The notes under the pieces are model-generated. The model saw only the letters and a program-made list of their open reading frames with translations. It ran no database searches and was not told where the DNA came from. Source: Candidatus Binatia bacterium (GTDB lineage: Bacteria > Desulfobacterota > Binatia > HRBIN30). From it: a DNA stretch of 64,000 nucleotides. Within the stretch, counting starts at the first letter, position 1. Every line of letters starts with the position of its first letter. The stretch lies in assembly GCA_026415395.1 (NCBI GenBank), contig JAOAHD010000002.1:1-64000 (forward strand), in the 5' to 3' direction. This document shows, piece by piece, positions 1-64,000 of the stretch. The translations under genes and the position numbers were made by a program.

Positions 1-1
1 T

Positions 2-220
2 GTGGGGCCGAACGGGTCGCCGGCGGAACGGGTGCTGATCCTGGTGGGTGGCACGGCGGAGCTGCGGCCGAATGCCAAGGTACACGGCACGGTGTTCTCG
101 CGGGGCACAGCCACGGTGCGGCGCTACGCGGTGTTGCACGGAGCGCTCATCAGCCCGGCCTCGCCGATGCGGGTGCGGCCCTCCGCCATCATCCACCACG
201 CCCCCTGGGTGCTGTGGTAG
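2..220 (+). CDS. C-terminal fragment of an unrecognised beta-repeat-like protein
   Basis: The frame is open from the left edge of the window and stops at 218-220, so this is most likely the 3' end of a gene that begins upstream. The 72 visible residues are rich in Val, Gly and Arg, with short alternating stretches (VLILVGGTAELRPNAKVHG, then GTVFSRGTATV). These resemble the stacked beta rungs at the C-termini of bactofilin-like or pilus-associated (PilX/DUF7305-type) proteins. That resemblance is weak and the function is unknown. A strong intrinsic terminator follows 12 bases after the stop, which supports a real gene end here. The GTG at position 2 need not be the true start. Confidence 0.5.
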   Translation: MGPNGSPAERVLILVGGTAELRPNAKVHGTVFSRGTATVRRYAVLHGALISPASPMRVRPSAIIHHAPWVLW

Positions 221-232
221 GGGGGATTGTCT

Positions 233-276
233 GGGGGTGGGGGCGACGGCCACAGGTCGTCCCCACCCCCATTTTT
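233..276 (+). terminator. Rho-independent terminator
   Basis: A 15-bp stem (233-247 with 256-270) contains one G-T wobble, has an 8-base loop and is followed by ATTTTTAC at 271-278. It lies just after the stop of the partial gene at the left edge and reads in the same direction. Confidence 0.85.
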
Positions 277-1073
277 ACACCCCCTCGATGCGGGCATTTT
301 TGCTGATTGCTGATTGTGGTGAGCGACGCCGCTTGCAGGGCAGGTCGCGAGAGCCAGCGTTGCATGCCAGCAGCGAATGGCGGAGCAGTCGCGGGGGCGG
401 TCACGGTCTACAGCGAGAAGTTTGAGGTAACCCCGAGTACTTCCCATCATTGGTCTCACGCTCATCCGGGAACGCTGCGGGCCCGACGAATAACATGTGG
501 TCTGCCGCTGCTGGCGACCCACTGAGAGACATCCTCGGATGCTCCCACAACCCAGTTTCTTGCTTCTCGGGTGCCGGAACGCGCACACTCCGTCACGCAC
601 ACCCGGCGCCCGCATTAGGCGACTATGGGGCCGCCCTAGTGTGGGGTGCGGTTCGTCGATCAACCCACCATTCTCGACAGTGGTGGCTTCTTGGTTTCTC
701 AAGTTCGCGCGCGCAGCGGAGGCGGGGTAACCTCTCCCCCGGCCTTTTCGCCCCGCCCGCTCTCGCCCGTCGAGGGCTGTACGCGCGGATGCCTCCCTTC
801 GCGTGGGGCAGCGCGGTCGTGAATGCGGTGCGCGTGACCGAAAGTTGGCAGTGCACATCGGCTCGCCGGCCGGTTTCAGCTTCCGCGAAAGGCGCTCGCT
901 GCCCGTCGACTTTCAGGCGTGTCCGCGGGAAACCCCACGAGGGTCGGATTACCACTCCCCAATCTTTTGAATTGCGCCGAGCCAATCGCGTGATCGACCG
1001 GCGGCTCACGCTTTAGGTGTCAGACGCCGTTGCCAGGGTGTGATGGAGTCGGGAAATCCGCTCCGGTACGGGG
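277..1073. other. Gene-less stretch
   Basis: About 800 bases with no frame I believe in. The open frames on both strands lack ribosome-binding sites and have Arg/Pro/Ser-rich compositions typical of GC-rich non-coding DNA. A short inverted repeat (CCACCA...TGGTGG) lies near 664-685. No tRNA, rRNA or mobile-element signature was seen. Confidence 0.4.
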
Positions 1074-2477
1074 CTAACGGAGCTGGTACCAGCCGTCCAT
1101 GTAATCCTTCATGGCCTCGGCCAGGAAAGTCCGATCGGGCAAGGTGTTCGCCATGCCGTAAATCGGCGCTTGGCCACCGGCGACATCTGGGTGCGCCTTG
1201 ACGAATTCGACCGAAGCGCGGAGATCGTCAAGGAATCGCTCCGCCACGCCAGGTTCAGTGTGGCGTAAGGTCACGCAGATGTGCAAGCTTGCCGGACGCT
1301 GTAGCCCGTTCAGACTCCAGCCGCGGTCCGTCATGGCATCGAGAACCTTGTAAATGTCGATGTCGCGCGCGGCGAAAGCGATGACAAACAGTGGATCGCC
1401 GAGCACGTACAGCTCCGGAATCTCGGCAATGCCCCGCTTAATTTTTTCTGCCGTCGCCAAAATGCGGCGCGTCGCCTCCAAATACCCTTTCTCGCCGAAC
1501 GCCACCAGCGCCGCCCAACACGCGGCGCTGAGGCCACCCGGGCGACTGCCCGCAAAGGTGGGCGAACAATACAAGCCGCCCGGCCAATCCGTAGCAGTAA
1601 AGTATTGATAGCGGCGCAGCTCGCGACCGCGATACAGGATCACCGAGGTGCCCTTGGCGGCATAGCCGAACTTGTGGGTATCCACCGAAATGGAGGTCAC
1701 CCCAGGCAAGCGAAAGTCGAAAGGCGGCACAGAGTATCCTAGTTTTTCCGCCCAAGGCAACACGAAGCCGCCTAAACACGCATCGGTATGGAACCCGATG
1801 CCTCGCTGGCGAGCGATTTCCGACAGCTCCGCGATCGGGTCGACAATCCCATGCGGAAACGGGGGCGCGGAACCCACGAGAGCGATGGTGTTTTCTGTAA
1901 TCGCCGCCTCCATCGCCTGCACATCGGCACGCCAGTCAGGGCCTATGGGCACGTGGTTCACTTTGATGCCGAAGTACTGCCCGGCCTTGTCGAACGCAGC
2001 GTGTGCCGTGGTCGGCACCACGATTTCCGGCTCGGTAATGCCCTTCTTGTCGCGGAAGTAATCGCGGTAGGTCTTCATCGCGAGCAAGATGCTTTCCGTG
2101 CCCCCGGAGGTTACCGTGCCCACGATCTCGCCCGCGCTTCCTGGCTCCGTGCCTGGGCTGCCTGCGCCCAACATGTGCGCCACCATGGAGACAATTTCCG
2201 ATTCGAACTTGATGGCGCTCGGCCACAGGTCGACATGCAAGGGGTTCGACTGCGAGTGCAACGCGTACGCTTGGTTGAGAAAGTCCACATGCTCGTCGGC
2301 CCCGTGATACACGGCTCCGGAGGCATACCCAGCCTTCCAGCGCGCCTCCTCGAGGTCCTTCATCTCCCGCAAGATGGCGAGCACATCCGGCCGCGGCACA
2401 CCTTCAGCAGGTAAGCGTTCGAACGACTGAAAACGGCGCCGGTACTCGTGAATATCTGCTTTGCGTTTTTCGGCCAT
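1074..2477 (-). CDS. PLP-dependent lyase, sphingosine-1-phosphate lyase / group II decarboxylase family
   Basis: This is a 467-residue fold-type I PLP enzyme. The phosphate-binding motif GGTES is at residues 125-129, the His that stacks on the cofactor is near 159 (TTAHAAF), Asp232 lies in HTDACLGG, and the Schiff-base lysine is Lys269 in [21 protein letters not shown] and the THK-Y-KG pattern are typical of sphingosine/sphinganine-1-phosphate lyases (Dpl1/SGPL1), which cleave long-chain-base phosphates into an aldehyde and phosphoethanolamine. The N-terminal membrane helix of eukaryotic SPL is absent, as in bacterial homologues, so it should be soluble. No sphingolipid synthesis genes are in the window, so a related amino acid decarboxylase remains possible. 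It is divergent from the SDR gene that follows. Confidence 0.8.
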
Positions 2478-2626
2478 GGCCCGCCGTGTAGCGCAGGTGC
2501 GGCTCGGAAGCGAGCACGCGCGCGCCGCCCGGGCACCAGCGCAGACAAGATCGCCGGCGCTTTGGAGGGCGGGTTGACAGCACTGCCACTTTCCGCCACG
2601 CGGGCAAACGAAAGAAGGAGGCTTCT

Positions 2627-3379
2627 ATGGGCCGTTTTGTCGACAAGGTCGCGTTGATTACCGGGGCCGCCTCGGGAATCGGTCGCGCCACTGCCGAGCG
2701 TCTGGCAGCCGAAGGGGCGCGTGTGTTCTGCACCGATGTCAACGAAGTTGGTTTGGCCGAAACCCTAGCGTCGGTGCGCGAGCGCGGCGGCGAAGCCCAC
2801 GGGGAGTGGTGCGACGTAAGCCAACCGGCAGCGGTACGCCGCAGCGTGCAGTCTTGCCTCGATCGCTTCGGTGCCATCGATGTGCTTGCCAACATCGCTG
2901 GGGTCGGACGCTTCCAACACACGCTGGAAGTCAGCGAGGAAGATTGGCAGCGCACGCTGGCGGTGAATCTCTCGGGAACCTTCTTTATGTGCCAAGCGGC
3001 CCTGCCCGCGTTGCTCGACCGGCGCGGCGCCATTGTCAACATGGCGTCTTCCGCAGGTTTGATTGGGCAGGCATACAGTGCTGCTTACTGCGCTTCGAAA
3101 GGCGGCGTTGTACAACTGACCAAGGCGCTGGCCGTCGAATTTGCGCGCCGCGGCGTGCGCGTAAACTGCGTATGCCCTGGTGGCATCGATACGCCGTTTT
3201 TGGCCGGCTTTCGCCCGCCCGCGGGCGCGGAGATCGACTTGATCACCCGGCTAAAACTCGTGGACGAAAAAGCACCACCGGAGGCTGTGGCTGCGGCGGT
3301 GGCATATCTCGCTTCGGATGAAGCCCGCTACGTCAATGGCGCCGTGCTTTCTGTCGACGCCGGCCTCGTCGTCTCCTGA
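2627..3379 (+). CDS. Short-chain dehydrogenase/reductase (SDR)
   Basis: This is a 250-residue classical SDR. It has the NAD(P) motif TGAASGIG at residues 12-19, NIAG at 89-92, the catalytic Ser at 141/142, and Tyr154 and Lys158 in YCASK. Asp37 in FCTDVNE at the end of beta-2 suggests a preference for NAD(H). The length is normal for FabG-like SDRs. A good ribosome-binding site (AAGGAGG) sits about 6 bases before the ATG. The substrate cannot be told from sequence. The gene stands alone, divergent from the PLP lyase and convergent with the small DUF1820 gene. Confidence 0.9.
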   Translation: MGRFVDKVALITGAASGIGRATAERLAAEGARVFCTDVNEVGLAETLASVRERGGEAHGEWCDVSQPAAVRRSVQSCLDRFGAIDVLANIAGVGRFQHTLEVSEEDWQRTLAVNLSGTFFMCQAALPALLDRRGAIVNMASSAGLIGQAYSAAYCASKGGVVQLTKALAVEFARRGVRVNCVCPGGIDTPFLAGFRPPAGAEIDLITRLKLVDEKAPPEAVAAAVAYLASDEARYVNGAVLSVDAGLVVS

Positions 3380-3397
3380 CTCGGCAGCCGGTCGCGC

Positions 3398-3739
3398 TCA
3401 TGAGTCGCGTTTGACCGGCGTGTAAATCGGCGTGGGCAGCGGAGTGACCTTCGCACCACCCTCTGCCATCGTGTACACTTTTGCCTGCCCGCGCTTTTCC
3501 ACCGCGTCGATCCGCAGCACCGAGTGAATGGGGATGTACGTTCGCTCCGCCCCCTCGAACTCGCGCTGCAGGGCTTCTTCGGACGGATCGACCACCACGT
3601 TCGACTTCGCACCAAAGACGAGCCCTTCCACCTCGATAAACCCAAAGAGCGAAGATTGGCTCACCTGTTTCGCGTACACCTCGTAAATGCGCCCTTGGCT
3701 GTGGAAGACAACTCTGAACAGCAGCTTCTTTTGCGCCAT
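3398..3739 (-). CDS. DUF1820 family protein
   Basis: A 113-residue protein starting at MAQKKLLF. It contains the recognisable core RVVFHSQGRIYEVYAK, followed by a segment in which an acidic residue precedes SSLFGFIEVEGLVFG and by PSEE..L..EFEGA. This matches the DUF1820 family, common in gammaproteobacteria and of unknown function. The frame stays open about 74 codons upstream, but that extension overlaps the next gene and has no family resemblance, so the start at 3739 is preferred. No membrane segment or signal peptide is seen. It ends 18 bases from the convergent SDR stop. Confidence 0.8.
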   Translation of the reverse strand: MAQKKLLFRVVFHSQGRIYEVYAKQVSQSSLFGFIEVEGLVFGAKSNVVVDPSEEALQREFEGAERTYIPIHSVLRIDAVEKRGQAKVYTMAEGGAKVTPLPTPIYTPVKRDS

Positions 3740-3860
3740 GCGCTTGCCGATAACTGCTCGCCCCGAAGCGAGCAAGCTGAGCAGCGGTGGGCTCGTCGTT
3801 AGGCGCTCCGCGGGAACGTTGTGCCCTGCGCCCTGCCGGTTGTGCGTACAGGTCCGCAGA

Positions 3861-5096
3861 TCAAAAGAACACGTGGGCTTCCAGCAGGAGCACGTTTTGG
3901 TTGTGGGTGGGGTCGGAGCGAATGCCGTTGTTGATGCGATAGAAAAGCCGCGGCTGCACAAAGCGGTTCAAAAACGGCTCCAAGCCAAAACTGATGCGGT
4001 GTTCCGCATCGTCAGCGGTGTCGAGCACCGTAGTGCCGCCCACGGTGCGGGTCAGCCGACCATCGCTGTCCGAGTAATCGATGGCCGCTTTCACGTTGAG
4101 CCAGCCAAACAGCAAGTAGTCGGCCTCGCCGTATGCCATGAACTGGCCGACCCGCCGGCCCAGGGTGGCGGTGCCTTTGTCGCTGCGGAAATCCGCTTCT
4201 CCGAGCAGGGTTACAGGACCCAAGTTCGTGCCTGCGAACACGCCGAACACGAGCGTTTCGCCACTTGCCGGGGCCACACGCGAGGCCGATCCGCCGATCA
4301 TCAGCGTGCGGAGAATCGGCACCTCGTCGTAAACGGCATACACCGTTCCCACCGTGCGCACGTCGCGGTCGCCGGCGCTACCGTCGGTCACCGCGAACAA
4401 CAACGACCACTTCCCTGGCTCGAAGCCCACTAAAAGACCCGGCTCCTGCAAATTGAAGCTAAACCCGGTGTTCGCCGAGCTCGAACCGCGGGTGCGTCCG
4501 CCGCGGATGAACGCTTCGTCATCCTGCAACTGCAACCCGTAAGGCAAATACATGCGGCCCACCTTGAGGAAGCCCTGCCACGGAAGAAATCCTTTGAGCA
4601 AGGCAAAGGCCTCACGATTGTCCACTGTGGGCTGAAATCTCTGGTCGACGTAAAGGATCACGCGGTCGGGAATGAGGCGGAGTTCGCCGTAGAGCGTGGC
4701 TTGGGTCGTGTCCAGGCGGGTTTGATCGAGCCGGCCGCGAAAGACCTGATCGTTGCGCACTCGGCCAGTAGCGCCGAGCGCCTGAAAAATCAGGCTTGCG
4801 CTCGTGCGCAAGTCTCCACCGAGCGCCACGTAGGGATTGATCTCTCCGGTGAAGTATTCGAGCGGGCGCGAAAACGGCCCGAGGAAATCCGGGTAGTGCA
4901 GCAAATCTTTCGCATGCGTCGCCACAAGGTCGGTGCGCTTGCCGCCACCGGTTACGTTGGTGTGACACGCACTGCACCGCATCCCTTCGCGAACCGCAAT
5001 GTACGGCTCGGCCCAAAGCGCACCCGGCCAAGCAGCCACAACCGCCGTCCACACGAAGCCACAAAGCAGTGCCACCATCGTCTGCCGCCACATCAT
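3861..5096 (-). CDS. Outer-membrane beta-barrel-like protein with an N-terminal c-type heme motif
   Basis: This 411-residue protein has a signal peptide of about 29 residues (hydrophobic stretch then ALWA|EP). A single CSACH heme-binding motif follows at residues 41-45. The rest is a long region of alternating amphipathic beta strands ending in a C-terminal Phe (EAHVFF), the signature recognised by the BAM machinery. The architecture suggests an outer-membrane barrel whose periplasmic N-terminus carries one covalent heme, perhaps in extracellular electron transfer or heme/metal sensing. I do not recognise a named family; MtrB/PioB-type porins lack an attached heme. It is divergent from a siderophore/cobalamin-type ATPase gene, with about 90 bases between them that must hold both promoters. 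Confidence 0.6.
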   Translation of the reverse strand: MMWRQTMVALLCGFVWTAVVAAWPGALWAEPYIAVREGMRCSACHTNVTGGGKRTDLVATHAKDLLHYPDFLGPFSRPLEYFTGEINPYVALGGDLRTSASLIFQALGATGRVRNDQVFRGRLDQTRLDTTQATLYGELRLIPDRVILYVDQRFQPTVDNREAFALLKGFLPWQGFLKVGRMYLPYGLQLQDDEAFIRGGRTRGSSSANTGFSFNLQEPGLLVGFEPGKWSLLFAVTDGSAGDRDVRTVGTVYAVYDEVPILRTLMIGGSASRVAPASGETLVFGVFAGTNLGPVTLLGEADFRSDKGTATLGRRVGQFMAYGEADYLLFGWLNVKAAIDYSDSDGRLTRTVGGTTVLDTADDAEHRISFGLEPFLNRFVQPRLFYRINNGIRSDPTHNQNVLLLEAHVFF

Positions 5097-5187
5097 TGGG
5101 CGGCACGATGGCCAAAAGGCTCGTGCAGGTCAACCGCGTTCTTACGCCTTGCAGCCAGCATTTGCGGTGCGAAGTAGAGGTGCGATC

Positions 5188-6033
5188 ATGGACCCCCAGG
5201 CTGGCGCGCCATCGCTTGCGGCTGACTCGATCGAGTTTGCATACCGGCGGCACACCGTGGTGCTCCGGGATATCCGTCTTGCGATTAGGCGTGGCGAGGT
5301 GGTGGGCATTTTGGGGCCTAATGGCTCCGGGAAATCCACCTTGCTCCGCTTGCTGAGCGGGTGGCTTCGGCCACAGCGTGGCACGGTGACGTTGTGGGGT
5401 CGAAACCTCGCCTCTTACTCCGCCAAGGAAATCGCCAGGCACATTGCCGTCGTGCCGCAGGAAACCCATGTCGATTTTCCCTTCACCGTGATGGAGCTCG
5501 TGTTGATGGGTCGGGCTGCGCACTTGCGCGGCTATGGGTTCGAGTCGCCTGCCGACATTGCCCTCGCGCGTGCAGCGATGGATCGTGTGGAGGTGGCGCA
5601 CTTGGCGAGCCGCATGGTGCAAGAGCTCAGCGGGGGAGAGCGCCAGCGCGTGGTTCTCGCCCGCGCATTAGCGCAAGATACGCCCATCTTGCTTTTGGAC
5701 GAGCCGGGCGCCTTTCTCGATTTGCATCACGTTGTCGCCATCTACGACTTGCTGCGCGACCTCGCCGCCGAGGGACGAGCTGTGGTCACGGTGCTCCACG
5801 ATCTCAACCTCGCCGCCCTGTATTGCGACCGGGTTTTCCTCTTGCACCGCGGCACCGTGTTCTGCGCGGGTACACCGGCCGAGGTCATCACGTACAAGAA
5901 CGTGGCCGAAGTGTACGAAACGGAAGTGTACGTCGACGTCAACGACCTCACCGGGGCAGTCAATGTGTTGCCGCTCAGCCGCCCCTACCGGGAGCAGTTA
6001 CGGAAACAATTCGGGCGACGAGCTGACTGTTGA
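5188..6033 (+). CDS. ABC transporter ATPase, FecE/BtuD (siderophore, heme or cobalamin import) type
   Basis: A 281-residue ATPase with Walker A GPNGSGKS at 43-50, the Q-loop at 91, signature LSGGERQR at 147-154, Walker B ILLLDEP at 167-173 and the switch His at 204 (VLHDLNLAALY). The HDLNLA...CDR pattern and the ending are typical of FepC/FecE/BtuD/HmuV importers of iron chelates, heme or B12. The start at 5188 follows an AGAGG ribosome-binding site; longer frames would run into the divergent gene's promoter. No permease or binding protein is adjacent, so it is an orphan within this window. A PPOX-fold gene follows 45 bases downstream. Confidence 0.85.
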   Translation: MDPQAGAPSLAADSIEFAYRRHTVVLRDIRLAIRRGEVVGILGPNGSGKSTLLRLLSGWLRPQRGTVTLWGRNLASYSAKEIARHIAVVPQETHVDFPFTVMELVLMGRAAHLRGYGFESPADIALARAAMDRVEVAHLASRMVQELSGGERQRVVLARALAQDTPILLLDEPGAFLDLHHVVAIYDLLRDLAAEGRAVVTVLHDLNLAALYCDRVFLLHRGTVFCAGTPAEVITYKNVAEVYETEVYVDVNDLTGAVNVLPLSRPYREQLRKQFGRRADC

Positions 6034-6078
6034 GCTCCGCGAGCGAAAGGTGACAGGATACCAGCAATGGAGGACGTT

Positions 6079-6540
6079 ATGCGGAGAATGTTGCGCGAGT
6101 GGGTGCTGTTGCCTGTGTTCTGCGTGCTGCTCAGCGCCTGGGCAGGCCATGCAACGGCGCTGCAACCCGAGATCGTCAAAGCGCTGGAGGCGAGCAAGTA
6201 CGTATACATCTCCAGCCAGCGCAAGGATGGCTCCTGGAGCCGACCGGCCGAAATTTGGTTTCTTTACCACAAAGGCGCTGTGTACGTGGGCACCCGCCCG
6301 CAATCGTGGCGCGCAAAGCGAATTCGCTGGGGGCGTCCGCGCGCCAAGATTGCCGTCGGCAAGATCGATGGCCCTACCTTTTACGCCAAGGGCGCCATTG
6401 TCAACGAGCCGGACACCGTGGCCAAAATGCTCGAGGTGTTCGCCCAAAAGTACGGTGCCGACTGGTCTCGGCACGAGGAGAGTTTTCGCAACGGCTTCCG
6501 TGACGGCCGGCGCGTGCTCATTCGGTACACACCGGAATGA
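6079..6540 (+). CDS. Secreted pyridoxamine 5'-phosphate oxidase-like (PPOX, FMN-binding split barrel) protein
   Basis: A 153-residue protein with a predicted N-terminal signal peptide (MRRMLREW, then a hydrophobic run ending AGHATA). The mature part resembles PPOX-class split barrels: KYVYISSQRKDG, RPAEIWFLYHKGAVYVGT, RAKRIRWGRPRAKIAVGKIDG, then a C-terminal Arg-rich strand. Family members bind FMN or F420, and some are heme-degrading. Export of such a fold is unusual. The ATG at 6079 is preferred over 6067 because GGAGG lies at 6069-6073. The stop overlaps an ATG of the following frame (ATGA). Co-transcription with the FecE-like ATPase would fit a heme or flavin role, but this is inference. 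Confidence 0.6.
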   Translation: MRRMLREWVLLPVFCVLLSAWAGHATALQPEIVKALEASKYVYISSQRKDGSWSRPAEIWFLYHKGAVYVGTRPQSWRAKRIRWGRPRAKIAVGKIDGPTFYAKGAIVNEPDTVAKMLEVFAQKYGADWSRHEESFRNGFRDGRRVLIRYTPE

Positions 6541-6659
6541 CGAGCGCCCAACGCCTACGGTGGTGGCGCTTGCACCGCCGCCAACCTCCACTGTACGTTG
6601 CTGCCCTCGTGACGAATGCTCCTCACTCCCCTTCTGGCTGCGTTTCTGCCCTCGTCCGG

Positions 6660-8192
6660 ATGGCCTTTCGCGGATGGCTTGCGGTCGCCACGACGAGCGT
6701 GGTGCTGGCACTCGTTGTCGGCTGTGCCGCCTGCGGCACTCGTGAGGCGGCCCGCCCCGCGTACAAGGACACCGTTGCGCGCGAGCTCCTGCGTTTGCCG
6801 GCAAGCGCGCGGCGGACGAGTTTGGCCATTGGTTCGGATGGCGAGAGCTATGCTTACGTGGATCGGACCACCGCGGGGCAGCGCGTAGTGTTTCGTGGGG
6901 GAGTGGACCCTGAGTTCGACGAAGTCGGGAACCCGTTGCTGCTCCGGGAAACGCACACGCGCCTGTACTGGGCAATCGATCGCAGCCAGGGGGCAGAAAA
7001 ACTCGTGATTGTGGAAAACGGCCGTCGCTTCGATACCGCTTGCCTGCGGCCGAATCTCTTCCTGCTGAGCCGTAATGGCAAGCGCTGGGTCACCGTATGC
7101 GGGCTGAAGCAGGAATCCACAGGCGAGGGCGCCGCGCCCGTGGTGGGCGTGATTTCTAACGGGCACTTGGTGGGAACTTACCGCGACGTGTCGGTGCCCA
7201 CCGTGAGCCAAGATGGTGCACACGTAGCGTTCGTGGCTGAGCGCAACGACGGCCGGCATGCCCTCATGGTCGATGGCGAGGAGCGTCGCCTGCTCAGCCC
7301 GCCGCCCGCCGAGAAAGCCTCTCCGGCAATGCGGCTTTCCAGCGTGCCGCCGGGGTTGCGGCAATTTCGCCTGCTTTACCTGACCGATGGCAGCCTCGTC
7401 GCCCTGCTGTACGACACCGACGGTTGGGCGGTTTACCGCAACGACCAGCGGTTAGCGTCGTTCGCTCACGTGCTCAGCTTGGAAGGAGAGTTTGCCGTCG
7501 GCTTCGACCAATTTCGTACGGCGCCGACGATTTTGGCGGGTTCGCTCACCACCGCCGATCAGGCACCGCAAATCGCTTGGTGGGACAAGGTGCCCGGGCA
7601 AGAAACACAATGGCGCGTGACCCGCGGCGGCCAGCCGGCGAACGTCGTGTGCGAGCACTACTGGGAAAAAGGCCCGCCTCTCCTCTCCGACGATGGCAGC
7701 CGCGTGGCGTACCCTTGCTGGCGCGCCCAGCCGGTAAGTCCGGACGTTTCGCTCGACGTCGTGGTCGACGGCACTCGCTGGGGCCCATACTACGCGGTGT
7801 GGGGCTTGGCGTTCTCGCCGGAAGGCAAGCGCCTCGCTTACGCTGCGGCAGAGGACGTCGAGCGCAACCGATGGCGTTACTTCATCGATGGTCGGCCATT
7901 TCCCTTCGCCTGGGAGGAAGCGTGGCGACCGCGGTTTACGCCTGACGGGCGTCACTTGGCTTGGGAGGCCACTTGGAAAAACCGGATGGTGGCCGTGCTG
8001 GACGGCGAGAGCGTGTTTTCCTTCGACGCGGTTCTGTGGGGTCCGGAGTTTCCCCGTTCGAACACGGTCGCCTGGGTGGTGCGGCGCGGTCAGCGAGTGT
8101 ACCGCGTGGAAACCACCTACGATCTCTCTCCAGAGCCGCGGTCGTTGTGGGAACAACTGCGCTCTTGGTGGCGCCGCCACTTGCAGCTTTGA
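6660..8192 (+). CDS. Lipoprotein with WD40/TolB-like beta-propeller repeats
   Basis: The start at 6660 gives a 510-residue protein with a clean lipoprotein signal (hydrophobic segment then LVVGC). A longer start at 6537, overlapping the previous stop as ATGA, is possible and would add 41 residues. The body consists of repeated blades with motifs such as VSQDGAHVAFVAERNDGRHALMVDG, LSDDGSRVAYPC, FSPEGKRLAYAA and FTPDGRHLAWEA. These resemble PD40/WD40-like propellers of TolB type. It probably sits on the periplasmic face of a membrane and binds protein or sugar ligands. No catalytic motif was seen. It is probably in one transcript with the PPOX gene. Confidence 0.65.
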   Translation: MAFRGWLAVATTSVVLALVVGCAACGTREAARPAYKDTVARELLRLPASARRTSLAIGSDGESYAYVDRTTAGQRVVFRGGVDPEFDEVGNPLLLRETHTRLYWAIDRSQGAEKLVIVENGRRFDTACLRPNLFLLSRNGKRWVTVCGLKQESTGEGAAPVVGVISNGHLVGTYRDVSVPTVSQDGAHVAFVAERNDGRHALMVDGEERRLLSPPPAEKASPAMRLSSVPPGLRQFRLLYLTDGSLVALLYDTDGWAVYRNDQRLASFAHVLSLEGEFAVGFDQFRTAPTILAGSLTTADQAPQIAWWDKVPGQETQWRVTRGGQPANVVCEHYWEKGPPLLSDDGSRVAYPCWRAQPVSPDVSLDVVVDGTRWGPYYAVWGLAFSPEGKRLAYAAAEDVERNRWRYFIDGRPFPFAWEEAWRPRFTPDGRHLAWEATWKNRMVAVLDGESVFSFDAVLWGPEFPRSNTVAWVVRRGQRVYRVETTYDLSPEPRSLWEQLRSWWRRHLQL

Positions 8193-8249
8193 CGCTGCCT
8201 CCAAGCACCAGCGAGCGCGATCGTTGCAGCCCCGCCCGAATCTTCCCGG

Positions 8250-8939
8250 TCAGGCAGCGGCGTATTGCTGCGCGGCGAATTCCCAGTTGAGGAGTTTATC
8301 GATCACCGCGTTCACGTAATCGGCGCGGCGGTTCTGGTAGTCCAGATAATACGCGTGCTCCCACACGTCGATGGTGAGCAACGGCCGCTTGCCCATGGTG
8401 ATCGGCGTATCGGCGTTGGCCGTGGCGATCACCTCGAGGCGATCGCCAGTTTTCACCAGCCAAGCCCAGCCACTGCCGAACTGACCGATGGCCGCTTGTG
8501 CAAATTTGCTGCGGAAGTTGTCGAACCCACCGAAGTCTTTTTCGAGGTGCTCGAACAGCTTGCCGCTCGGCTTGCCCCCGCCTTTGGGGCTGAGGCTACG
8601 CCAGTAAAACGTATGGTTCCACGCTTGCGCCGCATTGTTGAAGATGGCCACTTTGTCGGGTTTTCCTGCCGTTTGTTGCACGATGCGCTCCAACCCAAGG
8701 TCGGCAAGTTCAGTGCCGGCAATTAGCTTGTTCAAGTTTTCCACGTACGCGCGGTGGTGCTTCCCGTAATGGAACGAAATCGTTTGTGCAGAAATCGTGG
8801 GTGCCAGGGCGTTTTCCTCCCAAGGCAACGGTGGCAGAGCAATCGGCGCCTGTTCGGCGGATACCTGGCGGACCCAAACGGTTGCCGCAGTCGCTACCCC
8901 GAGTTTGAGCACTGCTCGACGCGAGAACATAGCGGCCAT
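8250..8939 (-). CDS. sodB: Fe-type superoxide dismutase with Tat signal
   Basis: This enzyme removes superoxide by dismutation. The core matches iron SOD: FHYGKHH near residues 56-62, [14 protein letters not shown] (the FeSOD form with FNNAAQ), FGSGWAWLV, and the metal-binding [11 protein letters not shown]. The N-terminus reads [14 protein letters not shown] and then a hydrophobic stretch ending VSA|EQA, a twin-arginine signal. The enzyme would therefore be folded with its metal and exported, which is uncommon for SodB (normally cytosolic). The start at 8939 is set by a strong purine-rich site (GGAGGGG); the frame continues upstream without a second site. A peroxiredoxin gene lies just upstream on the same strand, giving a superoxide-then-peroxide pair. 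Confidence 0.92.
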
Positions 8940-9044
8940 GTCTTCCCCTCCGTTCCGAGCAAAGTCGCGAGCCACCCCCTTAAGCCGGGGGACTCGCGAC
9001 TTCGTTATTGCCAGAGGATCGCAGAGGTTGCTAGCCGGCAAGCC

Positions 9045-9584
9045 TCAGGCCGCTTTCAGCGTCGGTTCCCCCGGCCGCCAGTTGCACGGGGTGAGCTCGT
9101 TGGTTTGCAGCGCGGCGAGCACACGCAGCACCTCATCCACGTTGCGGCCCGTGGCCAAGTCGTTCACCGTCACGAAGCGAATCACACCCTCGGGGTCGAC
9201 GATGAACGTCGCGCGCAAGGCGACGCCTTCCTCCTTGTGCAGGATGCCGAGCGCGGTGCTGAGTTCGCGCTTGGTGTCCGCCAGCATGGGAAAAGGAAGA
9301 TCGCGCAACTCCGGGTGCTGATTGCGCCAAGCCAGGTGGACGTAATGGGTGTCCGTCGAAGCACCGAGCACTTGCGCATTGCGCGCGCGGAACTCAGCCT
9401 CGCGCCGACCGAATTCGGCAATTTCCGTGGGACACACGAAGGTAAAATCCATGGGCCAGAAAAACACCACGAGCCACTTGCCAGGAAAGCTTTGCTCGGT
9501 GAGCTCCGCGAACTCCCGGCCCGGTTCGCGGCTCACGACCGCTTTAAGGCGAAAACTGGGAAAACGATCGCCAACAGTGAGCAT
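9045..9584 (-). CDS. ahpC: Peroxiredoxin, AhpC/TSA 2-Cys type
   Basis: A 179-residue thiol peroxidase that reduces H2O2 and organic peroxides. The peroxidatic Cys is in FTFVCPTEI near residue 52, and the resolving Cys is in LTPCNWRPGE near the C-terminus, giving a typical 2-Cys AhpC layout. The length is normal for AhpC (about 187). It has no signal peptide, so it is cytoplasmic, unlike the Tat-exported SOD next to it. A ribosome-binding site (AAGGAGG) precedes the ATG. No AhpF/AhpD partner is in the window. The gap to the SOD start is about 100 bases, and co-transcription is likely. Confidence 0.93.
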   Translation of the reverse strand: MLTVGDRFPSFRLKAVVSREPGREFAELTEQSFPGKWLVVFFWPMDFTFVCPTEIAEFGRREAEFRARNAQVLGASTDTHYVHLAWRNQHPELRDLPFPMLADTKRELSTALGILHKEEGVALRATFIVDPEGVIRFVTVNDLATGRNVDEVLRVLAALQTNELTPCNWRPGEPTLKAA

Positions 9585-9770
9585 CGGTTCGACCTCCTTG
9601 GAAACTTCAATTTTGTGGCGAAATACTTACCGTTCGTTCCCCGCTGTTCGCCAATTGCATTGTTCGATGAAGACCATCGAAGTTGCCAATTCCCCGAAAG
9701 AAAGTTGCGGGGGCGGTGGGCATCCGCGAGAGGAAGCCGCAGCGCACCGCGTTGCTGTCGCAACGGGAGT

Positions 9771-10589
9771 TCACTCGTGGGAGTGCGCTGCGAGTTTGCC
9801 GTGCCGTGCGAGGAGATCGAGCACGGCTTCGTGCAACACGCCGTTGGTGGCAATAATTCCGGGGAGACGGGTTTGTTTTTGGTTGAAGCGGAGCGGCGCG
9901 CCGAAGCGGTTGGTCATTCGCCCCCCAGCAGCCGCAATCAGAGCGGCGCCGGCGCAAATGTCCCATTCGTTCTTCGGTGTGAGGCTAAACGTGGCGTCGG
10001 CCTTGCCTGCCGCAATCAAAGCGAGCTTGTATGCCACGCTACCCGTAAGCTCCACACGGACCTCGTTCTTGAACTCGTCCCACTCGCCTCGCCGGTCTTC
10101 GCTCCGGCTGGCCAAGAAGCGTGCTTCCGCCAAGGTGGCCGTCGACGATACGTACACGCGTTCGCCGCCGAGAAAAGCGCCCTGACCGACGGCGCCGGCA
10201 AACAGCTCCTCACGAATGGGATTGTACTCGACACCGAGCACCGGTTGGCCGTCGATCGCTAGCGCCACACAAACAACGAACTCGGGAATGTGCTCTAGAA
10301 ATTCTCGGGAGCCATCGAGAGGGTCGACAATCCACACCCGCCGCTTGTGCAAACGCTCCGAGGAGTCCCGCGTTTCTTCAGAAAGCCAGCCATCGTCCGG
10401 AAAACTCGCGCGCACGTGGCTCTCGATCACCCGATTGGCCTCGAGGTCGGCTTCGGATACGGGATTGTGCTTGCCAGCCTCTTTGTAGCGGACCGTAACT
10501 TTGCGCCGGTAGTAAAAGCGCACGACCTCGCCCGCAGCTTGCGCCGCCGCGATTGCTACGTCCCACTCGCGCTCGAGGGCAAATTCCAT
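9771..10589 (-). CDS. cysQ: Inositol monophosphatase superfamily, 3'(2'),5'-bisphosphate nucleotidase (CysQ-like)
   Basis: A 272-residue Mg2+/Li+-sensitive phosphatase. Metal-binding motifs are DPLDGSREF near residues 87-95 with the upstream Glu in LSEETRD, and a C-terminal WDICAGAALIAAAGG. The latter is the family's WD-x(2)-A-x(2)-A pattern. The DGSREF form of the first motif and overall layout favour CysQ, which hydrolyses adenosine 3',5'-bisphosphate from sulfate assimilation, over inositol phosphatase. The substrate could also be another sugar phosphate. It is followed by the peroxiredoxin and SOD genes on the same strand after about 190 bases. Confidence 0.82.
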   Translation of the reverse strand: MEFALEREWDVAIAAAQAAGEVVRFYYRRKVTVRYKEAGKHNPVSEADLEANRVIESHVRASFPDDGWLSEETRDSSERLHKRRVWIVDPLDGSREFLEHIPEFVVCVALAIDGQPVLGVEYNPIREELFAGAVGQGAFLGGERVYVSSTATLAEARFLASRSEDRRGEWDEFKNEVRVELTGSVAYKLALIAAGKADATFSLTPKNEWDICAGAALIAAAGGRMTNRFGAPLRFNQKQTRLPGIIATNGVLHEAVLDLLARHGKLAAHSHE

Positions 10590-10669
10590 GGTTCGGTTCC
10601 CTAGCCCGCCACAGTGTACGGGCGCAAATGCAATCCTCGTTGCCCTCCACTACGCCGCCGCTCCCTGCT

Positions 10670-10912
10670 CCACGGCTGATACCCCCACGAGCAAGCACAA
10701 GGCCTGTCCCTACAATTTTTATTTCCATCCACTTGGCGGCGGCGCCGCACCCGCGGCGCCCCGTGTGTGTGGCCCGCCGAATGGGGAACGGGGAACACGT
10801 AGATCGGCGATCGTGTCGCGACCGATGCCCCGCGCGCCTTGCATTTTGCTACGCTGCTCCAACGCAATCGTAGGGACGACGCGTGCGTCGCCCCTACGGT
10901 GCGCCATTGGCC
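10670..10912. repeat. Interspersed composite repeat, copy A
   Basis: This gene-less gap (10590-10946) contains a module ending in CACAAGGCCTGTCCCTACAA near 10690 and, at 10870-10897, the palindromic core GACGACGCGTGCGTCGCC flanked by GTAG...CTAC. The same core recurs at 24006, 27354, 33131, 42030, 53687, 62082 and 62275. All long open frames here are made by the repeat (they read GDACVAPT) and are not genes. Confidence 0.8.
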
Positions 10913-10946
10913 ACTCGTTGCCAAACTGCCCGTGCCGGCTCCGCAG

Positions 10947-13118
10947 TCAGAAGGTCGCGCCAGCCTGCAGCAACGGGTGTTGTGCGCCGTCGCGCAAGAA
11001 CACCAAGATGGTGTCGAGCGGCACCGGGAAAGTTACCGAGGCAGGGCCTTCGTACACTTGGTTGGCGTCCCAAAAGTTCCGCCATCGGCCGCGTGGGAAA
11101 TACACAGTGCGTTCGCGCTGACCGTTGCGCCACACCGGTGCCACCATGAGGTCGGGCCCGAACAAGTACTGATCCCAGCGGTCGGCGAGTTCCTCGTCGT
11201 GCGGGTCGAAAAACACCATTGGGCGCACAATCGGCAGCCCGCGGCTGGCGGCGCGTGCGGCGGCCACGATATAGGGTTGCAACGCGTGGCGGATCCGGGT
11301 GTAGCGGCGATAGATGTCGATCATCTCGGGGTCGTAGCGTGGTTCCGTCGGCATATCCCACGGAGCGTTCGGACCCACGCCGCCGATTTCCATGATGCCG
11401 GAGAAGGTGCTGAATTGAATCCAACGTGCAAACACGTCGCGTTGTTTGAATGGGTAGTAGCCGCCGGTGTCTGACCCCCAGATGGGAAAACCGATGAAAG
11501 CGGCACGTTGTTGGCCGATGATCACGCTGCGCAAGCCGAGGTCGGTGCCGCGGCCGCTGCCAAAGTCCTCGCTCCCGGCTGTGTCGCCTGCCCACACGAT
11601 CGAATCGGCTTGCGAGCCGGTGTACCCCGAGCGCGTGATCAACACGTAGTCGCCGTTGGGACGGGCCGCGTCCAACGCCGCGCGGTGCATGCGGGTTTGC
11701 AAAATCACATAGTCATTATGCACTTCGCGCCCGGTGCGCCCGTCAGCCCAAATGTCGTCCCGTTCCGAAGGAATGTGCTCTTCGCCGCGATCGAGCTTGA
11801 TGCCATCGATCCCTTCCTCGCGCAGAAACCGGGCGAGGCGCTGCTGGAACCACTCACGAGCGGCGGGGTTGGTGACATCGAGAATGAAGCTGCGGCCGCG
11901 CACATCGTCGCAAAACGGCGCTCCCGTGCGACGCATCGGCGCGATGAACCCTAACTGCTGAGCCTCGAAGCCGTTGTCGCCCGGCTCGCTGCCGCACACC
12001 CACGCGGCACTCCAGGTAATCAAGCGGTATCCCCGGCGCCTCAGCGCGTCGAGCATGAAGCGCACGTTCGGCAAACGCTCTCCGTCCCACGCAAAGCGGG
12101 CAAAGCCGAAGTTGCCTTGCAGCACGGGACGGTCGAGTAGGTACACCCCGGCGGGAATGCCGAGCTGGTCGTACATGTTCACATCTTCCGCAACCAGCGC
12201 GTTGACCGCCACCCCGTCGATCGTTCCCGGCGGACCCACCGGAAGCTCACCGCGCCAACGCCAGTGCAGGAACGCCCACGGCGGGGGAACGAACGGCCGC
12301 CCGGTCAAGCGCGTGTACTCGTCGAGAATCATCGGAAAATCCGGGCCGTAAAACAGAAACAGCCGCAGGCGTTGGTTTTCCGGACGGGTGCCGGTCTCGA
12401 ACGCGAACTCCACCGTGTCGGGCTTGTTCGCCGCGATGTCGTACAGACCCGGCATGGTGCCGGCCACGCTAAGACCGTAACCGCGCGAGCTTTGATAAAA
12501 AGGAGCATATAGTGCGATCGTGGGGCGAATGAACATCTCGACCATTTCCCCGCGGCGATTGAGCGAGCCCGCTTCGACCGGCCGGACGTCTTCCGCCGGA
12601 ACATCCGCCACGCCAGGGAACAACACGGGCGAATCGCGCAGGCGCTCGGTGAGACCGTAAATGCGCTCGTCTTCCGGACTGTGCCAGCTCGCCCCGATCG
12701 ATACGGTATCCCCTGCCCGCGGAGGTTCGAAATCAAGTTGTACGGTGCGCGGCGTGAGAAAAGAGACGCTCACCACCGCCTCCTCACCTTCGCTTGTCGT
12801 TACGGTCAAGCGCACCCCGCTAGGAGCATCTTCGACCTCGCGGACCGCGATTAGGTGGACTTCGCCTACCGCGCGACGGTAAAAGAGCCCGCGCTCGGCG
12901 CTCGTGTTCGTCAGCGTACGGCCCGAGTCGCGAGCTTGGAAATGTAAGCCGAAGGGCTGGCGCTGTACACTCACCCCCACCAGCGGCGACCACACCTCCA
13001 CGTGGTCTGCTGACACTCGCGTCCGCACACTGGTTCCTGCGGCGAGTTCGCCATCATCCCCGCATCCCCACGCGAGTGCAGTCACCCATACCAACAACAA
13101 TCCAACTGCCGTCTTCAT
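10947..13118 (-). CDS. Glycoside hydrolase family 31 lipoprotein (alpha-glucosidase/alpha-xylosidase-like)
   Basis: This 723-residue enzyme is expected to cleave alpha-linked glucosides or xylosides with retention. Starting at MKTAVG it has a lipoprotein signal with lipobox LAWGC (Cys19), so it should be membrane-anchored outside the cytoplasm. An N-terminal beta-sandwich (about 30-270) precedes the TIM barrel. The nucleophile is Asp443 in GIKLDRGEE, and the likely acid/base is Asp512 in WAGDTAGSED. These contexts resemble YicI-like and sulfoquinovosidase-like GH31 members more than classic maltases. A longer start at 13205 would destroy the lipobox, so 13118 is preferred. No sugar transporter is adjacent. 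Confidence 0.87.
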   Translation of the reverse strand: MKTAVGLLLVWVTALAWGCGDDGELAAGTSVRTRVSADHVEVWSPLVGVSVQRQPFGLHFQARDSGRTLTNTSAERGLFYRRAVGEVHLIAVREVEDAPSGVRLTVTTSEGEEAVVSVSFLTPRTVQLDFEPPRAGDTVSIGASWHSPEDERIYGLTERLRDSPVLFPGVADVPAEDVRPVEAGSLNRRGEMVEMFIRPTIALYAPFYQSSRGYGLSVAGTMPGLYDIAANKPDTVEFAFETGTRPENQRLRLFLFYGPDFPMILDEYTRLTGRPFVPPPWAFLHWRWRGELPVGPPGTIDGVAVNALVAEDVNMYDQLGIPAGVYLLDRPVLQGNFGFARFAWDGERLPNVRFMLDALRRRGYRLITWSAAWVCGSEPGDNGFEAQQLGFIAPMRRTGAPFCDDVRGRSFILDVTNPAAREWFQQRLARFLREEGIDGIKLDRGEEHIPSERDDIWADGRTGREVHNDYVILQTRMHRAALDAARPNGDYVLITRSGYTGSQADSIVWAGDTAGSEDFGSGRGTDLGLRSVIIGQQRAAFIGFPIWGSDTGGYYPFKQRDVFARWIQFSTFSGIMEIGGVGPNAPWDMPTEPRYDPEMIDIYRRYTRIRHALQPYIVAAARAASRGLPIVRPMVFFDPHDEELADRWDQYLFGPDLMVAPVWRNGQRERTVYFPRGRWRNFWDANQVYEGPASVTFPVPLDTILVFLRDGAQHPLLQAGATF

Positions 13119-13374
13119 GCCGATCGCCACCCTTGTCGTGAACGAGGGCACAACGCAAGCGGGCTCGAACCCGCGGCTGGCAAGCCGCACGTGCTCGGTG
13201 CCCAATGACGGCGGCCACAGTGGGTTGCCACTCTCCGCATGGTAGGCGGCTGGGCTTTCTCGTCCCGTGAAGGGCGCTCGTCGGCTGGTTAATTACCGCT
13301 GGCATCCACTTGAGTCCTCGGTTGCGTGCGTTGGATCCGCGGGTTACCGTGGCGACACACGCAAAGGAGGTCCC

Positions 13375-13650
13375 GTGAAAAAGTTTGCGATTGTCGGCTT
13401 GCTATGGTGCAGTTTGATTGCCTTCCCCGCTTTTGCGGAAGAGCCCGCAGCGAACAACAGTGGCGCGGGCGAGCAATCCAAAGCCGCGGGCGGAGGCTGT
13501 ATGCCCGATGGCGGGTGTTGCGGTGCTTGTGCGGCGGCACGGGCACAAGCAGCATCGCAAGGCGAGCAAAAGGTGGATCACGGAGCCAAAACCGAAGCTC
13601 AGGATGTCGGCGGCTGCCCGTGCAAGCGCGTCAAGCAGCAAAGCATGTGA
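13375..13650 (+). CDS. Small secreted cysteine-rich protein
   Basis: A 91-residue protein with a GTG start preceded by a perfect AAAGGAGG site at 13363-13370. The signal peptide (KKFAIVGLL...AFPAFA|EEP) leaves a mature chain of about 70 residues. That chain has two Cys clusters, GGGCMPDGGCCGAC and GGCPCKRVK, giving six Cys in all and linked by a Gln/Ala/Lys-rich hydrophilic stretch. It could bind metal or form disulfides in the periplasm. I do not recognise a family. It is isolated, divergent from the GH31 gene and convergent with the MBL-fold gene (34 bases between stops). Confidence 0.7.
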   Translation: MKKFAIVGLLWCSLIAFPAFAEEPAANNSGAGEQSKAAGGGCMPDGGCCGACAAARAQAASQGEQKVDHGAKTEAQDVGGCPCKRVKQQSM

Positions 13651-13684
13651 CGACTGTCTCCGAACCACTCCTCCCGCGAGCGAA

Positions 13685-14710
13685 TCACCAAGGGCGAGGG
13701 AGGATCCGCTCCCAGCGGTTCGGGGTCGGTTGCTTGCGGGGCGAGGCCATAGGGGTCGGCAGACTGTGCAGGCGAGCGGGGAACCCCTTTGCATCTGCGC
13801 CTGTGATGTCGAGCGCCGGCAAAACCTCCACCTCCTGAGCTAAATCGCGCAAGCGTTTTGCTTGCCAAAAGACGAGCCACCAGTCTGCAGCGTTCCACAA
13901 GCCGTGCGGTTCGGCTGCGGTGCGTAAACCATCGCGCGTGGGCACCACGTCGCTAGTCCACAGAAGCGCGCGGTTCGGCGTGCGCACCAGCACCATCACG
14001 GTTCCTGGGCTCGGGCCACGACCATCAAGGACCACGACGCTCCCGTCGCCCAGCAAATCCACCGTCCTTGGAAAGGTACCCAGAGGGCGGGCCGCGGCAA
14101 AATCAATGGGATGCCACTCGCGTACGGACGACCAGAGCTCCGGCTCGTAACCCTCGGCGTGGCGCGAAGCGTAGTCCAGTTCCGCTTGGGTGACGGCCAC
14201 TTTGGCCTGAGGGAAGTGTTGAAGGCCGCCAGTGCGTACCGCGCGCAAGTTAGTTTGCACGACCCACCGCACCGCCTCCGGGCGAATTCCGGCTTGGCGC
14301 AACCGCTGCGGGAGTTCCTCCCCCGGGTGCGTCACCAAAAAGCCTTCGTTGGGAAGCAACAGCGCCCGAGGCCACACCCGCGCGGGGGAAACTTCCGTGG
14401 TGGGGAGCCCGCTATCGATCAGCACGACCCCCTTGCTCGGATGTTGCACGGCAAGCACCGATACCGGCAGGCGCTCGGTGCGCAACCACGAACCGTTCCG
14501 ATAAACCAGGGCTTGCGGGAGCTCGAGGAAGCCGGTGACCAGCACGTGCGCTTGAAGGCCCGCCACGCCGCGGTACGGCTGCGGCCAGTTTTCCAACTTG
14601 GGCGGGATATACGGAAGGCGCCGCGGCTCCGAGTCGCAGTGGGCCGAAAGCAGCGCGCAGGCAATGACGAGAGCGCGGAACAAGTGCGGCAAGATACGTT
14701 GCGAAGCCAT
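13685..14710 (-). CDS. Metallo-beta-lactamase-fold lipoprotein lacking the metal-binding motif
   Basis: A 341-residue protein with a lipoprotein-like signal (hydrophobic run, LLSAHC, Cys25). The layout follows MBL-fold lactonases: VLIDSGLP near 97-103, a helix, the segment where HxHxDH belongs (WVVQTNLRAVRTGG, 149-162), then GPSPGTVMV (232-240) in place of GPxPGHTxG, and LWTSDVV with Asp254. All His positions of the motif are replaced (TNLRAVRTGG where active enzymes read SHxHxDHxGG), so it probably cannot bind the di-metal centre. A binding or structural role is likely. It lies 79 bases downstream of the HAD phosphatase gene, likely in the same transcript. Confidence 0.65.
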   Translation of the reverse strand: MASQRILPHLFRALVIACALLSAHCDSEPRRLPYIPPKLENWPQPYRGVAGLQAHVLVTGFLELPQALVYRNGSWLRTERLPVSVLAVQHPSKGVVLIDSGLPTTEVSPARVWPRALLLPNEGFLVTHPGEELPQRLRQAGIRPEAVRWVVQTNLRAVRTGGLQHFPQAKVAVTQAELDYASRHAEGYEPELWSSVREWHPIDFAAARPLGTFPRTVDLLGDGSVVVLDGRGPSPGTVMVLVRTPNRALLWTSDVVPTRDGLRTAAEPHGLWNAADWWLVFWQAKRLRDLAQEVEVLPALDITGADAKGFPARLHSLPTPMASPRKQPTPNRWERILPRPW

Positions 14711-14789
14711 GGCCACAGCCCGAGCGGCAGGTTGCCGTGCTGCTTACCGTTGCCGTGCCGCTGCCGCCAGTTCGAGGCTAAAGAGCGGG

Positions 14790-15473
14790 TCAGCCTCCGT
14801 CGGCTCGGTCGAGCTGGGCACGCACGAACGCTGGCGTGACCGCCGACAAACCTGCAATCCGCGGCGTTCCCGGAGGAAACACGCACACGCGGGTAAACTC
14901 GTTGGGCACAGCCACCACCGGCAAGCCCGCGGCCCGCGCTGCCAGGACCCCGCGCGGTGAATCTTCCACGACCAGGCACCGGTGCGCCGGCACTGCGAGC
15001 AAAGCCCGCACCGCCACATACGCATCGGGTGCCGGCTTCGCCTCGCGATAATCCTCGCGGGCAATCACCGCAGAGAAAAACCGCCGCAAATCGAAACGCG
15101 CCAACACCCAGTCGACATCTTCCCGGCCGGAGTTCGTGGCCACTCCCAGCGCAAACTCGCGGTAGAGGCCCTCGACCACGTCACGAGCGTGGGGCATCAA
15201 CTGAGCACGAGTATGCAGGAGCTCGCGATACAGTGGCGCCTTGCGGGCACGCAGCTCGGTCGGAGTGATGGGCAATCGATACCTCTCCACCGCGTATTCC
15301 GGCCCGTGCCCAGCGCCGATCCAATGCTCAGCGTACTCCTCCTGACCGATGACAACGTCGAACTCTCGAAGCACCTGGCAGTAGGCCTGGTAGTGCAGGC
15401 CCTCGGAGTCGAGCAAAACGCCGTCGAGGTCGAACACCACCGCGGCGCTGCCTGTGGGGTTCGCCGAACTCAC
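14790..15473 (-). CDS. HAD-superfamily phosphatase, beta-phosphoglucomutase/Gph-like
   Basis: A 227-residue HAD hydrolase. Motif I is [12 protein letters not shown] with nucleophile Asp15 and acid/base Asp17; motif II is in VATNSGRED; the Lys of motif III is in [11 protein letters not shown]; and motif IV is [16 protein letters not shown]. The helical cap is inserted after motif I (subclass I), as in beta-phosphoglucomutase and phosphoglycolate phosphatase. The substrate is probably a small sugar phosphate. The start is a GTG that overlaps the stop of the upstream cyclophilin gene (GTGA), indicating translational coupling. Confidence 0.9.
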
Positions 15474-16048
15474 TTACCGACAACGCGGACCGTTTCGATC
15501 ACCACTGGCTCTTTGGGCACGGCTTCGTGAATGCCGACGCGTTGCGTGGGCACTTGGGCGATCTTCAACACCACGTCCATCCCTTCCACCACCTTGCCGA
15601 ACACGGCATAACCGAACCCGGCGGGGGTTTCGTCCCGATGATCGAGAAACGCGTTATCCTTCACATTGATGAAGAACTGCGAGGTGGCGCTGTCGACAAC
15701 GCCAGTGCGAGCCATCGCGATGGTGCCGACCACGTTCTTAAGGCCGTTGTTGGCCTCATTCTTGATTGGCGGCTTCGTCGGCTTTTGTTTCAGGTCCTTG
15801 TCGTAACCGCCGCCCTGGATCATGAAGTTGGGGATCACGCGGTGGAAGATGGTGCCGTCGTAAAAGCCATCGTTGACGTAGGAGAGGAAATTTTTCACCG
15901 TCACCGGAGCCTTGTCATCGAACAATTCGATTTTGATGTCTCCCATCGAAGTCTTCATCAGCACCACCGTGTGTTTTGCCTCCTGGGCCCACAAATGAGC
16001 GGGAAGCAACAAAGCCGTCAGCCCCCATGCCAACAGCAAGCGCATCAT
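15470..16048 (-). CDS. ppiA: Periplasmic peptidyl-prolyl cis-trans isomerase, cyclophilin type
   Basis: This protein accelerates proline isomerisation during folding outside the cytoplasm. It starts at MMRLLLAW and has a Sec signal ending HLWA|QEA. The cyclophilin core shows [21 protein letters not shown] (the active-site Arg is in [13 protein letters not shown]), GTIAMAR and [10 protein letters not shown]. The length (192) fits single-domain PpiA. An upstream GGAGG supports the start at 16048 (or 16045). It is followed by, and overlaps, the HAD gene. The first 100 bases upstream are shared with the divergent ABC operon. Confidence 0.92.
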
Positions 16049-16152
16049 ACCCGAACCTCCGTGAGCATGCAGTGTCGCCCGCTCATAGCAGGTAGGAGCG
16101 GCTCCGCAAAGCAACGGAGCGGGGGCGCAAAACCAACGTTACGGGGACGGGC

Positions 16153-17100
16153 ATGACGGACACGGAGCTCGCCGTGGATGTGCGCGGCCTCACGCGCGTG
16201 TTCGACCACTTCGTAGCGGTGGACCACATCGATTTGCGCGTGCGGCGCGGTGTAATCTTCGGGTTTCTCGGTCCCAACGGCGCGGGCAAATCGACAACGA
16301 TCCGCATGCTGTGCGGCATTTTGCGCCCAACCGCGGGAAGCGGCACCGTGGGCGGGTTCGACCTGTGGCGGGAAAGCGAGGAGCTCAAAAGCCACATCGG
16401 TTACATGTCGCAAAAATTTTCCCTCTACGAGGATCTCACCGTGGAGGAAAACCTGCAATTCTTTGCCGGGGTGTACAACGTGCACGGACGCCAACGCCGC
16501 CAGCGGATTGCCTGGGCACTGGAAATGGCTGGCTTAATCGGCCGGGAACACGTGCTGACCCGCGAACTCGCCGCCGGTTGGCGGCAGCGGCTTGCCCTCG
16601 GCTGTGCTGTGCTGCACGAACCTCCGCTGCTGTTTTTGGATGAGCCCACCTCCGGGGTCGATCCGGTATCGCGGCGTAAGTTCTGGGAAATGATTGCAGA
16701 ACTGTCCGAGCGGGGAGTGACGGTGTTCGTGACTACCCACTACATGGACGAAGCCGAGCACTGCGACGAGCTTGCCTTAATTTACGCCGGCAAGGTGGTG
16801 GCCTGCGGCAGTCCCGCCGAGCTTAAGCGCACACACGTGCCCCACGCCTTGCTGGAAATTGCGCCCTCGGACCTCATGGGCGCGTATGCCGTGTTAAAAC
16901 AAGCGCCGGGCGTGCTCGGGGTGGCGTTGTTTGGAGACCGGTTGCATGTCACCGTCGCCGACGCCGGACAAGCACAACGCAGCCTGCCGCAAGTTCTCGC
17001 GGAGCGAGGGATAGAGTTGGCGGCAGTCGAACGGATCGAGCCGTCGTTGGAAGACGCCTTCGTGGCCATCATCGAGCAAAGCGGGGTGGAGGAGCGATGA
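16153..17100 (+). CDS. ABC-2 exporter ATPase (YbhF/CcmA-like)
   Basis: A 315-residue ATPase with Walker A GPNGAGKST, Q-loop in MSQKFSLYEDLT, and Walker B LLFLDEPTSGVDP. The H-loop is VTTHYMDEAEH. The signature reads LAAGWRQRL instead of LSGGQ, a substitution common in the YbhF/YhiH exporter group. The C-terminal ~80 residues form the extra domain of exporter ATPases. It is the first gene of a three-gene unit with two permeases and overlaps the next gene as ATGA. Such transporters usually need an HlyD-like adapter to reach the outer membrane, and none is present here. Confidence 0.92.
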   Translation: MTDTELAVDVRGLTRVFDHFVAVDHIDLRVRRGVIFGFLGPNGAGKSTTIRMLCGILRPTAGSGTVGGFDLWRESEELKSHIGYMSQKFSLYEDLTVEENLQFFAGVYNVHGRQRRQRIAWALEMAGLIGREHVLTRELAAGWRQRLALGCAVLHEPPLLFLDEPTSGVDPVSRRKFWEMIAELSERGVTVFVTTHYMDEAEHCDELALIYAGKVVACGSPAELKRTHVPHALLEIAPSDLMGAYAVLKQAPGVLGVALFGDRLHVTVADAGQAQRSLPQVLAERGIELAAVERIEPSLEDAFVAIIEQSGVEER

Positions 17101-18242
17101 TTCCCGAGCGCTACCGGCTATCCCAGCGCACCATTCGCGCCATTTTGCGGCGAGAATTTACCGACGTGTTGCGCGACCGTCGCAGCCTGCTCCTCACCTT
17201 TCTCTGGCCAGTGAGCATGTTGCTGCTGTACGGCTACGGCATTCGCTACGACATCAACAACGTACCCCTCACTGTGCTCGACTACGACCGCAGCAGTCAC
17301 AGCCGCTTGCTCGTCGAGCAAATGGTCCAGTCCGGATACTTCCAACTAGTCCGGGAGGCCGACAACTACGACCAGGTGCAACGCGACCTCACCATCGATG
17401 CCAGTCGGGCCGCGATCGTCATTCCCCCCGATTTTGGCCGCCGCTTGCGGTCGGGAGAGCCCGTAACCGTACAAGCCTTGTTTGACGGCACGGACTCGAA
17501 TACCGCCTCCATCGCCCAGAGCTACGTTCTCGCCATGGTTGCAAGCTTCGGGGCGCGCGCGGACATCGGTCTGGTGGAGCGCAGCGGCGGCGTGCCCGCG
17601 GTACGGGTTGCGAGTCGGGTTTGGTACAACCCCGAGCTGCAAAGCGTGAACTTCATCGTGCCGGGCGTGATTGCGGTGATCATGATGATTGTCGGCGCGA
17701 TCCTGACCGCGCTCAGCATCGTGAAAGAAAAAGAACGAGGAACGATCGAGCAAATCCTGGTCTCACCCATTCGCCCGTTGGAAATGATGATTGGCAAGAT
17801 CGTGCCGTACGTGATCATCGCCCTGCTCGATCTCGCCATCGTGATTACCGCCGGGTACTTCGTGTTCGGCGTGCCGATCAAGGGGAGTTTGTGGCAGCTC
17901 GCGATTTTCTCGGTGCTCTACCTCACAGCCTCCCTCGGCACGGGCGTATTCGTGTCGACGCTGGCGGACACCATGCAGTCCGCGATGCTCGCCGCAATTT
18001 TCATCTCCTTGTTGCCCGCGGTGCTGTTGTCGGGCTTTGTCTTCCCCCTGGAGCACATGCCGGTGGGCATTCGGTTGCTCTCGTACTTTTTCCCAGGGCG
18101 TTACTTCGTGGCCGCCATTCGCGGCATTTACCTGAAAGGCGTGGGGCTCGAGGTGCTGTGGCCGGAAGCTGTGATGCTGGCGGCTTTCTCCATCGGCATC
18201 GTGTGGCTCAGCGCCAATCGCTTCCAGGAGAAGCTCGGATGA
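17097..18242 (+). CDS. ABC-2 exporter permease (YbhS/YbhR-like), first
   Basis: A 381-residue ABC-2 membrane protein. It has an N-terminal transmembrane helix, a large periplasmic domain (about 40-180: LDYDRSSHSRLLVEQMVQSG and onward), then five helices with the hallmark EKERGTIEQILVSPIRPLE after helix 2. This is the YhhJ/YbhS permease pattern for export of drugs or lipids. It is coupled by ATGA overlaps to the ATPase before it and the second permease after it. The two permeases would form a heterodimer with the ATPase dimer. Confidence 0.92.
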   Translation: MIPERYRLSQRTIRAILRREFTDVLRDRRSLLLTFLWPVSMLLLYGYGIRYDINNVPLTVLDYDRSSHSRLLVEQMVQSGYFQLVREADNYDQVQRDLTIDASRAAIVIPPDFGRRLRSGEPVTVQALFDGTDSNTASIAQSYVLAMVASFGARADIGLVERSGGVPAVRVASRVWYNPELQSVNFIVPGVIAVIMMIVGAILTALSIVKEKERGTIEQILVSPIRPLEMMIGKIVPYVIIALLDLAIVITAGYFVFGVPIKGSLWQLAIFSVLYLTASLGTGVFVSTLADTMQSAMLAAIFISLLPAVLLSGFVFPLEHMPVGIRLLSYFFPGRYFVAAIRGIYLKGVGLEVLWPEAVMLAAFSIGIVWLSANRFQEKLG

Positions 18243-19375
18243 ACGGCTCCCTATCGCGCATTGCCCACGTGGTGTGGAAGGAATTCATTCAGCTTTCGCG
18301 CGACCGGCGGATGTTCGGCCTGGTGCTGCTCATGCCGGTGATCGAGCTGTTCATCTTTGGGTACGTGGTGGCCACTGACATTACCGACATCGCCCTGGCG
18401 GTGTGCGACTACGACCGTACCGCCTCCAGCCGCGGCTACGTGGACCATCTGGTGCACAGCGGCTACTTCCGCGTGGCCGCTCCCTGTTCGAGCATCAACG
18501 AGGCCAACCGTTTGCTCGATCGCGGCGAGGTCAAGGTGGTGCTCACCATCCCGCCGGATTTCTCCGAAAAGTTGCGGCAGGGAAAGCCGGCCGAAGTGTC
18601 CGCCCTGGTGGATGGCAGCAACTCCAACATCGCCATGATTGCTTCGGCGTACCTCGAACAAATCACGCTGACTCGGGTGGTGCAGGTGCGCTTTCCCGAC
18701 CGTGGCGCGGGGGACCGTGTAGTCGTGCACCCGCGTGTCGAGGTGGAGCCGCGGGTGTGGTTCAACCCCGAGCTGCGCAGCGTTCGCTACATGGTGCCCG
18801 CAATCGTCTGCGTGTTGTTGATGGAATCGCTCGTCGTGCTCACCGCCATCGCCATTGTGCGCGAAAAGGAACGAGGCACGATGGAGCAAATGATCGTCAC
18901 GCCGATTCGGGCAGCCGAGCTGGTGCTCGGGAAGGCAATTCCCTTCATCGTCATTGGCTACGTGAACATGGGCGCGGTCATGCTCGCCGGCCGTTATTGG
19001 TTTGGCGTGGAGCTAGTGGGCTCGCTCGGCCTGCTGCTCGCCCTGAGCTTACTGTTCATCATGACCTGCCTCGGCATGGGGCTGTTTGTTTCCACAGTGT
19101 CGAACACCCAGCAGCAGGCTTCGATGCTGGGACAGTTTCTCTTGCTGCCGAACCTGTTTTTTTCCGGCTTTATGTTTCCCATTTCGAGTATGCCGCCGCT
19201 GATTCAAGAGCTCACGCACATCATCCCGCTCAAGTACTACATCACCATCGTGCGTGGCATCTTTCTCAAGAACGCCGGTTGGGCGGAGTTGTGGGACGAA
19301 AGCCTGGTGCTGATGGTGTTCGGCATCGTAATTCTCACTGCGGCAAGCTTCGTATTCCGCAAACAAGTGCAGTGA
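18239..19375 (+). CDS. ABC-2 exporter permease (YbhS/YbhR-like), second
   Basis: A 378-residue paralogue of the preceding permease: N-terminal helix, periplasmic domain beginning VCDYDRTASSRGYVDHLVHSG, then helices with EKERGTMEQMIVTPIRAAE. The frame is open far upstream, but the true start is the ATG at 18239 overlapping the previous stop, because the family N-terminus begins there. This completes the exporter. The substrate is unknown. Confidence 0.92.
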   Translation: MNGSLSRIAHVVWKEFIQLSRDRRMFGLVLLMPVIELFIFGYVVATDITDIALAVCDYDRTASSRGYVDHLVHSGYFRVAAPCSSINEANRLLDRGEVKVVLTIPPDFSEKLRQGKPAEVSALVDGSNSNIAMIASAYLEQITLTRVVQVRFPDRGAGDRVVVHPRVEVEPRVWFNPELRSVRYMVPAIVCVLLMESLVVLTAIAIVREKERGTMEQMIVTPIRAAELVLGKAIPFIVIGYVNMGAVMLAGRYWFGVELVGSLGLLLALSLLFIMTCLGMGLFVSTVSNTQQQASMLGQFLLLPNLFFSGFMFPISSMPPLIQELTHIIPLKYYITIVRGIFLKNAGWAELWDESLVLMVFGIVILTAASFVFRKQVQ

Positions 19376-19544
19376 GCGAGCGCGGCTGCGGCGCTAGCGG
19401 GCAATGCCTGCGCTTCCGATAAGGCGCAGGCCAAACGAGCGTCCCTCCATGAGGAAACTCGGCAACTGCTGGTCGCGGACACTGCGGACGCCAACCCGCG
19501 TGCACAACACCGTAGCCACCGTGGCGCCGCTCCGCGCGGCGAGG

Positions 19545-21356
19545 TTAGGCCACGGTGACCGACTTGGCGAGCGAGCGCGGCTTGTCGACGTTGCGCTTCA
19601 GCGCGGTCGCCGTGAAGTAAGCGAGCAGTTGGGCACCGACGAGCGGAAGCAACGGAGCCGTCAGCCGGTGGGACGCGACAAAGGTGACGCTTTCGTCGAA
19701 CAGTGCGGGTTCCTCTTCGAACGCAAAACCGAGCACGAAACCGCCACGCGCCCGGACCTCTTCCACGCTGGACATGGTGAGCGTGTACAGCTCGCCACAG
19801 TTACGGGGTGGCACGAACACGAGGGTGTACAAATTCTCGTCGACCAAGGACAGGGTGCCGTGCTTGAGAAAGCCGCCGGCCATGCCTTCGGCGTGCAGGT
19901 AGGTCACCTCTTTCATTTTCAACGCGGCTTCGAGGGCGATCGGGTAGTAGATGCCGCGGCCGAGGAACAACCAGTTGCGCATGTTCGCATGGCGGTAAGC
20001 AACCGCGCGGATCACACCGGAGCGTTCGTTGAGCAATGTTTCGATTTCTCCCGGCAGCCGATGGAGGGCGGCGTACAGCTCGTCTCGTTGTTGCGGGCCG
20101 AGCTTGCCGCGGACAATTCCCAACTCGATTGCCAGGCGCGTGAGCAGCACCATTTGCACGAGCGCCGCTTTGGTGCTGACCACGCACACCTCGGGCCCAG
20201 AACTTTGCAAGATCACATGGTCGACGAGCCGGGCGATGGACGAGCCCACCACGTTGACGATCGCGGCGGTTTTTGCGCCGCGCTCCTTGGCGTGGCGCAG
20301 GCTCATCAGCGTGTCGTAAGTTTCGCCCGACTGGGAGATTGCGAGCACGAGGGTTTGGCTGTCGCTTTTGTCCAAGTAACGAAACTCGTCGGAGCTAACG
20401 GGCAGAACATCAACATCGGCAAGCTCAGCAAAGAGATACTGGCCATACAGAGCCACGTAGTACGTCGTTCCCACGCCGATTAGGTAAATGCGCCGGGCGC
20501 TGGCCAGCGCGCGCACCACGTCTTGGATGGCAGCCTCGTCGAGGCTGAGCGCGCTGCGTACGGCGAGCGGTTGCTCATGAATTTCCTTCAACATGAAATG
20601 CGGGTAACCGCCCTTGCGGGACAGCTCGGGGTCCCACGGAATCACGGTGATCGGTTTCTCCACCACTTCGCCGTCGCGTACGCGCTTGACCGCGTAACTA
20701 TCTTTGGCCACGACGCCGTACTCGCCGTCGTCCAAGATGACGGTGTTCTTCGTATACTCGATAAACGCGTTGAAGTCGGAGCCGATGTAGTTGGCATCGG
20801 TGCCGACGCCGATGATGAGCGGGCTTTCGTGACGAGCGCAGTAAATGCGCTCGGGGTCGTGGACGGAAATCATCGCCAAGGCGTAACTACCTTCGAGTTC
20901 CCGCAAGGTAGCCACCCAAGCAGCTTCCACATCGCCCGTGCGGCGGTAGTGCTCTTCCACCAAGTGGGCGATAGTTTCCGTGTCCGTCTCCGAACGGAAG
21001 CGGTGTCCGGCTTGCTCTAAGCGCGCGCGTAGGGTGCGGTAGTTTCCCACAATGCCGTTGTGCACGACGGCAAAGCAACCGTCGCAACTCAAGTGCGGGT
21101 GGGCGTTCTCGCGCGTAACTTTCCCATGGGTGGCCCAGCGTGTGTGGGCGATGCCCACACACGCCATGAGGTTGCGCAGGTTCGCGCGGCTGTCGACCTC
21201 GTCCACAGTGCCGACATCCTTGCGCACCTCGATATGGCGATTTTCCACGAACGCCACCCCGCAGGAGTCGTAACCGCGGTACTCCAACTGATGGACGCCC
21301 TCGTACAACCGGTCGTGGATGGGGTGAAAACTCGCCACCCCGCTGATGCCGCACAT
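19545..21356 (-). CDS. glmS: Glutamine-fructose-6-phosphate aminotransferase (isomerizing)
   Basis: GlmS makes glucosamine 6-phosphate from fructose 6-phosphate and glutamine, the entry to peptidoglycan and LPS amino sugars. The N-terminal glutaminase begins with catalytic Cys2 (MCGISGV), followed by QLEYRGYDSCG, AHTRWATHG and HNGIVGN. The C-terminal half has two SIS domains (SDEFRYL, SQSGETYDTL, FLGRGIYYPIALEAALKMKE) and ends LAKSVTVA. The 603-residue length matches E. coli (609). It lies 4 bases downstream of the glmU-like gene, so one transcript supplies consecutive steps. No glmS ribozyme was seen and the intergenic gap leaves no room for one. Confidence 0.97.
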   Translation of the reverse strand: MCGISGVASFHPIHDRLYEGVHQLEYRGYDSCGVAFVENRHIEVRKDVGTVDEVDSRANLRNLMACVGIAHTRWATHGKVTRENAHPHLSCDGCFAVVHNGIVGNYRTLRARLEQAGHRFRSETDTETIAHLVEEHYRRTGDVEAAWVATLRELEGSYALAMISVHDPERIYCARHESPLIIGVGTDANYIGSDFNAFIEYTKNTVILDDGEYGVVAKDSYAVKRVRDGEVVEKPITVIPWDPELSRKGGYPHFMLKEIHEQPLAVRSALSLDEAAIQDVVRALASARRIYLIGVGTTYYVALYGQYLFAELADVDVLPVSSDEFRYLDKSDSQTLVLAISQSGETYDTLMSLRHAKERGAKTAAIVNVVGSSIARLVDHVILQSSGPEVCVVSTKAALVQMVLLTRLAIELGIVRGKLGPQQRDELYAALHRLPGEIETLLNERSGVIRAVAYRHANMRNWLFLGRGIYYPIALEAALKMKEVTYLHAEGMAGGFLKHGTLSLVDENLYTLVFVPPRNCGELYTLTMSSVEEVRARGGFVLGFAFEEEPALFDESVTFVASHRLTAPLLPLVGAQLLAYFTATALKRNVDKPRSLAKSVTVA

Positions 21357-21360
21357 AATC

Positions 21361-22569
21361 TCACTCCCGTCGAGGCACGGTGGTATGGTGTTCGATAATC
21401 GCTCCGGCGTCCACAATGGTTCCTGCGGCCAGGGTGTTCCCCGCGCCAATCTTGGCTCTGTCGCCGATGAAAGAGCCGAGTTTCCGCAGGCCCGAGTCGA
21501 TTCGGGTGCCGCGAATTTCGACGGCGATGGGCTGGCGGTCCATGGTTTCGTTCACTGTCATGGTGCCGGAACCGATGTCCACTTCCTCCCCCACCACGCT
21601 ATCGCCGATGAACGACAGCCGGCCGATCCGGGCACGGCCGAAGACCACGCAATTCTTCAGCTCGACGCCGTAGCCCACGGTAGAGCTAGGTCCGAGCGAG
21701 GAGTAGCTGCGCACGAGCACGTTGTTGCCGATGTAACAATCGCGCCCGATGTAACAGGGGCCGGCCAGCACGGCTCCCGCGCGAATGGTGGAGCCAGCCT
21801 CGATGCGCACGGGGCCAACGATGGTGACGTTGTTGTCGAGCTTGGCGTCGCGCGAAATGCGGGCCTCCTCCCACGTATCCATCACCATGCGGTTGGCCGC
21901 CAACACATCCCACGGATACTCGACATCGATCCAGCCTTCCTCCCAAATCGAGGCGTGCACGCCCACGCTGGTCGTCAGGCGGTCGAACACTCGCTCCATC
22001 GCGCCGCCCGCCTCCTGGACCCACGAGAACAACTCCGTGGGCAACACGAAGAATCCGGACAACACGTAGTTCCCCAAGCCCGGCGTGCGCGGCTTCTCGA
22101 CGATTTGCGTAATCCGCGTCCCGCTCAAATACACGTTTCCGTAGCGACCCGTGGGCGGCCCCGGCAAACACACCCCAGCAATCGGGCTCTTAAAGGTGTT
22201 GAACGACTGCAAGAGCTGGAGGAAGGGATTGCCGGAGGTGACCACGTCGCCGTACACGAGCACGAAGTACTCCCCGGGCATAAACTTGCTTCGCGCTTGC
22301 AAGATGGCGTCCGCAATTCCTTGAGCGCGCTCCTGGCGAACGTAGGTCAAATTCAGACCGATCGCAGAGCCGTCTCCAAACGTTTGTTCGACGACATGGC
22401 CATGTTGACCCACGACCACGGTGACGTCGGTAATCCCCGCTTCGCGCAAGTGCTGCAGGGTGCGGCGCAACAGCGAGCCACCGGCAACCACCGTCATCGC
22501 CTTCGGGCGCGTGGCCGAGAACGGCACTAACGTGCGCCCCGCACCGCCGGTTAACACCAAAGCCTTCAT
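21361..22569 (-). CDS. GlmU-like bifunctional sugar-1-phosphate nucleotidyltransferase / acyltransferase
   Basis: A 402-residue two-domain protein. Residues 1-230 form a nucleotidyltransferase (GGAGRTLVPFSATRPKAM; VVGQHGHVVEQTF; LVYGDVV; IVEKPRTPGLGNY). Residues 245-400 form a left-handed beta-helix of hexapeptide repeats (IGRDCYIGNNVLV, SLGPSSTVGYG, IGAGNTLAAGTIV). This arrangement matches archaeal-type GlmU (ST0452-like) more than E. coli GlmU. It should convert GlcN-1-P/GlcNAc-1-P to UDP-GlcNAc. In the signature loop the usual Thr-Arg is reversed to Arg-Thr. The start at 22569 is preferred over an upstream extension without family resemblance. It precedes glmS in one operon. Confidence 0.82.
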   Translation of the reverse strand: MKALVLTGGAGRTLVPFSATRPKAMTVVAGGSLLRRTLQHLREAGITDVTVVVGQHGHVVEQTFGDGSAIGLNLTYVRQERAQGIADAILQARSKFMPGEYFVLVYGDVVTSGNPFLQLLQSFNTFKSPIAGVCLPGPPTGRYGNVYLSGTRITQIVEKPRTPGLGNYVLSGFFVLPTELFSWVQEAGGAMERVFDRLTTSVGVHASIWEEGWIDVEYPWDVLAANRMVMDTWEEARISRDAKLDNNVTIVGPVRIEAGSTIRAGAVLAGPCYIGRDCYIGNNVLVRSYSSLGPSSTVGYGVELKNCVVFGRARIGRLSFIGDSVVGEEVDIGSGTMTVNETMDRQPIAVEIRGTRIDSGLRKLGSFIGDRAKIGAGNTLAAGTIVDAGAIIEHHTTVPRRE

Positions 22570-22709
22570 GCAGCCCTTTGCACTGAACTCTTTCTTCTGC
22601 GCCGCAAGCGGCAGCAGATACCATAATCCGAATCGGCGCAGTTTCTCAAGCGCTTGCATTCGACTCCTCCGCTCTTGACCTGCCTTGGAGCTTCGGCCAC
22701 CATGGCTTC

Positions 22710-23138
22710 ATGAAACGCAGGGGCCAGGGTTCGACGTGGACAACGTTTTTGGTGCTCGGCATCGCCCTGCTGGCAAGCGCGCCCAGCCAAGCTTGGGAGC
22801 GGGAACGGATTCGCAAGAATCCAGTGTTTCCCGACGAATACGTGATCGAGAAGGACGGACGCCGCACTGGTACCATTCGCCGGAATCCGGTGTTTGGCGA
22901 CGAGTGGGATGTTTACGACGAGATGGGCCGACGAAAAGCTACGATCCGGAAGAACCCGGTATTCCAGGACGAGCTGAACGTATACTCCCCGTTCGGCACC
23001 CGGGAAAAAACCATCCGCAAGAATCCCGTATTGCCGAACGAACTCGACGTTTACGACCAGAGCGGACGCCGCATCGAGCGCGTGCGGCCGGATCCGGTAT
23101 TCCCGAACGAGTGGAAAATCGATCGCCTCGATCCGTGA
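22710..23138 (+). CDS. Secreted protein of five tandem 23-residue repeats
   Basis: This 142-residue protein has a signal peptide (hydrophobic residues 12-24, SAPSQA|WE). Then come five tandem repeats at about 34-55, 56-78, 79-101, 102-124 and 125-142 (last one partial). The consensus is I-R-K-N-P-V-F-x-D/N-E-W-D-V-Y-D-x-x-G-R-R-x-x-T. The alternation and central Gly-Arg-Arg suggest a two-strand beta hairpin per repeat, so a small beta solenoid or propeller-like rod. It is strongly basic. I do not recognise the family and give no function. It is divergent from the glmU-like gene. Confidence 0.75.
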   Translation: MKRRGQGSTWTTFLVLGIALLASAPSQAWERERIRKNPVFPDEYVIEKDGRRTGTIRRNPVFGDEWDVYDEMGRRKATIRKNPVFQDELNVYSPFGTREKTIRKNPVLPNELDVYDQSGRRIERVRPDPVFPNEWKIDRLDP

Positions 23139-23419
23139 TGTGGGCCTCCGCCTAAACTCGCGGCGGAGATTCTGTTGTGGTTGCGGCGCGTCTGACACGC
23201 CTCGGTGGCCCACACGTGCGGCCAACCCAATGAACACATCTGCCGCCGGCCCGTGCAAGAAGCCCCAGAGTTGCTAGGGTGACGGACCCGATCGCCTTCC
23301 CTCTTGCAAAGGGAGCAGATGCGGGTCAACATACCGTCAACCTTGACTGTTATGACCCTTTTGAGGCAGCGAGAAGAAAAAAACGATTGGCGTGCCCCGC
23401 AACGCCGTAGAGAAAGATT

Positions 23420-23977
23420 ATGGTTGGATCACTCTTTGCCGCAATGGTCGTCGTAGCCGGATTGGCGGTGACCTTGTATTTGGTCACGCTTTTAGCCTCG
23501 GCCGCAGCCGAGCCGCTCGAGCAGCTTTGGGAGAATCGCCGCTTCGAGCAGCATCGCCAGCGGGCGAGTCAGTCGGATGCCTGGTTGCAAGCCGGAGCAT
23601 TTGACTTGGCACTGCAGTCGCTGCGAGCAGGCTTCTACCTGCAGCCGGTACGCCAGCGCCGCCTTTCGGGAGAAATTTTCAACCACCATGCGGCGCTGCT
23701 CGCACGCATCATCGCGCTGACTAACGAGCTGTGCGGCGGCACGGTGCGGTTGTTTTCGCTGGCGCGGGCAGATCGGTTGCTGGCCGACCGTGCGGATTTA
23801 CAGCGGCGCTTTCTGCGCGCCTGCGAGTTAGGCAGCGCAAGCCAGCAACGCGACTTGCTCGATCAACTCGATCGCAACGCCCGCGAACTGCGCGCGGCCC
23901 TGGATCAACTGTTCGCCGAGGTCCAAACGATCGTCCACACCCGCTCTCCAGCGGGAGCGCAAATGCGCGCCCATTGA
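23420..23977 (+). CDS. Hypothetical membrane-anchored helical protein
   Basis: A 185-residue protein with one N-terminal transmembrane helix (about residues 3-27, VVVAGLAVTLYLVTLLASAAA). A Gln/Arg/Leu-rich region follows that looks helical (ALQSLRAGFYLQPVRQRRL; DLLDQLDRNARELRAALDQL). No catalytic motif or named family was recognised. Steady codon use and lack of stops over 185 codons support a real gene; the ribosome-binding site is weak (AGAAAGA). It is followed by a repeat copy and convergent with the NodJ-like permease gene. Confidence 0.55.
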   Translation: MVGSLFAAMVVVAGLAVTLYLVTLLASAAAEPLEQLWENRRFEQHRQRASQSDAWLQAGAFDLALQSLRAGFYLQPVRQRRLSGEIFNHHAALLARIIALTNELCGGTVRLFSLARADRLLADRADLQRRFLRACELGSASQQRDLLDQLDRNARELRAALDQLFAEVQTIVHTRSPAGAQMRAH

Positions 23978-23989
23978 GAGCAGCGAGTG

Positions 23990-24060
23990 GCGCGCACGGC
24001 GGATCGTAGGGGCGACGCATGCGTCGCCCGAGGTGCCACAGCGCAGCAGCGTGCTTGGTG
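23990..24060. repeat. Interspersed composite repeat, copy B
   Basis: The core palindrome GGGCGACGCATGCGTCGCCC-type sequence is at 24006-24029, followed by GAGGTGCCAC. It fills the gap between two convergent genes. It is the same family as copies at 10870, 27354 and 62275. Confidence 0.8.
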
Positions 24061-24154
24061 GAGCGGCAAATTTCAACTGGCGGCACGCTGGTCGCATTCG
24101 TAATCGTCGGCGGCAGCGAAGGGGCCCGCAGCCGTGAGCGAGCGCACGCCGCAC

Positions 24155-24922
24155 CTACGCTGTGAGGCGTTTGTGGATGCTGCGGTGGCAGATCACCAGG
24201 AGCAGGGCGGAAACGGCGAGGATGTAGGCAAGGTCCCACACCATCACGCCACTCCAGCGGCCGGCAAAGCCCAAGCGGGCAAGCCGCACTGGATGTAGCA
24301 AGGGCAACGCTTCCGCCACCCACAACCACACGCCCGAAAGCCGCTCCGCTAACGGGAAGAACACGTCGGAAAACAGAAACAGCGGTGTGAGAAACAAGGT
24401 GAAATAGAAGCTGAAAAGGTCGATGGTGACGATTTGCAGTGAAAACACCAGCCCCACAGCCGCAAACAGCAAGCCGCTAAGCACGATGACCACCAGTGCC
24501 CACGGGGCAGCGTACCACGGGGTGAGCCCCCAGGCGCTGGTGACCAAGTAAAAGCAGCCTCCGTAAATCGTCGCGCGCGTGACGGCCCACAGCACTTCCC
24601 CGGCGAGAATGTCCGCAGGCTGCACTGGCGTCGTCAGCATGGCGTCGTACGTTTTCTCGAAGTGCATGCGTACGAAGATGTTGTACGTGACCTCGAAGCT
24701 TGCGCCATTCATCGCCGCCACGCACACCAGCCCCGGGGCGAGAAACGCCGCGTAGGGGAGCCCGCCCATCTGCTGCACGTAGGCACCCAAGCCAATGCCG
24801 ATGGCCATCAGGTAAAATACCGGCTCGAAGAAGTTCGGGAGGATGTTGAGCTTCCAGGTTCGCCGGTACATCGAAAGATTGCGGTGCCACACCGACAAGG
24901 CGTGGGGCAGCGAAACGTTCAC
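24155..24922 (-). CDS. ABC-2 exporter permease, NodJ-like
   Basis: A 255-residue six-helix permease of the NodJ/ABC-2 group. It begins with a cytosolic stretch (SVWHRNLSMYRRTWKLNILPNFFEP) typical of NodJ-like lipid or polysaccharide exporters, followed by VFYLMAIGIGLG and LAPGLVCVAAMNGASFE. The hallmark FEKTYDAMLTTPVQPADIL is present. Its start overlaps the ATPase stop (ATGA at 24919-24922). NodIJ exports lipochitooligosaccharides in rhizobia; most homologues elsewhere have unknown substrates. Confidence 0.9.
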   Translation of the reverse strand: MNVSLPHALSVWHRNLSMYRRTWKLNILPNFFEPVFYLMAIGIGLGAYVQQMGGLPYAAFLAPGLVCVAAMNGASFEVTYNIFVRMHFEKTYDAMLTTPVQPADILAGEVLWAVTRATIYGGCFYLVTSAWGLTPWYAAPWALVVIVLSGLLFAAVGLVFSLQIVTIDLFSFYFTLFLTPLFLFSDVFFPLAERLSGVWLWVAEALPLLHPVRLARLGFAGRWSGVMVWDLAYILAVSALLLVICHRSIHKRLTA

Positions 24923-25842
24923 GGCTCGCTTTCCTCCAGCGACGAGCCGGTGAGCGCCAAGAACACATCCTCGAGGTTGGCCGGACGCAGCACGAGCGTG
25001 CGCCGCTCGCCACCGTCGCGCGCCCGGATGGTCTCGGCCACACGCGTCACGTCATCAGCGTAAATGGTCAAGCGGTCAGCGGTGCGCAGCACGTGCGCTA
25101 CCGGCAATCCATCGAGCAGCGCCGGCACTTCGTCTTCGTCGCATTCGCATTCCAAGGCTTCCCGCGCGAGATAGTGCTGAATGAGCTCCTCGGGGGCGCC
25201 TTCCGCCAGCACCTTTCCGGCGGCAACGATGGCCACGCGGTCGCACAGGCGCTGGGCTTCGTCCATGTAGTGCGTGGTGAGTAAGATGGTCTTCCCCGCC
25301 CCTCGCAAGGCGCGCACCCGCGCCCACAGTGCAAGGCGCACCGCGGGGTCGAGACCTGTGGTCGGCTCGTCGAGGATCAACAACTCGGGATCGTTCACCA
25401 GCGACAGGGCAATCGCCAAGCGGCGCTGGAAACCGCCGGAGAGCTGCTTCACCGGCACGTGCGCGTGCGAGCGCAGCTCGAGGAAATCGAGGAGCTCTTC
25501 GACGCGGCTCTCCAAGGAGCGTCCGCCAAGCAAGTGATAGCGGCCAAACACGCGCAAATTTTCCACCGGGGAAAGCGCCTCGATGAGCACGTTCTGCTGG
25601 AGCGTCACCCCCAAGCGAGCACGCACTGCACGCGGGTCGGCAGCGACATCGATGCCGAACACACGCACGCTGCCCGAAGTAGGCTTGGTCACGCCGTAAA
25701 CCATGCGCAAGGTGGTGGTCTTGCCGGCGCCATTAGGACCGAGGAGGCCAAAACAGATCCCGGGCGGAATCGCGAGGTCGATGCCGGCCACAGCGGTCCG
25801 GGTGCCGAACCGCTTGACCACGTTGCGTGCCTCGATCACCAT
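24919..25842 (-). CDS. ABC-2 exporter ATPase, NodI-like
   Basis: A 307-residue ATPase with Walker A GPNGAGKTTT near 40-49, signature LSGGFQRRL, Walker B ELLILDEPTTGLDP and H-loop LTTHYMDEAQRL. The LSGGFQRR form and TTGLDP are typical of NodI/DrrA. A C-terminal accessory domain (about 220-307) follows. The start at 25842 begins a normal NodI N-terminus (MVIEARNVVKRFG); the longer frame adds 20 unrelated residues. It pairs with the NodJ-like permease in the same transcript and is divergent from the glutathione peroxidase gene. Confidence 0.92.
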   Translation of the reverse strand: MVIEARNVVKRFGTRTAVAGIDLAIPPGICFGLLGPNGAGKTTTLRMVYGVTKPTSGSVRVFGIDVAADPRAVRARLGVTLQQNVLIEALSPVENLRVFGRYHLLGGRSLESRVEELLDFLELRSHAHVPVKQLSGGFQRRLAIALSLVNDPELLILDEPTTGLDPAVRLALWARVRALRGAGKTILLTTHYMDEAQRLCDRVAIVAAGKVLAEGAPEELIQHYLAREALECECDEDEVPALLDGLPVAHVLRTADRLTIYADDVTRVAETIRARDGGERRTLVLRPANLEDVFLALTGSSLEESEP

Positions 25843-25931
25843 GGGTTGCCTTACCGTACGCAACCGCACTCCCGGCGCAAGGGCAGCCCGACGACCTTGC
25901 ATTCTGCTGGTTCGGCGCGCAAGCTAGCAGC

Positions 25932-26417
25932 ATGACTGTACACGATTTCTCGGCGCGAGCCATCGACGGTACGGAAACCAGCCTCAGCGAGTTCGCGGGC
26001 AAGGTGCTGCTCATCGTCAATGTGGCCTCGCAGTGTGGCCTAACGCCGCAGTACCGCGGGCTGCAGGAGTTGTACGAGCATTATCGCGAGCGCGGCTTCG
26101 CGGTGCTCGGCTTCCCTTGCAACCAATTCGGTGGGCAAGAGCCAGGCACGGAGGAAGAAATCCGCACCTTCTGCGAAACGCGCTACCATGTCACGTTTCC
26201 GCTGTTTTCCAAAATCGAAGTCAACGGGCCAAATCGGCATCCGCTTTACGCGTTCCTCACACAACAGCAAACCCAGCCAGACGGCCCTGGCGACATTCAG
26301 TGGAACTTCGCGAAATTTTTGATCGACCGGCAGGGCAAGGTGGTAGCCCGCTTCGCTCCTGCCACAGCACCGGTATCGGAGGAAGTCGTCGAAGCCATCG
26401 AACGCACGCTCGAGTAG
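25932..26417 (+). CDS. Glutathione peroxidase family thiol peroxidase
   Basis: A 161-residue cysteine-type GPx. The peroxidatic Cys is in NVASQCGLTPQY; the conserved Gln and Trp are in GFPCNQFGGQEPG and IQWNFAKFLID. The second Cys (GFPCNQFG) and Cys in TFCETRYH suit a thioredoxin-recycled enzyme as in BtuE-like bacterial GPx. It reduces H2O2 and lipid hydroperoxides in the cytoplasm. The start at 25932 gives the standard N-terminus (TVHDFSARAIDGTETSL). It is the third peroxide/superoxide defence gene in the window. Confidence 0.95.
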   Translation: MTVHDFSARAIDGTETSLSEFAGKVLLIVNVASQCGLTPQYRGLQELYEHYRERGFAVLGFPCNQFGGQEPGTEEEIRTFCETRYHVTFPLFSKIEVNGPNRHPLYAFLTQQQTQPDGPGDIQWNFAKFLIDRQGKVVARFAPATAPVSEEVVEAIERTLE

Positions 26418-26562
26418 TCCAGTTGTGTCAGCGCAACGGCGCGTAGCGACCCCCGTGCACCTGCACAACTCGCTGGGCGCTCACGCCTGCGTACGCGGGG
26501 GTGCGGAGCGCGCCGCGGTGTGGAGCGATGTTCTTGCCGCCCTCCCAAATCGCCGCTTTCCT

Positions 26563-27030
26563 TTATTCGAAAGGCCGGATGATCACCGGGTGGTGGCGAG
26601 TAGAAAACGTTGGCTGCTCCACACGCTCGCGGATCCGCCAGCCTTCAGCGGTGCGCACTAAGCGATCGTGGTAGTAGCCGCCCTCAAAGAACACCACGAG
26701 GTTACCATCTTCGTCGGTAATGCCCATGGGGTTGAACAGGCAGGAGCGGCACTCGGCGGTATCGCCATCGATGCGCACGTCGAAGTTGGAGACCATGTGC
26801 TGGGTCATCGCAAAGCGAGCGAACACCTCGGCCAACCAAGCACGCACCACTGGTAACGACCCTTTGATGCCCCCCACGGCCGTGTAGTCGATAGTGGCAT
26901 CGGGCGTGAAACAGCGGGTGAACAAGTCCCAATCGCGCGTGTCGAGAGCGGTGGCGTAACGCGTGAGCAAATCCTGAATTTCCAGCCGATCCGCCAACTG
27001 CTGCCATCGCTCCACCTGGGTTGTGTCCAT
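26563..27030 (-). CDS. SnoaL-like / nuclear transport factor 2-fold protein
   Basis: A 155-residue protein with the start at 27030 after a GGAGGG site. The segment IQDLLTRYATALDTRDWDLF, then CFTPDATIDYTAVGG and YYHDRLVRTAEGWRIRERV, are standard for the SnoaL_4/NTF2-like fold. Proteins of this group are cyclases, dehydratases or steroid isomerases, or simply bind small hydrophobic molecules. The substrate cannot be named. The frame stays open upstream for 270 codons, but that part is in the repeat-containing non-coding stretch and is not believed. Confidence 0.85.
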   Translation of the reverse strand: MDTTQVERWQQLADRLEIQDLLTRYATALDTRDWDLFTRCFTPDATIDYTAVGGIKGSLPVVRAWLAEVFARFAMTQHMVSNFDVRIDGDTAECRSCLFNPMGITDEDGNLVVFFEGGYYHDRLVRTAEGWRIRERVEQPTFSTRHHPVIIRPFE

Positions 27031-27289
27031 ACCATTCCCTCCTTCCCACTCGCGTTTGCTCGCCGGCGCGCTCGCCCGCGGATTGTGGTTGCGTTTCCGG
27101 TGCTCGGCCCATCGCACGCTCAGGCTTGCGGTCTTGCCGCGACGGTGCGCGAGCGAGCTTTTATCCACACACCGCGGCGCAATGCTAGCACCGCCCAACG
27201 GTGTTCCCGGCCCTCTGACGTTCGCTTCGTCGCATCCTAGGCTAGAGTCCGCCGCCTCACACCGCCGCCGCGGAGGTGCACAGCTATGG

Positions 27290-27500
27290 CGGATTCGGCA
27301 TTCGCCGCTCGACACCGCTCGCCACTCGCCCGTAGCCCCCACCCCGTCCCCACGGGCGACGCATGCGTCGCCCCTCCGCACCGGAGCACGCCAGGTCGCA
27401 TGCCGGCCCCGCACCGTACCACCCGCCTCCCGGGTTCCGTGGTACGTAGGGGAAGCCCTTGTGGCTGCCCGCGTTGCCTGCCACCACAGCGCCGCTGCTT
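27290..27500. repeat. Interspersed composite repeat, copy C
   Basis: It contains CGCTCGCCACTCGCC, CCCACCCCGTCCCCACGGGC and the core GGGCGACGCATGCGTCGCCCC at 27354-27374. A second part near 27440-27495 includes AGCCCTTGTGGCTGCCCGCG. The second part matches a segment of copies D (33188-33222) and E (41860-41900). Confidence 0.75.
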
Positions 27501-28116
27501 GGCCGCGGCCAGCGTTAGTCGGCAGCGCCCCACGTTCCCTTGGGGTAGCCTCCCTGCTCGAGAGGAAGGACAGCACCATCCGTCGAGGACGCGGCTCTCT
27601 CTTCCAGCGCGAGCGTGGAAGGGAGCCGGAGAACGGCGGCCGCCCGTACACCCCCGCTCGCGATGCCCTCGACGAGGATCGTACGCCCAGCAGCGTCCCG
27701 CCGATCGAGCGCGAGAAAGCAGCCGGTCCGAGCCTTCCGACGCAGCATCCGCACGTGGATTGCTGCCGCAATCGGCCCTTGCCGCACGGGCCTCTCATCC
27801 GCGCCGGGAGGCGACCACCGGCGAAGAGCTGCGACCGGTTTTCCACTGGCTGGTGTGTGTGCTCGGCTGTCCTGTCGCGCGGCCCTCGAAGAGTGTGTCT
27901 TCAAATCCGTTCGCTCGGTTGCCTGGTCTGCATGCGGTTTGCTGTGCGGTATGCGCAAGATGCGGCGGAAGCTGAGCACGCGAATTCGACGCTTCCGCAG
28001 CTAGCGGCGTTTTTGCACCGCATCCGCTGTGTCGAAAATCACTTACAGCGACGCGCCGAGCACTCACAGGAGTTGGTACAGCGTTGGCTTTCCCCGCGCC
28101 GCACTAGGGAAGGGTC
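27501..28116. other. Gene-less stretch
   Basis: This stretch between the repeat and the matrixin start has open frames on both strands, including one of 430 codons that runs into the protease gene. They have repeat-like Arg/Pro/Ser/Ala composition, no good start sites and no family resemblance. It presumably holds the protease promoter near its 3' end; I see no clear regulatory element. Confidence 0.35.
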
Positions 28117-30183
28117 ATGGACAACAACTGTGGAAGGCGGTTCGGGTCGGTTCTACTCGGTTTGCTTTTGCTCGCCTTGCCATGCTGGGCGACAATTTTG
28201 GTTTACGACAACGATGCCGAGCTTGCCGCGCAATCGGATGCCGTCGTGCTCGGCAAAGTGTCCGCAGTCGTTCCCGAGTACACGCCGGAAACTAACAGCG
28301 TGCGCACGCGGGTGAGCGTCGCCGTACAAGCGGTGGTTGCGGGTCGCCTGCAACAGGAGAGCATCGAGCTCAGCGAGTTCGGGGGAGCAGTGCCAGGACT
28401 GCAGGAAGAGGTGTTCGGCACGCCCGAGTATCGTGTGGGCGAGCGCGTGCTCGTATTTGTCCAACGCGGCGACCAGGGCCGCTTTCGCACCACCGGCTTG
28501 GCCATGGGCAAATTCACTGTGGAGGCGACCGGCGGTGGCACTTGGGTGGCGCGGCGCAACTATCGTGGCGCCAGCGTGCTGCGCCCGCGCGCCCACCGAG
28601 TCGACCCCGCCCCCCGCGCTGAGGAACGCCCGCTTCGCGACCTGATCGCCGAGGCGCAGGAGGTGTTTGCCGCGCGCGGAGAGATACCGGCGCAAGTGGA
28701 ATTGCCACCCCCGGAGGATACCGAACTCGATTACTCCGCCCCGTTTTCGCTTTTAGGGAATGGTCGTTGGTTCGAGGCCGACTGGGGAGAACCGGTTTCT
28801 TTTTGGATCGATCGCCGCGGGCTCCAGGCCTTGGGTCCGGCAGCGACCGAAGATGTCGTGCGCGCCGCCATGGCGGCGTGGAGCGACGTGCCGGGCTCGT
28901 TGCTCGTCCTGCAAGTAGCAGGCTCGATCGAGCCCCAACCTTTCGCGCCTTGCGACGGGCCGACGCGGATCGTGTTCGACGACCCGTTTGGCGAGCTCGC
29001 CAACCCGATGAACTGCCGTGGCATCCTCGCCGTCGGTGGGTATTGTACGAAGTCTGCCACCATGTGGCACAGCGGCATGGTCTTTTCCGCTATCGACCTC
29101 GGCAAGATTGTGTTCAACGATGGCTTCGAGGGCTGTGGCATCTGGACGGCGTGCAACGCCGCCGAGGTCGCCACCCACGAGCTCGGCCACACAATTGGGC
29201 TTGGGCACTCGGTAGACCAGCACGCAACCATGTCGCCGTACGCCAACTTCGATGGGCGCTGCGCCGCTCTCACTCAGGACGACATCGACGGTCTGCTGTT
29301 TCTTTACGGTGAGCCGTTGCCCGACGTGGTCCTGCCTCCGCGTGCGCCGGTGACGTTGCGGATTCCCGCGGGGGAAACGGCGGCCAGCAAGGAGGTGGCG
29401 CTGCAGATTCGCAACCCCGACCGCCTGCCCGCGAATGCCACCATGGAAGCCCGGCTCGTCGTGACAGACGGCACCTGCCCAAAAGGCACCGTGCAAGCTG
29501 TCGATACGGATGCAAAGGCCGCTGGATTTCAAGACACTGTGGTGCTCCGCTCGAGACAAACACTGACCGCACGGGTGCTTCTCGCCGCAAACCGTGACAA
29601 TGTGACCACTCCCTCTGGCCGCAGTGCGCAGCGATGCGCGCTGGAGGCGACGGTGATGCCGACGGCGAGCGGCGGGCAGGACCGCACCCCCCGCAACAAC
29701 AGCGCCACGCTGGTGGTCGACCTCCGCGATGACAATGATGCCACCGCCGTACGTACGCAGGCAGTTGCGGAAACGGCGCTGGTACCACTGTCGCCGCTGC
29801 GCATTGTCCTGCCCAAAGATATGCAGTTTGTCATGCGTTCGGTGCGCGTGCGGGTGCGGAATCTGGACCAGGGCACGACAGCGCCGCGCAGCGTGAGTGT
29901 CAGTGTCGACGCAAGCGATTGCCCGGTGGGCACCGTCGCCGGCTGGGACCTCGTACCGGATGTGCCCGGCGATCAAAGCACAGCGCCGATCGCGCCGGGC
30001 AAAACCCTCCTGGGCGAGCTACTGCTCGCCCCATCTCCATCCACCATCGCCACGCCCAATCAACGCTCGCCATTTCGCTGCACACTATGGATCGAGGCGA
30101 GCGCCGCTGAGGGCGAAAGCAACCTGTCCGATAACCGCATCCCGCTTATCTTGGACCTCGTTGACGCTGGCGACGCCCGCTAA
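28117..30183 (+). CDS. Secreted matrixin-like zinc metalloprotease
   Basis: A 688-residue protein with a Sec signal (hydrophobic 12-24, CWA|TILVYDND). An N-terminal domain (about 25-210) precedes a metzincin domain with the zinc motif HELGHTIGLGHS at 354-365 (His354, Glu355, His358, His364). It is followed by the Met-turn ATMSPYANFDG. C-terminally (about 415-688) come two similar Ig-like beta domains with Cys pairs. This fits peptidase family M10A/matrixin. It is probably an exported protease acting on extracellular protein. No dedicated secretion genes are adjacent. Confidence 0.82.
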   Translation: MDNNCGRRFGSVLLGLLLLALPCWATILVYDNDAELAAQSDAVVLGKVSAVVPEYTPETNSVRTRVSVAVQAVVAGRLQQESIELSEFGGAVPGLQEEVFGTPEYRVGERVLVFVQRGDQGRFRTTGLAMGKFTVEATGGGTWVARRNYRGASVLRPRAHRVDPAPRAEERPLRDLIAEAQEVFAARGEIPAQVELPPPEDTELDYSAPFSLLGNGRWFEADWGEPVSFWIDRRGLQALGPAATEDVVRAAMAAWSDVPGSLLVLQVAGSIEPQPFAPCDGPTRIVFDDPFGELANPMNCRGILAVGGYCTKSATMWHSGMVFSAIDLGKIVFNDGFEGCGIWTACNAAEVATHELGHTIGLGHSVDQHATMSPYANFDGRCAALTQDDIDGLLFLYGEPLPDVVLPPRAPVTLRIPAGETAASKEVALQIRNPDRLPANATMEARLVVTDGTCPKGTVQAVDTDAKAAGFQDTVVLRSRQTLTARVLLAANRDNVTTPSGRSAQRCALEATVMPTASGGQDRTPRNNSATLVVDLRDDNDATAVRTQAVAETALVPLSPLRIVLPKDMQFVMRSVRVRVRNLDQGTTAPRSVSVSVDASDCPVGTVAGWDLVPDVPGDQSTAPIAPGKTLLGELLLAPSPSTIATPNQRSPFRCTLWIEASAAEGESNLSDNRIPLILDLVDAGDAR

Positions 30184-30324
30184 AGCCGCGCAGGCGGCAC
30201 CGGCTTGCGGTTCCGTGCGCGGCGCGTGCCCAGGCCGGGCACCACGCGTGTGCGCATGGTATACATCGGGGCCATGCACAAATCGTGGCCCGCGCTGCGC
30301 GGTGGCCACGAGCGGAGGAGAACA

Positions 30325-31143
30325 GTGGCAACGACGGTAACGACCTTTCTCGAAATGATGCGCCTGGAGTCGCACGGACCCGACACCTACGTCGGTGCCG
30401 GACCGAGCTACCCGTGGGGTGGGTTGTACGGAGGGCAAATCGTTGCCCAGGCACTTCGGGCCGCAGCACTGACGGTGGAGCCGCGCTACCTCGTGCATTC
30501 GCTGCATGCGTATTTCATCCGCCGCGGCGATGCGACCGAACCGATCCGCCTCGAGGTGCAGCGGATCCGCGACGGACGCACCTTTGTCACCCGCCACGTG
30601 GTGGCGCGGCAAGCTGCTGGCGCCATCCTCAACCTAGCGGCGTCGTTTCACATTCCCGAGGAAGGTGTGGACATTCAGGTGGAGCACATGCCCGAAGTGC
30701 CCGCGCCGGAAACCCTCCCGAACGACACCTGGAGCGCGCTCATCGATCGTGCCTTCGTGGACCAGCGACGACTGCGCGGTACGGTGGCGGCCTGGATGCG
30801 GTTAACCGAAAAGCTGCCGGACGACGCGATCGTGCACGCGTGCGCGCTGGCATATCTGTCCGACGATCTGCCCACCGATGCCGTCATCAGCGTGCACCCC
30901 GAGTACCGCGGGCGCGGCCCGCAGTACCGCACGTTTTGGTCGGCAAGCCTCGATCACGCTATTTGGTTCCACCGGCCAGTGCAAGCAGACCAGTGGCATT
31001 TGCACGAGTTTACTTGCCGCGGTTTGATGGGCACGCGCGGACTTTCCACTGGTGCGATCTTCGATCGCGACGGCCGGCAAGTGGCCACGGTGTCGCAAGA
31101 GGTGCTCGTGCGCTTGCACCGCGAACGAGGAACGGAACGCTAG
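30325..31143 (+). CDS. tesB: Acyl-CoA thioesterase II
   Basis: A 272-residue double-hotdog thioesterase hydrolysing acyl-CoA to free acid and CoA. Motifs are GGLYGGQIVAQALRAA near residues 31-46, the RDGRTFVTRHV strand, LDHAIWFHRP with the catalytic Asp, WHLHEF, and SQEVLVR at the end. The length is slightly under E. coli TesB (286). The start at the GTG 30325 is set by GGAGGAG just upstream; the 40-codon upstream frame lacks resemblance. A strong hairpin follows the stop. Confidence 0.93.
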   Translation: MATTVTTFLEMMRLESHGPDTYVGAGPSYPWGGLYGGQIVAQALRAAALTVEPRYLVHSLHAYFIRRGDATEPIRLEVQRIRDGRTFVTRHVVARQAAGAILNLAASFHIPEEGVDIQVEHMPEVPAPETLPNDTWSALIDRAFVDQRRLRGTVAAWMRLTEKLPDDAIVHACALAYLSDDLPTDAVISVHPEYRGRGPQYRTFWSASLDHAIWFHRPVQADQWHLHEFTCRGLMGTRGLSTGAIFDRDGRQVATVSQEVLVRLHRERGTER

Positions 31144-31149
31144 CGGCTG

Positions 31150-31184
31150 GCGGCGTCCGTCCCGCAAGTCGGGGCGGACGCCGC
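31150..31184. terminator. GC-rich hairpin between tesB and tRNA-Gly
   Basis: A 14-bp stem (10 bp of perfect GCGGCGTCCG / CGGACGCCGC, then TCCC/GGGG with a G-T pair) encloses a 7-base loop GCAAGTC. It begins 6 bases after the tesB stop and 5 bases beyond the tRNA 3' end on the opposite strand. Neither side has a run of T, so it may act with Rho or as a bidirectional end structure. Confidence 0.5.
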
Positions 31185-31189
31185 TGGAG

Positions 31190-31261
<72 letters not shown>

Positions 31262-31490
31262 ATGCGCACCTGATGACACTTTCCGGTTACGGAAATTCCG
31301 CGGGCGTGTCAACGACCCACACTCGCTACGCGCCCATCCGCTCGGGCCAATTTCGCCGGCCTGAAACCAGGTGCCAACAACCCCTGCTGCATTCACCCAC
31401 CGGTCCGTCGCTCGCGCAAATGCGCGGCCGCACCGCGGTCCTTGCGGGTGCGACACGGCCACCGCACTGCACCGGAATTCGCGGCGGTCG

Positions 31491-32390
31491 TCATGCCGAT
31501 GCAGTGGCGCGAACGAAGTTCAATACCACCTCTGCCAACTCTTCGCCCTTGTCCTCCTGGAGGAAGTGGCCGGCTCCGCGAATGGTTGTGTGTGGCTGCC
31601 CGGCTGCACCCGGGATCAGCGCCTGCAAAAGCTGCTCTGCGCCGCGAGTGATCGGGTCTTGGTCGCTGAAGGCGGTGAGGAACGGCTTCTTCCAGCGCCG
31701 CAACGCCCCCCATGCCTTGCGATTGGACCCCGACGCAGGATCGTCCGGCCGTGTGGGCACCAACAGGGGAAACTGTCGCGCCCCCGCTTTGTAGCGCTCG
31801 TCGGGAAAGGGCGCTTCGTACGCAGCAATCACCTCGGGGGCGAGTGTAGTGACACAACCCATTTGAATGATCTGCCCGATCGGCAGCTCGGGCGCCTCTT
31901 GCGAAAACTTTTGCCAAGTAAAAAAGGCTGGGGGCATTGGCTGATCGCCCGTGGGCAAGAAGGTGTTTGCGGCAACCACGCGGTCGAACCGGTGGCCGTG
32001 CTCGGCCACGAGTCGCAAGCCGATGAGCCCGCCCCAGTCTTGGCACACCAGCGTGATGTGGTCGAGATCGAGCGCACAGATGAAGCCGAGCATCCAGTCG
32101 ACGTGGCGCTGGTAGGTGTGATCCTCGCGCCGTGCGGGCTTGTCCGAGCGGCCAAAGCCCACCAAATCGGGCGCCACCACCCGCAAGCCACCAGCAACGA
32201 GGATCGGGATCATCTTGCGGTGCAGGTACGACCACGAAGGCTCGCCGTGCAGGAGCAGCACTGGGGCGGCGCTGCGCGGGCCTTCGTGCACATAATGGAT
32301 CCGCACCCCATCCACCTCGACGTAACGCGGCGGAAACGGGTAGCCGGGCAGGTTTGCAAAGCGTTCGTCGGGGGTGCGCAGGATCTCCAT
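31491..32390 (-). CDS. dhmA: Haloalkane dehalogenase, subfamily I (DhlA/DhmA-like)
   Basis: This enzyme hydrolyses carbon-halogen bonds in haloalkanes. It is a 299-residue alpha/beta hydrolase with HGEPSWSYL (oxyanion, 49-57), nucleophile Asp118 with halide-binding Trp119 (VCQDWGG), a second Trp at 159 in the cap (FFTWQ), acid Asp245 (FSDQDP) and His275 (GAGHFLQED). The paired Trp residues and the placing of the acid after the cap define subfamily I. The start at 32390 is chosen because AAAGGAG lies just upstream. The natural substrate may be a natural halogenated compound or a different ester. It is divergent from the HNH gene. Confidence 0.87.
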   Translation of the reverse strand: MEILRTPDERFANLPGYPFPPRYVEVDGVRIHYVHEGPRSAAPVLLLHGEPSWSYLHRKMIPILVAGGLRVVAPDLVGFGRSDKPARREDHTYQRHVDWMLGFICALDLDHITLVCQDWGGLIGLRLVAEHGHRFDRVVAANTFLPTGDQPMPPAFFTWQKFSQEAPELPIGQIIQMGCVTTLAPEVIAAYEAPFPDERYKAGARQFPLLVPTRPDDPASGSNRKAWGALRRWKKPFLTAFSDQDPITRGAEQLLQALIPGAAGQPHTTIRGAGHFLQEDKGEELAEVVLNFVRATASA

Positions 32391-32471
32391 TGGGGGTCTC
32401 CTTTCCACTGCTTTTTTGCGCCGCTGGCGAACGATAAAACAAGCCTACCTGCGAACGATAGGGCGTTCTTC

Positions 32472-32858
32472 ATGGCGTCTTCCAAACATAAACCGCGCGA
32501 TCGCCGGCGAAGTCGAGGCCGTGGGCAGCCGAGCTTTGCCCCTGAGGATTGGGGCATGCTCGCGGCGGAGGGTTTTTCTGTCGCCCCCACTGCCGAGGAG
32601 ATCCAGCGCGAACGCAACAAAGCGCGCGAGCTGCGTGCCTCGCAGTGGTGGAAGCGCAAGCGAGCCAAAGGCATTTGCCACTACTGCGGGCGGAAGTTTC
32701 CACCGCAGGAGCTCACCATGGATCACCTCGTGCCGCTCGCTCGCGGGGGGCGTTCCACCAAGGGCAACCTCGTGCCCGCCTGCAAGGAGTGCAACACGAA
32801 GAAGAAGTATCTGTTGGCCTTCGAATTCACCCCCGGAGCCTCCGGCGACGAGCCCTAG
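32472..32858 (+). CDS. HNH endonuclease domain protein
   Basis: A 128-residue protein with a basic N-terminus (KHKPRDRRRSRGRG). The C-terminal zinc-binding HNH domain reads CHYCGRKF (two Cys), MDHLVPLARGG (catalytic His), GNLVPACKECN (Asn and two Cys). This CxxC...DH...N...CxxC layout matches the HNH family widespread in bacteria (McrA-like, 5-methylcytosine restriction or general nuclease). The ATG at 32472 is the only plausible start; the long upstream open frame is on the antisense side of the dehalogenase. Its targets are unknown. Confidence 0.87.
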   Translation: MASSKHKPRDRRRSRGRGQPSFAPEDWGMLAAEGFSVAPTAEEIQRERNKARELRASQWWKRKRAKGICHYCGRKFPPQELTMDHLVPLARGGRSTKGNLVPACKECNTKKKYLLAFEFTPGASGDEP

Positions 32859-32861
32859 CCT

Positions 32862-32888
32862 CCCTAGCCCCCCTGCGGGGGGCTAGGG
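32862..32888 (+). terminator. GC hairpin after HNH gene
   Basis: Perfect inverted arms CCCTAGCCCCCC/GGGGGGCTAGGG flank a TGC loop, starting 3 bases after the stop. There is no T-tract, so termination is plausible but unproven. Confidence 0.45.
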
Positions 32889-32939
32889 GGCGTGCTCGTC
32901 GTGCTGCGAATGCATGTGGGGGCGGCATGTACAGCGCAC

Positions 32940-33000
32940 CAAGAGAATCTCCCTCTCCCCCGGGAGGGGGGAGAGGGAGACAGGGTGAGAGGGCGCCCCC
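32940..33000. repeat. CT/GA-rich palindromic repeat
   Basis: The stretch TCTCCCTCTCCCCCGGGAGG and its mirror GGGGGAGAGGGAGA form a long hairpin, followed by CAGGGTGAGAGGGCGCCCCC. A related unit occurs at 53760-53910. It is a second interspersed repeat type, distinct from the GGCGACGC family. Confidence 0.7.
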
Positions 33001-33059
33001 GCGCCACCTAGCACGGTGCTGCGCTGGCGTTGGTGCGCGGTCACAAGATGCAAAGCACA

Positions 33060-33360
33060 CGTTTCCCATTCGCCATTCGCTCTTTCTCCCGCCTGTCGCT
33101 ACTCGCTGGTAGCCCCCACCCCGTCCCCACCGGCGACGCGTGCGTCGCCCCTACGGGTTGCGTTGCTTTGGAAAGATTCGGTCGCGGCGTGCTGGCCGGC
33201 AACGAGGGCAGCCACAAGGGCCACCCCTACGATTGGGTTGGTGCGGCGTAGCAAGACGGCCACGCGCGTTGCACCGGTGGCAACACCATCGCGAATCCGC
33301 GCGTTCCCCGTCCGCCCTTCGCCATCTCCCGCCACTCGCCACTTGCCCCAAGCGGGTCGC
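33060..33360. repeat. Interspersed composite repeat, copy D
   Basis: It contains the CATTCGCTCTTTCTCCCGCC-type segment, CCCCACCCCGTCCCCACC, the core at 33131-33154 (CGGCGACGCGTGCGTCGCCC), then GGCAACGAGGGCAGCCACAA. A conserved module follows from 33236 (GTTGGTGCGGCGTAGCAAGA) to GCAACACCATCGCGAATCCG and CGCCACTCGCCACTTGCC. The last module matches copies E, F and H. Confidence 0.8.
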
Positions 33361-33410
33361 TTGCCGCTGGTGGACAGGGGCGCGGCGAACATTCATAGTG
33401 AGCCTTCGTC

Positions 33411-35714
33411 ATGCACCGGTTGTCGATGAGATTCGTGCTGTTCGCCGCGCTATTGGTCGGCTCGGCCCTGGCCGCAGAATTTCCCCAAATTCAGCTCCCG
33501 GGGGCGAAGCCGCTCCCGCCCGAGTTGCGCCAGCAACTGTGGCAGGCCTGGGAGGCGGCTGGAAAGCCAATGCACTCGCAGCACCGCCGTCCGGATGGCC
33601 GCCCGCAGTACTTGAATCGGCTGATACTGGCCGCCAACCCGTACCTGCGGTTGCACGCGCAAAACCCGGTCGACTGGTACCCGTGGGGTGAGGAGGCGCT
33701 GCAGCGGGCGCGCAAGGAGAACAAACCGATCTTCCTCTCCATCGGCTACTCCACCTGCCACTGGTGCCACGTGATGGAGGAAGAGAGTTTCGACAACGAG
33801 GAGATCGCGCGGCTCCTGAACGGCGACTTCGTGTGCATCAAGGTCGACCGCGAAGAACGGCCCGACCTGGATGCGGTGTACATCGCCGCGGTGCAACGCC
33901 TCACAGGCAACGCAGGCTGGCCGCTGACAGTGTTTCTCACCCCCGAGGGTGAACCATTTTACGGCGGCACGTATTTTCCGCCCGAGGACGTAGCCGGCCG
34001 CCCAGGCATGAAGCGACTGCTGGCGACCGTGAGTAACTCCTGGAAAAACCAGCAGCAGGCAGCGCGCGACGCCGCCGCCTCGCTCCGCGATGCGTTGCGC
34101 GCTGCCGGCCCGCAACCCGGGTCTGCACTCGACGAAGTTGTGCTGCGGCGCGCCGCCGTGCACGCCACCCAGCTTTTCGATGCGACCAACGGCGGCTTCG
34201 GCAGGGCGCCGAAGTTTCCCCAGCCGCACATCGTGCAATTTCTGCTGCGCTACTATGCGCGCACAGGCGACACCGCCGCGCGCCACATGGCCCTGTACAC
34301 GCTGAAAAAAATGAGCCAGGGAGGCATCCACGATCTCCTCGGCGGAGGCTTCCATCGCTACGCCACCGATGCCGCGTGGCGCGTGCCGCACTACGAAAAG
34401 ATGTTGGTGGATCAGGCCACCATTGCCCGCGCCTACATCGAAGCCGCGCTCGCGCTGCCGAGCGCGGAGTACATCGGCACCGCCGTCGATACGCTGGAGT
34501 ACGCGCTGCGGGATTTGCAGGCGCCTTCCGGGGCGTTTTTCACTGCGGAGGATGCCCAGAGCGGCGGCCAAGAGGGAACGTTTTACCTGTGGACGAGGGA
34601 CGAGATCCTCGACGCTGTGGGGGCGGAGGACGGACCGTGGGTGGCTGACCTGTTCGGCCTCACATCGCCCGACGCCCGGTTGCCGTTGGCCGTGCCAGTG
34701 GCGGCGGATGAATTCTTCCAGCAACGGGGGATGGACAAGAAAGCGGCGGCTGCCAAGCTCGATAAAATCCGCAACGCGTTGCTCGCGGCCCGCGCCCGGA
34801 GGCCGCGCCCAGCGCGCGACGAGAAGATTCTGGCAAGCTGGAACGGCTTGATGATTGCCGCTTTGGCCGAGGCCGGCGGGCGATGGAACAAGGCCGAGTA
34901 CCTCGCCGCGGCCGAGCGAGCAGCCAACTGGATCCTGAGCAACATGCGGCCGAGCGGTAGGCTGCGCCACAGTTGGTACCGCGGCCAGTTAGGGAACCAT
35001 GCGTACCTGGAAGACTACGCCTACCTGAGCCTCGGGTTGTTCGAGTTGTTCAAAGCCACGGGCGAGTCGCGCTGGCTCAAGGAAGCCGACGGAATGCTGG
35101 CGGCCATGCTCGAGCGGTTTTGGGACAAGCAACACAACACCCTCCGTTACACGAGCACGGATCACGAGGCGCTCTTTGCCGGGCCGTGGCCGTTGGAAGA
35201 TGCGGCCATGCCGGCCGCACACTCCGTGGCCGCCGAGGTACTCCTGCGCTGTGGACACCTTTTGCATAACAAAGTGTACCAGGAGAGCGGCTACAACATA
35301 CTCCGCGCCAATGGGGCAGACATCGCCAAGGCACCCACAGCCTATGCCTACGCGGTGATGGCCTTGGACTTCGCGCTCGGCCCGCGACAAGAAATCGTGG
35401 TCGTGGGTCCGCGGCAGCAACCAGAAACGGCTGCGTTGTGGAAGATTGCGCAGCAAACCTACTTGCCGCGGGCAGTGACGGTGTTGCACGACCCGCGCGA
35501 CGAAGGCCTGCGCACGTTGTTGCCGTTTTTGGCGCGGCAGCCCATGCAGCACCGGAAGCCCACTGCGTACGTGTGCGAAAACTTCACCTGCAAGTTGCCG
35601 GTGAGCGAGCCGGCGAAACTCGTGGAGCAACTGGCCGCCCTGCAAGGCGGGCTCGCAAAGTCCACGCCGGCGACTTCACCGCAATGGTCGCTGCCAACGC
35701 TGAGCAGCCGGTGA
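33411..35714 (+). CDS. DUF255 / thioredoxin-like and six-hairpin protein (YyaL/SPATA20 family) with signal peptide
   Basis: A 767-residue protein. The DUF255 thioredoxin-like domain (about 60-240) carries CHWC at 116-119 in [15 protein letters not shown]. It is followed by a long alpha/alpha toroid related to glycosidases and N-acylglucosamine epimerases ([25 protein letters not shown]-like [26 protein letters not shown]). This is the YyaL/SPATA20 family, whose function is unclear. Here the N-terminus has a signal peptide ([17 protein letters not shown]), implying export. A second ATG at 33426 would give the same signal. No partner genes are adjacent. Confidence 0.85.
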
Positions 35715-35856
35715 GCCCGGTGCGAGCACGCCGCCGCATTGCAAATGCAGTCGATTTGCGGAATCGGCGCCTGTCGCCGCTTCGAGCCAGCACACGGAGC
35801 GCACCCACGGCTGCCTTCGGCGACTTGAGCGATTTGTCGGTGCTGAAAACGAAACC

Positions 35857-35890
35857 GGGCACGGGGACAACTGTTGTGCGCCCCGTGCCC
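35857..35890 (-). terminator. Hairpin terminator after SGNH hydrolase gene
   Basis: A perfect 10-bp stem (GGGCACGGGG/CCCCGTGCCC, 35857-35866 with 35881-35890) contains an inner ACAAC/GTTGT pairing. On the minus strand it is followed by GGTTTCGTTTTC, weakly U-rich. It lies between the convergent DUF255 and SGNH genes. Confidence 0.6.
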
Positions 35891-35922
35891 GCTGCAAGCG
35901 AGTCCGCGTGTGGACTACCTGC

Positions 35923-37017
35923 CTACGGCGTGCCCGGGTTGTAAACGGAAAGCGCCCAGCCCATGCGCTCGTGGCCGTATTGGTTCCACACCGGGTTCTT
36001 GCCATTGACGATTTGCGAATCGCTGTAATCCGGCGCGCCCGATCCGGAGCCTGTACCTCCGATGAGCCCCAGATAAATCGTTCCGCCGATGTAGGTCGGG
36101 TGGGTGTCGTCCGACTGGATGTAATCGTAACTCGTGCTGGCATTCACCAAGTGGGTGTTGGCGTCGCGAATCGTGGACTTCAGGGTGACGGTAATCCGCT
36201 GCACGTATGCCGCTTCCGTTTCACCGGGGATGTAGCGCAAGGCGTCGCTGTCGATTTGGCCATCGTTGTTCGAGTCGTAGTCCGCGCCCATGTACTGCGC
36301 GAACACGTCGGCACAGGCGAAGCCGTAACGACGGGCGAGATCGCAAGCGCGCCAATTGCTGCGCGCTAAATACGGCAGGAATTTGTCCCGCTTGTTGATG
36401 CGCTGACCGGTGGTGGGGTCCGTGCAGTTGCTCAGCGTGTTGTCGGCGTTGTACCCGGGGTAATACAGGTTAGCGATGATTTTCAGGCGCGTGCCGGCAT
36501 ACGCGTACTGGTTGATCGCTTGCATGGCCCACTCTTGATACGTGGTGCAAGTGGCGAGCGCGTTGTCGAGCACGGAGTAGTTACAGGTACCCGTCTGCCC
36601 ACTGAAATTGCTGCGCGCCTCGAGAAAGTCATTACCGCACATCTCGAACGTCACCACGCGCGTGTTCGTGGTTTGCATGTACGAGCGCTCGGCTACGATC
36701 TTGTTGTTGTAAATATCGTCGGCCTTGGCGCCGGACTTGGTACGGCGAATCACTTCGATGTCGGCGTTCCACAACTTGGCCAAGTACTCCCCATCGACAT
36801 ACGGCGCGGCGCGTTTGGCCACTCGCGACAGCGAGCCGTAGTAGCCAGCGTAAATGGAGTCGCCATAGGCGACCACGCGGTACTTGGTTGTTGTGCCCGC
36901 ACGGTCGATCGTCCAGGAAGAATTTTGGGTCAAGGTGTTCGCCATGCTGATGCCGGCATACCCCATCACACCCGTGACGACCCCGAGCCGAAGCCATCGA
37001 ACCCACGTTCCCTTCAT
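35923..37017 (-). CDS. Secreted SGNH/GDSL hydrolase with an EF-hand-like loop
   Basis: A 364-residue exported esterase/lipase-like protein. Its hydrophobic N-terminus (VVTGVMGYAGISMA|NT) is a signal. SGNH block I is YGDSIYAG with Ser54, block III is EMCGNDF with Asn129, and block V is DDTHPTY with Asp303 and His306 (DxxH). An 11-residue Ca2+ loop DYDSNNDGQID lies at 246-256 and may stabilise the fold outside the cell. Targets could be acyl esters of lipids or polysaccharides. It stands alone, with a hairpin after the stop. Confidence 0.85.
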   Translation of the reverse strand: MKGTWVRWLRLGVVTGVMGYAGISMANTLTQNSSWTIDRAGTTTKYRVVAYGDSIYAGYYGSLSRVAKRAAPYVDGEYLAKLWNADIEVIRRTKSGAKADDIYNNKIVAERSYMQTTNTRVVTFEMCGNDFLEARSNFSGQTGTCNYSVLDNALATCTTYQEWAMQAINQYAYAGTRLKIIANLYYPGYNADNTLSNCTDPTTGQRINKRDKFLPYLARSNWRACDLARRYGFACADVFAQYMGADYDSNNDGQIDSDALRYIPGETEAAYVQRITVTLKSTIRDANTHLVNASTSYDYIQSDDTHPTYIGGTIYLGLIGGTGSGSGAPDYSDSQIVNGKNPVWNQYGHERMGWALSVYNPGTP

Positions 37018-37196
37018 CGTTACCCTCCCTTCGGTTGTCGCTTCGCAAGCGAAGGCTGCGCGGCGCTACCACACTTTGGCTAGGCAGTGCAAGACTATTT
37101 GCCGCAAAACGGAGCCCCGCCTGCAGGCCCATCCCTTCCGGATACGCCTGGGCACCAGCACACGTCCGGCGCCGCCGCTGGCCACCAGGATCGTGC

Positions 37197-38477
37197 TCAG
37201 GTTCGTTCGGCAACGCGGTGCACAGCAGAATGGGCGGCGATGAGCTCGCGCAAGATGGCGAGGCCGCGTTCGATTTCCTCCCGCGGTGGGCCAAAGGAGA
37301 AGCGCACAAAGTGGGCAAAGCGGCTCTCTCGCTCCGGGCGGCGCTGACCGGGATTGATGTCGAAAAACACCCCAGGCACGGTAATCAAGCCGTGTTCCAA
37401 ACCGGCACGGAACAAGCCCATGCCGGTATTCAACGGCGGCGGCAAAGCGGAGACATCGCCCCAACAATAAAAGCCACCGAGCGGTGGGTGCACGCGAATG
37501 CCCAGGGCTTCCAGCGCCGCAAGCATAAAGTCGCGCTTCTGGTGGAAGTGGCGGTGGATGGCCAGCGCTTCCTGAGCGGCCACTGTGGCATCCAGCAAGG
37601 GTAACGCCGCAAGTTGCATCGGCCGCGAGCACCCTCCCTCGAGAAAGCTCCCCGCGGAGGTGACCGCTTCGATGATGGGCCGAGGCCCGATGGTCCACGC
37701 CACGCGATAGCCAGGGTAGCGCCAGTTCTTCGTGAGGCCGTCGAGGATCACGACCGGGTCGCTATCGACATCTTCGACATAAGCAGCTGCAGAAGACGTT
37801 TCCACGCCGTCGGCGTAAATGTAGTGGCTGTAAAACTCATCGAACACCAACGTGCATTTGAGTTCCCGCGCCACCTGCACCCAGGCGTGCAGCTCTGCGC
37901 CGTGAATCAGCGCCCCAGTGGGATTAGCAGGGTTCGAGAGCACCACCGTCGACAAACCGCGGCCGAGGATCTCGTTGCGCAGCTCTTCGGCGGGAAAAGC
38001 ATAACCGGCCTCGGGGCGGCGGATGAGCGGGATCGGCACGAAAGTGCCGAACGAGTCGAGCAGTTCCTCGTAAGCGGTGTAGTCCGGCAAGAAGTGCCCG
38101 ACGTTCGTGCGCCCGAGGGTCGAAACTAAGCGAGTGAGCGCGGCCCGTCCTCCCGGACTGATCGCCACATTGGCAGCAGTGTACTGGCTTTTCTTCCCGC
38201 TGCGGTAACGCGCATTGTAAAGAGCGGCGACGCGTTCGCGCAGCTCCGGGAGCCCGTCGATCGGTGAGTACTCGAAAGCATCGTAGCTGAGCTCGATCCT
38301 CCCTTGCCGTGGCGGCGCGCCAGGGAGCGGGCCCGTCTCCGGCGCACCTTGGCCCAAATTGGCCCAGCGGGGATCGCCCGGGCGATAGCCGAGCTTGGCC
38401 GCCTCGGTCATGACGTAAATGACACCCGTGCGCGGCACCGGGCGGAAGCCAGGAGGCACGTGACTCGTCCGCTTCAT
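37197..38477 (-). CDS. Class I/II PLP-dependent aminotransferase
   Basis: A 426-residue fold-type I aminotransferase. Key features are the Asn-Pro-Ala-Asn-Pro-Thr-Gly motif (SNPANPTGAL), DEFYSHYIY with the cofactor-binding Asp/Tyr, and the Schiff-base Lys in DGLTKNWRYPGYR. RFSFGPPREE at the end carries the substrate-carboxylate Arg. It fits the aspartate/alanine aminotransferase group; the specific substrates are not predictable. The start at 38477 is preferred (MKRTSHVPPG); 18 more upstream codons lack support. It lies in the opposite direction to the nicotinamidase gene. Confidence 0.9.
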   Translation of the reverse strand: MKRTSHVPPGFRPVPRTGVIYVMTEAAKLGYRPGDPRWANLGQGAPETGPLPGAPPRQGRIELSYDAFEYSPIDGLPELRERVAALYNARYRSGKKSQYTAANVAISPGGRAALTRLVSTLGRTNVGHFLPDYTAYEELLDSFGTFVPIPLIRRPEAGYAFPAEELRNEILGRGLSTVVLSNPANPTGALIHGAELHAWVQVARELKCTLVFDEFYSHYIYADGVETSSAAAYVEDVDSDPVVILDGLTKNWRYPGYRVAWTIGPRPIIEAVTSAGSFLEGGCSRPMQLAALPLLDATVAAQEALAIHRHFHQKRDFMLAALEALGIRVHPPLGGFYCWGDVSALPPPLNTGMGLFRAGLEHGLITVPGVFFDINPGQRRPERESRFAHFVRFSFGPPREEIERGLAILRELIAAHSAVHRVAERT

Positions 38478-38592
38478 GACGCGTCTAGAAAGCGAAGTGC
38501 AACGACCTCTGCCAGAGCCTGCCGGTTGCACTGAACACGCCCGTGGTTAACCGGAACACCGGCGACTTTCGAAGCAAAAGGAGGTGCCGGCA

Positions 38593-39225
38593 ATGGGTGC
38601 CCACAACACCGAACATCATGCATTTCGCGATGCGGCGTTGATCGTGGTCGACGTGCAGAACGACTTTTGCTCTGGCGGCAGCTTGGCGGTTCCCGAAGGC
38701 GATCGAGTCGTTCCGGTGATCAACCAGCTTGCTCCGTTGTTTTCGACCGTGATTGCCACGCAAGATTGGCACCCGCCGAATCACTGCTCGTTCCGAGCGC
38801 AAGGCGGGCCATGGCCGCCGCACTGTGTGCAAGGCTCGACGGGAGCGCAATTGCACCCGGGTCTCGACCGCCAACACATCTCGGCGTACGTGAAAAAAGG
38901 CACGTCGCCTGACAAAGATGCCTATTCCGGCTTCGAGGGAACGGACGAAGCAGGGCGGCCGCTCGCGGAGATCTTGCGGCAACGCGGGGTGAAGAGGATC
39001 TACGTCACCGGTTTGGCGACCGACTACTGCGTGCGCGCGACGGCACTCGACGGCATCAAGGCGGGTTTCGAGGTTCATGTGGTGACCGACGCGACGCGGG
39101 GCGTGAACGTCAATCCCGGGGACGACCAGCGCGCACTCGAAGAGCTGCGCTCCGCCGGCGCGCGCTTGGAAACGTCGGCGGAGATCCTCAGCCAACTCCA
39201 AGCGGAGCGAGTCGCCAGCGTGTGA
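38593..39225 (+). CDS. pncA: Nicotinamidase/pyrazinamidase
   Basis: This enzyme hydrolyses nicotinamide to nicotinate for NAD salvage. The triad is Asp in IVVDVQNDF, Lys in KKGTSPDKD, and Cys in LATDYCVRAT. The metal is held by Asp/His/His in TQDWHPPNHCSF. The 210-residue length is normal. The start at 38593 is set by AAAGGAGG (about 38578-38585) at good spacing; a GTG at 38584 overlaps that site and is rejected. Confidence 0.95.
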   Translation: MGAHNTEHHAFRDAALIVVDVQNDFCSGGSLAVPEGDRVVPVINQLAPLFSTVIATQDWHPPNHCSFRAQGGPWPPHCVQGSTGAQLHPGLDRQHISAYVKKGTSPDKDAYSGFEGTDEAGRPLAEILRQRGVKRIYVTGLATDYCVRATALDGIKAGFEVHVVTDATRGVNVNPGDDQRALEELRSAGARLETSAEILSQLQAERVASV

Positions 39226-39345
39226 CGGCGCCCCCGTTGGTGCTCGCCCAAGGTCGCGTGCGGACCGGCCGGGTAGAATCACCATGCGATTCTCCGCGCG
39301 CACTGGTGGTTGCGAAGTGCGCTCCGCTGGGGAATAGCTGACACC

Positions 39346-40266
39346 GTGAGGAAGAAAACAAAGACAGCTACGGACACCGTACCCACCGAGCCCAGCAGTG
39401 CCCCGGCCGCTCCGGTTCCCGAAACCCCCGAAGCCACGACACCGCGGCGCCGGAGAAAGACGGCAGCCAAAGCCACTGAGCAGCTCGCGCAGAGCGTACA
39501 GTCACCACCACAACCGATACCCCGGCGTGCGGTGTTCATTGACGTGGAGAACACCACCGCCGAACCGTCGCTCTTCGAGGTCCTGCGTAGCCTGGAGATC
39601 GATCTCCAGCGGCAGAACATCGAGCTTACGGCCGTCGGCAATTGGCGTGCAGTGCCGCCAGGGCTGGCGCGACGCCTCGCAAGCATGGGAGCGAAGTTGA
39701 TTCACAGCGCTCCGGCCCGCGGCGTGCGTGACTGGAGCGATCTGTGGATCGCTACGGCAGCGGGCTGTTGGCTCGGACAAGCACGGCCAGGAGACGTGCT
39801 CGAAGTCATCTCGAACGACCGCGCCTTCGACGCCATCGGCGATCTCGCTGCAGCGCGCGGCGTAACCTTCCGGCGCATCTCCCACAGTCGCCCGGCTGCG
39901 GCAACCGCCGTGGCCAAAGAGCATGGGCCAGCGGCGGCCCCGCTGGCAACGGGCCTTCGCAAGCGTCGAAGCGCGGCCGCGAGTGCGCCCAGTAACCCGG
40001 CCGCCGAAGCTCCGCACGCCGCTCCGGCTGAGCAAATCATCGCGACGATCGAGCACCTCACGAAAGGCGAGCGCGGGCGATGGGTGAACCTCGACGTGCT
40101 CGAGCGAGCACTCAAGGAGCAAGGATTCGTACGGCCGCCCGGGTCGCCGCGATTGGTCACGCGGCTGCGCGCACTGCGGCAGGTGGAGGTCGACGCCCAC
40201 GGGCGGGTGCGCATCCGCGTGCCCGCGGAAGGCGAAGCGGCCACAGCAACGGCTTCCTCCTCCTAA
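39346..40266 (+). CDS. NYN-domain (PIN-like) putative RNase with C-terminal helical domain
   Basis: A 306-residue protein from a GTG start at 39346 (a TTG at 39310 is possible). A basic, Pro/Ala-rich linker (about 1-60) is followed by a NYN fold. The acidic residues are Asp66 in FIDVEN, Asp129/Asp132 in VRDWSDLWIATAAG, and Asp158 in ISNDRAFDAIG. These form the usual metal-binding cluster of NYN nucleases. The tail (about 225-300) looks like a winged-helix or OST-HTH-like domain (WVNLDVLERALKEQGFV, RLRALRQVEVDAHGRVRIR). It probably cleaves or binds RNA. It is isolated, convergent with the CoA-transferase. Confidence 0.72.
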   Translation: MRKKTKTATDTVPTEPSSAPAAPVPETPEATTPRRRRKTAAKATEQLAQSVQSPPQPIPRRAVFIDVENTTAEPSLFEVLRSLEIDLQRQNIELTAVGNWRAVPPGLARRLASMGAKLIHSAPARGVRDWSDLWIATAAGCWLGQARPGDVLEVISNDRAFDAIGDLAAARGVTFRRISHSRPAAATAVAKEHGPAAAPLATGLRKRRSAAASAPSNPAAEAPHAAPAEQIIATIEHLTKGERGRWVNLDVLERALKEQGFVRPPGSPRLVTRLRALRQVEVDAHGRVRIRVPAEGEAATATASSS

Positions 40267-40397
40267 GCCGCCCCTATCGTACGCGCTCGCCGATCACGCT
40301 CGAGCGATTTCAGACCAGGAAGGCGGCCGCCGAGCGGGAGCTCGTCGGGCTGCGGCAAGACACGGCCGCTTGCGCTGAGCGGCGCGCGTTTATACCG

Positions 40398-41660
40398 TCA
40401 ACCCAACACACCTTGAGCCCGCAGGTGCGCGATTTGCTCTGCGGGTAAGCCCAGCACCTCGCGCAACACATTCTCCGTGTCGCGCCCCGGCTCCACCGCT
40501 GCGGCCTCAGGCACCGGCAGCGGTTCTCCCACCAGGCGCACCGGTGAGGGCATCAGCTCGGTGCCCACGCGCTCCCGGCTCCAGAAGCCGACGCGCGCTT
40601 GAAAATGCGGATCGCGCACGATGGACTTCACATCGTTCACCGGCGCGATGGGCGTGTTGACCTTCAGACCGAACTCCACCCATTGCGCGGTGGTCCGGGT
40701 GGCGAAAATTTCGGCTAGCTCGCGGCGCAGCTCGAGGTTGCCGCGGGCATGATCCGCGTAGCGTGCACCAGGGTTGGCCTCGTACAACTCGGGTCGGCCA
40801 ATGCCATAGGTAAAGTTCCGCCAGAACTCCTGCTCCGAGGCCATGAAGAGGATCATGCCGTCCTTGGTGCGGTAAAATTGGTAGCGGACGGCGTCGGTCA
40901 TGCTGTTGTCGCCAACGGGCCGCCGGGCGCCGCGGCCATCGCCATCGTTCCCGGTGACTTCCGATTCCGGCCGTTCGTAGGCCTTGTTGCCTTCGATTCC
41001 GTTCCAATTGAAAGCGGCGGCAGCATCGCTTTGCGCCACCTCGAGCCAAGAGGGTTTTCCGCTCGCGCGCGCCCGTACGAGGGCGGCCAAAATTCCCATC
41101 GCCGCATACAATGGCCCGGCGTTGATGCCGACGGTGGTGTAGCTCGGAATCGCTGGAAAACCGTGCGCCTCGGTGGTTGGGCGCACCACACCCGCCCACG
41201 CATCGAAGGCAATGCCGTGCGCCGGCAAGTCGCGGTACGGCCCGTTCATGCCGTAGCCAGAAATCGTGCAGAACACGACGCGTGGATTGCGCTCGCACAT
41301 GCGCTCGAACGTAATGCCGCGCCGAGCCAAGGCCCCGGGCCGCATCGCCTCGATGACGACGTCGGCCCGTTCGACCATCTGGAGGAAGAGGTCCACCGCC
41401 GGGGGTTTGCGCAAATCCAACACCACACTGCGCTTGCCGCGGTTCAAGTGCCAGTGCAGGAGGGAAATGCCGTCGATAATCGGGAACGCCATCTTGCGGA
41501 CGTAGTCCCCACCGGGGGGCTCGATCTTGATCACCTCCGCGCCCAAGTCGGCCAAATGCATACCGACTGCCGCCGGCCCCAACAACGAGCACTCCAGTAC
41601 GCGCACGCCTGCTAGCAATCCAGCCTTCTCGTCGCTGCGTTCCATGTCGCTGCGCTTCAT
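40398..41660 (-). CDS. CaiB/BaiF (family III) CoA-transferase-like protein lacking the catalytic Asp
   Basis: A 420-residue protein. Family III hallmarks are GVRVLECSLLGPAAVGMHLADLGAEVIKIEPP at 18-49, RGKRSVVLDL, ADVVIEAMRPGA, NPRVVFCTISGYG, His148 in AHGIAFDAWAG, and GILAALVRARASGK. In the family the residue four before the Gly of xxG(x)... is the Asp that forms a thioester. Here the aligned segment TTVGINAGPLYAAMG has Gly178. It may be a non-catalytic or differently acting homologue of AMACR, formyl-CoA transferase or related enzymes. The start at 41660 follows AAAGGA. Confidence 0.78.
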   Translation of the reverse strand: MKRSDMERSDEKAGLLAGVRVLECSLLGPAAVGMHLADLGAEVIKIEPPGGDYVRKMAFPIIDGISLLHWHLNRGKRSVVLDLRKPPAVDLFLQMVERADVVIEAMRPGALARRGITFERMCERNPRVVFCTISGYGMNGPYRDLPAHGIAFDAWAGVVRPTTEAHGFPAIPSYTTVGINAGPLYAAMGILAALVRARASGKPSWLEVAQSDAAAAFNWNGIEGNKAYERPESEVTGNDGDGRGARRPVGDNSMTDAVRYQFYRTKDGMILFMASEQEFWRNFTYGIGRPELYEANPGARYADHARGNLELRRELAEIFATRTTAQWVEFGLKVNTPIAPVNDVKSIVRDPHFQARVGFWSRERVGTELMPSPVRLVGEPLPVPEAAAVEPGRDTENVLREVLGLPAEQIAHLRAQGVLG

Positions 41661-41699
41661 GAGTCCTTTCTTACCCGCCCACACGCTGAGGCGCGAGTG

Positions 41700-42110
41700 A
41701 CGGCTGGTGATGACGTCTGCCGCCAACAAACCATGCGGGCGCGCCGGTGTGCGGATGGCGCAGCGCCAGCGCAGGCATGGAAATAGAGATTGTAGGGGCA
41801 GGCCTTGTGCCTGCCCATGGGGGGTGGGGGTGTTGGCCGCGGAGCAGACAGCGGCAGCGTGGTGGCCGGTAACGAAGGCAGCCACAAGGGCTGCGTGTTG
41901 GTGCAGGGTGGCAAGACGACCACGCGCGCGGCACCGGTGGCAACACCATCCGCAATCGACGTGGTCCCTATTCGCGATTCGCAGCTCCTCACCACTCGCC
42001 ACTCGCCGGTAGCCCCCGCCCAACCCCACGGGCGACGCAAGCGTCGCCCGTGGGGTTGGCGCAGGGTAGCAAGATGCAAGGCACGCATTTCCGATTCCCT
42101 ATTCGCGGTT
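41700..42110. repeat. Interspersed composite repeat, copy E
   Basis: Modules are TTGTAGGGGCAGGCCTTGTG (about 41789), GTAACGAAGGCAGCCACAAG (about 41870), and TGCAGGGTGGCAAGACGACC through GCAACACCATCCGCAATCGA to CACTCGCCACTCGCC. A perfect 19-bp inverted repeat (42020-42038 with 42041-42059, 2-base loop AA) is built on the GGGCGACGC core. It fills the gap before the headgroup cluster. Confidence 0.8.
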
Positions 42111-42232
42111 TGCGATTTCCCACCGCTCGCTGCTCTATTCGCTGTTGTCAATCCGGCGCGCTGCGGTTGGGGGCGAACGTTGTGTGCGAACTTCGTTGCC
42201 CGCCACCACGGGTGTCGCTAGCGTGGGGGAGC

Positions 42233-42931
42233 GTGAGACTTCCGGTGCGCGCGGTAACGTTGGATTTCGGTGGCACGCTCGATGGACCTGACCACTGGCG
42301 CGATCGCTTCTGGCGTGTGTATGACGCGGCGGGCTTGCACCCGGAGAAGGAAGACTTCGAGCGAGCTTTTGGTTTCGCCACCCGTGCCGCCTATGCGGAA
42401 CCGAGGCTGCGCACCGTCGGACTGGTTGGCTTGGTGCGCTTCCACGTCCAGGAGCAGATGCGTGAGCTGGGATGGCCGACGAGCAATGCTGTGGAGGACA
42501 TTGTGCACCGGTTCGTGCAGGATACGCGCAAAGCTCTGCACCGACACGCGGCATTGGTGCGGCGCTGGAAAGAGCGCGTGCGGTTGGGCGTGATCTCCAA
42601 CTTTTACGGAAACCTGGCGGCGATTCTCGCGGAGGAAGGATTGGCGTCGTTGTTTCCTGTGGTGATCGACTCGGCTCTGGTGGGTATGCGCAAGCCCGAG
42701 CGTGCGATCTTCGAACTGGCGTGCGCGCAGCTGGAATGTGAGCCGGAGGAAGTCTTGCATGTGGGCGATTCGCTCGAACACGATGTGTTGGGTGCGTGCG
42801 GTGCTGGGATGTACGCGGCGTGGTTGAATTCTCGAGCTGGGCGAGATGCGGGCTGTTCGTTGCCCGCAACGGCTTTCCCCATCGCGCGCCTCGCTGACCT
42901 CGATGAGTGCTTGTCGTGCAAGCCGCAATAA
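42233..42931 (+). CDS. HAD-like hydrolase, first gene of the headgroup cluster
   Basis: A 232-residue HAD protein starting at a GTG (42233) after GGGGGA. Motif I reads LDFGGTLDG: nucleophile Asp11 is present but the second Asp (position 13) is Gly. Motif II is GVISNFYGN, motif III the Lys in MRKPERAIF, and motif IV VGDSLEHDVLGACGAGM. The DFGGT form occurs in some HAD proteins and may slow dephosphorylation. It overlaps the nucleotidyltransferase gene by 25 bases. It may dephosphorylate a sugar or cyclitol phosphate in this pathway. Confidence 0.83.
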   Translation: MRLPVRAVTLDFGGTLDGPDHWRDRFWRVYDAAGLHPEKEDFERAFGFATRAAYAEPRLRTVGLVGLVRFHVQEQMRELGWPTSNAVEDIVHRFVQDTRKALHRHAALVRRWKERVRLGVISNFYGNLAAILAEEGLASLFPVVIDSALVGMRKPERAIFELACAQLECEPEEVLHVGDSLEHDVLGACGAGMYAAWLNSRAGRDAGCSLPATAFPIARLADLDECLSCKPQ

Positions 42932-43629
42932 TTGCTGCCGGTAACGGCGAGCGCCTGCGCCAAGCAGGCTGGGTGTTGCCGAAGCCGCTGGTGCCGGTGG
43001 CGGGTCGGCCGCTCGTCGAGTATGTCTTGCGCGGTCTCGAGCACGCCGGGGTGCGCAGAGTGGTGATGGCACTGAACACGCGGGGTTTCCCTGTCGAGCG
43101 CTACTGCCGGCGGCATTGGCCGCGGCTCGATTTTTCCTTCGTGTATCGCGACACGCCAAATTCCATGGAAAGTTTGTTCGCACTCGAGCCGCTGATTGCC
43201 GGCGATCCCTTCGTGCTCATGACCGCGGATACGCTCATCGCGCCGTCGCGCCTGGGAGAGTTTTGCACTCGGGTGCGAGAGTTCGGGCCCGAGGCCGTGG
43301 TGCTCGGGGTGACCGCGTTCGTGGACGACGAAAAGCCGCTTTGGGTCGAGTCCGATGATACCGCGCGGGTGCAAGCACTGGGGAGTGCGGTGCGGGGCAG
43401 GGGTTGGGTGACCGCGGGTGTCTACGCCATGCCGCGAAGCGTGTTTCGCCACGTAGCCGCCGCGCGCGCTGCCGGCGCTGCGGCGCTGCGCGATTTCCTC
43501 GCCTTGCTGTTGCAGGCGGGTGTGGAGATGCGCGCGCTGCCTGTGGGTGTGTGTGTGGACGTCGATCGCCCACAAGATTTAGCCGTCGCCGCCCGATTCG
43601 TCGCCGAAGAGTACGCGAGCGATGCCTGA
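42907..43629 (+). CDS. Sugar/alcohol-phosphate nucleotidyltransferase
   Basis: A 240-residue nucleotidyltransferase resembling inositol-1-phosphate cytidylyltransferase and RfbA/MobA-like enzymes. The nucleotide loop IIAAGNGERLRQAG has Gly12, Gly14 and Arg16; the Lys of LPKPL is Lys26. Metal Asp is Asp108 (LMTADTL), with the C-terminal VDVDRPQDL. It should couple a phosphorylated alcohol or sugar to CTP or UTP. Given the CDP-alcohol phosphotransferase downstream, CTP is favoured. A GTG at 42916 is an alternative start. It overlaps the ATP-grasp gene by 8 bases. Confidence 0.82.
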   Translation: MLVVQAAIIAAGNGERLRQAGWVLPKPLVPVAGRPLVEYVLRGLEHAGVRRVVMALNTRGFPVERYCRRHWPRLDFSFVYRDTPNSMESLFALEPLIAGDPFVLMTADTLIAPSRLGEFCTRVREFGPEAVVLGVTAFVDDEKPLWVESDDTARVQALGSAVRGRGWVTAGVYAMPRSVFRHVAAARAAGAAALRDFLALLLQAGVEMRALPVGVCVDVDRPQDLAVAARFVAEEYASDA

Positions 43630-44431
43630 TTTTTTGTGCGTTTTGCGGGAGCCGGAATACTCGCCGGGCAAAGTCGAAGACGACGCCGCGATCTTGTTAA
43701 GTGTGGCCAGCGTGCTGCGCCGCGAGCAGTACGTGGTCGACGTGCTCGATCCCCGCGCACGGCGCTGGCCGGAGTTGCCGCGCCGCACGGTCGTGTTGAA
43801 TATGGCGCAAGGGGCGGGTGCACTTTCACGCCTGGAAGAGTGGGAGCAGCTCGGGATTCGAGTGATCAATTCCGTTGCTGCGGTGCGCAACTGTTACCGT
43901 GCGCGCACTCACGAGCTGTTTCGGCGTAGCGGCGTATCGTCGCCGCTGGCCACTGTGGTCTCCACGGCTGCGGAGGAGTTACCGGCTTGGCTGCACGAAG
44001 TCCCGGCCGTTTGGGTCAAGCGTGGCGACGTGCATGCCATGACCGCAGCCGACGTGCAATTTGCCGTAGGTGCGCAGCAGGTGCGCAAAGCGCTTGCACA
44101 AATGCGCTCGCGGGGAATCGCCACTGCGGTCGTGCAACAGCACGTGACCGGCCGAACGGTGAAGTTTTACGCAGTGGCCGATCAGTTCTTCCATGTCGTG
44201 GGCGAGGCCAACGGCAGCCGTGCGACCTGGGAGCGGCGCCTCACGGCCATAGCGCGTCGTGCAGCGCAGGTTGCCGGCTTGGAAGTATTTGGCGGAGATG
44301 GTGTGGTGGATGAAACCGGTACATGTCATTTGATTGACTTGAACGACTGGCCTAGCTACGCACCGTGCCGCCCCGCAGCGGCGCAAGCGATTGCGGCGTA
44401 CGCGCGCGTAGAAAGGGCAAAGGTCGCGTGA
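43622..44431 (+). CDS. ATP-grasp ligase/kinase-like protein
   Basis: A 269-residue protein of the ATP-grasp fold. The N-terminal ~90 residues form the Rossmann-like domain. Lys133 in VWVKRGD is the ATP-contacting Lys, VVQQHVTGRTVKFYAV (170-185) gives the triphosphate-side strand, and metal ligands are Asp226, Asp239 and Asn241 in HLIDLNDWPSY. RimK-like ligases and inositol polyphosphate kinases (ITPK) share these features. It could add an amino acid to an amine or phosphorylate a cyclitol. Its place between nucleotidyltransferase and aminotransferase suggests use on the headgroup. The last bases overlap the next GTG (GTGA). Confidence 0.75.
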   Translation: MPDFLCVLREPEYSPGKVEDDAAILLSVASVLRREQYVVDVLDPRARRWPELPRRTVVLNMAQGAGALSRLEEWEQLGIRVINSVAAVRNCYRARTHELFRRSGVSSPLATVVSTAAEELPAWLHEVPAVWVKRGDVHAMTAADVQFAVGAQQVRKALAQMRSRGIATAVVQQHVTGRTVKFYAVADQFFHVVGEANGSRATWERRLTAIARRAAQVAGLEVFGGDGVVDETGTCHLIDLNDWPSYAPCRPAAAQAIAAYARVERAKVA

Positions 44432-45792
44432 AACCCTCGTCACTGTCGAACGCCTCGTTGGAAGCCGAGCGCTCGGTTCCTGGGTTGCGAAGCCGGGCTT
44501 TGTGTGCGGAGGAGCAGCAGTACCTCGCCCCTGGGGTTCAGCGCATCGCCCAGCTCTCGGAGCTTGCGCTGAGTCATGGGGAGGGATGTCGCCTCGTTGA
44601 CGTCGACGGCAACCGCTATCTCGACTTCTTCGCGGGTGTGGGGGTGGCCAGTTTGGGGCATGGCCATCCGCGGTTTACCCGCCAAGTGGCGGAACAACTC
44701 GGGCGGCTCGTGGTTGGCAGCTTCACCAGTCGCGCACGGCTGCGATTGCTCCGCTTGCTCGCGCAGCTCGCTCCGCTGCCGAGGCCGCGCACGCAGTTAT
44801 ACAGCGGCGGGGCAGAGGCGGTGGAGGCCGCCATTCGTTTGGCCAAGGCGTACACAAAGAAGTTCGAGGTGGTGGGTTTTTGGGGCGGCTTTCATGGGAA
44901 GACCGGCGGTGTCCTCGGCCTCATTGGCGACACCTGGAAACAGCAGTGGGGCCCACTTCCGGCAGGGACTCACTTGGTCCCGTATGCCGACTGCTATCGC
45001 TGCCCGTTCAAACTCGAGTACCCGCGCTGCGGGCTGTTCTGCTTGGAATTTGCGCGGCAGTCCATTCGCACCTCGACCGCCGGTGCCGTGGCAGCGGTTG
45101 CCGTTGAGCCCATGCAGGGCACGGCGGGCAATGTCGTTCCGCCGCCCGAGTTTTTGCCGGGGGTGGCGGAGATTGCACGGGAACTCGGGGCGGTGCTGAT
45201 TTGCGACGAAATGATCACTGGGTTTGGCCGCACCGGAAAAATGTTCGGCTGCCAGCACACGGGCACGGAGCCCGACGTGATCACGGTTGGAAAAGGGTTT
45301 GGCAACGGCTTCCCGGTCAGCGGACTGATCGCTCGCGAGGAACTCACGCAGGCGGAGCCATTTTCAAAGCCCAGTGCATCTTCGTCGAGCTACGGCGGCA
45401 ACCCGTTGGCAGCGAGCGCCGCGCTGGCCACGGTGGAAACGATCGTGGAGGAAAACCTTGTGGACAACGCCGCACGCGTGGGCGGTGTGCTGCTCGAGGC
45501 ACTGCGCGCTCTCCAAGAGAAGTATGAGTTCATCGGCGACGTGCGCGGTGTGGGGCTCTTGATCGGCCTCGATCTGGTGAAGGACCGGCGCAGTAAAGAA
45601 CCGCTGCCCGCTGCGGTGACCGAGCAATTGTTCCTTGCTGCACTGCGGCGCGGGTTGCTGCTCATGGGCTACTTCTCGCGCGTGCGCATCAACCCGCCGC
45701 TGATTCTGAGCGAGAGCGAAGCTTTGGAGGGAGCGGCGATTCTGGACGAAGCGTGCGCCGAAATCGCTCCACTGGTGCGAGGGCTCGCCTGA
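44428..45792 (+). CDS. Class III PLP aminotransferase
   Basis: A 454-residue aminotransferase. Motifs are the phosphate-binding YSGGAEAVEAAIRLAK (125-140), Asp260 in LICDEMITGFGRTG, and Schiff-base Lys289 in VITVGKGFGNG. A Cys cluster CYRCPFKLEYPRCGLFC (Cys189, 192, 201, 205) is seen in many class III aminotransferases. Glu/amine donors are typical (4-aminobutyrate, ornithine or taurine type). The GTG start at 44428 overlaps the previous stop. In context it may aminate a ketone or aldehyde carbon made by the next gene's oxidoreductase. Confidence 0.9.
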   Translation: MKPSSLSNASLEAERSVPGLRSRALCAEEQQYLAPGVQRIAQLSELALSHGEGCRLVDVDGNRYLDFFAGVGVASLGHGHPRFTRQVAEQLGRLVVGSFTSRARLRLLRLLAQLAPLPRPRTQLYSGGAEAVEAAIRLAKAYTKKFEVVGFWGGFHGKTGGVLGLIGDTWKQQWGPLPAGTHLVPYADCYRCPFKLEYPRCGLFCLEFARQSIRTSTAGAVAAVAVEPMQGTAGNVVPPPEFLPGVAEIARELGAVLICDEMITGFGRTGKMFGCQHTGTEPDVITVGKGFGNGFPVSGLIAREELTQAEPFSKPSASSSSYGGNPLAASAALATVETIVEENLVDNAARVGGVLLEALRALQEKYEFIGDVRGVGLLIGLDLVKDRRSKEPLPAAVTEQLFLAALRRGLLLMGYFSRVRINPPLILSESEALEGAAILDEACAEIAPLVRGLA

Positions 45793-46811
45793 TGCGGGTG
45801 TGGCGCGGGGCGATCGTGGGTTTTGGTGAGGTGGCCCTTCACGGGCACTTACCGGCGTGGCGACGCCAGCGCGATTTCCGTTTAGTCGCTGTTTGTGATG
45901 CCAATCCGGAGCGGCGGGCACTGGCGGCGAGCGTGTTGCCCGAGGCGCGGGTGTATTGGACGCTCGACGAATTATTGGAGCAGGAGCGCTTGGACTTCGT
46001 CGACATTGCCACTCCCCCGGCGTGCCACGCTGTCCAAGTGGAAGCTGCGGCGCGCGCTGGAGTGCACGTGCTGTGCGAGAAGCCGCTGACGACCTCGGTT
46101 GCTGAGTTCGTGCATCTGCAGAAGTGTGTGCGCGCTGCCGGCGTGGTGCTGCACACGGTGCACAACTGGCGGTTTTCCGAAGCCTTTCAGGCGATGCGTG
46201 CGGCGATGAGCGAAGAACGCTTGGGGCCGGTGCGCCACATAGCGGTGAAAACAATTCGCCAGGGCTGCGCCCCGGGTGCCGGCGGCCTGTGGCGGCTCGA
46301 CCACGAGGTTGCCGGTGGGGGGATTTTGGTGGACCATGGCTGGCACACGTTTTACTTGCTTGCGGATCTTGCGGGCGAGGTGCCCGAAGCCGTGTCGGCT
46401 GCCGTCGGGCGCCGGCGGTACACCGATGTCGCGGTCGAGGACACGGCTCAGTGCCGCGTGGTGTTCCCCTCGGCGACGGCGGAAATCGAGCTCACGTGGG
46501 CGGGTGCAGCGCGGCAAACTTCGTGGGCGGTGCAGGCGGAACATGGCGAGGTTCGTGTGGAGAACGGGCAGCTCAGCGTACGCGGCAAGCGCGGGCTGCG
46601 CCGGGCCGAACTCCCCTCCCCCGCGGAGAGCTCGCACCATCCCCATTGGTTCGATGGCGTGATTGCGGAATTTCGAGCTGCGCTGGAGCACCCCGAGCTC
46701 GGGCGGGACAACCTTTCTGAAGCGGGCCTGTGCGTGGTGCTGTTGCAACAAGCCTATCGTTCGGCCAAAGCCCAGGGGCGCGAATTCAAGGTGGCGCTAC
46801 CGAACGTATGA
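45792..46811 (+). CDS. Gfo/Idh/MocA family NAD(P)-dependent oxidoreductase
   Basis: A 339-residue oxidoreductase with an N-terminal Rossmann domain (GAIVGFGEVALHGHLPAW), the CEKPLTT motif (Lys is catalytic), and GGGILVDHGWHTFYLLAD containing the His of the active site. Family members oxidise sugars and inositols at one hydroxyl. With the adjacent aminotransferase it could turn a cyclitol or sugar hydroxyl into an amine. The ATG overlaps the previous stop (TGATG). Confidence 0.9.
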   Translation: MRVWRGAIVGFGEVALHGHLPAWRRQRDFRLVAVCDANPERRALAASVLPEARVYWTLDELLEQERLDFVDIATPPACHAVQVEAAARAGVHVLCEKPLTTSVAEFVHLQKCVRAAGVVLHTVHNWRFSEAFQAMRAAMSEERLGPVRHIAVKTIRQGCAPGAGGLWRLDHEVAGGGILVDHGWHTFYLLADLAGEVPEAVSAAVGRRRYTDVAVEDTAQCRVVFPSATAEIELTWAGAARQTSWAVQAEHGEVRVENGQLSVRGKRGLRRAELPSPAESSHHPHWFDGVIAEFRAALEHPELGRDNLSEAGLCVVLLQQAYRSAKAQGREFKVALPNV

Positions 46812-48085
46812 GCGAGCCAAGGGCAGACCGAACGAAGTTGCTCGTGTTGCCGCCACACGCTGCGAGCTTCCTGCGCGTTGCCGGGCTCACGGTGATGGAG
46901 CGCGTGCTGCTCGCTGCGCAGCGGGCTGGCTTTGCTGAGATCGTGGTGTGGACACCCGAGCCCTGCCCGCGGTTGGCGACCATCTTGCGTGCGCACTCGC
47001 GCTTGCGCGGCGTGCAGCTCACCGCCGAGCCGCCTTTCGGTGACGACCCATGGGTGGTCGTGCGGAGCGATGTGGTCGTGTCGCCGACGGTGTTGCTGCG
47101 CATCCGTGCGGAGAGTGGCGGGGGCGCCGTGCGCTGGTGCGTCGACGGGCTAGTTGTGGCGGTGAGCGGCTCGGCCAGGCAGCTATTCCCTGACAGCGGC
47201 ACCGATGCCGTGGCCGCCTGGGCGGATGCCATGCGACTGGCGGACACCGAGTGCTCATTGAGCACCGAGGTTGCCGTGCCGGTGGCGTCACCGACTTCCG
47301 CGCAGCAGGCAGAGCGGGCTTTGTGCCGCCAGATTTGGCGTGCGGCTGCGGCCACCGATGGCGTCCTTGCGCATTGGTTCGATCGTCGCTTGTCGCTGGC
47401 CATCAGCCGGCGGTTGGCGCGGTTTCCCTGGCTCAGGCCGAATCACGTGACTGCTGCGGGCACCGCGCTGGGTTTGTGTGCGGCTTGGCTCTTTAGTCAC
47501 GGGAGTTTCACCGGCGGGGTTGCCGCGGCGGTGTTGTTTTGGCTGGCGTGCGTGCTCGATGGTTGCGATGGCGAACTGGCGCGCCTCACATTCCGGGATT
47601 CGGAGTGGGGAAAATTCTTCGACGTCGCCACGGACAACCTGGTGCACGCTGCGATTTTCCTCGGTCTCGGCTTGGGTTTCTTACGTTCCCATCCGCATGC
47701 TCCGCACGGGTGGTTGGTGTTGCTGTTGCTCGGTGGTTTCGCGTCGGCAGGGCTGGCGAGCTACGTGTTCCTCAATCGAGCGTGCAGTGCCGCGGTGGCA
47801 GGCGCTGCCACTCATTCGTGGCGCGGACGATTGGAGCGCTTTTTGGCTGCGCTGATGAATCGCGATTTCTCTTACCTGTTGTTGCTGCTGGCTCTGGCGG
47901 ACCGCTTGCACTGGTTTCTTTGGGGTGCGGCTTTCGGTTCGTACGCCGTCGCTGCCGCCGCGCTCGCACTCTCGTTCGAGTCGTTCTGTGGCCCTGGCGC
48001 GTCAGGCGCCTTGTCGGAGGAAACGCCGGCGCCTGCCGGGACCGCAGCCGAGGCGCCGATCGCCTCGTGGCCGCAAAGCGAGTAA
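46808..48085 (+). CDS. CDP-alcohol phosphotransferase fused to a degenerate nucleotidyltransferase domain
   Basis: A 425-residue two-domain membrane protein. Residues about 8-165 resemble the nucleotidyltransferase half of archaeal inositol-1-P cytidylyltransferase/DIPPS enzymes. However, the loop that should read GxGxRL...PK reads LPPHAASFLRVAGLTVMERV, with no Gly-rich loop or Lys. Residues 190-410 carry six or more helices and an intact motif DGCDGELAR...GKFFDVATD (Asp251, Asp254, Ala258-Arg259, Gly268, Asp272, Asp276). This domain should transfer the phosphoalcohol from CDP-alcohol to a lipid or alcohol acceptor. It overlaps the upstream gene as ATGA and follows a separate intact nucleotidyltransferase in the operon. 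Confidence 0.85.
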   Translation: MSEPRADRTKLLVLPPHAASFLRVAGLTVMERVLLAAQRAGFAEIVVWTPEPCPRLATILRAHSRLRGVQLTAEPPFGDDPWVVVRSDVVVSPTVLLRIRAESGGGAVRWCVDGLVVAVSGSARQLFPDSGTDAVAAWADAMRLADTECSLSTEVAVPVASPTSAQQAERALCRQIWRAAAATDGVLAHWFDRRLSLAISRRLARFPWLRPNHVTAAGTALGLCAAWLFSHGSFTGGVAAAVLFWLACVLDGCDGELARLTFRDSEWGKFFDVATDNLVHAAIFLGLGLGFLRSHPHAPHGWLVLLLLGGFASAGLASYVFLNRACSAAVAGAATHSWRGRLERFLAALMNRDFSYLLLLLALADRLHWFLWGAAFGSYAVAAAALALSFESFCGPGASGALSEETPAPAGTAAEAPIASWPQSE

Positions 48086-48202
48086 CGGTGCGCATTCGGG
48101 AGCGTCCACGTGCGCAGGCAAGGCGAAACGCAGCGGCGGGCAGAGCTGGCCAGTACAGGCCCCGCGGAGTGGGCCTCCCGGCAACGGTAGGACACGACGG
48201 TC

Positions 48203-49186
48203 ATGCGGTGGCTCGAGCGCGGTCTCGCATGTTTGGGGGCAGCGTTGTTGGGGGGCTTGGTGTACCGGCTCGGATGGCGAGATTTAGTTGCGAACCTCTC
48301 CCTCGTCGGTTGGGGGCTGCTGTTGGTTCTAGCGCAAGAAATTCTCGCTTTTGCGGCGAACACTCTGGGTTGGCGGTGGGCGTTTCGTCGCAACACCAGT
48401 GCGCCGCGGTTTACCGAACTCCTGGCGGCGCGCGTGGCTGGCGATGCGTTCAACTACGTGACGCCGACAGCGTCGCTCGGAGGCGAGTTCGTGCGCTTGC
48501 AGATGCTCGCAGCCGCGCATGGGCGGGTTCCGCTCGCCGCATCGCTGAGTGTGGCGAAGCTGGCCCAGACGCTTGGCCAAGTTGTCTTCATCCTGGTGGG
48601 GTTGGCCGTCGTCGCCGTGTACGTTTCCTTGCCCGAGGCAATTCAGTGGGCAGCGTGGCTCACCTTGGGTGGGTTTGTCGGAGTGTGCGCGGGCCTCGTG
48701 TGGTGGCAACGGCGCGGCATGTTTGCTCCTGCTTTGCTTGCGTTGGAGAAGTTCGGCTGGTTGCAGGGGCCGGCTTGGCGCAGCCGGATATTGCGACTGG
48801 ACGAGGAAATTCGTGCCTTGCATCGCGATGGCTGGCGGTTTGGGCTGTCGGTGCTTGCCTTTGCCGTGGGCTGGGCATTAGGCACGGTGGAGATGTACAT
48901 CGTGCTTTGGCTGCTCGACGGATCGCCCAGTTGGATGCTGGCGCTGGCCATCGAAGTGTTTTCGGCCACGCTCGATGGCATTCTGTTTTTCGTGCCGGCG
49001 AAGTTGGGAACGCAAGAGGGTGGCAAGGTGCTTATCTTTTCTTTGCTGGGGCTCGATCCCGCAAAGGGTTTGGCTGCAGGGGTACTCCGGCGGGTGCGGG
49101 AGCTGTTTTGGGCGGCGGTGGGTTTGTCTCTGTGGTGGTGGAAGCAATGGGGCCGCGCCGGCGTGGCGTCAGCCGCAGCCCGCTGA
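48203..49186 (+). CDS. hpnL: HpnL-like membrane protein (lysylphosphatidylglycerol synthase TM family)
   Basis: A 327-residue protein with about eight transmembrane helices. The C-terminal FVPAKLGTQEGGKVLIFSLLG and LAAGVLRRVRELFWAAVG segments are the hallmark of the LPG_synthase_TM/UPF0104 family, to which HpnL belongs. These proteins are thought to translocate or bind lipids. It sits 12 bases upstream of hpnK, which supports the HpnL reading. The 117 bases after the phosphotransferase gene could hold an internal promoter. Confidence 0.78.
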   Translation: MRWLERGLACLGAALLGGLVYRLGWRDLVANLSLVGWGLLLVLAQEILAFAANTLGWRWAFRRNTSAPRFTELLAARVAGDAFNYVTPTASLGGEFVRLQMLAAAHGRVPLAASLSVAKLAQTLGQVVFILVGLAVVAVYVSLPEAIQWAAWLTLGGFVGVCAGLVWWQRRGMFAPALLALEKFGWLQGPAWRSRILRLDEEIRALHRDGWRFGLSVLAFAVGWALGTVEMYIVLWLLDGSPSWMLALAIEVFSATLDGILFFVPAKLGTQEGGKVLIFSLLGLDPAKGLAAGVLRRVRELFWAAVGLSLWWWKQWGRAGVASAAAR

Positions 49187-49198
49187 CGTAGAGCAGCG

Positions 49199-50083
49199 AT
49201 GGGCGAGCCGCATCGGCACCAACGGCAGCGCAGGCTCATTGTGTCGGCCGACGATTTTGGCCTTTCTCCCGGGGTCAATCGCGGCATTGTGCAAGCGCAC
49301 GAGCAAGGACTACTGACGAACACAAGCTTGATGGTCAACGGTGCTGCGGTTGCCGAGGCCGTCGAGCTTGCCCGCGCCCATCCCCGCCTAGGAGTCGGCC
49401 TCCATCTCGTGTTGCTGCAAGGATACTCCACGTTGCCGCCGCAACAAATTCCGGGTTTGGTCGACAGTCGCGGCGAGTTTTCTCGCCAGCCGGTGCGGAC
49501 CGGTTTACGGTACTTCTTCGTGCGCGCCTTGCACGCGCAGCTGGAACGGGAAATTCGCGCGCAAGTGGAGAAGTTCTTGGCCACCGGGTTGCGGCTCACC
49601 CATGTGGATGGGCACCTCAACATCCACATGCACCCCACGGTGCTGCAAATCCTCGTGCGCATCGCCCCCGAATACGGCATTGTGGCGCTGCGATTGCCGC
49701 GGGAGCCGCTGGGGGTCACCTTGCGCGCGAGCTGGTGGCAGTGGTGCCGCAAGATCGCCGAAGCTGTGACTTTTCGCGCGCTGACCGCCCATGCGCGTCC
49801 GCGTCTGGATGGGGCCGGCCTGCGGTACCCAGATTGGATGTTCGGGTTGCACCAATCCGGGCGCATGACCGAACCGTACTTGGCAGCGATTCTGCGTCGC
49901 TTGCCACCGGGGACGACGGAAGTGTACACGCACGCCTCGTTCGTCGATGAAGAGGCCAAACATTGGCGCCCGCGGCACTACGACTGCGAGGGTGAGTTGC
50001 GGGCACTCATAAGCCCGCGGCTGCGGGCCTTGATCGAGGCGGCGGGTATCGAGCTGATCAGCTACGCGCAGTTGCGCGACTGA
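49199..50083 (+). CDS. hpnK: HpnK-like YdjC-family deacetylase (hopanoid glycan)
   Basis: A 294-residue member of the YdjC/ChbG fold with the metal motif IVSADDFGLSPGVN (Asp18/Asp19) and His139, His143, His145 in HVDGHLNIHMHPTV. The sequence around LGVGLHLVLLQG is typical of HpnK. HpnK removes the acetyl group from N-acetylglucosaminyl-bacteriohopanetetrol, giving the glucosaminyl form used later by HpnJ. It directly follows hpnL. Its stop lies 26 bases inside the convergent EamA gene. Confidence 0.87.
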   Translation: MGEPHRHQRQRRLIVSADDFGLSPGVNRGIVQAHEQGLLTNTSLMVNGAAVAEAVELARAHPRLGVGLHLVLLQGYSTLPPQQIPGLVDSRGEFSRQPVRTGLRYFFVRALHAQLEREIRAQVEKFLATGLRLTHVDGHLNIHMHPTVLQILVRIAPEYGIVALRLPREPLGVTLRASWWQWCRKIAEAVTFRALTAHARPRLDGAGLRYPDWMFGLHQSGRMTEPYLAAILRRLPPGTTEVYTHASFVDEEAKHWRPRHYDCEGELRALISPRLRALIEAAGIELISYAQLRD

Positions 50084-50921
50084 GGTTGGTGTGCCTTTCG
50101 GTGGCGGTGGCTAACAAGGCGGTGCCGCCGAGAGCGAGGGCGAAAGCCAGCACTCGCAGGCCTGCTGCGGTGCCGGCACGGGGCAAACCTTCGTGGAATA
50201 CCAAGATCCCGGCGAGAATCGGCACGATGTCCGAAAGCACGGAGAAAATCGGTACGACAACGACGCCGCGGCCATTTTGCAGGGCCGACTGCATGAGCGC
50301 AAACCCGGCGATGTTACTCCCCAGCGTAAGCCACAGTGCGCTGCTTCGCACCGCTTGGTGCAGGGAGGGTGCGGTGGCCAAGAGCTTGGCGAACACTGCC
50401 GCCATACCGAGGATCAGGCCAGAGGCGATGCTCCGACCGATAGGCCGCCCGGGGCTGCGGTCGAGGGCGATTGCCAGCAGAGCGAGGCCCGTAGTCGAAA
50501 AGAAAAAAGCGACCAAGTCGATTCGTGCTGGAACGAAGGAGGCTTCCTCGTTGAGCGACAAACCGAGGCACACAAGCCCGGCAGTGATGGCCAAGCCCCC
50601 CAGCCATTCGCGCACGCCGGCATGCTCGCCCAACGCGAACACGGAGAGCAAGAGGAACAGCACGAGGCCGCCCGTGAGGGCGGTGTGCACGAGCGACAAC
50701 GGCGCGAACCGGAGCATGGTGAAGTACAACGCGTAGCCCGCAATTTGCAGGCCGAGCCCCGCAAGCCAACGAGGGTCGCGCAAAAACGCCCGCCAGGCTT
50801 GCCAGCGAAACCCCGAGCCCAGGGAGGGCAACTCTGCCGCGCGGATCTTCATGACGTAGAGGCCGATGCTGAGGGCGCCGCTGGCGACGGCCGACATGGC
50901 AATGGCAAGCTCGAAGGGCAT
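50058..50921 (-). CDS. EamA/DMT-family transporter
   Basis: A 287-residue protein with ten predicted transmembrane helices in two EamA halves. Duplicated features are SLVHTALTGGLVLFLLLSVFALGEH (first half) and FSVLSDIVPILAGILVFHEGLP (second). The family exports metabolites or drugs. Its position between hpnJ and hpnK suggests a role in the lipid system, which is inference only. The 3' ends of this gene and hpnK overlap by 26 bases. Confidence 0.85.
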   Translation of the reverse strand: MPFELAIAMSAVASGALSIGLYVMKIRAAELPSLGSGFRWQAWRAFLRDPRWLAGLGLQIAGYALYFTMLRFAPLSLVHTALTGGLVLFLLLSVFALGEHAGVREWLGGLAITAGLVCLGLSLNEEASFVPARIDLVAFFFSTTGLALLAIALDRSPGRPIGRSIASGLILGMAAVFAKLLATAPSLHQAVRSSALWLTLGSNIAGFALMQSALQNGRGVVVVPIFSVLSDIVPILAGILVFHEGLPRAGTAAGLRVLAFALALGGTALLATATERHTNLSRATARS

Positions 50922-51001
50922 GAGTTGCGTTGCTGTGCTCTGCAGGCGACACGCCGCGAACTAGCCGATCGGGCAGCGGTGCGCGCTCGTACGCACTGGA
51001 G

Positions 51002-52444
51002 TTACGCTGTTGCCGTCGGCTCGCGGCGAGTTGCAAAGAAGGAAAAAAACTCGCGTGCCTCGCGTAAGCGCCGCACCATCACGCGGCGGTCCTTCAGCAT
51101 GTCGCGCAAGATGCGCAGGATCGGGCGCGGCCGCAAATAAAACGCCTTGTAGAAGTGCTCGAGTGCCTCCTCCATTTGTTCCGAGGAGAGCTCCGGATAG
51201 TTCAGCACCGCTTGCTGGATGCCGTGGTCTTCCACCAGGTCGTCTTCCTTGTCGGGAGGTAGCCAACCTTTTTCCTTGGCTTGCCGGTACAATTCCGTGC
51301 CTGGATAAGGCGCAGCCAGCGAGACTTGCAAGCTGTACGGGTCGAGCTCCTTGGCGAACTCCAGCGTGCGCGCGATAGTCTCCTCGGTTTCGCCGGGGAG
51401 GCCAATAATGAACGTACCGTGAACCAGGATGCCGAGCTTGTGGCAATCGCGCATGAACTCGCGTGCACGATCGATGCGGGTGCCTTTCCGGATGTTGTTC
51501 AGGATGTGTTGGTTGCCGGTTTCAAATCCGACGAGCAGGAGCCGCAGGCCGTTGTCCTTGAGGACCTTGAGGGTTTCGTACGGCACATTGGCCTTGGCGT
51601 TGCACGACCAAGTGATGCCGAGCTTCCCTAACCCGCGGGCAATTTCTTCGGCGCGTGGGCGATCATCGGTGAACGTGTCGTCGTCGAAGAAGAATTCCCG
51701 CACTTGAGGAAAGATCTCCTTGGCGTGAGCCATTTCCGCAATCACGTGCTCGGCGCTGCGCGTACGGTAAACGTGACCAGCGATCGTTTGCGGCCAAAGG
51801 CAAAAGGTGCATTTGCTCCGGCAGCCTCGCCCTGTGTACAGCGACACATAAGGGTGCTGCAGGTAGCCAATATAGTAGTTCTCGATCGTGAGGTGCTTCT
51901 TGTAGACATCGACCACGAACGGGAACGCATCGAGATCGTGGATCGGGGGGCGCGTGCCGGTGCGTACAATCGAGCCGTCCTCCGCACGATAGGCAACACC
52001 GGCAACCTCGCGATACGGCCTGCCTTCGGCAACTTCACGGATGACGTAGTCGAACTCGCCGAGGGTCACGAAGTCCACCGCGGGCGCTTGCTGCAACGTT
52101 TGCTCGGGCAACACCATCGTGTGCGCGCCGACGAATGCGACTTCCAACCCTGGATACGCGGCTTTTAAGGCAGCGGCTACTTTGGCATCGGAACGCAGCG
52201 ACGGAGTGGAAGTGTGGATGACCACCAGATCGTGCCCGGCCGCGCGCGCGATCACGTCTTCGGTGGTGAGGCCGTGAGGCGGAGCATCGATCAAGGTGCT
52301 GTCCGGCAACAGCGCTGCGGCTTGTGCGAGCCACGTGGGATACCAGAACGAGCGCACCTCGCGCCGCGCTTGGTAGCGCGAGCCGGCGCCGCCATCGAAG
52401 TTATCGAAGGACGGCGGGTTCAAAAACAATGTGCTTTTGGCCAC
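51002..52444 (-). CDS. hpnJ: Radical SAM protein HpnJ (hopanoid cyclitol ether formation)
   Basis: A 480-residue protein. A B12-binding-like domain at about 1-150 precedes the radical SAM domain with CxxxCxxC at Cys208, Cys212 and Cys215 (GRGCRSKCTFCLWPQT). The opening FLNPPSFDNFDGGAGSRYQA and WYPTWLAQ are diagnostic of HpnJ. HpnJ converts the glucosamine attached to bacteriohopanetetrol into the five-membered cyclitol ether. The GTG start is preceded by AGAGGGTG. It is in the same direction as the EamA gene, which follows about 80 bases downstream. Confidence 0.93.
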   Translation of the reverse strand: MAKSTLFLNPPSFDNFDGGAGSRYQARREVRSFWYPTWLAQAAALLPDSTLIDAPPHGLTTEDVIARAAGHDLVVIHTSTPSLRSDAKVAAALKAAYPGLEVAFVGAHTMVLPEQTLQQAPAVDFVTLGEFDYVIREVAEGRPYREVAGVAYRAEDGSIVRTGTRPPIHDLDAFPFVVDVYKKHLTIENYYIGYLQHPYVSLYTGRGCRSKCTFCLWPQTIAGHVYRTRSAEHVIAEMAHAKEIFPQVREFFFDDDTFTDDRPRAEEIARGLGKLGITWSCNAKANVPYETLKVLKDNGLRLLLVGFETGNQHILNNIRKGTRIDRAREFMRDCHKLGILVHGTFIIGLPGETEETIARTLEFAKELDPYSLQVSLAAPYPGTELYRQAKEKGWLPPDKEDDLVEDHGIQQAVLNYPELSSEQMEEALEHFYKAFYLRPRPILRILRDMLKDRRVMVRRLREAREFFSFFATRREPTATA

Positions 52445-52549
52445 CGGTTCACCCTCTTTCCGTACAGTTGGCCGACACTAACCCACTGGTTCCAGGCATT
52501 CAAGGCAACACGGCTCCTCGATGCCTCGTGCAACGCCTCGCGCGGCAGC

Positions 52550-52716
52550 GAAAGGCGAGTGGCGAGTGGTGAGAAACGGCGAATGGCGAATAGCGAATAG
52601 CGAACGGGGACCACGGCGATTGGCGATGGTGTTGCTACCGGTGCCGCGCGCGTGGTCGTCTTGGCACGCAGCACCAACGCGATCGTAGGGGCTCGGCATG
52701 CCGTGCCACTACGAGG
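52550..52716. repeat. Interspersed composite repeat, copy F (inverted)
   Basis: This is the reverse complement of the E/D module: CGAGTGGTGAGAAACGGCGA, GCGAATAGCGAATAGCGAAC, GATGGTGTTGCTACCGGTGC, GTGGTCGTCTTGGCACGCAG, then GTAGGGGCTCGGCATGCCGT. It shows the family inserts in both orientations. Confidence 0.8.
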
Positions 52717-52776
52717 CTTGCTGTGGTGGGTAAGAGAGGTTGGACCAGCATGCTCGATCGGGTCTGAGGTCGGCGT

Positions 52777-53133
52777 TTACGGCGCCGCCTTTGGTGCCGT
52801 GGACTTCGCCAAATCCCCCTCGACTCGAATGCACTGCTGGCTGATCACGGGTGTGATGTAGATGTCGGCGGACAAAGACGCGTTAACCAGAATATCCCCA
52901 TCGCCGCCGTCCTGCATCGCGCGGTCGATCGCTTCCTCGATATTCGGACGCAAGCTTCCTAGCGGAATGGACAAGAAGAGTAGGTAGGCGCAATCCTTCC
53001 CCCGCACACGCGGCTGTACGATGGTGAACGAGGTCCCAAGGTTCTTAGTGCTGGCGAGCGCGAAATCGCCCACTCGTTGGTAGCAGCCGAATGCAAGAAG
53101 CGATAGCAATGAGACGCAAAGCACACGCTTCAT
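52777..53133 (-). CDS. Small lipoprotein (tandem pair, intact copy)
   Basis: A 118-residue lipoprotein: MKRVLCVSLLSLLAFGC gives a short signal and lipobox (Cys17). The mature part has KNLGTSFTIVQPRVRGKDC, PLGSLRPNIEEAIDRAMQ, and IYITPVISQQCIRVEGDL, with a conserved Cys pair. No function is known. Its start overlaps the stop of the upstream broken copy (ATGA at 53130-53133), so translation of the two was once coupled. Confidence 0.75.
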   Translation of the reverse strand: MKRVLCVSLLSLLAFGCYQRVGDFALASTKNLGTSFTIVQPRVRGKDCAYLLFLSIPLGSLRPNIEEAIDRAMQDGGDGDILVNASLSADIYITPVISQQCIRVEGDLAKSTAPKAAP

Positions 53134-53468
53134 GGGTTGCCTCCTTCTACCTGTACGGCATCACCCTGTACGCGTACACACTCTACGTTGAAGACGTAGG
53201 TAAATAGGGTTTCGCGATAGACCCTGACACTCGACATCGCGTTTGCGTCAGGTGTCGCGGCCAATGCTCAATCTATCGCTTCTTGAATATTCGGCTCGAT
53301 GCTACCGATGGGCACGAACAACAAGGCATGGACGCAGTGGGTTCCTGAGACTTTCCTGGCAACCGGGCGAACATTTACGGCAACGTTGCGCGACGTAATC
53401 GCTGTGAAATCGCCGATCCGGGTCCAGCAGCCGCCGGTGACGAGGAGCACCGCAGATAAGCCTACCAA
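53130..53468 (-). pseudogene. Broken paralogue of the small lipoprotein (in-frame TGA)
   Basis: The frame from TTG 53468 encodes VGLSAVLLVTGGCWTRIGDF, then KVSGTHCVHALLFVPIGSIE and PNIQEAID, then TGA at 53268-53270. Beyond this single stop the same frame continues ALAATPDANAMSSVRVYRET...FNVECVRVQGDA and ends at 53130. It aligns along its length with the intact copy, where the stop is an Arg codon (CGA to TGA is one change). The start is also weak: no ATG and an upstream stop 33 bases away. It is probably decayed, unless the stop is a sequencing error. Confidence 0.7.
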
Positions 53469-53639
53469 CGAAACCGGCCGAAGCGAAAGCTTGTTTCAAG
53501 ATACGCTCACGCACGACATGGGGCGCCCTTGTCAGAGCCAGGCGTTAATGTCAACGGCGCGGAGACGCTGGGCAGCTCTGATTACTACGTGAGTGACCAG
53601 GCTCGGAGAGCGCCGGAAGGGTCCGCGCCGACAGCGCGC

Positions 53640-53910
53640 GGGAACTGGTTTGTAATGGGCAATGGCGGTTCGGGTGGGTGACGTTGGTAGGGGCGACGCA
53701 TGCGTTGCCCCTACGGTGCTACAGCGCGGCAGGGTACTGGGTGGTGCGGGGGCGCCCCCGCACCCTGTTTTCCTCTCCCCCTCACGGGGGAGAGGGATGA
53801 TCTCTTGCTGGGCTCTGCACGTTTGCCGCACGTGTTGTCGCCGCGCGATGTTGTCACACCCTCACCCCCCGCTGGGGGAGAGGGTGCGGCGTTAGCCGCG
53901 GGTGAGGGGG
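53640..53910. repeat. Interspersed composite repeat, copy G, with CT-rich repeat
   Basis: The core GTAGGGGCGACGCATGCGTT...CCCCTAC is at 53687-53714. Then comes a CTCTCCCCCTCACGGGGGAG hairpin (about 53773) and ACCCTCACCCCCCGCTGGGG / GAGAGGGTGCGGCGTTAGCC (about 53860-53900). The second part is the type seen at 32940-33000. Confidence 0.75.
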
Positions 53911-53946
53911 ATAACCCGCACGTTCGTGCAGCCGCGCGTATGGAAT

Positions 53947-54504
53947 TCATTCCCCCACTTTGCGCACTGGCATGAGTTGGCGGCGCAGGCGCAGAGGTTG
54001 TGCCTGGCGGATGAGCTCGCGGTTCGCCTCGTTGTACGAGAAGCAGGTATTCCGCATCCCCGGCACGTGATCCATCACGAAAGCATGGCGCCGTGGCGGG
54101 TCGTCTTCGCGCTCCCGCACTTCTGCGGGAATGTTCTGGAACAAGCGCACGAAGTGCAATTGGTACGCAGCCTGGGCGATTTCCACCACCAACTCGGAGA
54201 TGCGATGGCAACCGGTCGGTCCACCGACCACCTTTCGTGCCTCCACGGTAAACCCGCGCTGCACGCGCATGCCCACAAGCCCCTCGATGTTGCGGTGGGT
54301 TAGATTGCACACATTGGTGAAGGGGCCACTGCGAACCTCAGCGCGTGCGGCCACGATCTCGAGGGAGGGATGGACCACTTCGACTTCGGCGTGCACGTCG
54401 TGCACTTCATCTTGTAAAAAGGCTTCGATCAAGAAGCGATCGCCGCCGAGCGGGTAAATGTTCACTTCCTTGGTGCGGTGATAGATGGCACTGACTTCCG
54501 GCAT
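53947..54504 (-). CDS. DUF2889 family protein
   Basis: A 185-residue protein starting MPEVSAIYHRTKEVNIYPLGGDRFLIEAFLQDEVHDV. The middle has VCNLTHRNIEGLVGMRV and GGPTGCHRISELVVEIAQAAYQ, with conserved Cys and His. This matches DUF2889, a family of unknown function found across proteobacteria. No signal peptide or membrane helix. The longer frame to 54531 adds 9 residues without support. It is adjacent to the kelch protein gene on the same strand. Confidence 0.72.
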   Translation of the reverse strand: MPEVSAIYHRTKEVNIYPLGGDRFLIEAFLQDEVHDVHAEVEVVHPSLEIVAARAEVRSGPFTNVCNLTHRNIEGLVGMRVQRGFTVEARKVVGGPTGCHRISELVVEIAQAAYQLHFVRLFQNIPAEVREREDDPPRRHAFVMDHVPGMRNTCFSYNEANRELIRQAQPLRLRRQLMPVRKVGE

Positions 54505-54582
54505 AGAAGAGCGTTTATCCGGGCGGCGCAAGCTAAGGCAACGACGGCCATTGCCGCCTACGGATCGCGCAGCAGTGCACCG

Positions 54583-55743
54583 TCAGAACGCGATCCAGCG
54601 ATCGTGCCAGGCGGTTTCGCCAAACCCGGCACGTACGGCTCCGCCCGGCAAGTAAATCGCTCCATCCACGGTGGCCGCTCCGAAACCGTGACGCGGCACG
54701 GGCATTGCCAGCTCCGACCACCATTGGTCGCTGGTGAAATCGTAAGCCTCGACGTGAGGAAATGTGCCGTTGGGAAAGCGCTGTTGGTCCACTTCGCCCC
54801 CGAACACCACCAGCCACGAGCCCACCACTGCGGCGGCCTGTCCGCTGCGCGCCGTCGGCATCGGGGCCAGCGCAAGCCAGCGATCGTTTTCCGCGTCGTA
54901 ACGGTACAAGCCCGCAGAGTTGGCCAACCCAGAAGGATCGCGGCGACCGCCCACGGCATAGAGCTGGTGGTTCCACACGACTGCGGCGAGGTGATTGACC
55001 GCATCCGGAAGCGGGGCGGCTGTGCGCCAAACCAAAGTTTCGAGATCCAACACAGCGTGCTGTGTTGAGCTTGCCAAACCTTGCCCGCCGCCCACCACAT
55101 GCAAGCACCTCCCGCGGACCGCTGCAGCCGCCGCGCCGACGGCAGTAGGAAGCTTGGGCAGCGGTTCCCACAGATCGCGTGTGGGGTCGTAGCGGAAAAC
55201 ATCATCGACCGGTCGAAAGCTTGCGCCCGCAAAACCACCGGCTGTAAACACATGGCTCTCACCCGCAGCCGCGGGCACGTGATGCAGCGCCCGCGGTAGC
55301 GGTGCCACCGCCCGCCACTCACCGCGAGAAACGTCGTAGGCCTCGACGGTGGCGACTCCGACTGCGCGGCTGGTGATTCCGCCGATGACGTATATGACGC
55401 CATCGAGGGCGGCGACCCCAACCTCCTGGCGCGGCCCGCCGGCGAGCGGCGCTTGAGGGTCCCACCGTGCGCGAATGCCGCGCGCACACAACGGCCTTTC
55501 GAGCGCCGAGTAGGCTACGGCCGCTAGCACATGCGCAGCACCGGCCCTTTCGTCAGCCGCCCCGCAAGCTGGAGCATGCCCGAACGCAGCTTCAACCGCG
55601 CGAGCGATTTCCTCAGCGTCCGTGCGGCCACTGCCGTCGCAGTCACCGGGGCAGAGCGCGACGGCTCGCGAACACCACGCACCACTGCCTCCCACTGCCA
55701 GTAGAAGCACGACCAGGCGAACGAGCGCAGGCATCGCCAGCAT
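54583..55743 (-). CDS. Secreted kelch-repeat beta-propeller protein with an N-terminal dockerin-like Ca2+ loop
   Basis: A 386-residue protein with a Sec signal (VRLVVLLLAVGGSGAWCSRAVA). Then GDCDGSGRTDAEEIARAVEAAF (about 33-54), which fits one calcium-binding EF/dockerin-like loop, followed by further Cys residues. From about 100 it has six kelch motifs: DGVIYVIGGITSR, ESHVFTAGGFAG, RCLHVVGGGQG, HQLYAVGGRRD, SWLVVFGGEVD and DGAIYLPGGAVR, each followed by an aromatic-rich strand. It is likely extracytoplasmic and binds a ligand. The combination suggests a protein display or cell-surface role, but no function can be named. Confidence 0.8.
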   Translation of the reverse strand: MLAMPALVRLVVLLLAVGGSGAWCSRAVALCPGDCDGSGRTDAEEIARAVEAAFGHAPACGAADERAGAAHVLAAVAYSALERPLCARGIRARWDPQAPLAGGPRQEVGVAALDGVIYVIGGITSRAVGVATVEAYDVSRGEWRAVAPLPRALHHVPAAAGESHVFTAGGFAGASFRPVDDVFRYDPTRDLWEPLPKLPTAVGAAAAAVRGRCLHVVGGGQGLASSTQHAVLDLETLVWRTAAPLPDAVNHLAAVVWNHQLYAVGGRRDPSGLANSAGLYRYDAENDRWLALAPMPTARSGQAAAVVGSWLVVFGGEVDQQRFPNGTFPHVEAYDFTSDQWWSELAMPVPRHGFGAATVDGAIYLPGGAVRAGFGETAWHDRWIAF

Positions 55744-56052
55744 GGTGCTCCATCAATCGCATGAGTGCAACAATGAGCGTCGATGACTCTGCATGCCCCC
55801 TCCGAAATGGGCACCGAGCGGCCAACCGGCCTGCGGTCGTGGTGCCCGTAGCCGCGGTCATCGAGTTGGCGAACGGGTCCCTCAGTGCAGGCGAACGGCG
55901 GGGCTGATCCACGGCGCTGGCTCCGTTTGGCGTTCGGGCCAGGCAACATCGACCCGGCGGCGAACTGGGGGTCAGCAGCGTGGGAACCTTTTCCAGGTTG
56001 TTGGCTCCAATTGGTTGTGAGAAAGCGATTACAAGAGAGGAGGAAGACACGC
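55744..56052. other. Divergent promoter region
   Basis: About 300 bases between the kelch gene and the efflux operon. It should hold promoters for both. The ribosome-binding site AGAGGAGGA lies at 56035-56043 for the next gene. I see no operator palindrome or riboswitch. Confidence 0.35.
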
Positions 56053-56238
56053 ATGACGACGGAAAGGGCCGTGCGGTTGCTCGCGGGAACGTTGGTCGGG
56101 ATCAGTTTGCTTCTCGGCTACTTCGTGCATCCCGCCTGGTTCTTGTTGGCGGCGTTCGTTTCGCTGAACTTGGTCCAATCGTCGTTTACCGGCTTTTGCC
56201 CAGCAGAAAAGATCCTGCGCCGCCTGGGCACGAAATAG
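56053..56238 (+). CDS. DUF2892 small membrane protein
   Basis: A 61-residue protein starting after AGAGGAGG. Two transmembrane helices (GTLVGISLLLGYFVHPAWFL, LLAAFVSLNLVQSSFTGFC) and the ending CPAEKILRRLG match DUF2892/YgaP-C-like proteins. These are often linked to sulfur-transfer or metal-handling genes. It heads the tolC-MFP-RND operon, 8 bases before tolC. Confidence 0.88.
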   Translation: MTTERAVRLLAGTLVGISLLLGYFVHPAWFLLAAFVSLNLVQSSFTGFCPAEKILRRLGTK

Positions 56239-56246
56239 AGGCGACG

Positions 56247-57602
56247 ATGCGCAGCGTGTCCGCTTGGATCGTACTCCTGGGCTTTGTGCTCGCGGGGAGG
56301 ATCGGTGCGGAGGAACCGCCACAGCCGCCGCCTGCGGGCTGGTCGTTGCGCGAGGTGATTGCCTTGGCCGTGCAACGCAATCCCGATCTGGCGGGAGCAC
56401 GAGCACGGGCGGAAGCGGCGCTGGCGCGCGTTGGCGAGGCGGAATCCGCGTTTTTCCCGCAACTGGGTGCGCGGATCACGTTTGCGCGCACCGACGATCC
56501 GTCGCGTGCCTTTGGCATGATCCTGTCGCAGCGGCGCTTCACGTTTAACACCAACTTCAATCGGCCGGGACCGACGCAAGACGTGCGCCCTGAGGTGCTT
56601 GCTGCTGTCCCGCTGTTTCACGGCGGGCAGGACTACTTCCGGCGGCAAGCAGCCCAGGCCGGGGCACGGGCGGCACGAGCCGAAGAGGTCGCGAGCCGCA
56701 ACGCCGTCATCGACGCCGCTGCCCAAGCATACTACGCATTGCTGGCTGCACCGGAGCAGGTTGCGGTGATGCAGGCTTCTCTTTCTGCGGTGCGAAGCGC
56801 GCTAGAGAACGCCCGGGCACGCTTTGCTGCGGGCGCGGCGCTGAAATCAGACGTGCTGTCCTTAGAAGCTCGCCTCCAGGCAACGGAGGCTGCCGCCGTG
56901 CGGGCCCGCAATGCTGTGGAGCTTGCCCGCTCGGCATTGCGGCTGGTGTTGGCTCTACCGGCAACGGAAGAGGTTGCCGTCAGCCCGGCAGCCGAGGTCG
57001 GGCCGACGCTGCCAGCAAGCTTTTCCGATGCCCTGGCGCGGGCCCGCACCCAACGCGCCGAGCTGGTTGCGATGCGGGAACTTGTGGCGGCACGGGAGGC
57101 GGAAGTGGCTGCTGAGCGCGCAGCATTTTTGCCGCGGGTGGACCTCATCGGTTCCTACGGCCAAAACGCCACGGATCTGCGTTTATCGTCGAGCCGCGAC
57201 AACTGGTTCTTCGGCGCAACGGCGGAAGTGGATCTATTCTCCGGCTTCCGCACCCTCCAGCGCTTGCGGGCCGCAGAGCACAACCTCGAAGAAGCCCGTC
57301 AGCTCGAGGCCAAAACCCAAGCGGTGATCGAACACGAGGTGCGCGTCGCCTTCTCGAACTGGGAAGAAGCGCGGCAACGGCTGGAGGCTTCGGAAGCAGC
57401 GGTCGCTGCTGCCGAAGAGGCGTTGCGGCTGGTGACCGAGCAATACCGTGCCGGTACCGTCATTGTTACCCGCTATCTCGAGGCCGAAGCTGCCCGTACC
57501 GAGGCGCGTTCGCAGGCGGTGGCGGCGCGCTACGAGCTTAACCGCAGTGCCGCCACATTGCGCAAAGCGATGGGCAGTTGGGAGGAGGAGATGGAACCAT
57601 GA
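56247..57602 (+). CDS. tolC: Outer-membrane efflux protein (TolC family)
   Basis: A 451-residue TolC-type protein: signal peptide (FVLAGRIGA|EEP), then two repeats of long coiled-coil helices (about 40-220 and 235-440), with EVIALAVQRNPDLAGARARAEAAL and FPQLGARI at the start of the first. It forms the outer-membrane exit duct for the RND pump. It is coupled to the next gene by an ATGA overlap (57599-57602). Confidence 0.93.
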   Translation: MRSVSAWIVLLGFVLAGRIGAEEPPQPPPAGWSLREVIALAVQRNPDLAGARARAEAALARVGEAESAFFPQLGARITFARTDDPSRAFGMILSQRRFTFNTNFNRPGPTQDVRPEVLAAVPLFHGGQDYFRRQAAQAGARAARAEEVASRNAVIDAAAQAYYALLAAPEQVAVMQASLSAVRSALENARARFAAGAALKSDVLSLEARLQATEAAAVRARNAVELARSALRLVLALPATEEVAVSPAAEVGPTLPASFSDALARARTQRAELVAMRELVAAREAEVAAERAAFLPRVDLIGSYGQNATDLRLSSSRDNWFFGATAEVDLFSGFRTLQRLRAAEHNLEEARQLEAKTQAVIEHEVRVAFSNWEEARQRLEASEAAVAAAEEALRLVTEQYRAGTVIVTRYLEAEAARTEARSQAVAARYELNRSAATLRKAMGSWEEEMEP

Positions 57603-58684
57603 GTGCAGAGCATACCCGTTGGGTGTCGCCGCGCTTGCTCGGCGCGGTCGGGTCGATCGTCGGCTTGGCTGTGTTGCTCTTGTATCTCTCCGGGGCCATT
57701 GGCGGTCACAAAGTGGAACCCGGCACCCGACCGCTTCCCCCGGCGGTGCTCGAAGGTACCGATTCCGTGGTGACGGTGCGGGAAGTCCCCGACATCATCG
57801 ATTGGCCCGGCGCGGTGCGCTCCCGGCTCGTCGCCAACGTGGCGCCGCGCGTGCTTGCCCGTGTGGCGGAAGTTCACGTGCGCATGGGATCTCCGGTCAA
57901 AGTTGGCGAGCCGCTCGTGACCCTCGATGCTGCCGAGCTGGCTGCCAAACGGGAGCAGGCCCGCGCAGCACTCGCGGCGGCAGAGGCAGAGGCGCAACAT
58001 GCGGCGCAAGAGGAGCGCAGGGTGCGCGGACTTTTCGAGCAGAACGCGGCCACTAAGCAAGACCTCGATGCCATCATTGCTCGCAGTCGGGCCGCATCCG
58101 CTGCTCTGCAGCGCGCTCGCGACGCTCTAGCGGAAGCCGAGGTGGCCGTGAGCGAAACCGTGTTGCGCGCACCGTTTGACGGGGTCATTGCCTCCCGCTG
58201 GGCAGATCCCGGTGATCTGGCGGTGCCGGGGCAACCGCTGGTGGTCGTGCACGACCCTGCCACGCTGCGCTTCGAAGCCGCCATTGGCGAGTCTTGCAGT
58301 GCGGCGCTGGCCCTCGGGGCAACGCTGCGCGTGCGCTTAGACCAACCGGCTGAGGAGCTACTTGCGCGCCTCGAAGAGATTTCGCCGCAAGCCGAACCCA
58401 CCACGCGCACGGTGCGGGTGAAGCTTGGCCTGCCCGAGGCTCCCGAGGTTCGTCCCGGCGCCTACGGTGTGGTGCGCGTGCCCTGCGGGCAACACCAGGC
58501 CGCACTCGTGCCCATCGCCGCGCTCCAGCGGCGCGGGCAGCTCGAATTCGTGTACGTACGAACCGACGGCGGTGTCGTCATGCGGCAAGTTCGCTCCGGG
58601 AAAACTTACGGGGACCAAGTTGAAATTCTTTCCGGCGTGGCGCGCGGAGAGCGCGTGGTGATCCCGCGCAAGGCCCAGGGGTGA
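57599..58684 (+). CDS. RND efflux periplasmic adapter (membrane fusion protein)
   Basis: A 361-residue HlyD/AcrA-like protein. An N-terminal helix (about 15-35), a lipoyl half-motif (AEVHVRMGSPVKVGEPLVTLD), a coiled-coil hairpin (about 115-195) and then APFDGVIASRWADPGDLAVPGQPL and a beta-barrel domain follow. It links the inner-membrane RND pump to TolC. A 6-base gap separates it from the RND gene. Confidence 0.93.
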   Translation: MSAEHTRWVSPRLLGAVGSIVGLAVLLLYLSGAIGGHKVEPGTRPLPPAVLEGTDSVVTVREVPDIIDWPGAVRSRLVANVAPRVLARVAEVHVRMGSPVKVGEPLVTLDAAELAAKREQARAALAAAEAEAQHAAQEERRVRGLFEQNAATKQDLDAIIARSRAASAALQRARDALAEAEVAVSETVLRAPFDGVIASRWADPGDLAVPGQPLVVVHDPATLRFEAAIGESCSAALALGATLRVRLDQPAEELLARLEEISPQAEPTTRTVRVKLGLPEAPEVRPGAYGVVRVPCGQHQAALVPIAALQRRGQLEFVYVRTDGGVVMRQVRSGKTYGDQVEILSGVARGERVVIPRKAQG

Positions 58685-58690
58685 GGGAAG

Positions 58691-61600
58691 ATGAGTGCAG
58701 GCAGAAGTGAAGCCCGGCGCCGACTGACCTCGCGCATCGTCGAGAAGTTTCTCACCTCGCAACTTTCCCTTTTACTGCTCCTCGCCTCGTTTCTCGCCGG
58801 GGCCGCGGCGTTGTACCTCACGCCGCGCGAGGAAGAGCCGCAAATCGTCGTGCCCTTTGCCGATGTGTTCGTGCGGTTTCCGGGGGCTACCGCGGAAGAA
58901 ACGGAAAAACTCGTGGCCACACCGCTCGAGGCTAAGCTGTGGGAAATCGACGGGGTGGAATACGTGTACTCCATGTCACGTCCGGGCGAAGCGGTCGCGA
59001 CGGTGCGTTTCTACGTCGGCGAAGACCGCGAACGCAGCCTGGTGAAAGTTTGGAACAAACTCATGTCGAACCAGGACGCGATGCCGCCCGGAGTGACCAG
59101 TTGGATCGTCAAGCCGGTGGAAATCGACGACGTGCCCATCGTGCTGTTTACCCTGTGGTCGCCAGGCAATCGCGGGGACTCCTCCGACTTGCGGCGCGTG
59201 GCGGACGAGCTGCTGAACAAACTCAACCGGATTCCAAACACAGGGAAGAGCTGGGTTGTGGGCGGCGAGCCCCGGCAGATTTCGGTCTATATCGATCCGA
59301 GCAAGCTCGCTGCCCGCGGCCTCTCGCTGCTGGAAGTCGTGCGCAGCTTGCAGGCTGGCAACATCAACGTGCACGCAGGGGCGTTCGAGCGGGGCGGGCG
59401 CGAAGTACTGCTCGAGGTGGGCCCGTTTTTCCGTTCGGCAGCCGAAGTCGAGAATGCTGTGATCGCTGCCCCGAACGGGCAGGCGGTATATTTGCGGGAC
59501 GTGGCCCGCGTGGTCGATGGCCCACGGGAAGTGGAGAGTGCAACGCGCATTGGCTTTGGCCCTGCCGCAGCCAAGGCCCACACTCTGTGGTGGCCTCCTG
59601 GTTTCGAGAATGCCGCGCACGATCCGCAGCGGCTGTGCCCGGCCGAACAAGGGCGCGAGTGCGCGGCTGTCACCATCGCGGTGGCCAAGCGGAAGGGCAC
59701 CAACGCGGTGTGGGTGGCCGAGGCTTTGATAGAGGCCGTCAAGCAGCAGCGGGGCGTGGTCATCCCCGACGATGTCGCGGTGACCGTGACGCGCAACTAC
59801 GGGGAGACTGCCAACCACAAGGTCAACGAGCTGGTCAAACACCTAGCCATTGCTGTCGCCACGATTCTGGTGCTCCTAGCCATCGCCCTCGGCCCCAAGG
59901 AATCGTTCATCGTCGCGCTGGCCGTGCCGATGACCTTGGCGATCACGCTGCTCCTCGACTTGATTTTCGGATACACGATCAATCGCGTCACGCTCTTCGC
60001 ATTGATCTTGTCGCTCGGGCTTTTGGTCGACGATCCGATCGTGGACGTGGAAAACATCTTCCGCCACTTCCAGTTGCGCCGCGAGCCTCCGCTGGAAGCG
60101 ACGCTGACTGCGGTCGACGAGGTTCGCCCGCCGGTCATTCTCGCCACGTTTACGGTTATCGTGTCGTTTCTTCCGATGTTTTTTATTACCGGCATGATGG
60201 GGCCGTACATGGCGCCGATGGCATTCAACGTGCCCGTGGCCATGCTGGTGTCGCTCTTGGTGGCGTTCACCGTGACCCCGTGGGCGAGTTACCACTTGCT
60301 CAAAAGCGAATACGGCAAGGAGCACGAGCCGTTCGACATTACGCGCACCGCAGTCTACCGCGGGTACCGGCGGCTGCTTCTGCCGCTGCTCGAAGTGCGA
60401 CGCTACGGCACCTGGTTCCTCTGGCTCGTGGTCGCTGCCTTCGTCGGCTCCGCGTTATTGGCGGTGACGCGGGCGGTGCCGCTGAAGATGCTGCCGTTCG
60501 ATAACAAGAACGAGCTTGCTCTCGTGATCGACATGCCGCGCGGGAGCACCCTGGAGGAAACCGATGCCGTGGCACGCGCCCTGGGCGCGTATTTGGCCAC
60601 AGTCGCAGAGGTGACGGATTACACCACTTACGTCGGTGTTCCGGCGCCCATGGACTTCAACGGGATGGTGCGACACTATTACCTGCGGTACGGGTCACAC
60701 CTAGGGGAAATCCGCATCTCGTTGCTGCCGAAAGAGGAACGCGCACAGCAATCGCACGCGATTGCATTGCGCATTCGTCCGGACGTGGAGAGGATCGCCC
60801 GCGCCCACGGTGCCAATGTGAAGATCGTTGAAGTACCCCCTGGCCCACCGGTGATTTCCACATTGGTGGCAGAGGTTTATGGCCCGCTGGAAGCGAGCAA
60901 CGAGGAGCTGGTCGCCGTAGCTAAACAGGTGCGCGGGCAAATGGAGCGCACCGAAGGGGTGGTCGACGTCGACGACTTCGCGGAAGCCGAGCATGAAAAG
61001 GTTGTGCTCCACATCGACCGGGAAAAGGCGGCAACCACGGGCGTGGCCCTTGCCGATGTCGCCCACACGCTCGATGCGGCAGTGCGCGGGCTCGGCATCG
61101 GCCGCGTGCAACTTCCGAGCGAACGGCTGCCGCTCGTGCTCGAGGTCCGCTTGCCGCGCCCGCTGCGTACTTCGTTGCCCGACCTGCTGGCTGTGCAAGT
61201 GCGCAGCCAAAGCGGCCAATTGGTGCCCCTCGGCGAGGTCGTGCGCGTGCGTGAAGGCCAGGGAGAGCGGACCATTTTCCATAAAAACCTCCGCCCAGTG
61301 CAGTATGTTATTGCGGAAACGGCCGGGCGCAGCCCGGTGGAGGCCGTCTTCGACTTGCAACGTTGGCTGCGCACGAATCCCCTTCCGGCAGGCTTCCGTG
61401 TCGATCTCGCGGGAGAGGGAGAATGGAAAATCACGGTGGATGTATTCCGCGACCTCGGCATCGCCTTCGGCGCGGCTTTGGTCATGATTTACGTCCTGCT
61501 CGTGGCACAAACCCAGTCGCTGTTCCTGCCGTTGATCATCATGATTGCAATTCCGCTCACGATCATCGGCATCATGCCTGGCTTTTGGTTACTCAACGTG

Positions 61601-61990
61601 CTGTTTACGGAACCGGTTGGCCAATACCCTGACCCGATCTTTTTCACAGCCACGGGCATGATCGGCATGATCGCCCTTGCCGGCATCGTGGTGCGCAATT
61701 CGATCATCCTCATCGACTTCATCGAGCTCATCCAGCAGCGCGACCCCGAGCGCCCGCTCAGCGAGGTGATTGTCGAAGCGGGCGCCACCCGTTTTCGGCC
61801 GATTTTCCTCACTGCGGGCGCCGCCATGTTCGGCTCGGTGGTGATCACGCTGGATCCGATTTTTTCCGGATTGGCGTGGAGTTTCATTTTCGGCATTTTT
61901 GCCTCCACGACGTTCACCTTGGTGGTGGTCCCGTTGGTCTATTACCGACTGTATCGCGGCCGCGGACGAGAGGTGGCCGTCCCCGGATGA
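58691..61990 (+). CDS. RND efflux transporter, inner-membrane pump
   Basis: A 1099-residue AcrB-superfamily proton antiporter of usual length. Twelve helices and two large periplasmic loops are present. Features include TPREEEPQIVVPFADVFVRF, GATAEETEKLVATPLE, a proton-relay region in helix 4 (LFALILSLGLLVDDPIVDVEN with the Asp pair), and FTVIVSFLPMFFITGMMG. It belongs to the HAE1-like/multidrug group rather than the CusA heavy-metal group by these motifs, but the substrate is uncertain. It is the last gene of the operon. Confidence 0.94.
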   Translation: MSAGRSEARRRLTSRIVEKFLTSQLSLLLLLASFLAGAAALYLTPREEEPQIVVPFADVFVRFPGATAEETEKLVATPLEAKLWEIDGVEYVYSMSRPGEAVATVRFYVGEDRERSLVKVWNKLMSNQDAMPPGVTSWIVKPVEIDDVPIVLFTLWSPGNRGDSSDLRRVADELLNKLNRIPNTGKSWVVGGEPRQISVYIDPSKLAARGLSLLEVVRSLQAGNINVHAGAFERGGREVLLEVGPFFRSAAEVENAVIAAPNGQAVYLRDVARVVDGPREVESATRIGFGPAAAKAHTLWWPPGFENAAHDPQRLCPAEQGRECAAVTIAVAKRKGTNAVWVAEALIEAVKQQRGVVIPDDVAVTVTRNYGETANHKVNELVKHLAIAVATILVLLAIALGPKESFIVALAVPMTLAITLLLDLIFGYTINRVTLFALILSLGLLVDDPIVDVENIFRHFQLRREPPLEATLTAVDEVRPPVILATFTVIVSFLPMFFITGMMGPYMAPMAFNVPVAMLVSLLVAFTVTPWASYHLLKSEYGKEHEPFDITRTAVYRGYRRLLLPLLEVRRYGTWFLWLVVAAFVGSALLAVTRAVPLKMLPFDNKNELALVIDMPRGSTLEETDAVARALGAYLATVAEVTDYTTYVGVPAPMDFNGMVRHYYLRYGSHLGEIRISLLPKEERAQQSHAIALRIRPDVERIARAHGANVKIVEVPPGPPVISTLVAEVYGPLEASNEELVAVAKQVRGQMERTEGVVDVDDFAEAEHEKVVLHIDREKAATTGVALADVAHTLDAAVRGLGIGRVQLPSERLPLVLEVRLPRPLRTSLPDLLAVQVRSQSGQLVPLGEVVRVREGQGERTIFHKNLRPVQYVIAETAGRSPVEAVFDLQRWLRTNPLPAGFRVDLAGEGEWKITVDVFRDLGIAFGAALVMIYVLLVAQTQSLFLPLIIMIAIPLTIIGIMPGFWLLNVLFTEPVGQYPDPIFFTATGMIGMIALAGIVVRNSIILIDFIELIQQRDPERPLSEVIVEAGATRFRPIFLTAGAAMFGSVVITLDPIFSGLAWSFIFGIFASTTFTLVVVPLVYYRLYRGRGREVAVPG

Positions 61991-62440
61991 TCGTAGGGGC
62001 TACCGCCGGTCGCCCCTGCGCGTTGCGTATCGATCGAAAGATGCCGTCGGGCCGTGGTAGCGTTGTGCCACGACGGCAGCGCGGGCGACGTATGCGTCGC
62101 CCCTACGATGGCGTTGGTGCAGGGTGCCAAGGTGGCCACACGCGCGGCAGCGGTCGCGACAGGGTCCGCCAAGGCACGCGTTCCGCATGCCCCATCTGCC
62201 ATTCGCTCTTTCTCCCGCCACTCGCCGCTTGCTGATCCATTCGCCATTCACTGGCCACACCGTCCCCGCCCCACGGGCGACGCATGCGTCGCCCCTACGG
62301 GGGTGTTGGTGCAGGGTGGCCAGGTGCATGGCGCGCGTTCCCGGTCCGCCGTTCACCATTTGCTATCCGCTATTCGCTCTTTCTCACGCCACTCGCCACT
62401 CGCTTCTCGCTTGCGAAGCGGAACGCTCTGGCAAAAGGGC
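61990..62440. repeat. Interspersed composite repeat, copy H (double)
   Basis: Cores are at 61992-62020 (a diverged unit GTAGGGGCTACCGCCGGTCG), 62082-62106 and 62275-62298 (GGGCGACGCATGCGTCGCCC). Between them lies a module GGTGCAGGGTGCCAAGGTGG to ACTCGCCGCTTGCTG related to D, E and F. Two tandem copies occupy the gap between the RND pump and the next gene. Confidence 0.8.
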
Positions 62441-62483
62441 CAGTGCCGCTTGTATGGTGCGAGGGTCGAGGGTCGCGGTGTTC

Positions 62484-64000
62484 ATGCGTGTCGCCATCAT
62501 TACGCTGTTGTTCTTTTTGTCGGGTTTCACCGGGCTCGTCTACGAAGTGATTTGGTCCCGTTACCTCGCGCTCTTGCTCGGCAGCACGGCGCATGCCCAA
62601 GTTGGGGTGCTCGCCGTGTTCATGGGTGGATTGGCGGTGGGCAGTGCGCTGTGGGGTGCGGCGGCCGATCGCAGCGCTCGGCCGCTTCGCCTCTATGGCC
62701 TTCTCGAAATTGTCGTTGCGGTGGGCACCGCTGCCTTTGCGCTCGGTTTTCCCCTTTGGAGCAACGCCTACTGGTGGCTACTCGGCGTCGTGCCCCCGCC
62801 GCATCCTGGGTCAAAGGTCGTTCAAGCCGGGCTTTGTGTCGTCGCCATGGTGCTGCCCACGATTTGTATGGGTGGCACCCTGCCGGTGTTGGTGCGTGCG
62901 CTCAGGTTGAGCCGCGAGGGATTCGGCCGGGGGGTGGCGTGGTTGTATGCTGTCAATAGTCTCGGGGCGGCAAGCGGAGCGGCAGCGGCGGGTTTCATTT
63001 TGGTGCCCGGTTGGGGTCTGGATGCTCCGTTCCTCGCCGCGGCGGCGTTGAATCTTGCCGTGGGAGCGGCGGCCTTGGTGCTGGACCACGCGCTTCGGGC
63101 ATCGGCGTTGCCTGACCAAGTTGGCGACGGTCGAGGCCCGTTTGGCGAGGCAACAGCGATTCGAGGCTACCGCTGGCTGATTCCGCTAGCGGCCGCGGCA
63201 TCGGGCGCCGTTGCCATGATGTACGAAGTAGTGTGGATCCGCTTGTGCGGGCTGGTGACGGGCTCCTCCACGTACGCCTTTTCCATCATGCTGACAGCGT
63301 TCATTCTCGGCATCGCCAGTGGGGGGCTAGTGTACAGCCTGTGGGAGCCGGCGCGGCGTCGGCCGCTCCGGTTCTTTTTGATCGCCTCGCTCGCAAGTGT
63401 TGCCGTGCTGCTCGCCTGTTTGCCGTTTTACGAGCGGCTTCCGTACCTGTCCGCGCGCCTGCTGTGGTTCGTACGCCAGTCGGGCTGGGGTTTTGGGGCG
63501 TATCAGCTTGCCGTCCTCGGTTTTTGGGTTGCCGTGATGTTTCCGCTCACCTTTACGAGTGGGCTTACCTTCCCGGCGCTCGCGCATGCGGCCGCGCAAG
63601 TGATTTCTGGGCGTGGTCGTCCGGTGGGCGCCGTGCTTGCGGCGAACACGTTGGGAACGATTGCGGGTACGGTGGGTGCTGGGCTTTTCTTGCTACCGTG
63701 GCTATCGCTGCGCGGTACGTTTCTCGCTGCGGCCGGGATGACGCTTGCTGTCGTGAGTGCCCTCATCGTGGCGGATCGCCACGCGAGTGTGCGACAAAGG
63801 GCGCAGGTCGTGGTGGCGCTGGCGGCGGTGTTCGGCCTCTACGTGTTCTTGCTTCCTCACTGGGACCTGCGCTTGCTCGTTGCCGGAGAATTCCGCCGGC
63901 ACGAGGGGATCGGGCCGGATTTGAGCTTTGGCGACTACAAGGCTGGCTTCGCGCAAGAGCTCGTGTATTACCGCGACGGTGCCACGGCTACCGTGAGTGT
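62484..64000 (+). CDS. Fused MFS-like / spermidine synthase family membrane protein, 3' truncated by window
   Basis: The frame starts at ATG 62484 and is open through base 64000 (505 codons), so the gene continues beyond the window. Its two halves each begin with the family signature: SGFTGLVYEVIWSRYLALLLG near residue 13-33 and SGAVAMMYEVVWIRLCGLVTG near 240. About ten transmembrane helices are visible. The expected C-terminal spermidine-synthase-like methyltransferase-fold domain is beyond or at the end. This family is common in GC-rich bacteria; most members have no proven activity. Confidence 0.85.
   Translation, partial: MRVAIITLLFFLSGFTGLVYEVIWSRYLALLLGSTAHAQVGVLAVFMGGLAVGSALWGAAADRSARPLRLYGLLEIVVAVGTAAFALGFPLWSNAYWWLLGVVPPPHPGSKVVQAGLCVVAMVLPTICMGGTLPVLVRALRLSREGFGRGVAWLYAVNSLGAASGAAAAGFILVPGWGLDAPFLAAAALNLAVGAAALVLDHALRASALPDQVGDGRGPFGEATAIRGYRWLIPLAAAASGAVAMMYEVVWIRLCGLVTGSSTYAFSIMLTAFILGIASGGLVYSLWEPARRRPLRFFLIASLASVAVLLACLPFYERLPYLSARLLWFVRQSGWGFGAYQLAVLGFWVAVMFPLTFTSGLTFPALAHAAAQVISGRGRPVGAVLAANTLGTIAGTVGAGLFLLPWLSLRGTFLAAAGMTLAVVSALIVADRHASVRQRAQVVVALAAVFGLYVFLLPHWDLRLLVAGEFRRHEGIGPDLSFGDYKAGFAQELVYYRDGATATVS

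Follow-up and report, generated by a model that had tools for sequence, protein, structure and literature searches.

Gut Bacteroidetes, specifically Bacteroides vulgatus and Prevotella, have been described to carry a putative alternative cluster for inositol lipids, and B. vulgatus, where this cluster was placed, makes PI-dihydroceramide (Heaver et al., 2022, PMC9246714). As outlined there, the cluster is recognized by a nucleotidyltransferase (NT), a CDP-alcohol phosphotransferase (CDPAP) and a HAD gene found together, with myo-inositol-phosphate synthase (MIPS) in direct vicinity, usually adjacent; it also has a LPG-synthase-like membrane protein and is described without aminotransferase or dehydrogenase, and the terms "ATP-grasp" and "aminotransferase" do not occur in the main text of the paper. 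The BT_1522-1526 operon of B. thetaiotaomicron, as described, shares MIPS and an inositol-branch CDPAP with the system studied here, differs by its PIP-DAG intermediate, AUR1-like gene, PgpA-type phosphatase and GtrA protein, and has no ATP-grasp or nucleotidyltransferase gene. The di-myo-inositol phosphate pathway of hyperthermophiles (IPCT/DIPPS) and AF2299 have the same CTP:inositol-1-phosphate cytidylyltransferase fold and belong to the same phosphotransferase branch, whereas in our locus a gene of its own encodes the cytidylyltransferase, and there would be extra oxidation, amination and ATP-grasp steps. In streptomycin-type aminocyclitol biosynthesis, too, a Gfo/Idh enzyme oxidizes inositol, with transamination and phosphorylation as further steps, but the aminotransferase is of the DegT type and the product is a soluble antibiotic. 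In the CpgD route to ceramide diphosphoglycerate of Caulobacter, as far as described (PMC12275187), a cytidylyltransferase with conserved R16/K26/Asp likewise activates a small phosphate that goes into a lipid headgroup, in this case phosphoglycerate, and "CDP-alcohol" is not found in the text.

The locus analyzed here belongs to a Candidatus Binatia bacterium and is contained in a stretch of 64,000 nucleotides, the window. We have confirmed six consecutive genes on the + strand, listed here with their neighbours:

42233..42931, + strand, HAD-family phosphohydrolase (motif I D-x-G-G-T; Pfam PF00702/PF13419)
42907..43629, + strand, NT, predicted CTP:(amino)inositol-phosphate cytidylyltransferase (Pfam PF12804/PF00483; structure model)
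43622..44431, + strand, ATP-grasp protein, predicted cyclitol kinase (fold from AlphaFold model; profile matches)
44428..45792, + strand, class III PLP aminotransferase, predicted inosose aminotransferase (Pfam PF00202, 309 bits)
45792..46811, + strand, Gfo/Idh/MocA oxidoreductase, predicted inositol (cyclitol) dehydrogenase (Pfam PF01408/PF22725)
46808..48085, + strand, CDPAP with a degenerate nucleotidyltransferase-like N-domain (Pfam PF01066)
48203..49186, + strand, flippase-like LPG_synthase_TM protein, HpnL-like (Pfam PF03706)
49199..50083, + strand, HpnK (YdjC-type deacetylase), context gene of unsure membership (TIGR03473, 329 bits, above cut-off)
51002..52444, opposite (-) strand, HpnJ radical SAM, hopanoid context gene (TIGR03471, 760 bits, above cut-off)

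The first-pass annotation had described six genes of one strand, each overlapping the next by 1 to 25 bases, and this was borne out, with overlaps from 5' to 3' of 25, 8, 4, 1 and 4 bases when the starts of the HAD, aminotransferase, Gfo/Idh and CDPAP genes are chosen within longer ORFs. The flippase-like gene also belongs to the unit, and in the window's order (the taxonomic rank) it is followed by hpnK. All the cluster genes except the ATP-grasp one (5/6) passed the curated Pfam cut-off. The window has NT, CDPAP and HAD together, as in the Bacteroidetes alternative cluster (B. vulgatus being compared by its description), while MIPS was not found in direct vicinity in the window genome, where it is located at C2:326348, 280 kb from the cluster. 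The annotation knew of no described pathway with this exact set, which is only half correct: a putative, uncharacterised relative had been published (PMC9246714), and the homologous Bacteroidota loci examined here also contain the ATP-grasp gene. The six-gene set looks like an aminated relative of that cluster. It is fairly probable that it makes an aminocyclitol (amino-deoxy-inositol) phosphate headgroup that is activated with CTP and attached to a membrane lipid, and so represents the CDP-inositol route proposed for gut Bacteroidetes with an amination added.

The six-gene cluster is real and deeply conserved. Among 20 regions around CDPAP matches in genomes of the same phylum, eight had all six genes and four had five, so that the set is not due to chance. 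In a sample of 145 genomes of the class the ATP-grasp gene appeared in eight other members of the window's order, and the search for the same six genes elsewhere, proposed in the first-pass annotation, found them kept in all eight, the CDPAP of one (L147) being inside a fused ORF. Related gene sets are present in at least six other phyla, and the gene order of the window, with MIPS added after CDPAP, was found in Elusimicrobia (L104) and Nitrospirae (L101). Over 80 loci, aminotransferase and dehydrogenase were both present in 19 and both missing in 57, the aminotransferase was alone in four (one cut by a contig end) and the dehydrogenase in none. Some loci fit the proposed reading less well: in several Binataceae-type loci (L157, L158, L160-L163, L064) 0.6 to 4 kb separate the dehydrogenase and the aminotransferase, in others (L037-L039, L066, L100, L109) the dehydrogenase was not found in the fetched stretch, L078 has HAD, NT and ATP-grasp without aminotransferase, and L159 has the ATP-grasp gene and a piece of CDPAP, with a HAD match of only 22 residues, and lacks NT and aminotransferase. 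Gene fusions join NT and ATP-grasp in four genomes (L074, L093, L105, L131), CDPAP and flippase in L147, of the same family as the window, flippase and HAD in L074, and CDPAP and HAD in L128. The core of Phocaeicola sartorii consists of NT, ATP-grasp, CDPAP, flippase-like, HAD and MIPS genes, without aminotransferase or dehydrogenase, and resembles the Bacteroidetes alternative cluster; in the loci lacking the aminotransferase the CDPAP has 296-366 aa (54 loci measured).

The neighbourhood raises the possibility of hopanoid decoration, in which a phospho-aminocyclitol or an intermediate would be put on bacteriohopanetetrol, with HpnK and HpnJ, in the carriers that make hopanoids; to our knowledge no phosphorylated hopanoids have been found. 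The gene hpnK adjoins the cluster in all eight same-order carriers fetched and hpnJ is within the stretch in four of them, in both L053 and L059 HpnJ immediately precedes HAD, and in L054 this place is taken by a radical SAM + DUF3463 gene, at the position of the HpnH match of that genome. Tracking of hopanoid genes, which the annotation had proposed to test, was strong within the class, with HpnH in 47 of 51 carriers versus 35 of 94 non-carriers (a co-occurrence confounded by phylogeny) and within 2.6-15 kb of the cluster in at least 12 of the 51, but HpnH gave no match in 7 of 23 named carrier genomes with the aminotransferase. In addition, HpnI-K-J already have a described role in the BHT cyclitol ether (PMC12583986), and HpnI is encoded elsewhere in the window genome. 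When 30 carrier genomes were compared, 16 with HpnH and 14 without, the serine palmitoyltransferase model gave no match above 355 bits in the former or in the window genome, while matches were far stronger in 13 of the 14 lacking HpnH, five of them exceeding the cut-off, which is a point of difference between the Bacteroidetes alternative cluster and that of the window. All in all, decoration of hopanoids is rather unlikely.

The evidence for a cyclitol comes mostly from MIPS, NT and CDPAP. Of the 80 loci, 53 had MIPS within the fetched stretch of at most about 10 kb, nine of them with the aminotransferase and spread over five phyla (one, L056, by a weak 49-bit match). Genome-wide, MIPS was present in 20 of 23 carriers with the aminotransferase, the three where it was not found going against the proposed reading, and in 6 of 7 other carriers (hand-picked from 57); in the class sample the figures were 46 of 51 carriers versus 26 of 94 non-carriers. 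The AlphaFold model of NT (pLDDT 93.8) had as top PDB match 4jd0, an inositol-1-phosphate CTP transferase, by Foldseek (E 1.7e-18) and also by VIA-align (Z 29.0, rmsd 2.5, 234 residues). R16, K26 and D108 of NT are invariant (19 rows) and correspond, matched by number and motif, to R16, K26 and D112, named as critical for the inositol-1-phosphate cytidylyltransferase (PMC12275187). The IPCT/DIPPS equivalog NF041135, a model that describes the fused Thermococcales protein, gave 43.8 bits versus a cut-off of 580. CDPAP matched PF01066 with 45.9 bits (cut-off 22), as the annotation had assigned it, and, judged by its sequence, is of the inositol branch: its best NCBIfam models were IPCT/DIPPS, PIPS and archaetidylinositol-phosphate synthase, all below cut-off, and its PDB profile matches were AF2299 (3.4e-41), IPCT/DIPPS (2.1e-27) and a PI-phosphate synthase fusion (9.6e-21). 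The window protein carries the D-x2-DG-x2-AR-x8-G-x3-D-x3-D motif, which fits in only 51 of 113 homologues, with D251, D254, G255, A258, R259, G268 and D272 invariant (20 rows); its N-domain was not recognized as a nucleotidyltransferase by Pfam. Together with the MlaE, ABC ATPase and MlaD lipid-transport genes inside a homologous Ignavibacteriales cluster (L063), these comparisons support what the annotation had proposed, a putative amino-cyclitol headgroup, its CTP-dependent activation and its loading onto lipid, as do the co-travel of aminotransferase and dehydrogenase, the Phocaeicola core, the fusions and the residue contrasts given below.

The two enzymes that would modify the ring leave some room for an amino-sugar instead, if their substrate were a sugar phosphate or a nucleotide sugar and the product a phospho-aminosugar lipid, with the pathway otherwise unchanged as far as the CDP-sugar. 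The best NCBIfam model for Gfo/Idh was inositol 2-dehydrogenase (IolG, TIGR04380) with 80.6 bits versus 355, a cut-off that tests membership in IolG, working like IolG being a separate question. Its best-scoring solved relatives were a generic oxidoreductase and glucose-fructose oxidoreductase, and the UDP-GlcNAc 3-dehydrogenase model gave 57.3 bits and was the top match for the L104 protein; E96-K97-P98, D181 and H185 are invariant (13 rows). By sequence, NT is at least as similar to hexose-1-phosphate nucleotidyltransferases. The aminotransferase, 46-85% identical to 13 homologues and with Lys289 invariant, is of class III, its closest relatives being amino-acid racemases and enzymes of the GABA/ornithine type, and known inosose aminotransferases belong to another family. 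Still, the linkage of MIPS to loci with the aminotransferase, the structure of NT and the branch of CDPAP speak against a sugar, and we consider it unlikely.

The first-pass annotation had the ATP-grasp protein possibly attaching an amino acid or phosphate, and of these the phosphate is favoured, although the nearest folds are still ligases. At E 0.01 Pfam returned nothing for this gene, and its RimK/MptN matches were weak (TIGR00768, RimK-type ligase, 18.3 bits versus 143.4); the fold comes instead from the AlphaFold model (pLDDT 94.3), aligned by VIA-align with RimK (Z 21.5, rmsd 3.5, 252 residues) and LysX (Z 21.4, rmsd 2.8, 246 residues), most structural neighbours being ligases. The PDB profile search gave the ligase PsnB (8.3e-10) and ITPK1 (2e-4 over 50 positions); Pfam Ins134_P3_kin had matches in 2 of 14 members (best E 0.0034), a comparison in which the window protein itself matched ATPgrasp_ST alone (0.022). 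A ligase coupling an amino acid to the amino group just introduced, to give an aminoacyl-aminocyclitol lipid, would agree with these matches. However, the gene is kept in the 57 loci without aminotransferase or dehydrogenase in the stretch, is fused to NT, and has Lys181 in 120 of 123 homologues where PsnB has Arg in the alignment, a position at which ITPK presumably has Lys; for these reasons a kinase fits better. B. vulgatus, with the alternative cluster, is moreover described to yield phosphoinositol ceramide (Heaver et al., PMC9246714), and we regard a ligase as improbable. Residue 172 of the ATP-grasp protein is Gln in 34/34 rows with the aminotransferase and 5/57 others, and residue 169 of NT is Thr in 32/32 and 3/52 (raw counts ignoring kinship, for two columns picked out of 24 listed), a pattern that would follow from both enzymes acting on the modified cyclitol; elsewhere in that list the rows of Ignavibacteriota/Bdellovibrionota partly side with the group without aminotransferase.

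A soluble product (a di-inositol-phosphate-like osmolyte, or a secreted aminocyclitol, the membrane enzyme joining polar molecules as a diester) is very improbable given the fusion of the flippase-like gene to CDPAP, the MlaE/ABC/MlaD genes inside one cluster and the described tie of the Bacteroidetes relative to inositol sphingolipids (PMC9246714), despite the closeness of CDPAP and NT to IPCT/DIPPS osmolyte enzymes and a same-phylum genome with one ORF (L050) matched by both the NT and the CDPAP profile, as in IPCT/DIPPS.

From families, linkage, fusions and predicted folds, all of them observed, we infer every substrate, the order of the steps and the acceptor of the aminocyclitol-lipid route as follows. 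MIPS would supply inositol phosphate, Gfo/Idh would form an inosose by oxidizing one of the ring hydroxyls, the aminotransferase would aminate the inosose, and the ATP-grasp kinase would add the phosphate that NT then activates with CTP to give CDP-aminocyclitol, from which CDPAP would move phospho-aminocyclitol onto a lipid alcohol. The HAD protein, with D-x-G-G-T in 109 of 115 homologues and D11, K154, D179 and D184 invariant (16 rows), although its motif is without the usual second Asp, may strip a phosphate either early, which would release inositol, or last, from an intermediate already linked to the lipid; that HAD is fused to a membrane partner in two cases speaks for the late role. The HpnL-like protein, with 161 bits for TIGR03476 (HpnL, cut-off 195.65) and homologues in the Phocaeicola (76) and Ignavibacteriales (90.4) loci, probably carries the product across the inner membrane. 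The split between HpnH and serine palmitoyltransferase suggests that the lipid acceptor may differ by lineage, being ceramide, diacylglycerol or hopanoid. The product is probably a lipid with an amino-sugar-alcohol headgroup, apparently unreported.

The six plus-strand genes of the cluster, coding for a HAD protein, a nucleotidyltransferase (NT), an ATP-grasp protein, a class III aminotransferase (AT3), a Gfo/Idh/MocA oxidoreductase (GFO) and a CDP-alcohol phosphotransferase (CDPAP), overlap successively by 25, 8, 4, 1 and 4 bases. HAD, NT, AT3, GFO and CDPAP have Pfam support in the window. The ATP-grasp gene gave no Pfam match at E 0.01; its AlphaFold model (pLDDT 94.3) clearly adopts the ATP-grasp fold (RimK, Z 21.5, rmsd 3.5, 252 residues). 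Downstream on the same strand come a flippase-like LPG_synthase_TM gene and then hpnK, with hpnJ on the opposite strand. Between hpnK and hpnJ there is an EamA/DMT-like membrane protein gene (window 50058-50921, minus strand), kept in the loci L144, L145 and L146. Located 3.5 kb past hpnJ (window 55980-61990) are TolC-like and RND adaptor genes and then an ORF of 1099 aa that probably encodes an RND pump; TolC-family genes were also detected downstream of the cluster in L053 and L054. The genome (3.69 Mb, 25 contigs) contains one full-length CDPAP match and a weak partial one (E 7.9e-4).

We have found the same arrangement in other genomes. Among 20 regions fetched around CDPAP matches in the same phylum, all six genes were present in eight and five of them in four. 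In the class sample, the ATP-grasp gene appeared in 51 of 145 genomes, and HAD, NT, ATP-grasp, AT3, GFO, CDPAP, the flippase-like gene and HpnK were kept in all eight other carriers from the taxonomic order of the window. When named genomes were scanned with the ATP-grasp alignment, 529 relatives were confirmed; the best 80 of them, a biased sample, were retained. These best 80 of 529 span Thermodesulfobacteriota, Nitrospirota, Elusimicrobiota, Verrucomicrobiota, Bdellovibrionota, Ignavibacteriota and Bacteroidota among others, and the closest named relative among them is Bacterium HR30 (HRbin30), which shares the seven-gene order and has 65% identity in the ATP-grasp protein. With the overlaps read and the order recurring in same-phylum, class and named genomes, the six-gene cluster described in the first-pass annotation is confirmed. 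A chance run of ORFs is rejected because the gene order is kept across phyla, and a plasmid-borne set is not supported, tblastn of CDPAP against the plasmid collection having returned no match. Some loci depart from the full set: L078 has HAD, NT and ATP-grasp but no AT3, and L159:8312-9513 is apparently reduced to ATP-grasp and a CDPAP piece, with a 22-residue HAD match and with NT and AT3 absent from the stretch. A B12-binding radical SAM gene beside a divergent CDPAP recurs in Binataceae-type loci (including L100:5713-7038 and L064:5410-6741), as does a small HAD-type phosphatase gene after AT3.

Within the best 80 of the 529 loci, AT3 and GFO occur together in 19, AT3 alone in four, GFO alone in none and neither in 57. 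Bacteroidota loci that lack AT3 and GFO carry NT, ATP-grasp, CDPAP and HAD, with the flippase-like gene in some and myo-inositol-phosphate synthase (MIPS) mostly in the stretch; five AT3-bearing carriers (L063, L071, L097, L114 and L124) fall inside the clade of the Bacteroidota loci. MIPS was detected in the stretch of 53 of these best 80 loci, nine of them with AT3 (one, L056, being a weak 49-bit match). L104 (Elusimicrobia) and L101 (Nitrospirae) have the gene order of the window with MIPS directly after it. Over whole genomes, MIPS is encoded in 20 of the 23 AT3-bearing carriers and in six of seven hand-picked others, and in the window genome it lies 280 kb from the cluster. The class sample gave 46 of 51 carriers with MIPS vs 26 of 94 non-carriers (Fisher p 1e-13, kinship ignored).

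There is a published cluster of similar composition. Inositol lipids are described as relatively rare in bacteria in the available text of Heaver et al. (PMC9246714), where Bacteroides vulgatus is reported to make phosphoinositol dihydroceramide and a putative alternative inositol-lipid cluster was located near MIPS in this species, its enzymes being left unconfirmed. The plain gene set of the Bacteroidota loci, i.e., the core without AT3 and GFO, resembles the cluster as presented there, and the gaps in its locus-tag numbering would leave room for one gene of the ATP-grasp and one of the flippase type. The window cluster is set apart from it, because MIPS is not adjacent and two enzymes are extra. 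The amino-cyclitol lipid proposed in the first pass is the best reading, and it can now be linked to inositol and to a published, uncharacterized relative.

The predicted structure of NT points in the same direction. Its top match is the inositol-1-phosphate CTP transferase of T. maritima (Foldseek E 1.7e-18; Z 29.0, rmsd 2.5, 234 residues) and the second a phosphonate cytidylyltransferase (Z 26.9), while by sequence comparison alone NT is equally near hexose-phosphate enzymes. Residues R16, K26 and D108 are invariant over 19 NT rows; in the inositol-1-phosphate CTP transferase R16, K26 and D112 are critical according to the available text of PMC12275187. The nearest solved relatives of CDPAP are AF2299, IPCT/DIPPS and phosphatidylinositol-phosphate synthases, and of 113 homologues no more than 51 show the canonical CDP-AP motif. 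Model scores place GFO and AT3 among generic enzymes of their families, and the profile search of the PDB with AT3 retrieved generic class III enzymes only.

Several proteins of the cluster appear fused to each other:
L074, L093, L105 and L131: NT fused to the ATP-grasp protein
L074: flippase-like protein fused to HAD
L128: CDPAP fused to HAD
L147: CDPAP and flippase-like protein as a single 765-aa protein
An ORF of L050 matched by both NT and CDPAP profiles looks like the IPCT/DIPPS type and was left out of this count. The fusions of HAD, once to CDPAP and once to the flippase-like protein, suggest that it works at the membrane. Motif I of HAD reads D-x-G-G-T in 109 of 115 homologues, i.e., the nucleophile is kept and the second catalytic Asp is replaced by Gly; in the window protein (42233-42931) D17, six residues past the nucleophile, is an invariant Asp. 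Because CDPAP and the flippase-like protein are fused in L147, and because genes for MlaE, an ABC ATPase and MlaD separate NT from ATP-grasp in the Ignavibacteriales locus L063:7422-9943, the product of the cluster is most likely a lipid.

We read the ATP-grasp protein as a putative kinase, because the gene is present at loci without nearby amine-making genes, because it is fused to NT in four Bacteroidota genomes and because Lys181 is found in 120 of 123 rows at the position where PsnB has Arg. The rival is a ligase. Distant relatives of the protein include ligases and inositol phosphate kinases, with the ligases ranking first, and ITPK was not among the 50 VIA-align matches listed for the model, which excludes nothing. 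Residue 172 of the ATP-grasp protein is Gln in 34 of 34 AT3-bearing vs five of 57 AT3-lacking rows, and residue 169 of NT is Thr in 32 of 32 vs three of 52; both are two of 24 listed columns, counted with kinship ignored. The contrasts also hold in the Ignavibacteriota/Bdellovibrionota rows (7/7 and 5/5, respectively), rows that in some other listed columns group partly with the AT3-lacking ones. Both enzymes thus look as if they met a modified ring.

To consider the acceptor lipid we used 30 carrier genomes, all 23 AT3-bearing ones of the 80 loci plus seven hand-picked from the other 57. The hopanoid marker HpnH was matched in 16 (one a fragment below cut-off) and gave no match in 14. With the serine-palmitoyltransferase (SPT) model, 13 of the 14 carriers without HpnH scored 475-738 bits, five of them above the cut-off of 640, and L124 gave no match; the 16 with HpnH did not exceed 355 bits, and in none of the 30 genomes was an HpnH match found together with a score above 355. 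Eight of the 13 strong matches lie at 475-501 bits, under the cut-off, and as they stand well apart from the 355-bit group we infer that they may also be serine palmitoyltransferases. The best-scoring CDPAP of each locus was 388-426 aa in 13 of 13 loci with HpnH, whereas all 14 loci without it had one of 303-346 aa; in three more with HpnH (L056, L062 and L066) CDPAP was not found in the stretch. The last Asp of the motif is not at the usual spacing in the aligned short-type proteins of Bacteroidota and Ignavibacteriota (e.g., L063:12109-13044 and L082:10836-11783).

A clean split of CDPAP types by HpnH is nevertheless rejected. The long type is alone in 11 of the 13 loci, and the two Spartobacteria (L055 and L058, about 5200-8560), which have HpnH, carry besides it a short-type ORF of 298-304 aa (stop to stop) near the cluster, directly preceding HAD. 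It is possible that the acceptor switches between carriers, ceramide in some and hopanoid or diacylglycerol in others, in two sets that also differ by phylum. For the window organism a ceramide acceptor is not supported, the sole match to the BioF/Kbl/SPT models being BioF (486 bits, above the bioF cut-off, and 322 bits to the SPT model).

The cluster as simply a part of the hopanoid pathway is rejected as well, with seven of the 23 AT3-bearing carriers lacking an HpnH match. Hopanoid genes are frequent neighbors: hpnK flanks the cluster in 8/8 carriers from the taxonomic order of the window, HpnJ precedes HAD in L053 and L059, an HpnH-type gene does so in L054, and at least 12 of the 51 class carriers have HpnH within 2.6-15 kb (a minimum, with distances taken by eye from listed rows); the seven regions labeled f5 were selected for a nearby HpnH. 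HpnI, HpnK and HpnJ have an established role of their own in the BHT cyclitol ether (available text of PMC12583986) and HpnI is encoded in the window genome, so that a hopanoid product does not follow from proximity to hpn genes alone.

The tree of the ATP-grasp protein (91 rows, midpoint root) has only two switches of the AT3 label. The AT3-lacking Bacteroidota group with the AT3-bearing Ignavibacteriota and relatives, and for this reason the tree, which is midpoint-rooted and has several long branches, would fit a scenario in which Bacteroidota lost the amination steps. A wider reading would have a single portable amino-inositol headgroup cassette, loaded on ceramide in Ignavibacteriota/Bdellovibrionota and on hopanoid in Binatota/Thermodesulfobacteriota and others, with CDPAP adapted accordingly (about 300-350 vs 390-430 aa) and the plain Bacteroides version as a trimmed descendant. 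We consider it improbable, the more so because the Spartobacteria have HpnH and yet a short CDPAP before HAD.

Among the open-licence papers listed by our searches we did not find the exact gene set, an aminoinositol lipid, an amino-inositol lipid pathway or later work on the Bacteroidetes alternative cluster; the available text of a paper on Black Sea sphingolipids mentions inositol and hexosamine 0 times each. The reading is directly testable because carriers of both versions exist as named strains, the plain one in Sphingobacterium (e.g., S. detergens, L086) and Phocaeicola and the aminated one in Desulfoferrobacter suflitae (L053). If it is true, there would be a zwitterionic amino-inositol phospholipid in many uncultured phyla, and the Bacteroidetes cluster would turn out to include a kinase of the ATP-grasp fold as well as a flippase-like protein, both overlooked so far. 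The cassette would also let the movement of a headgroup between sphingolipids, hopanoids and glycerolipids be studied.
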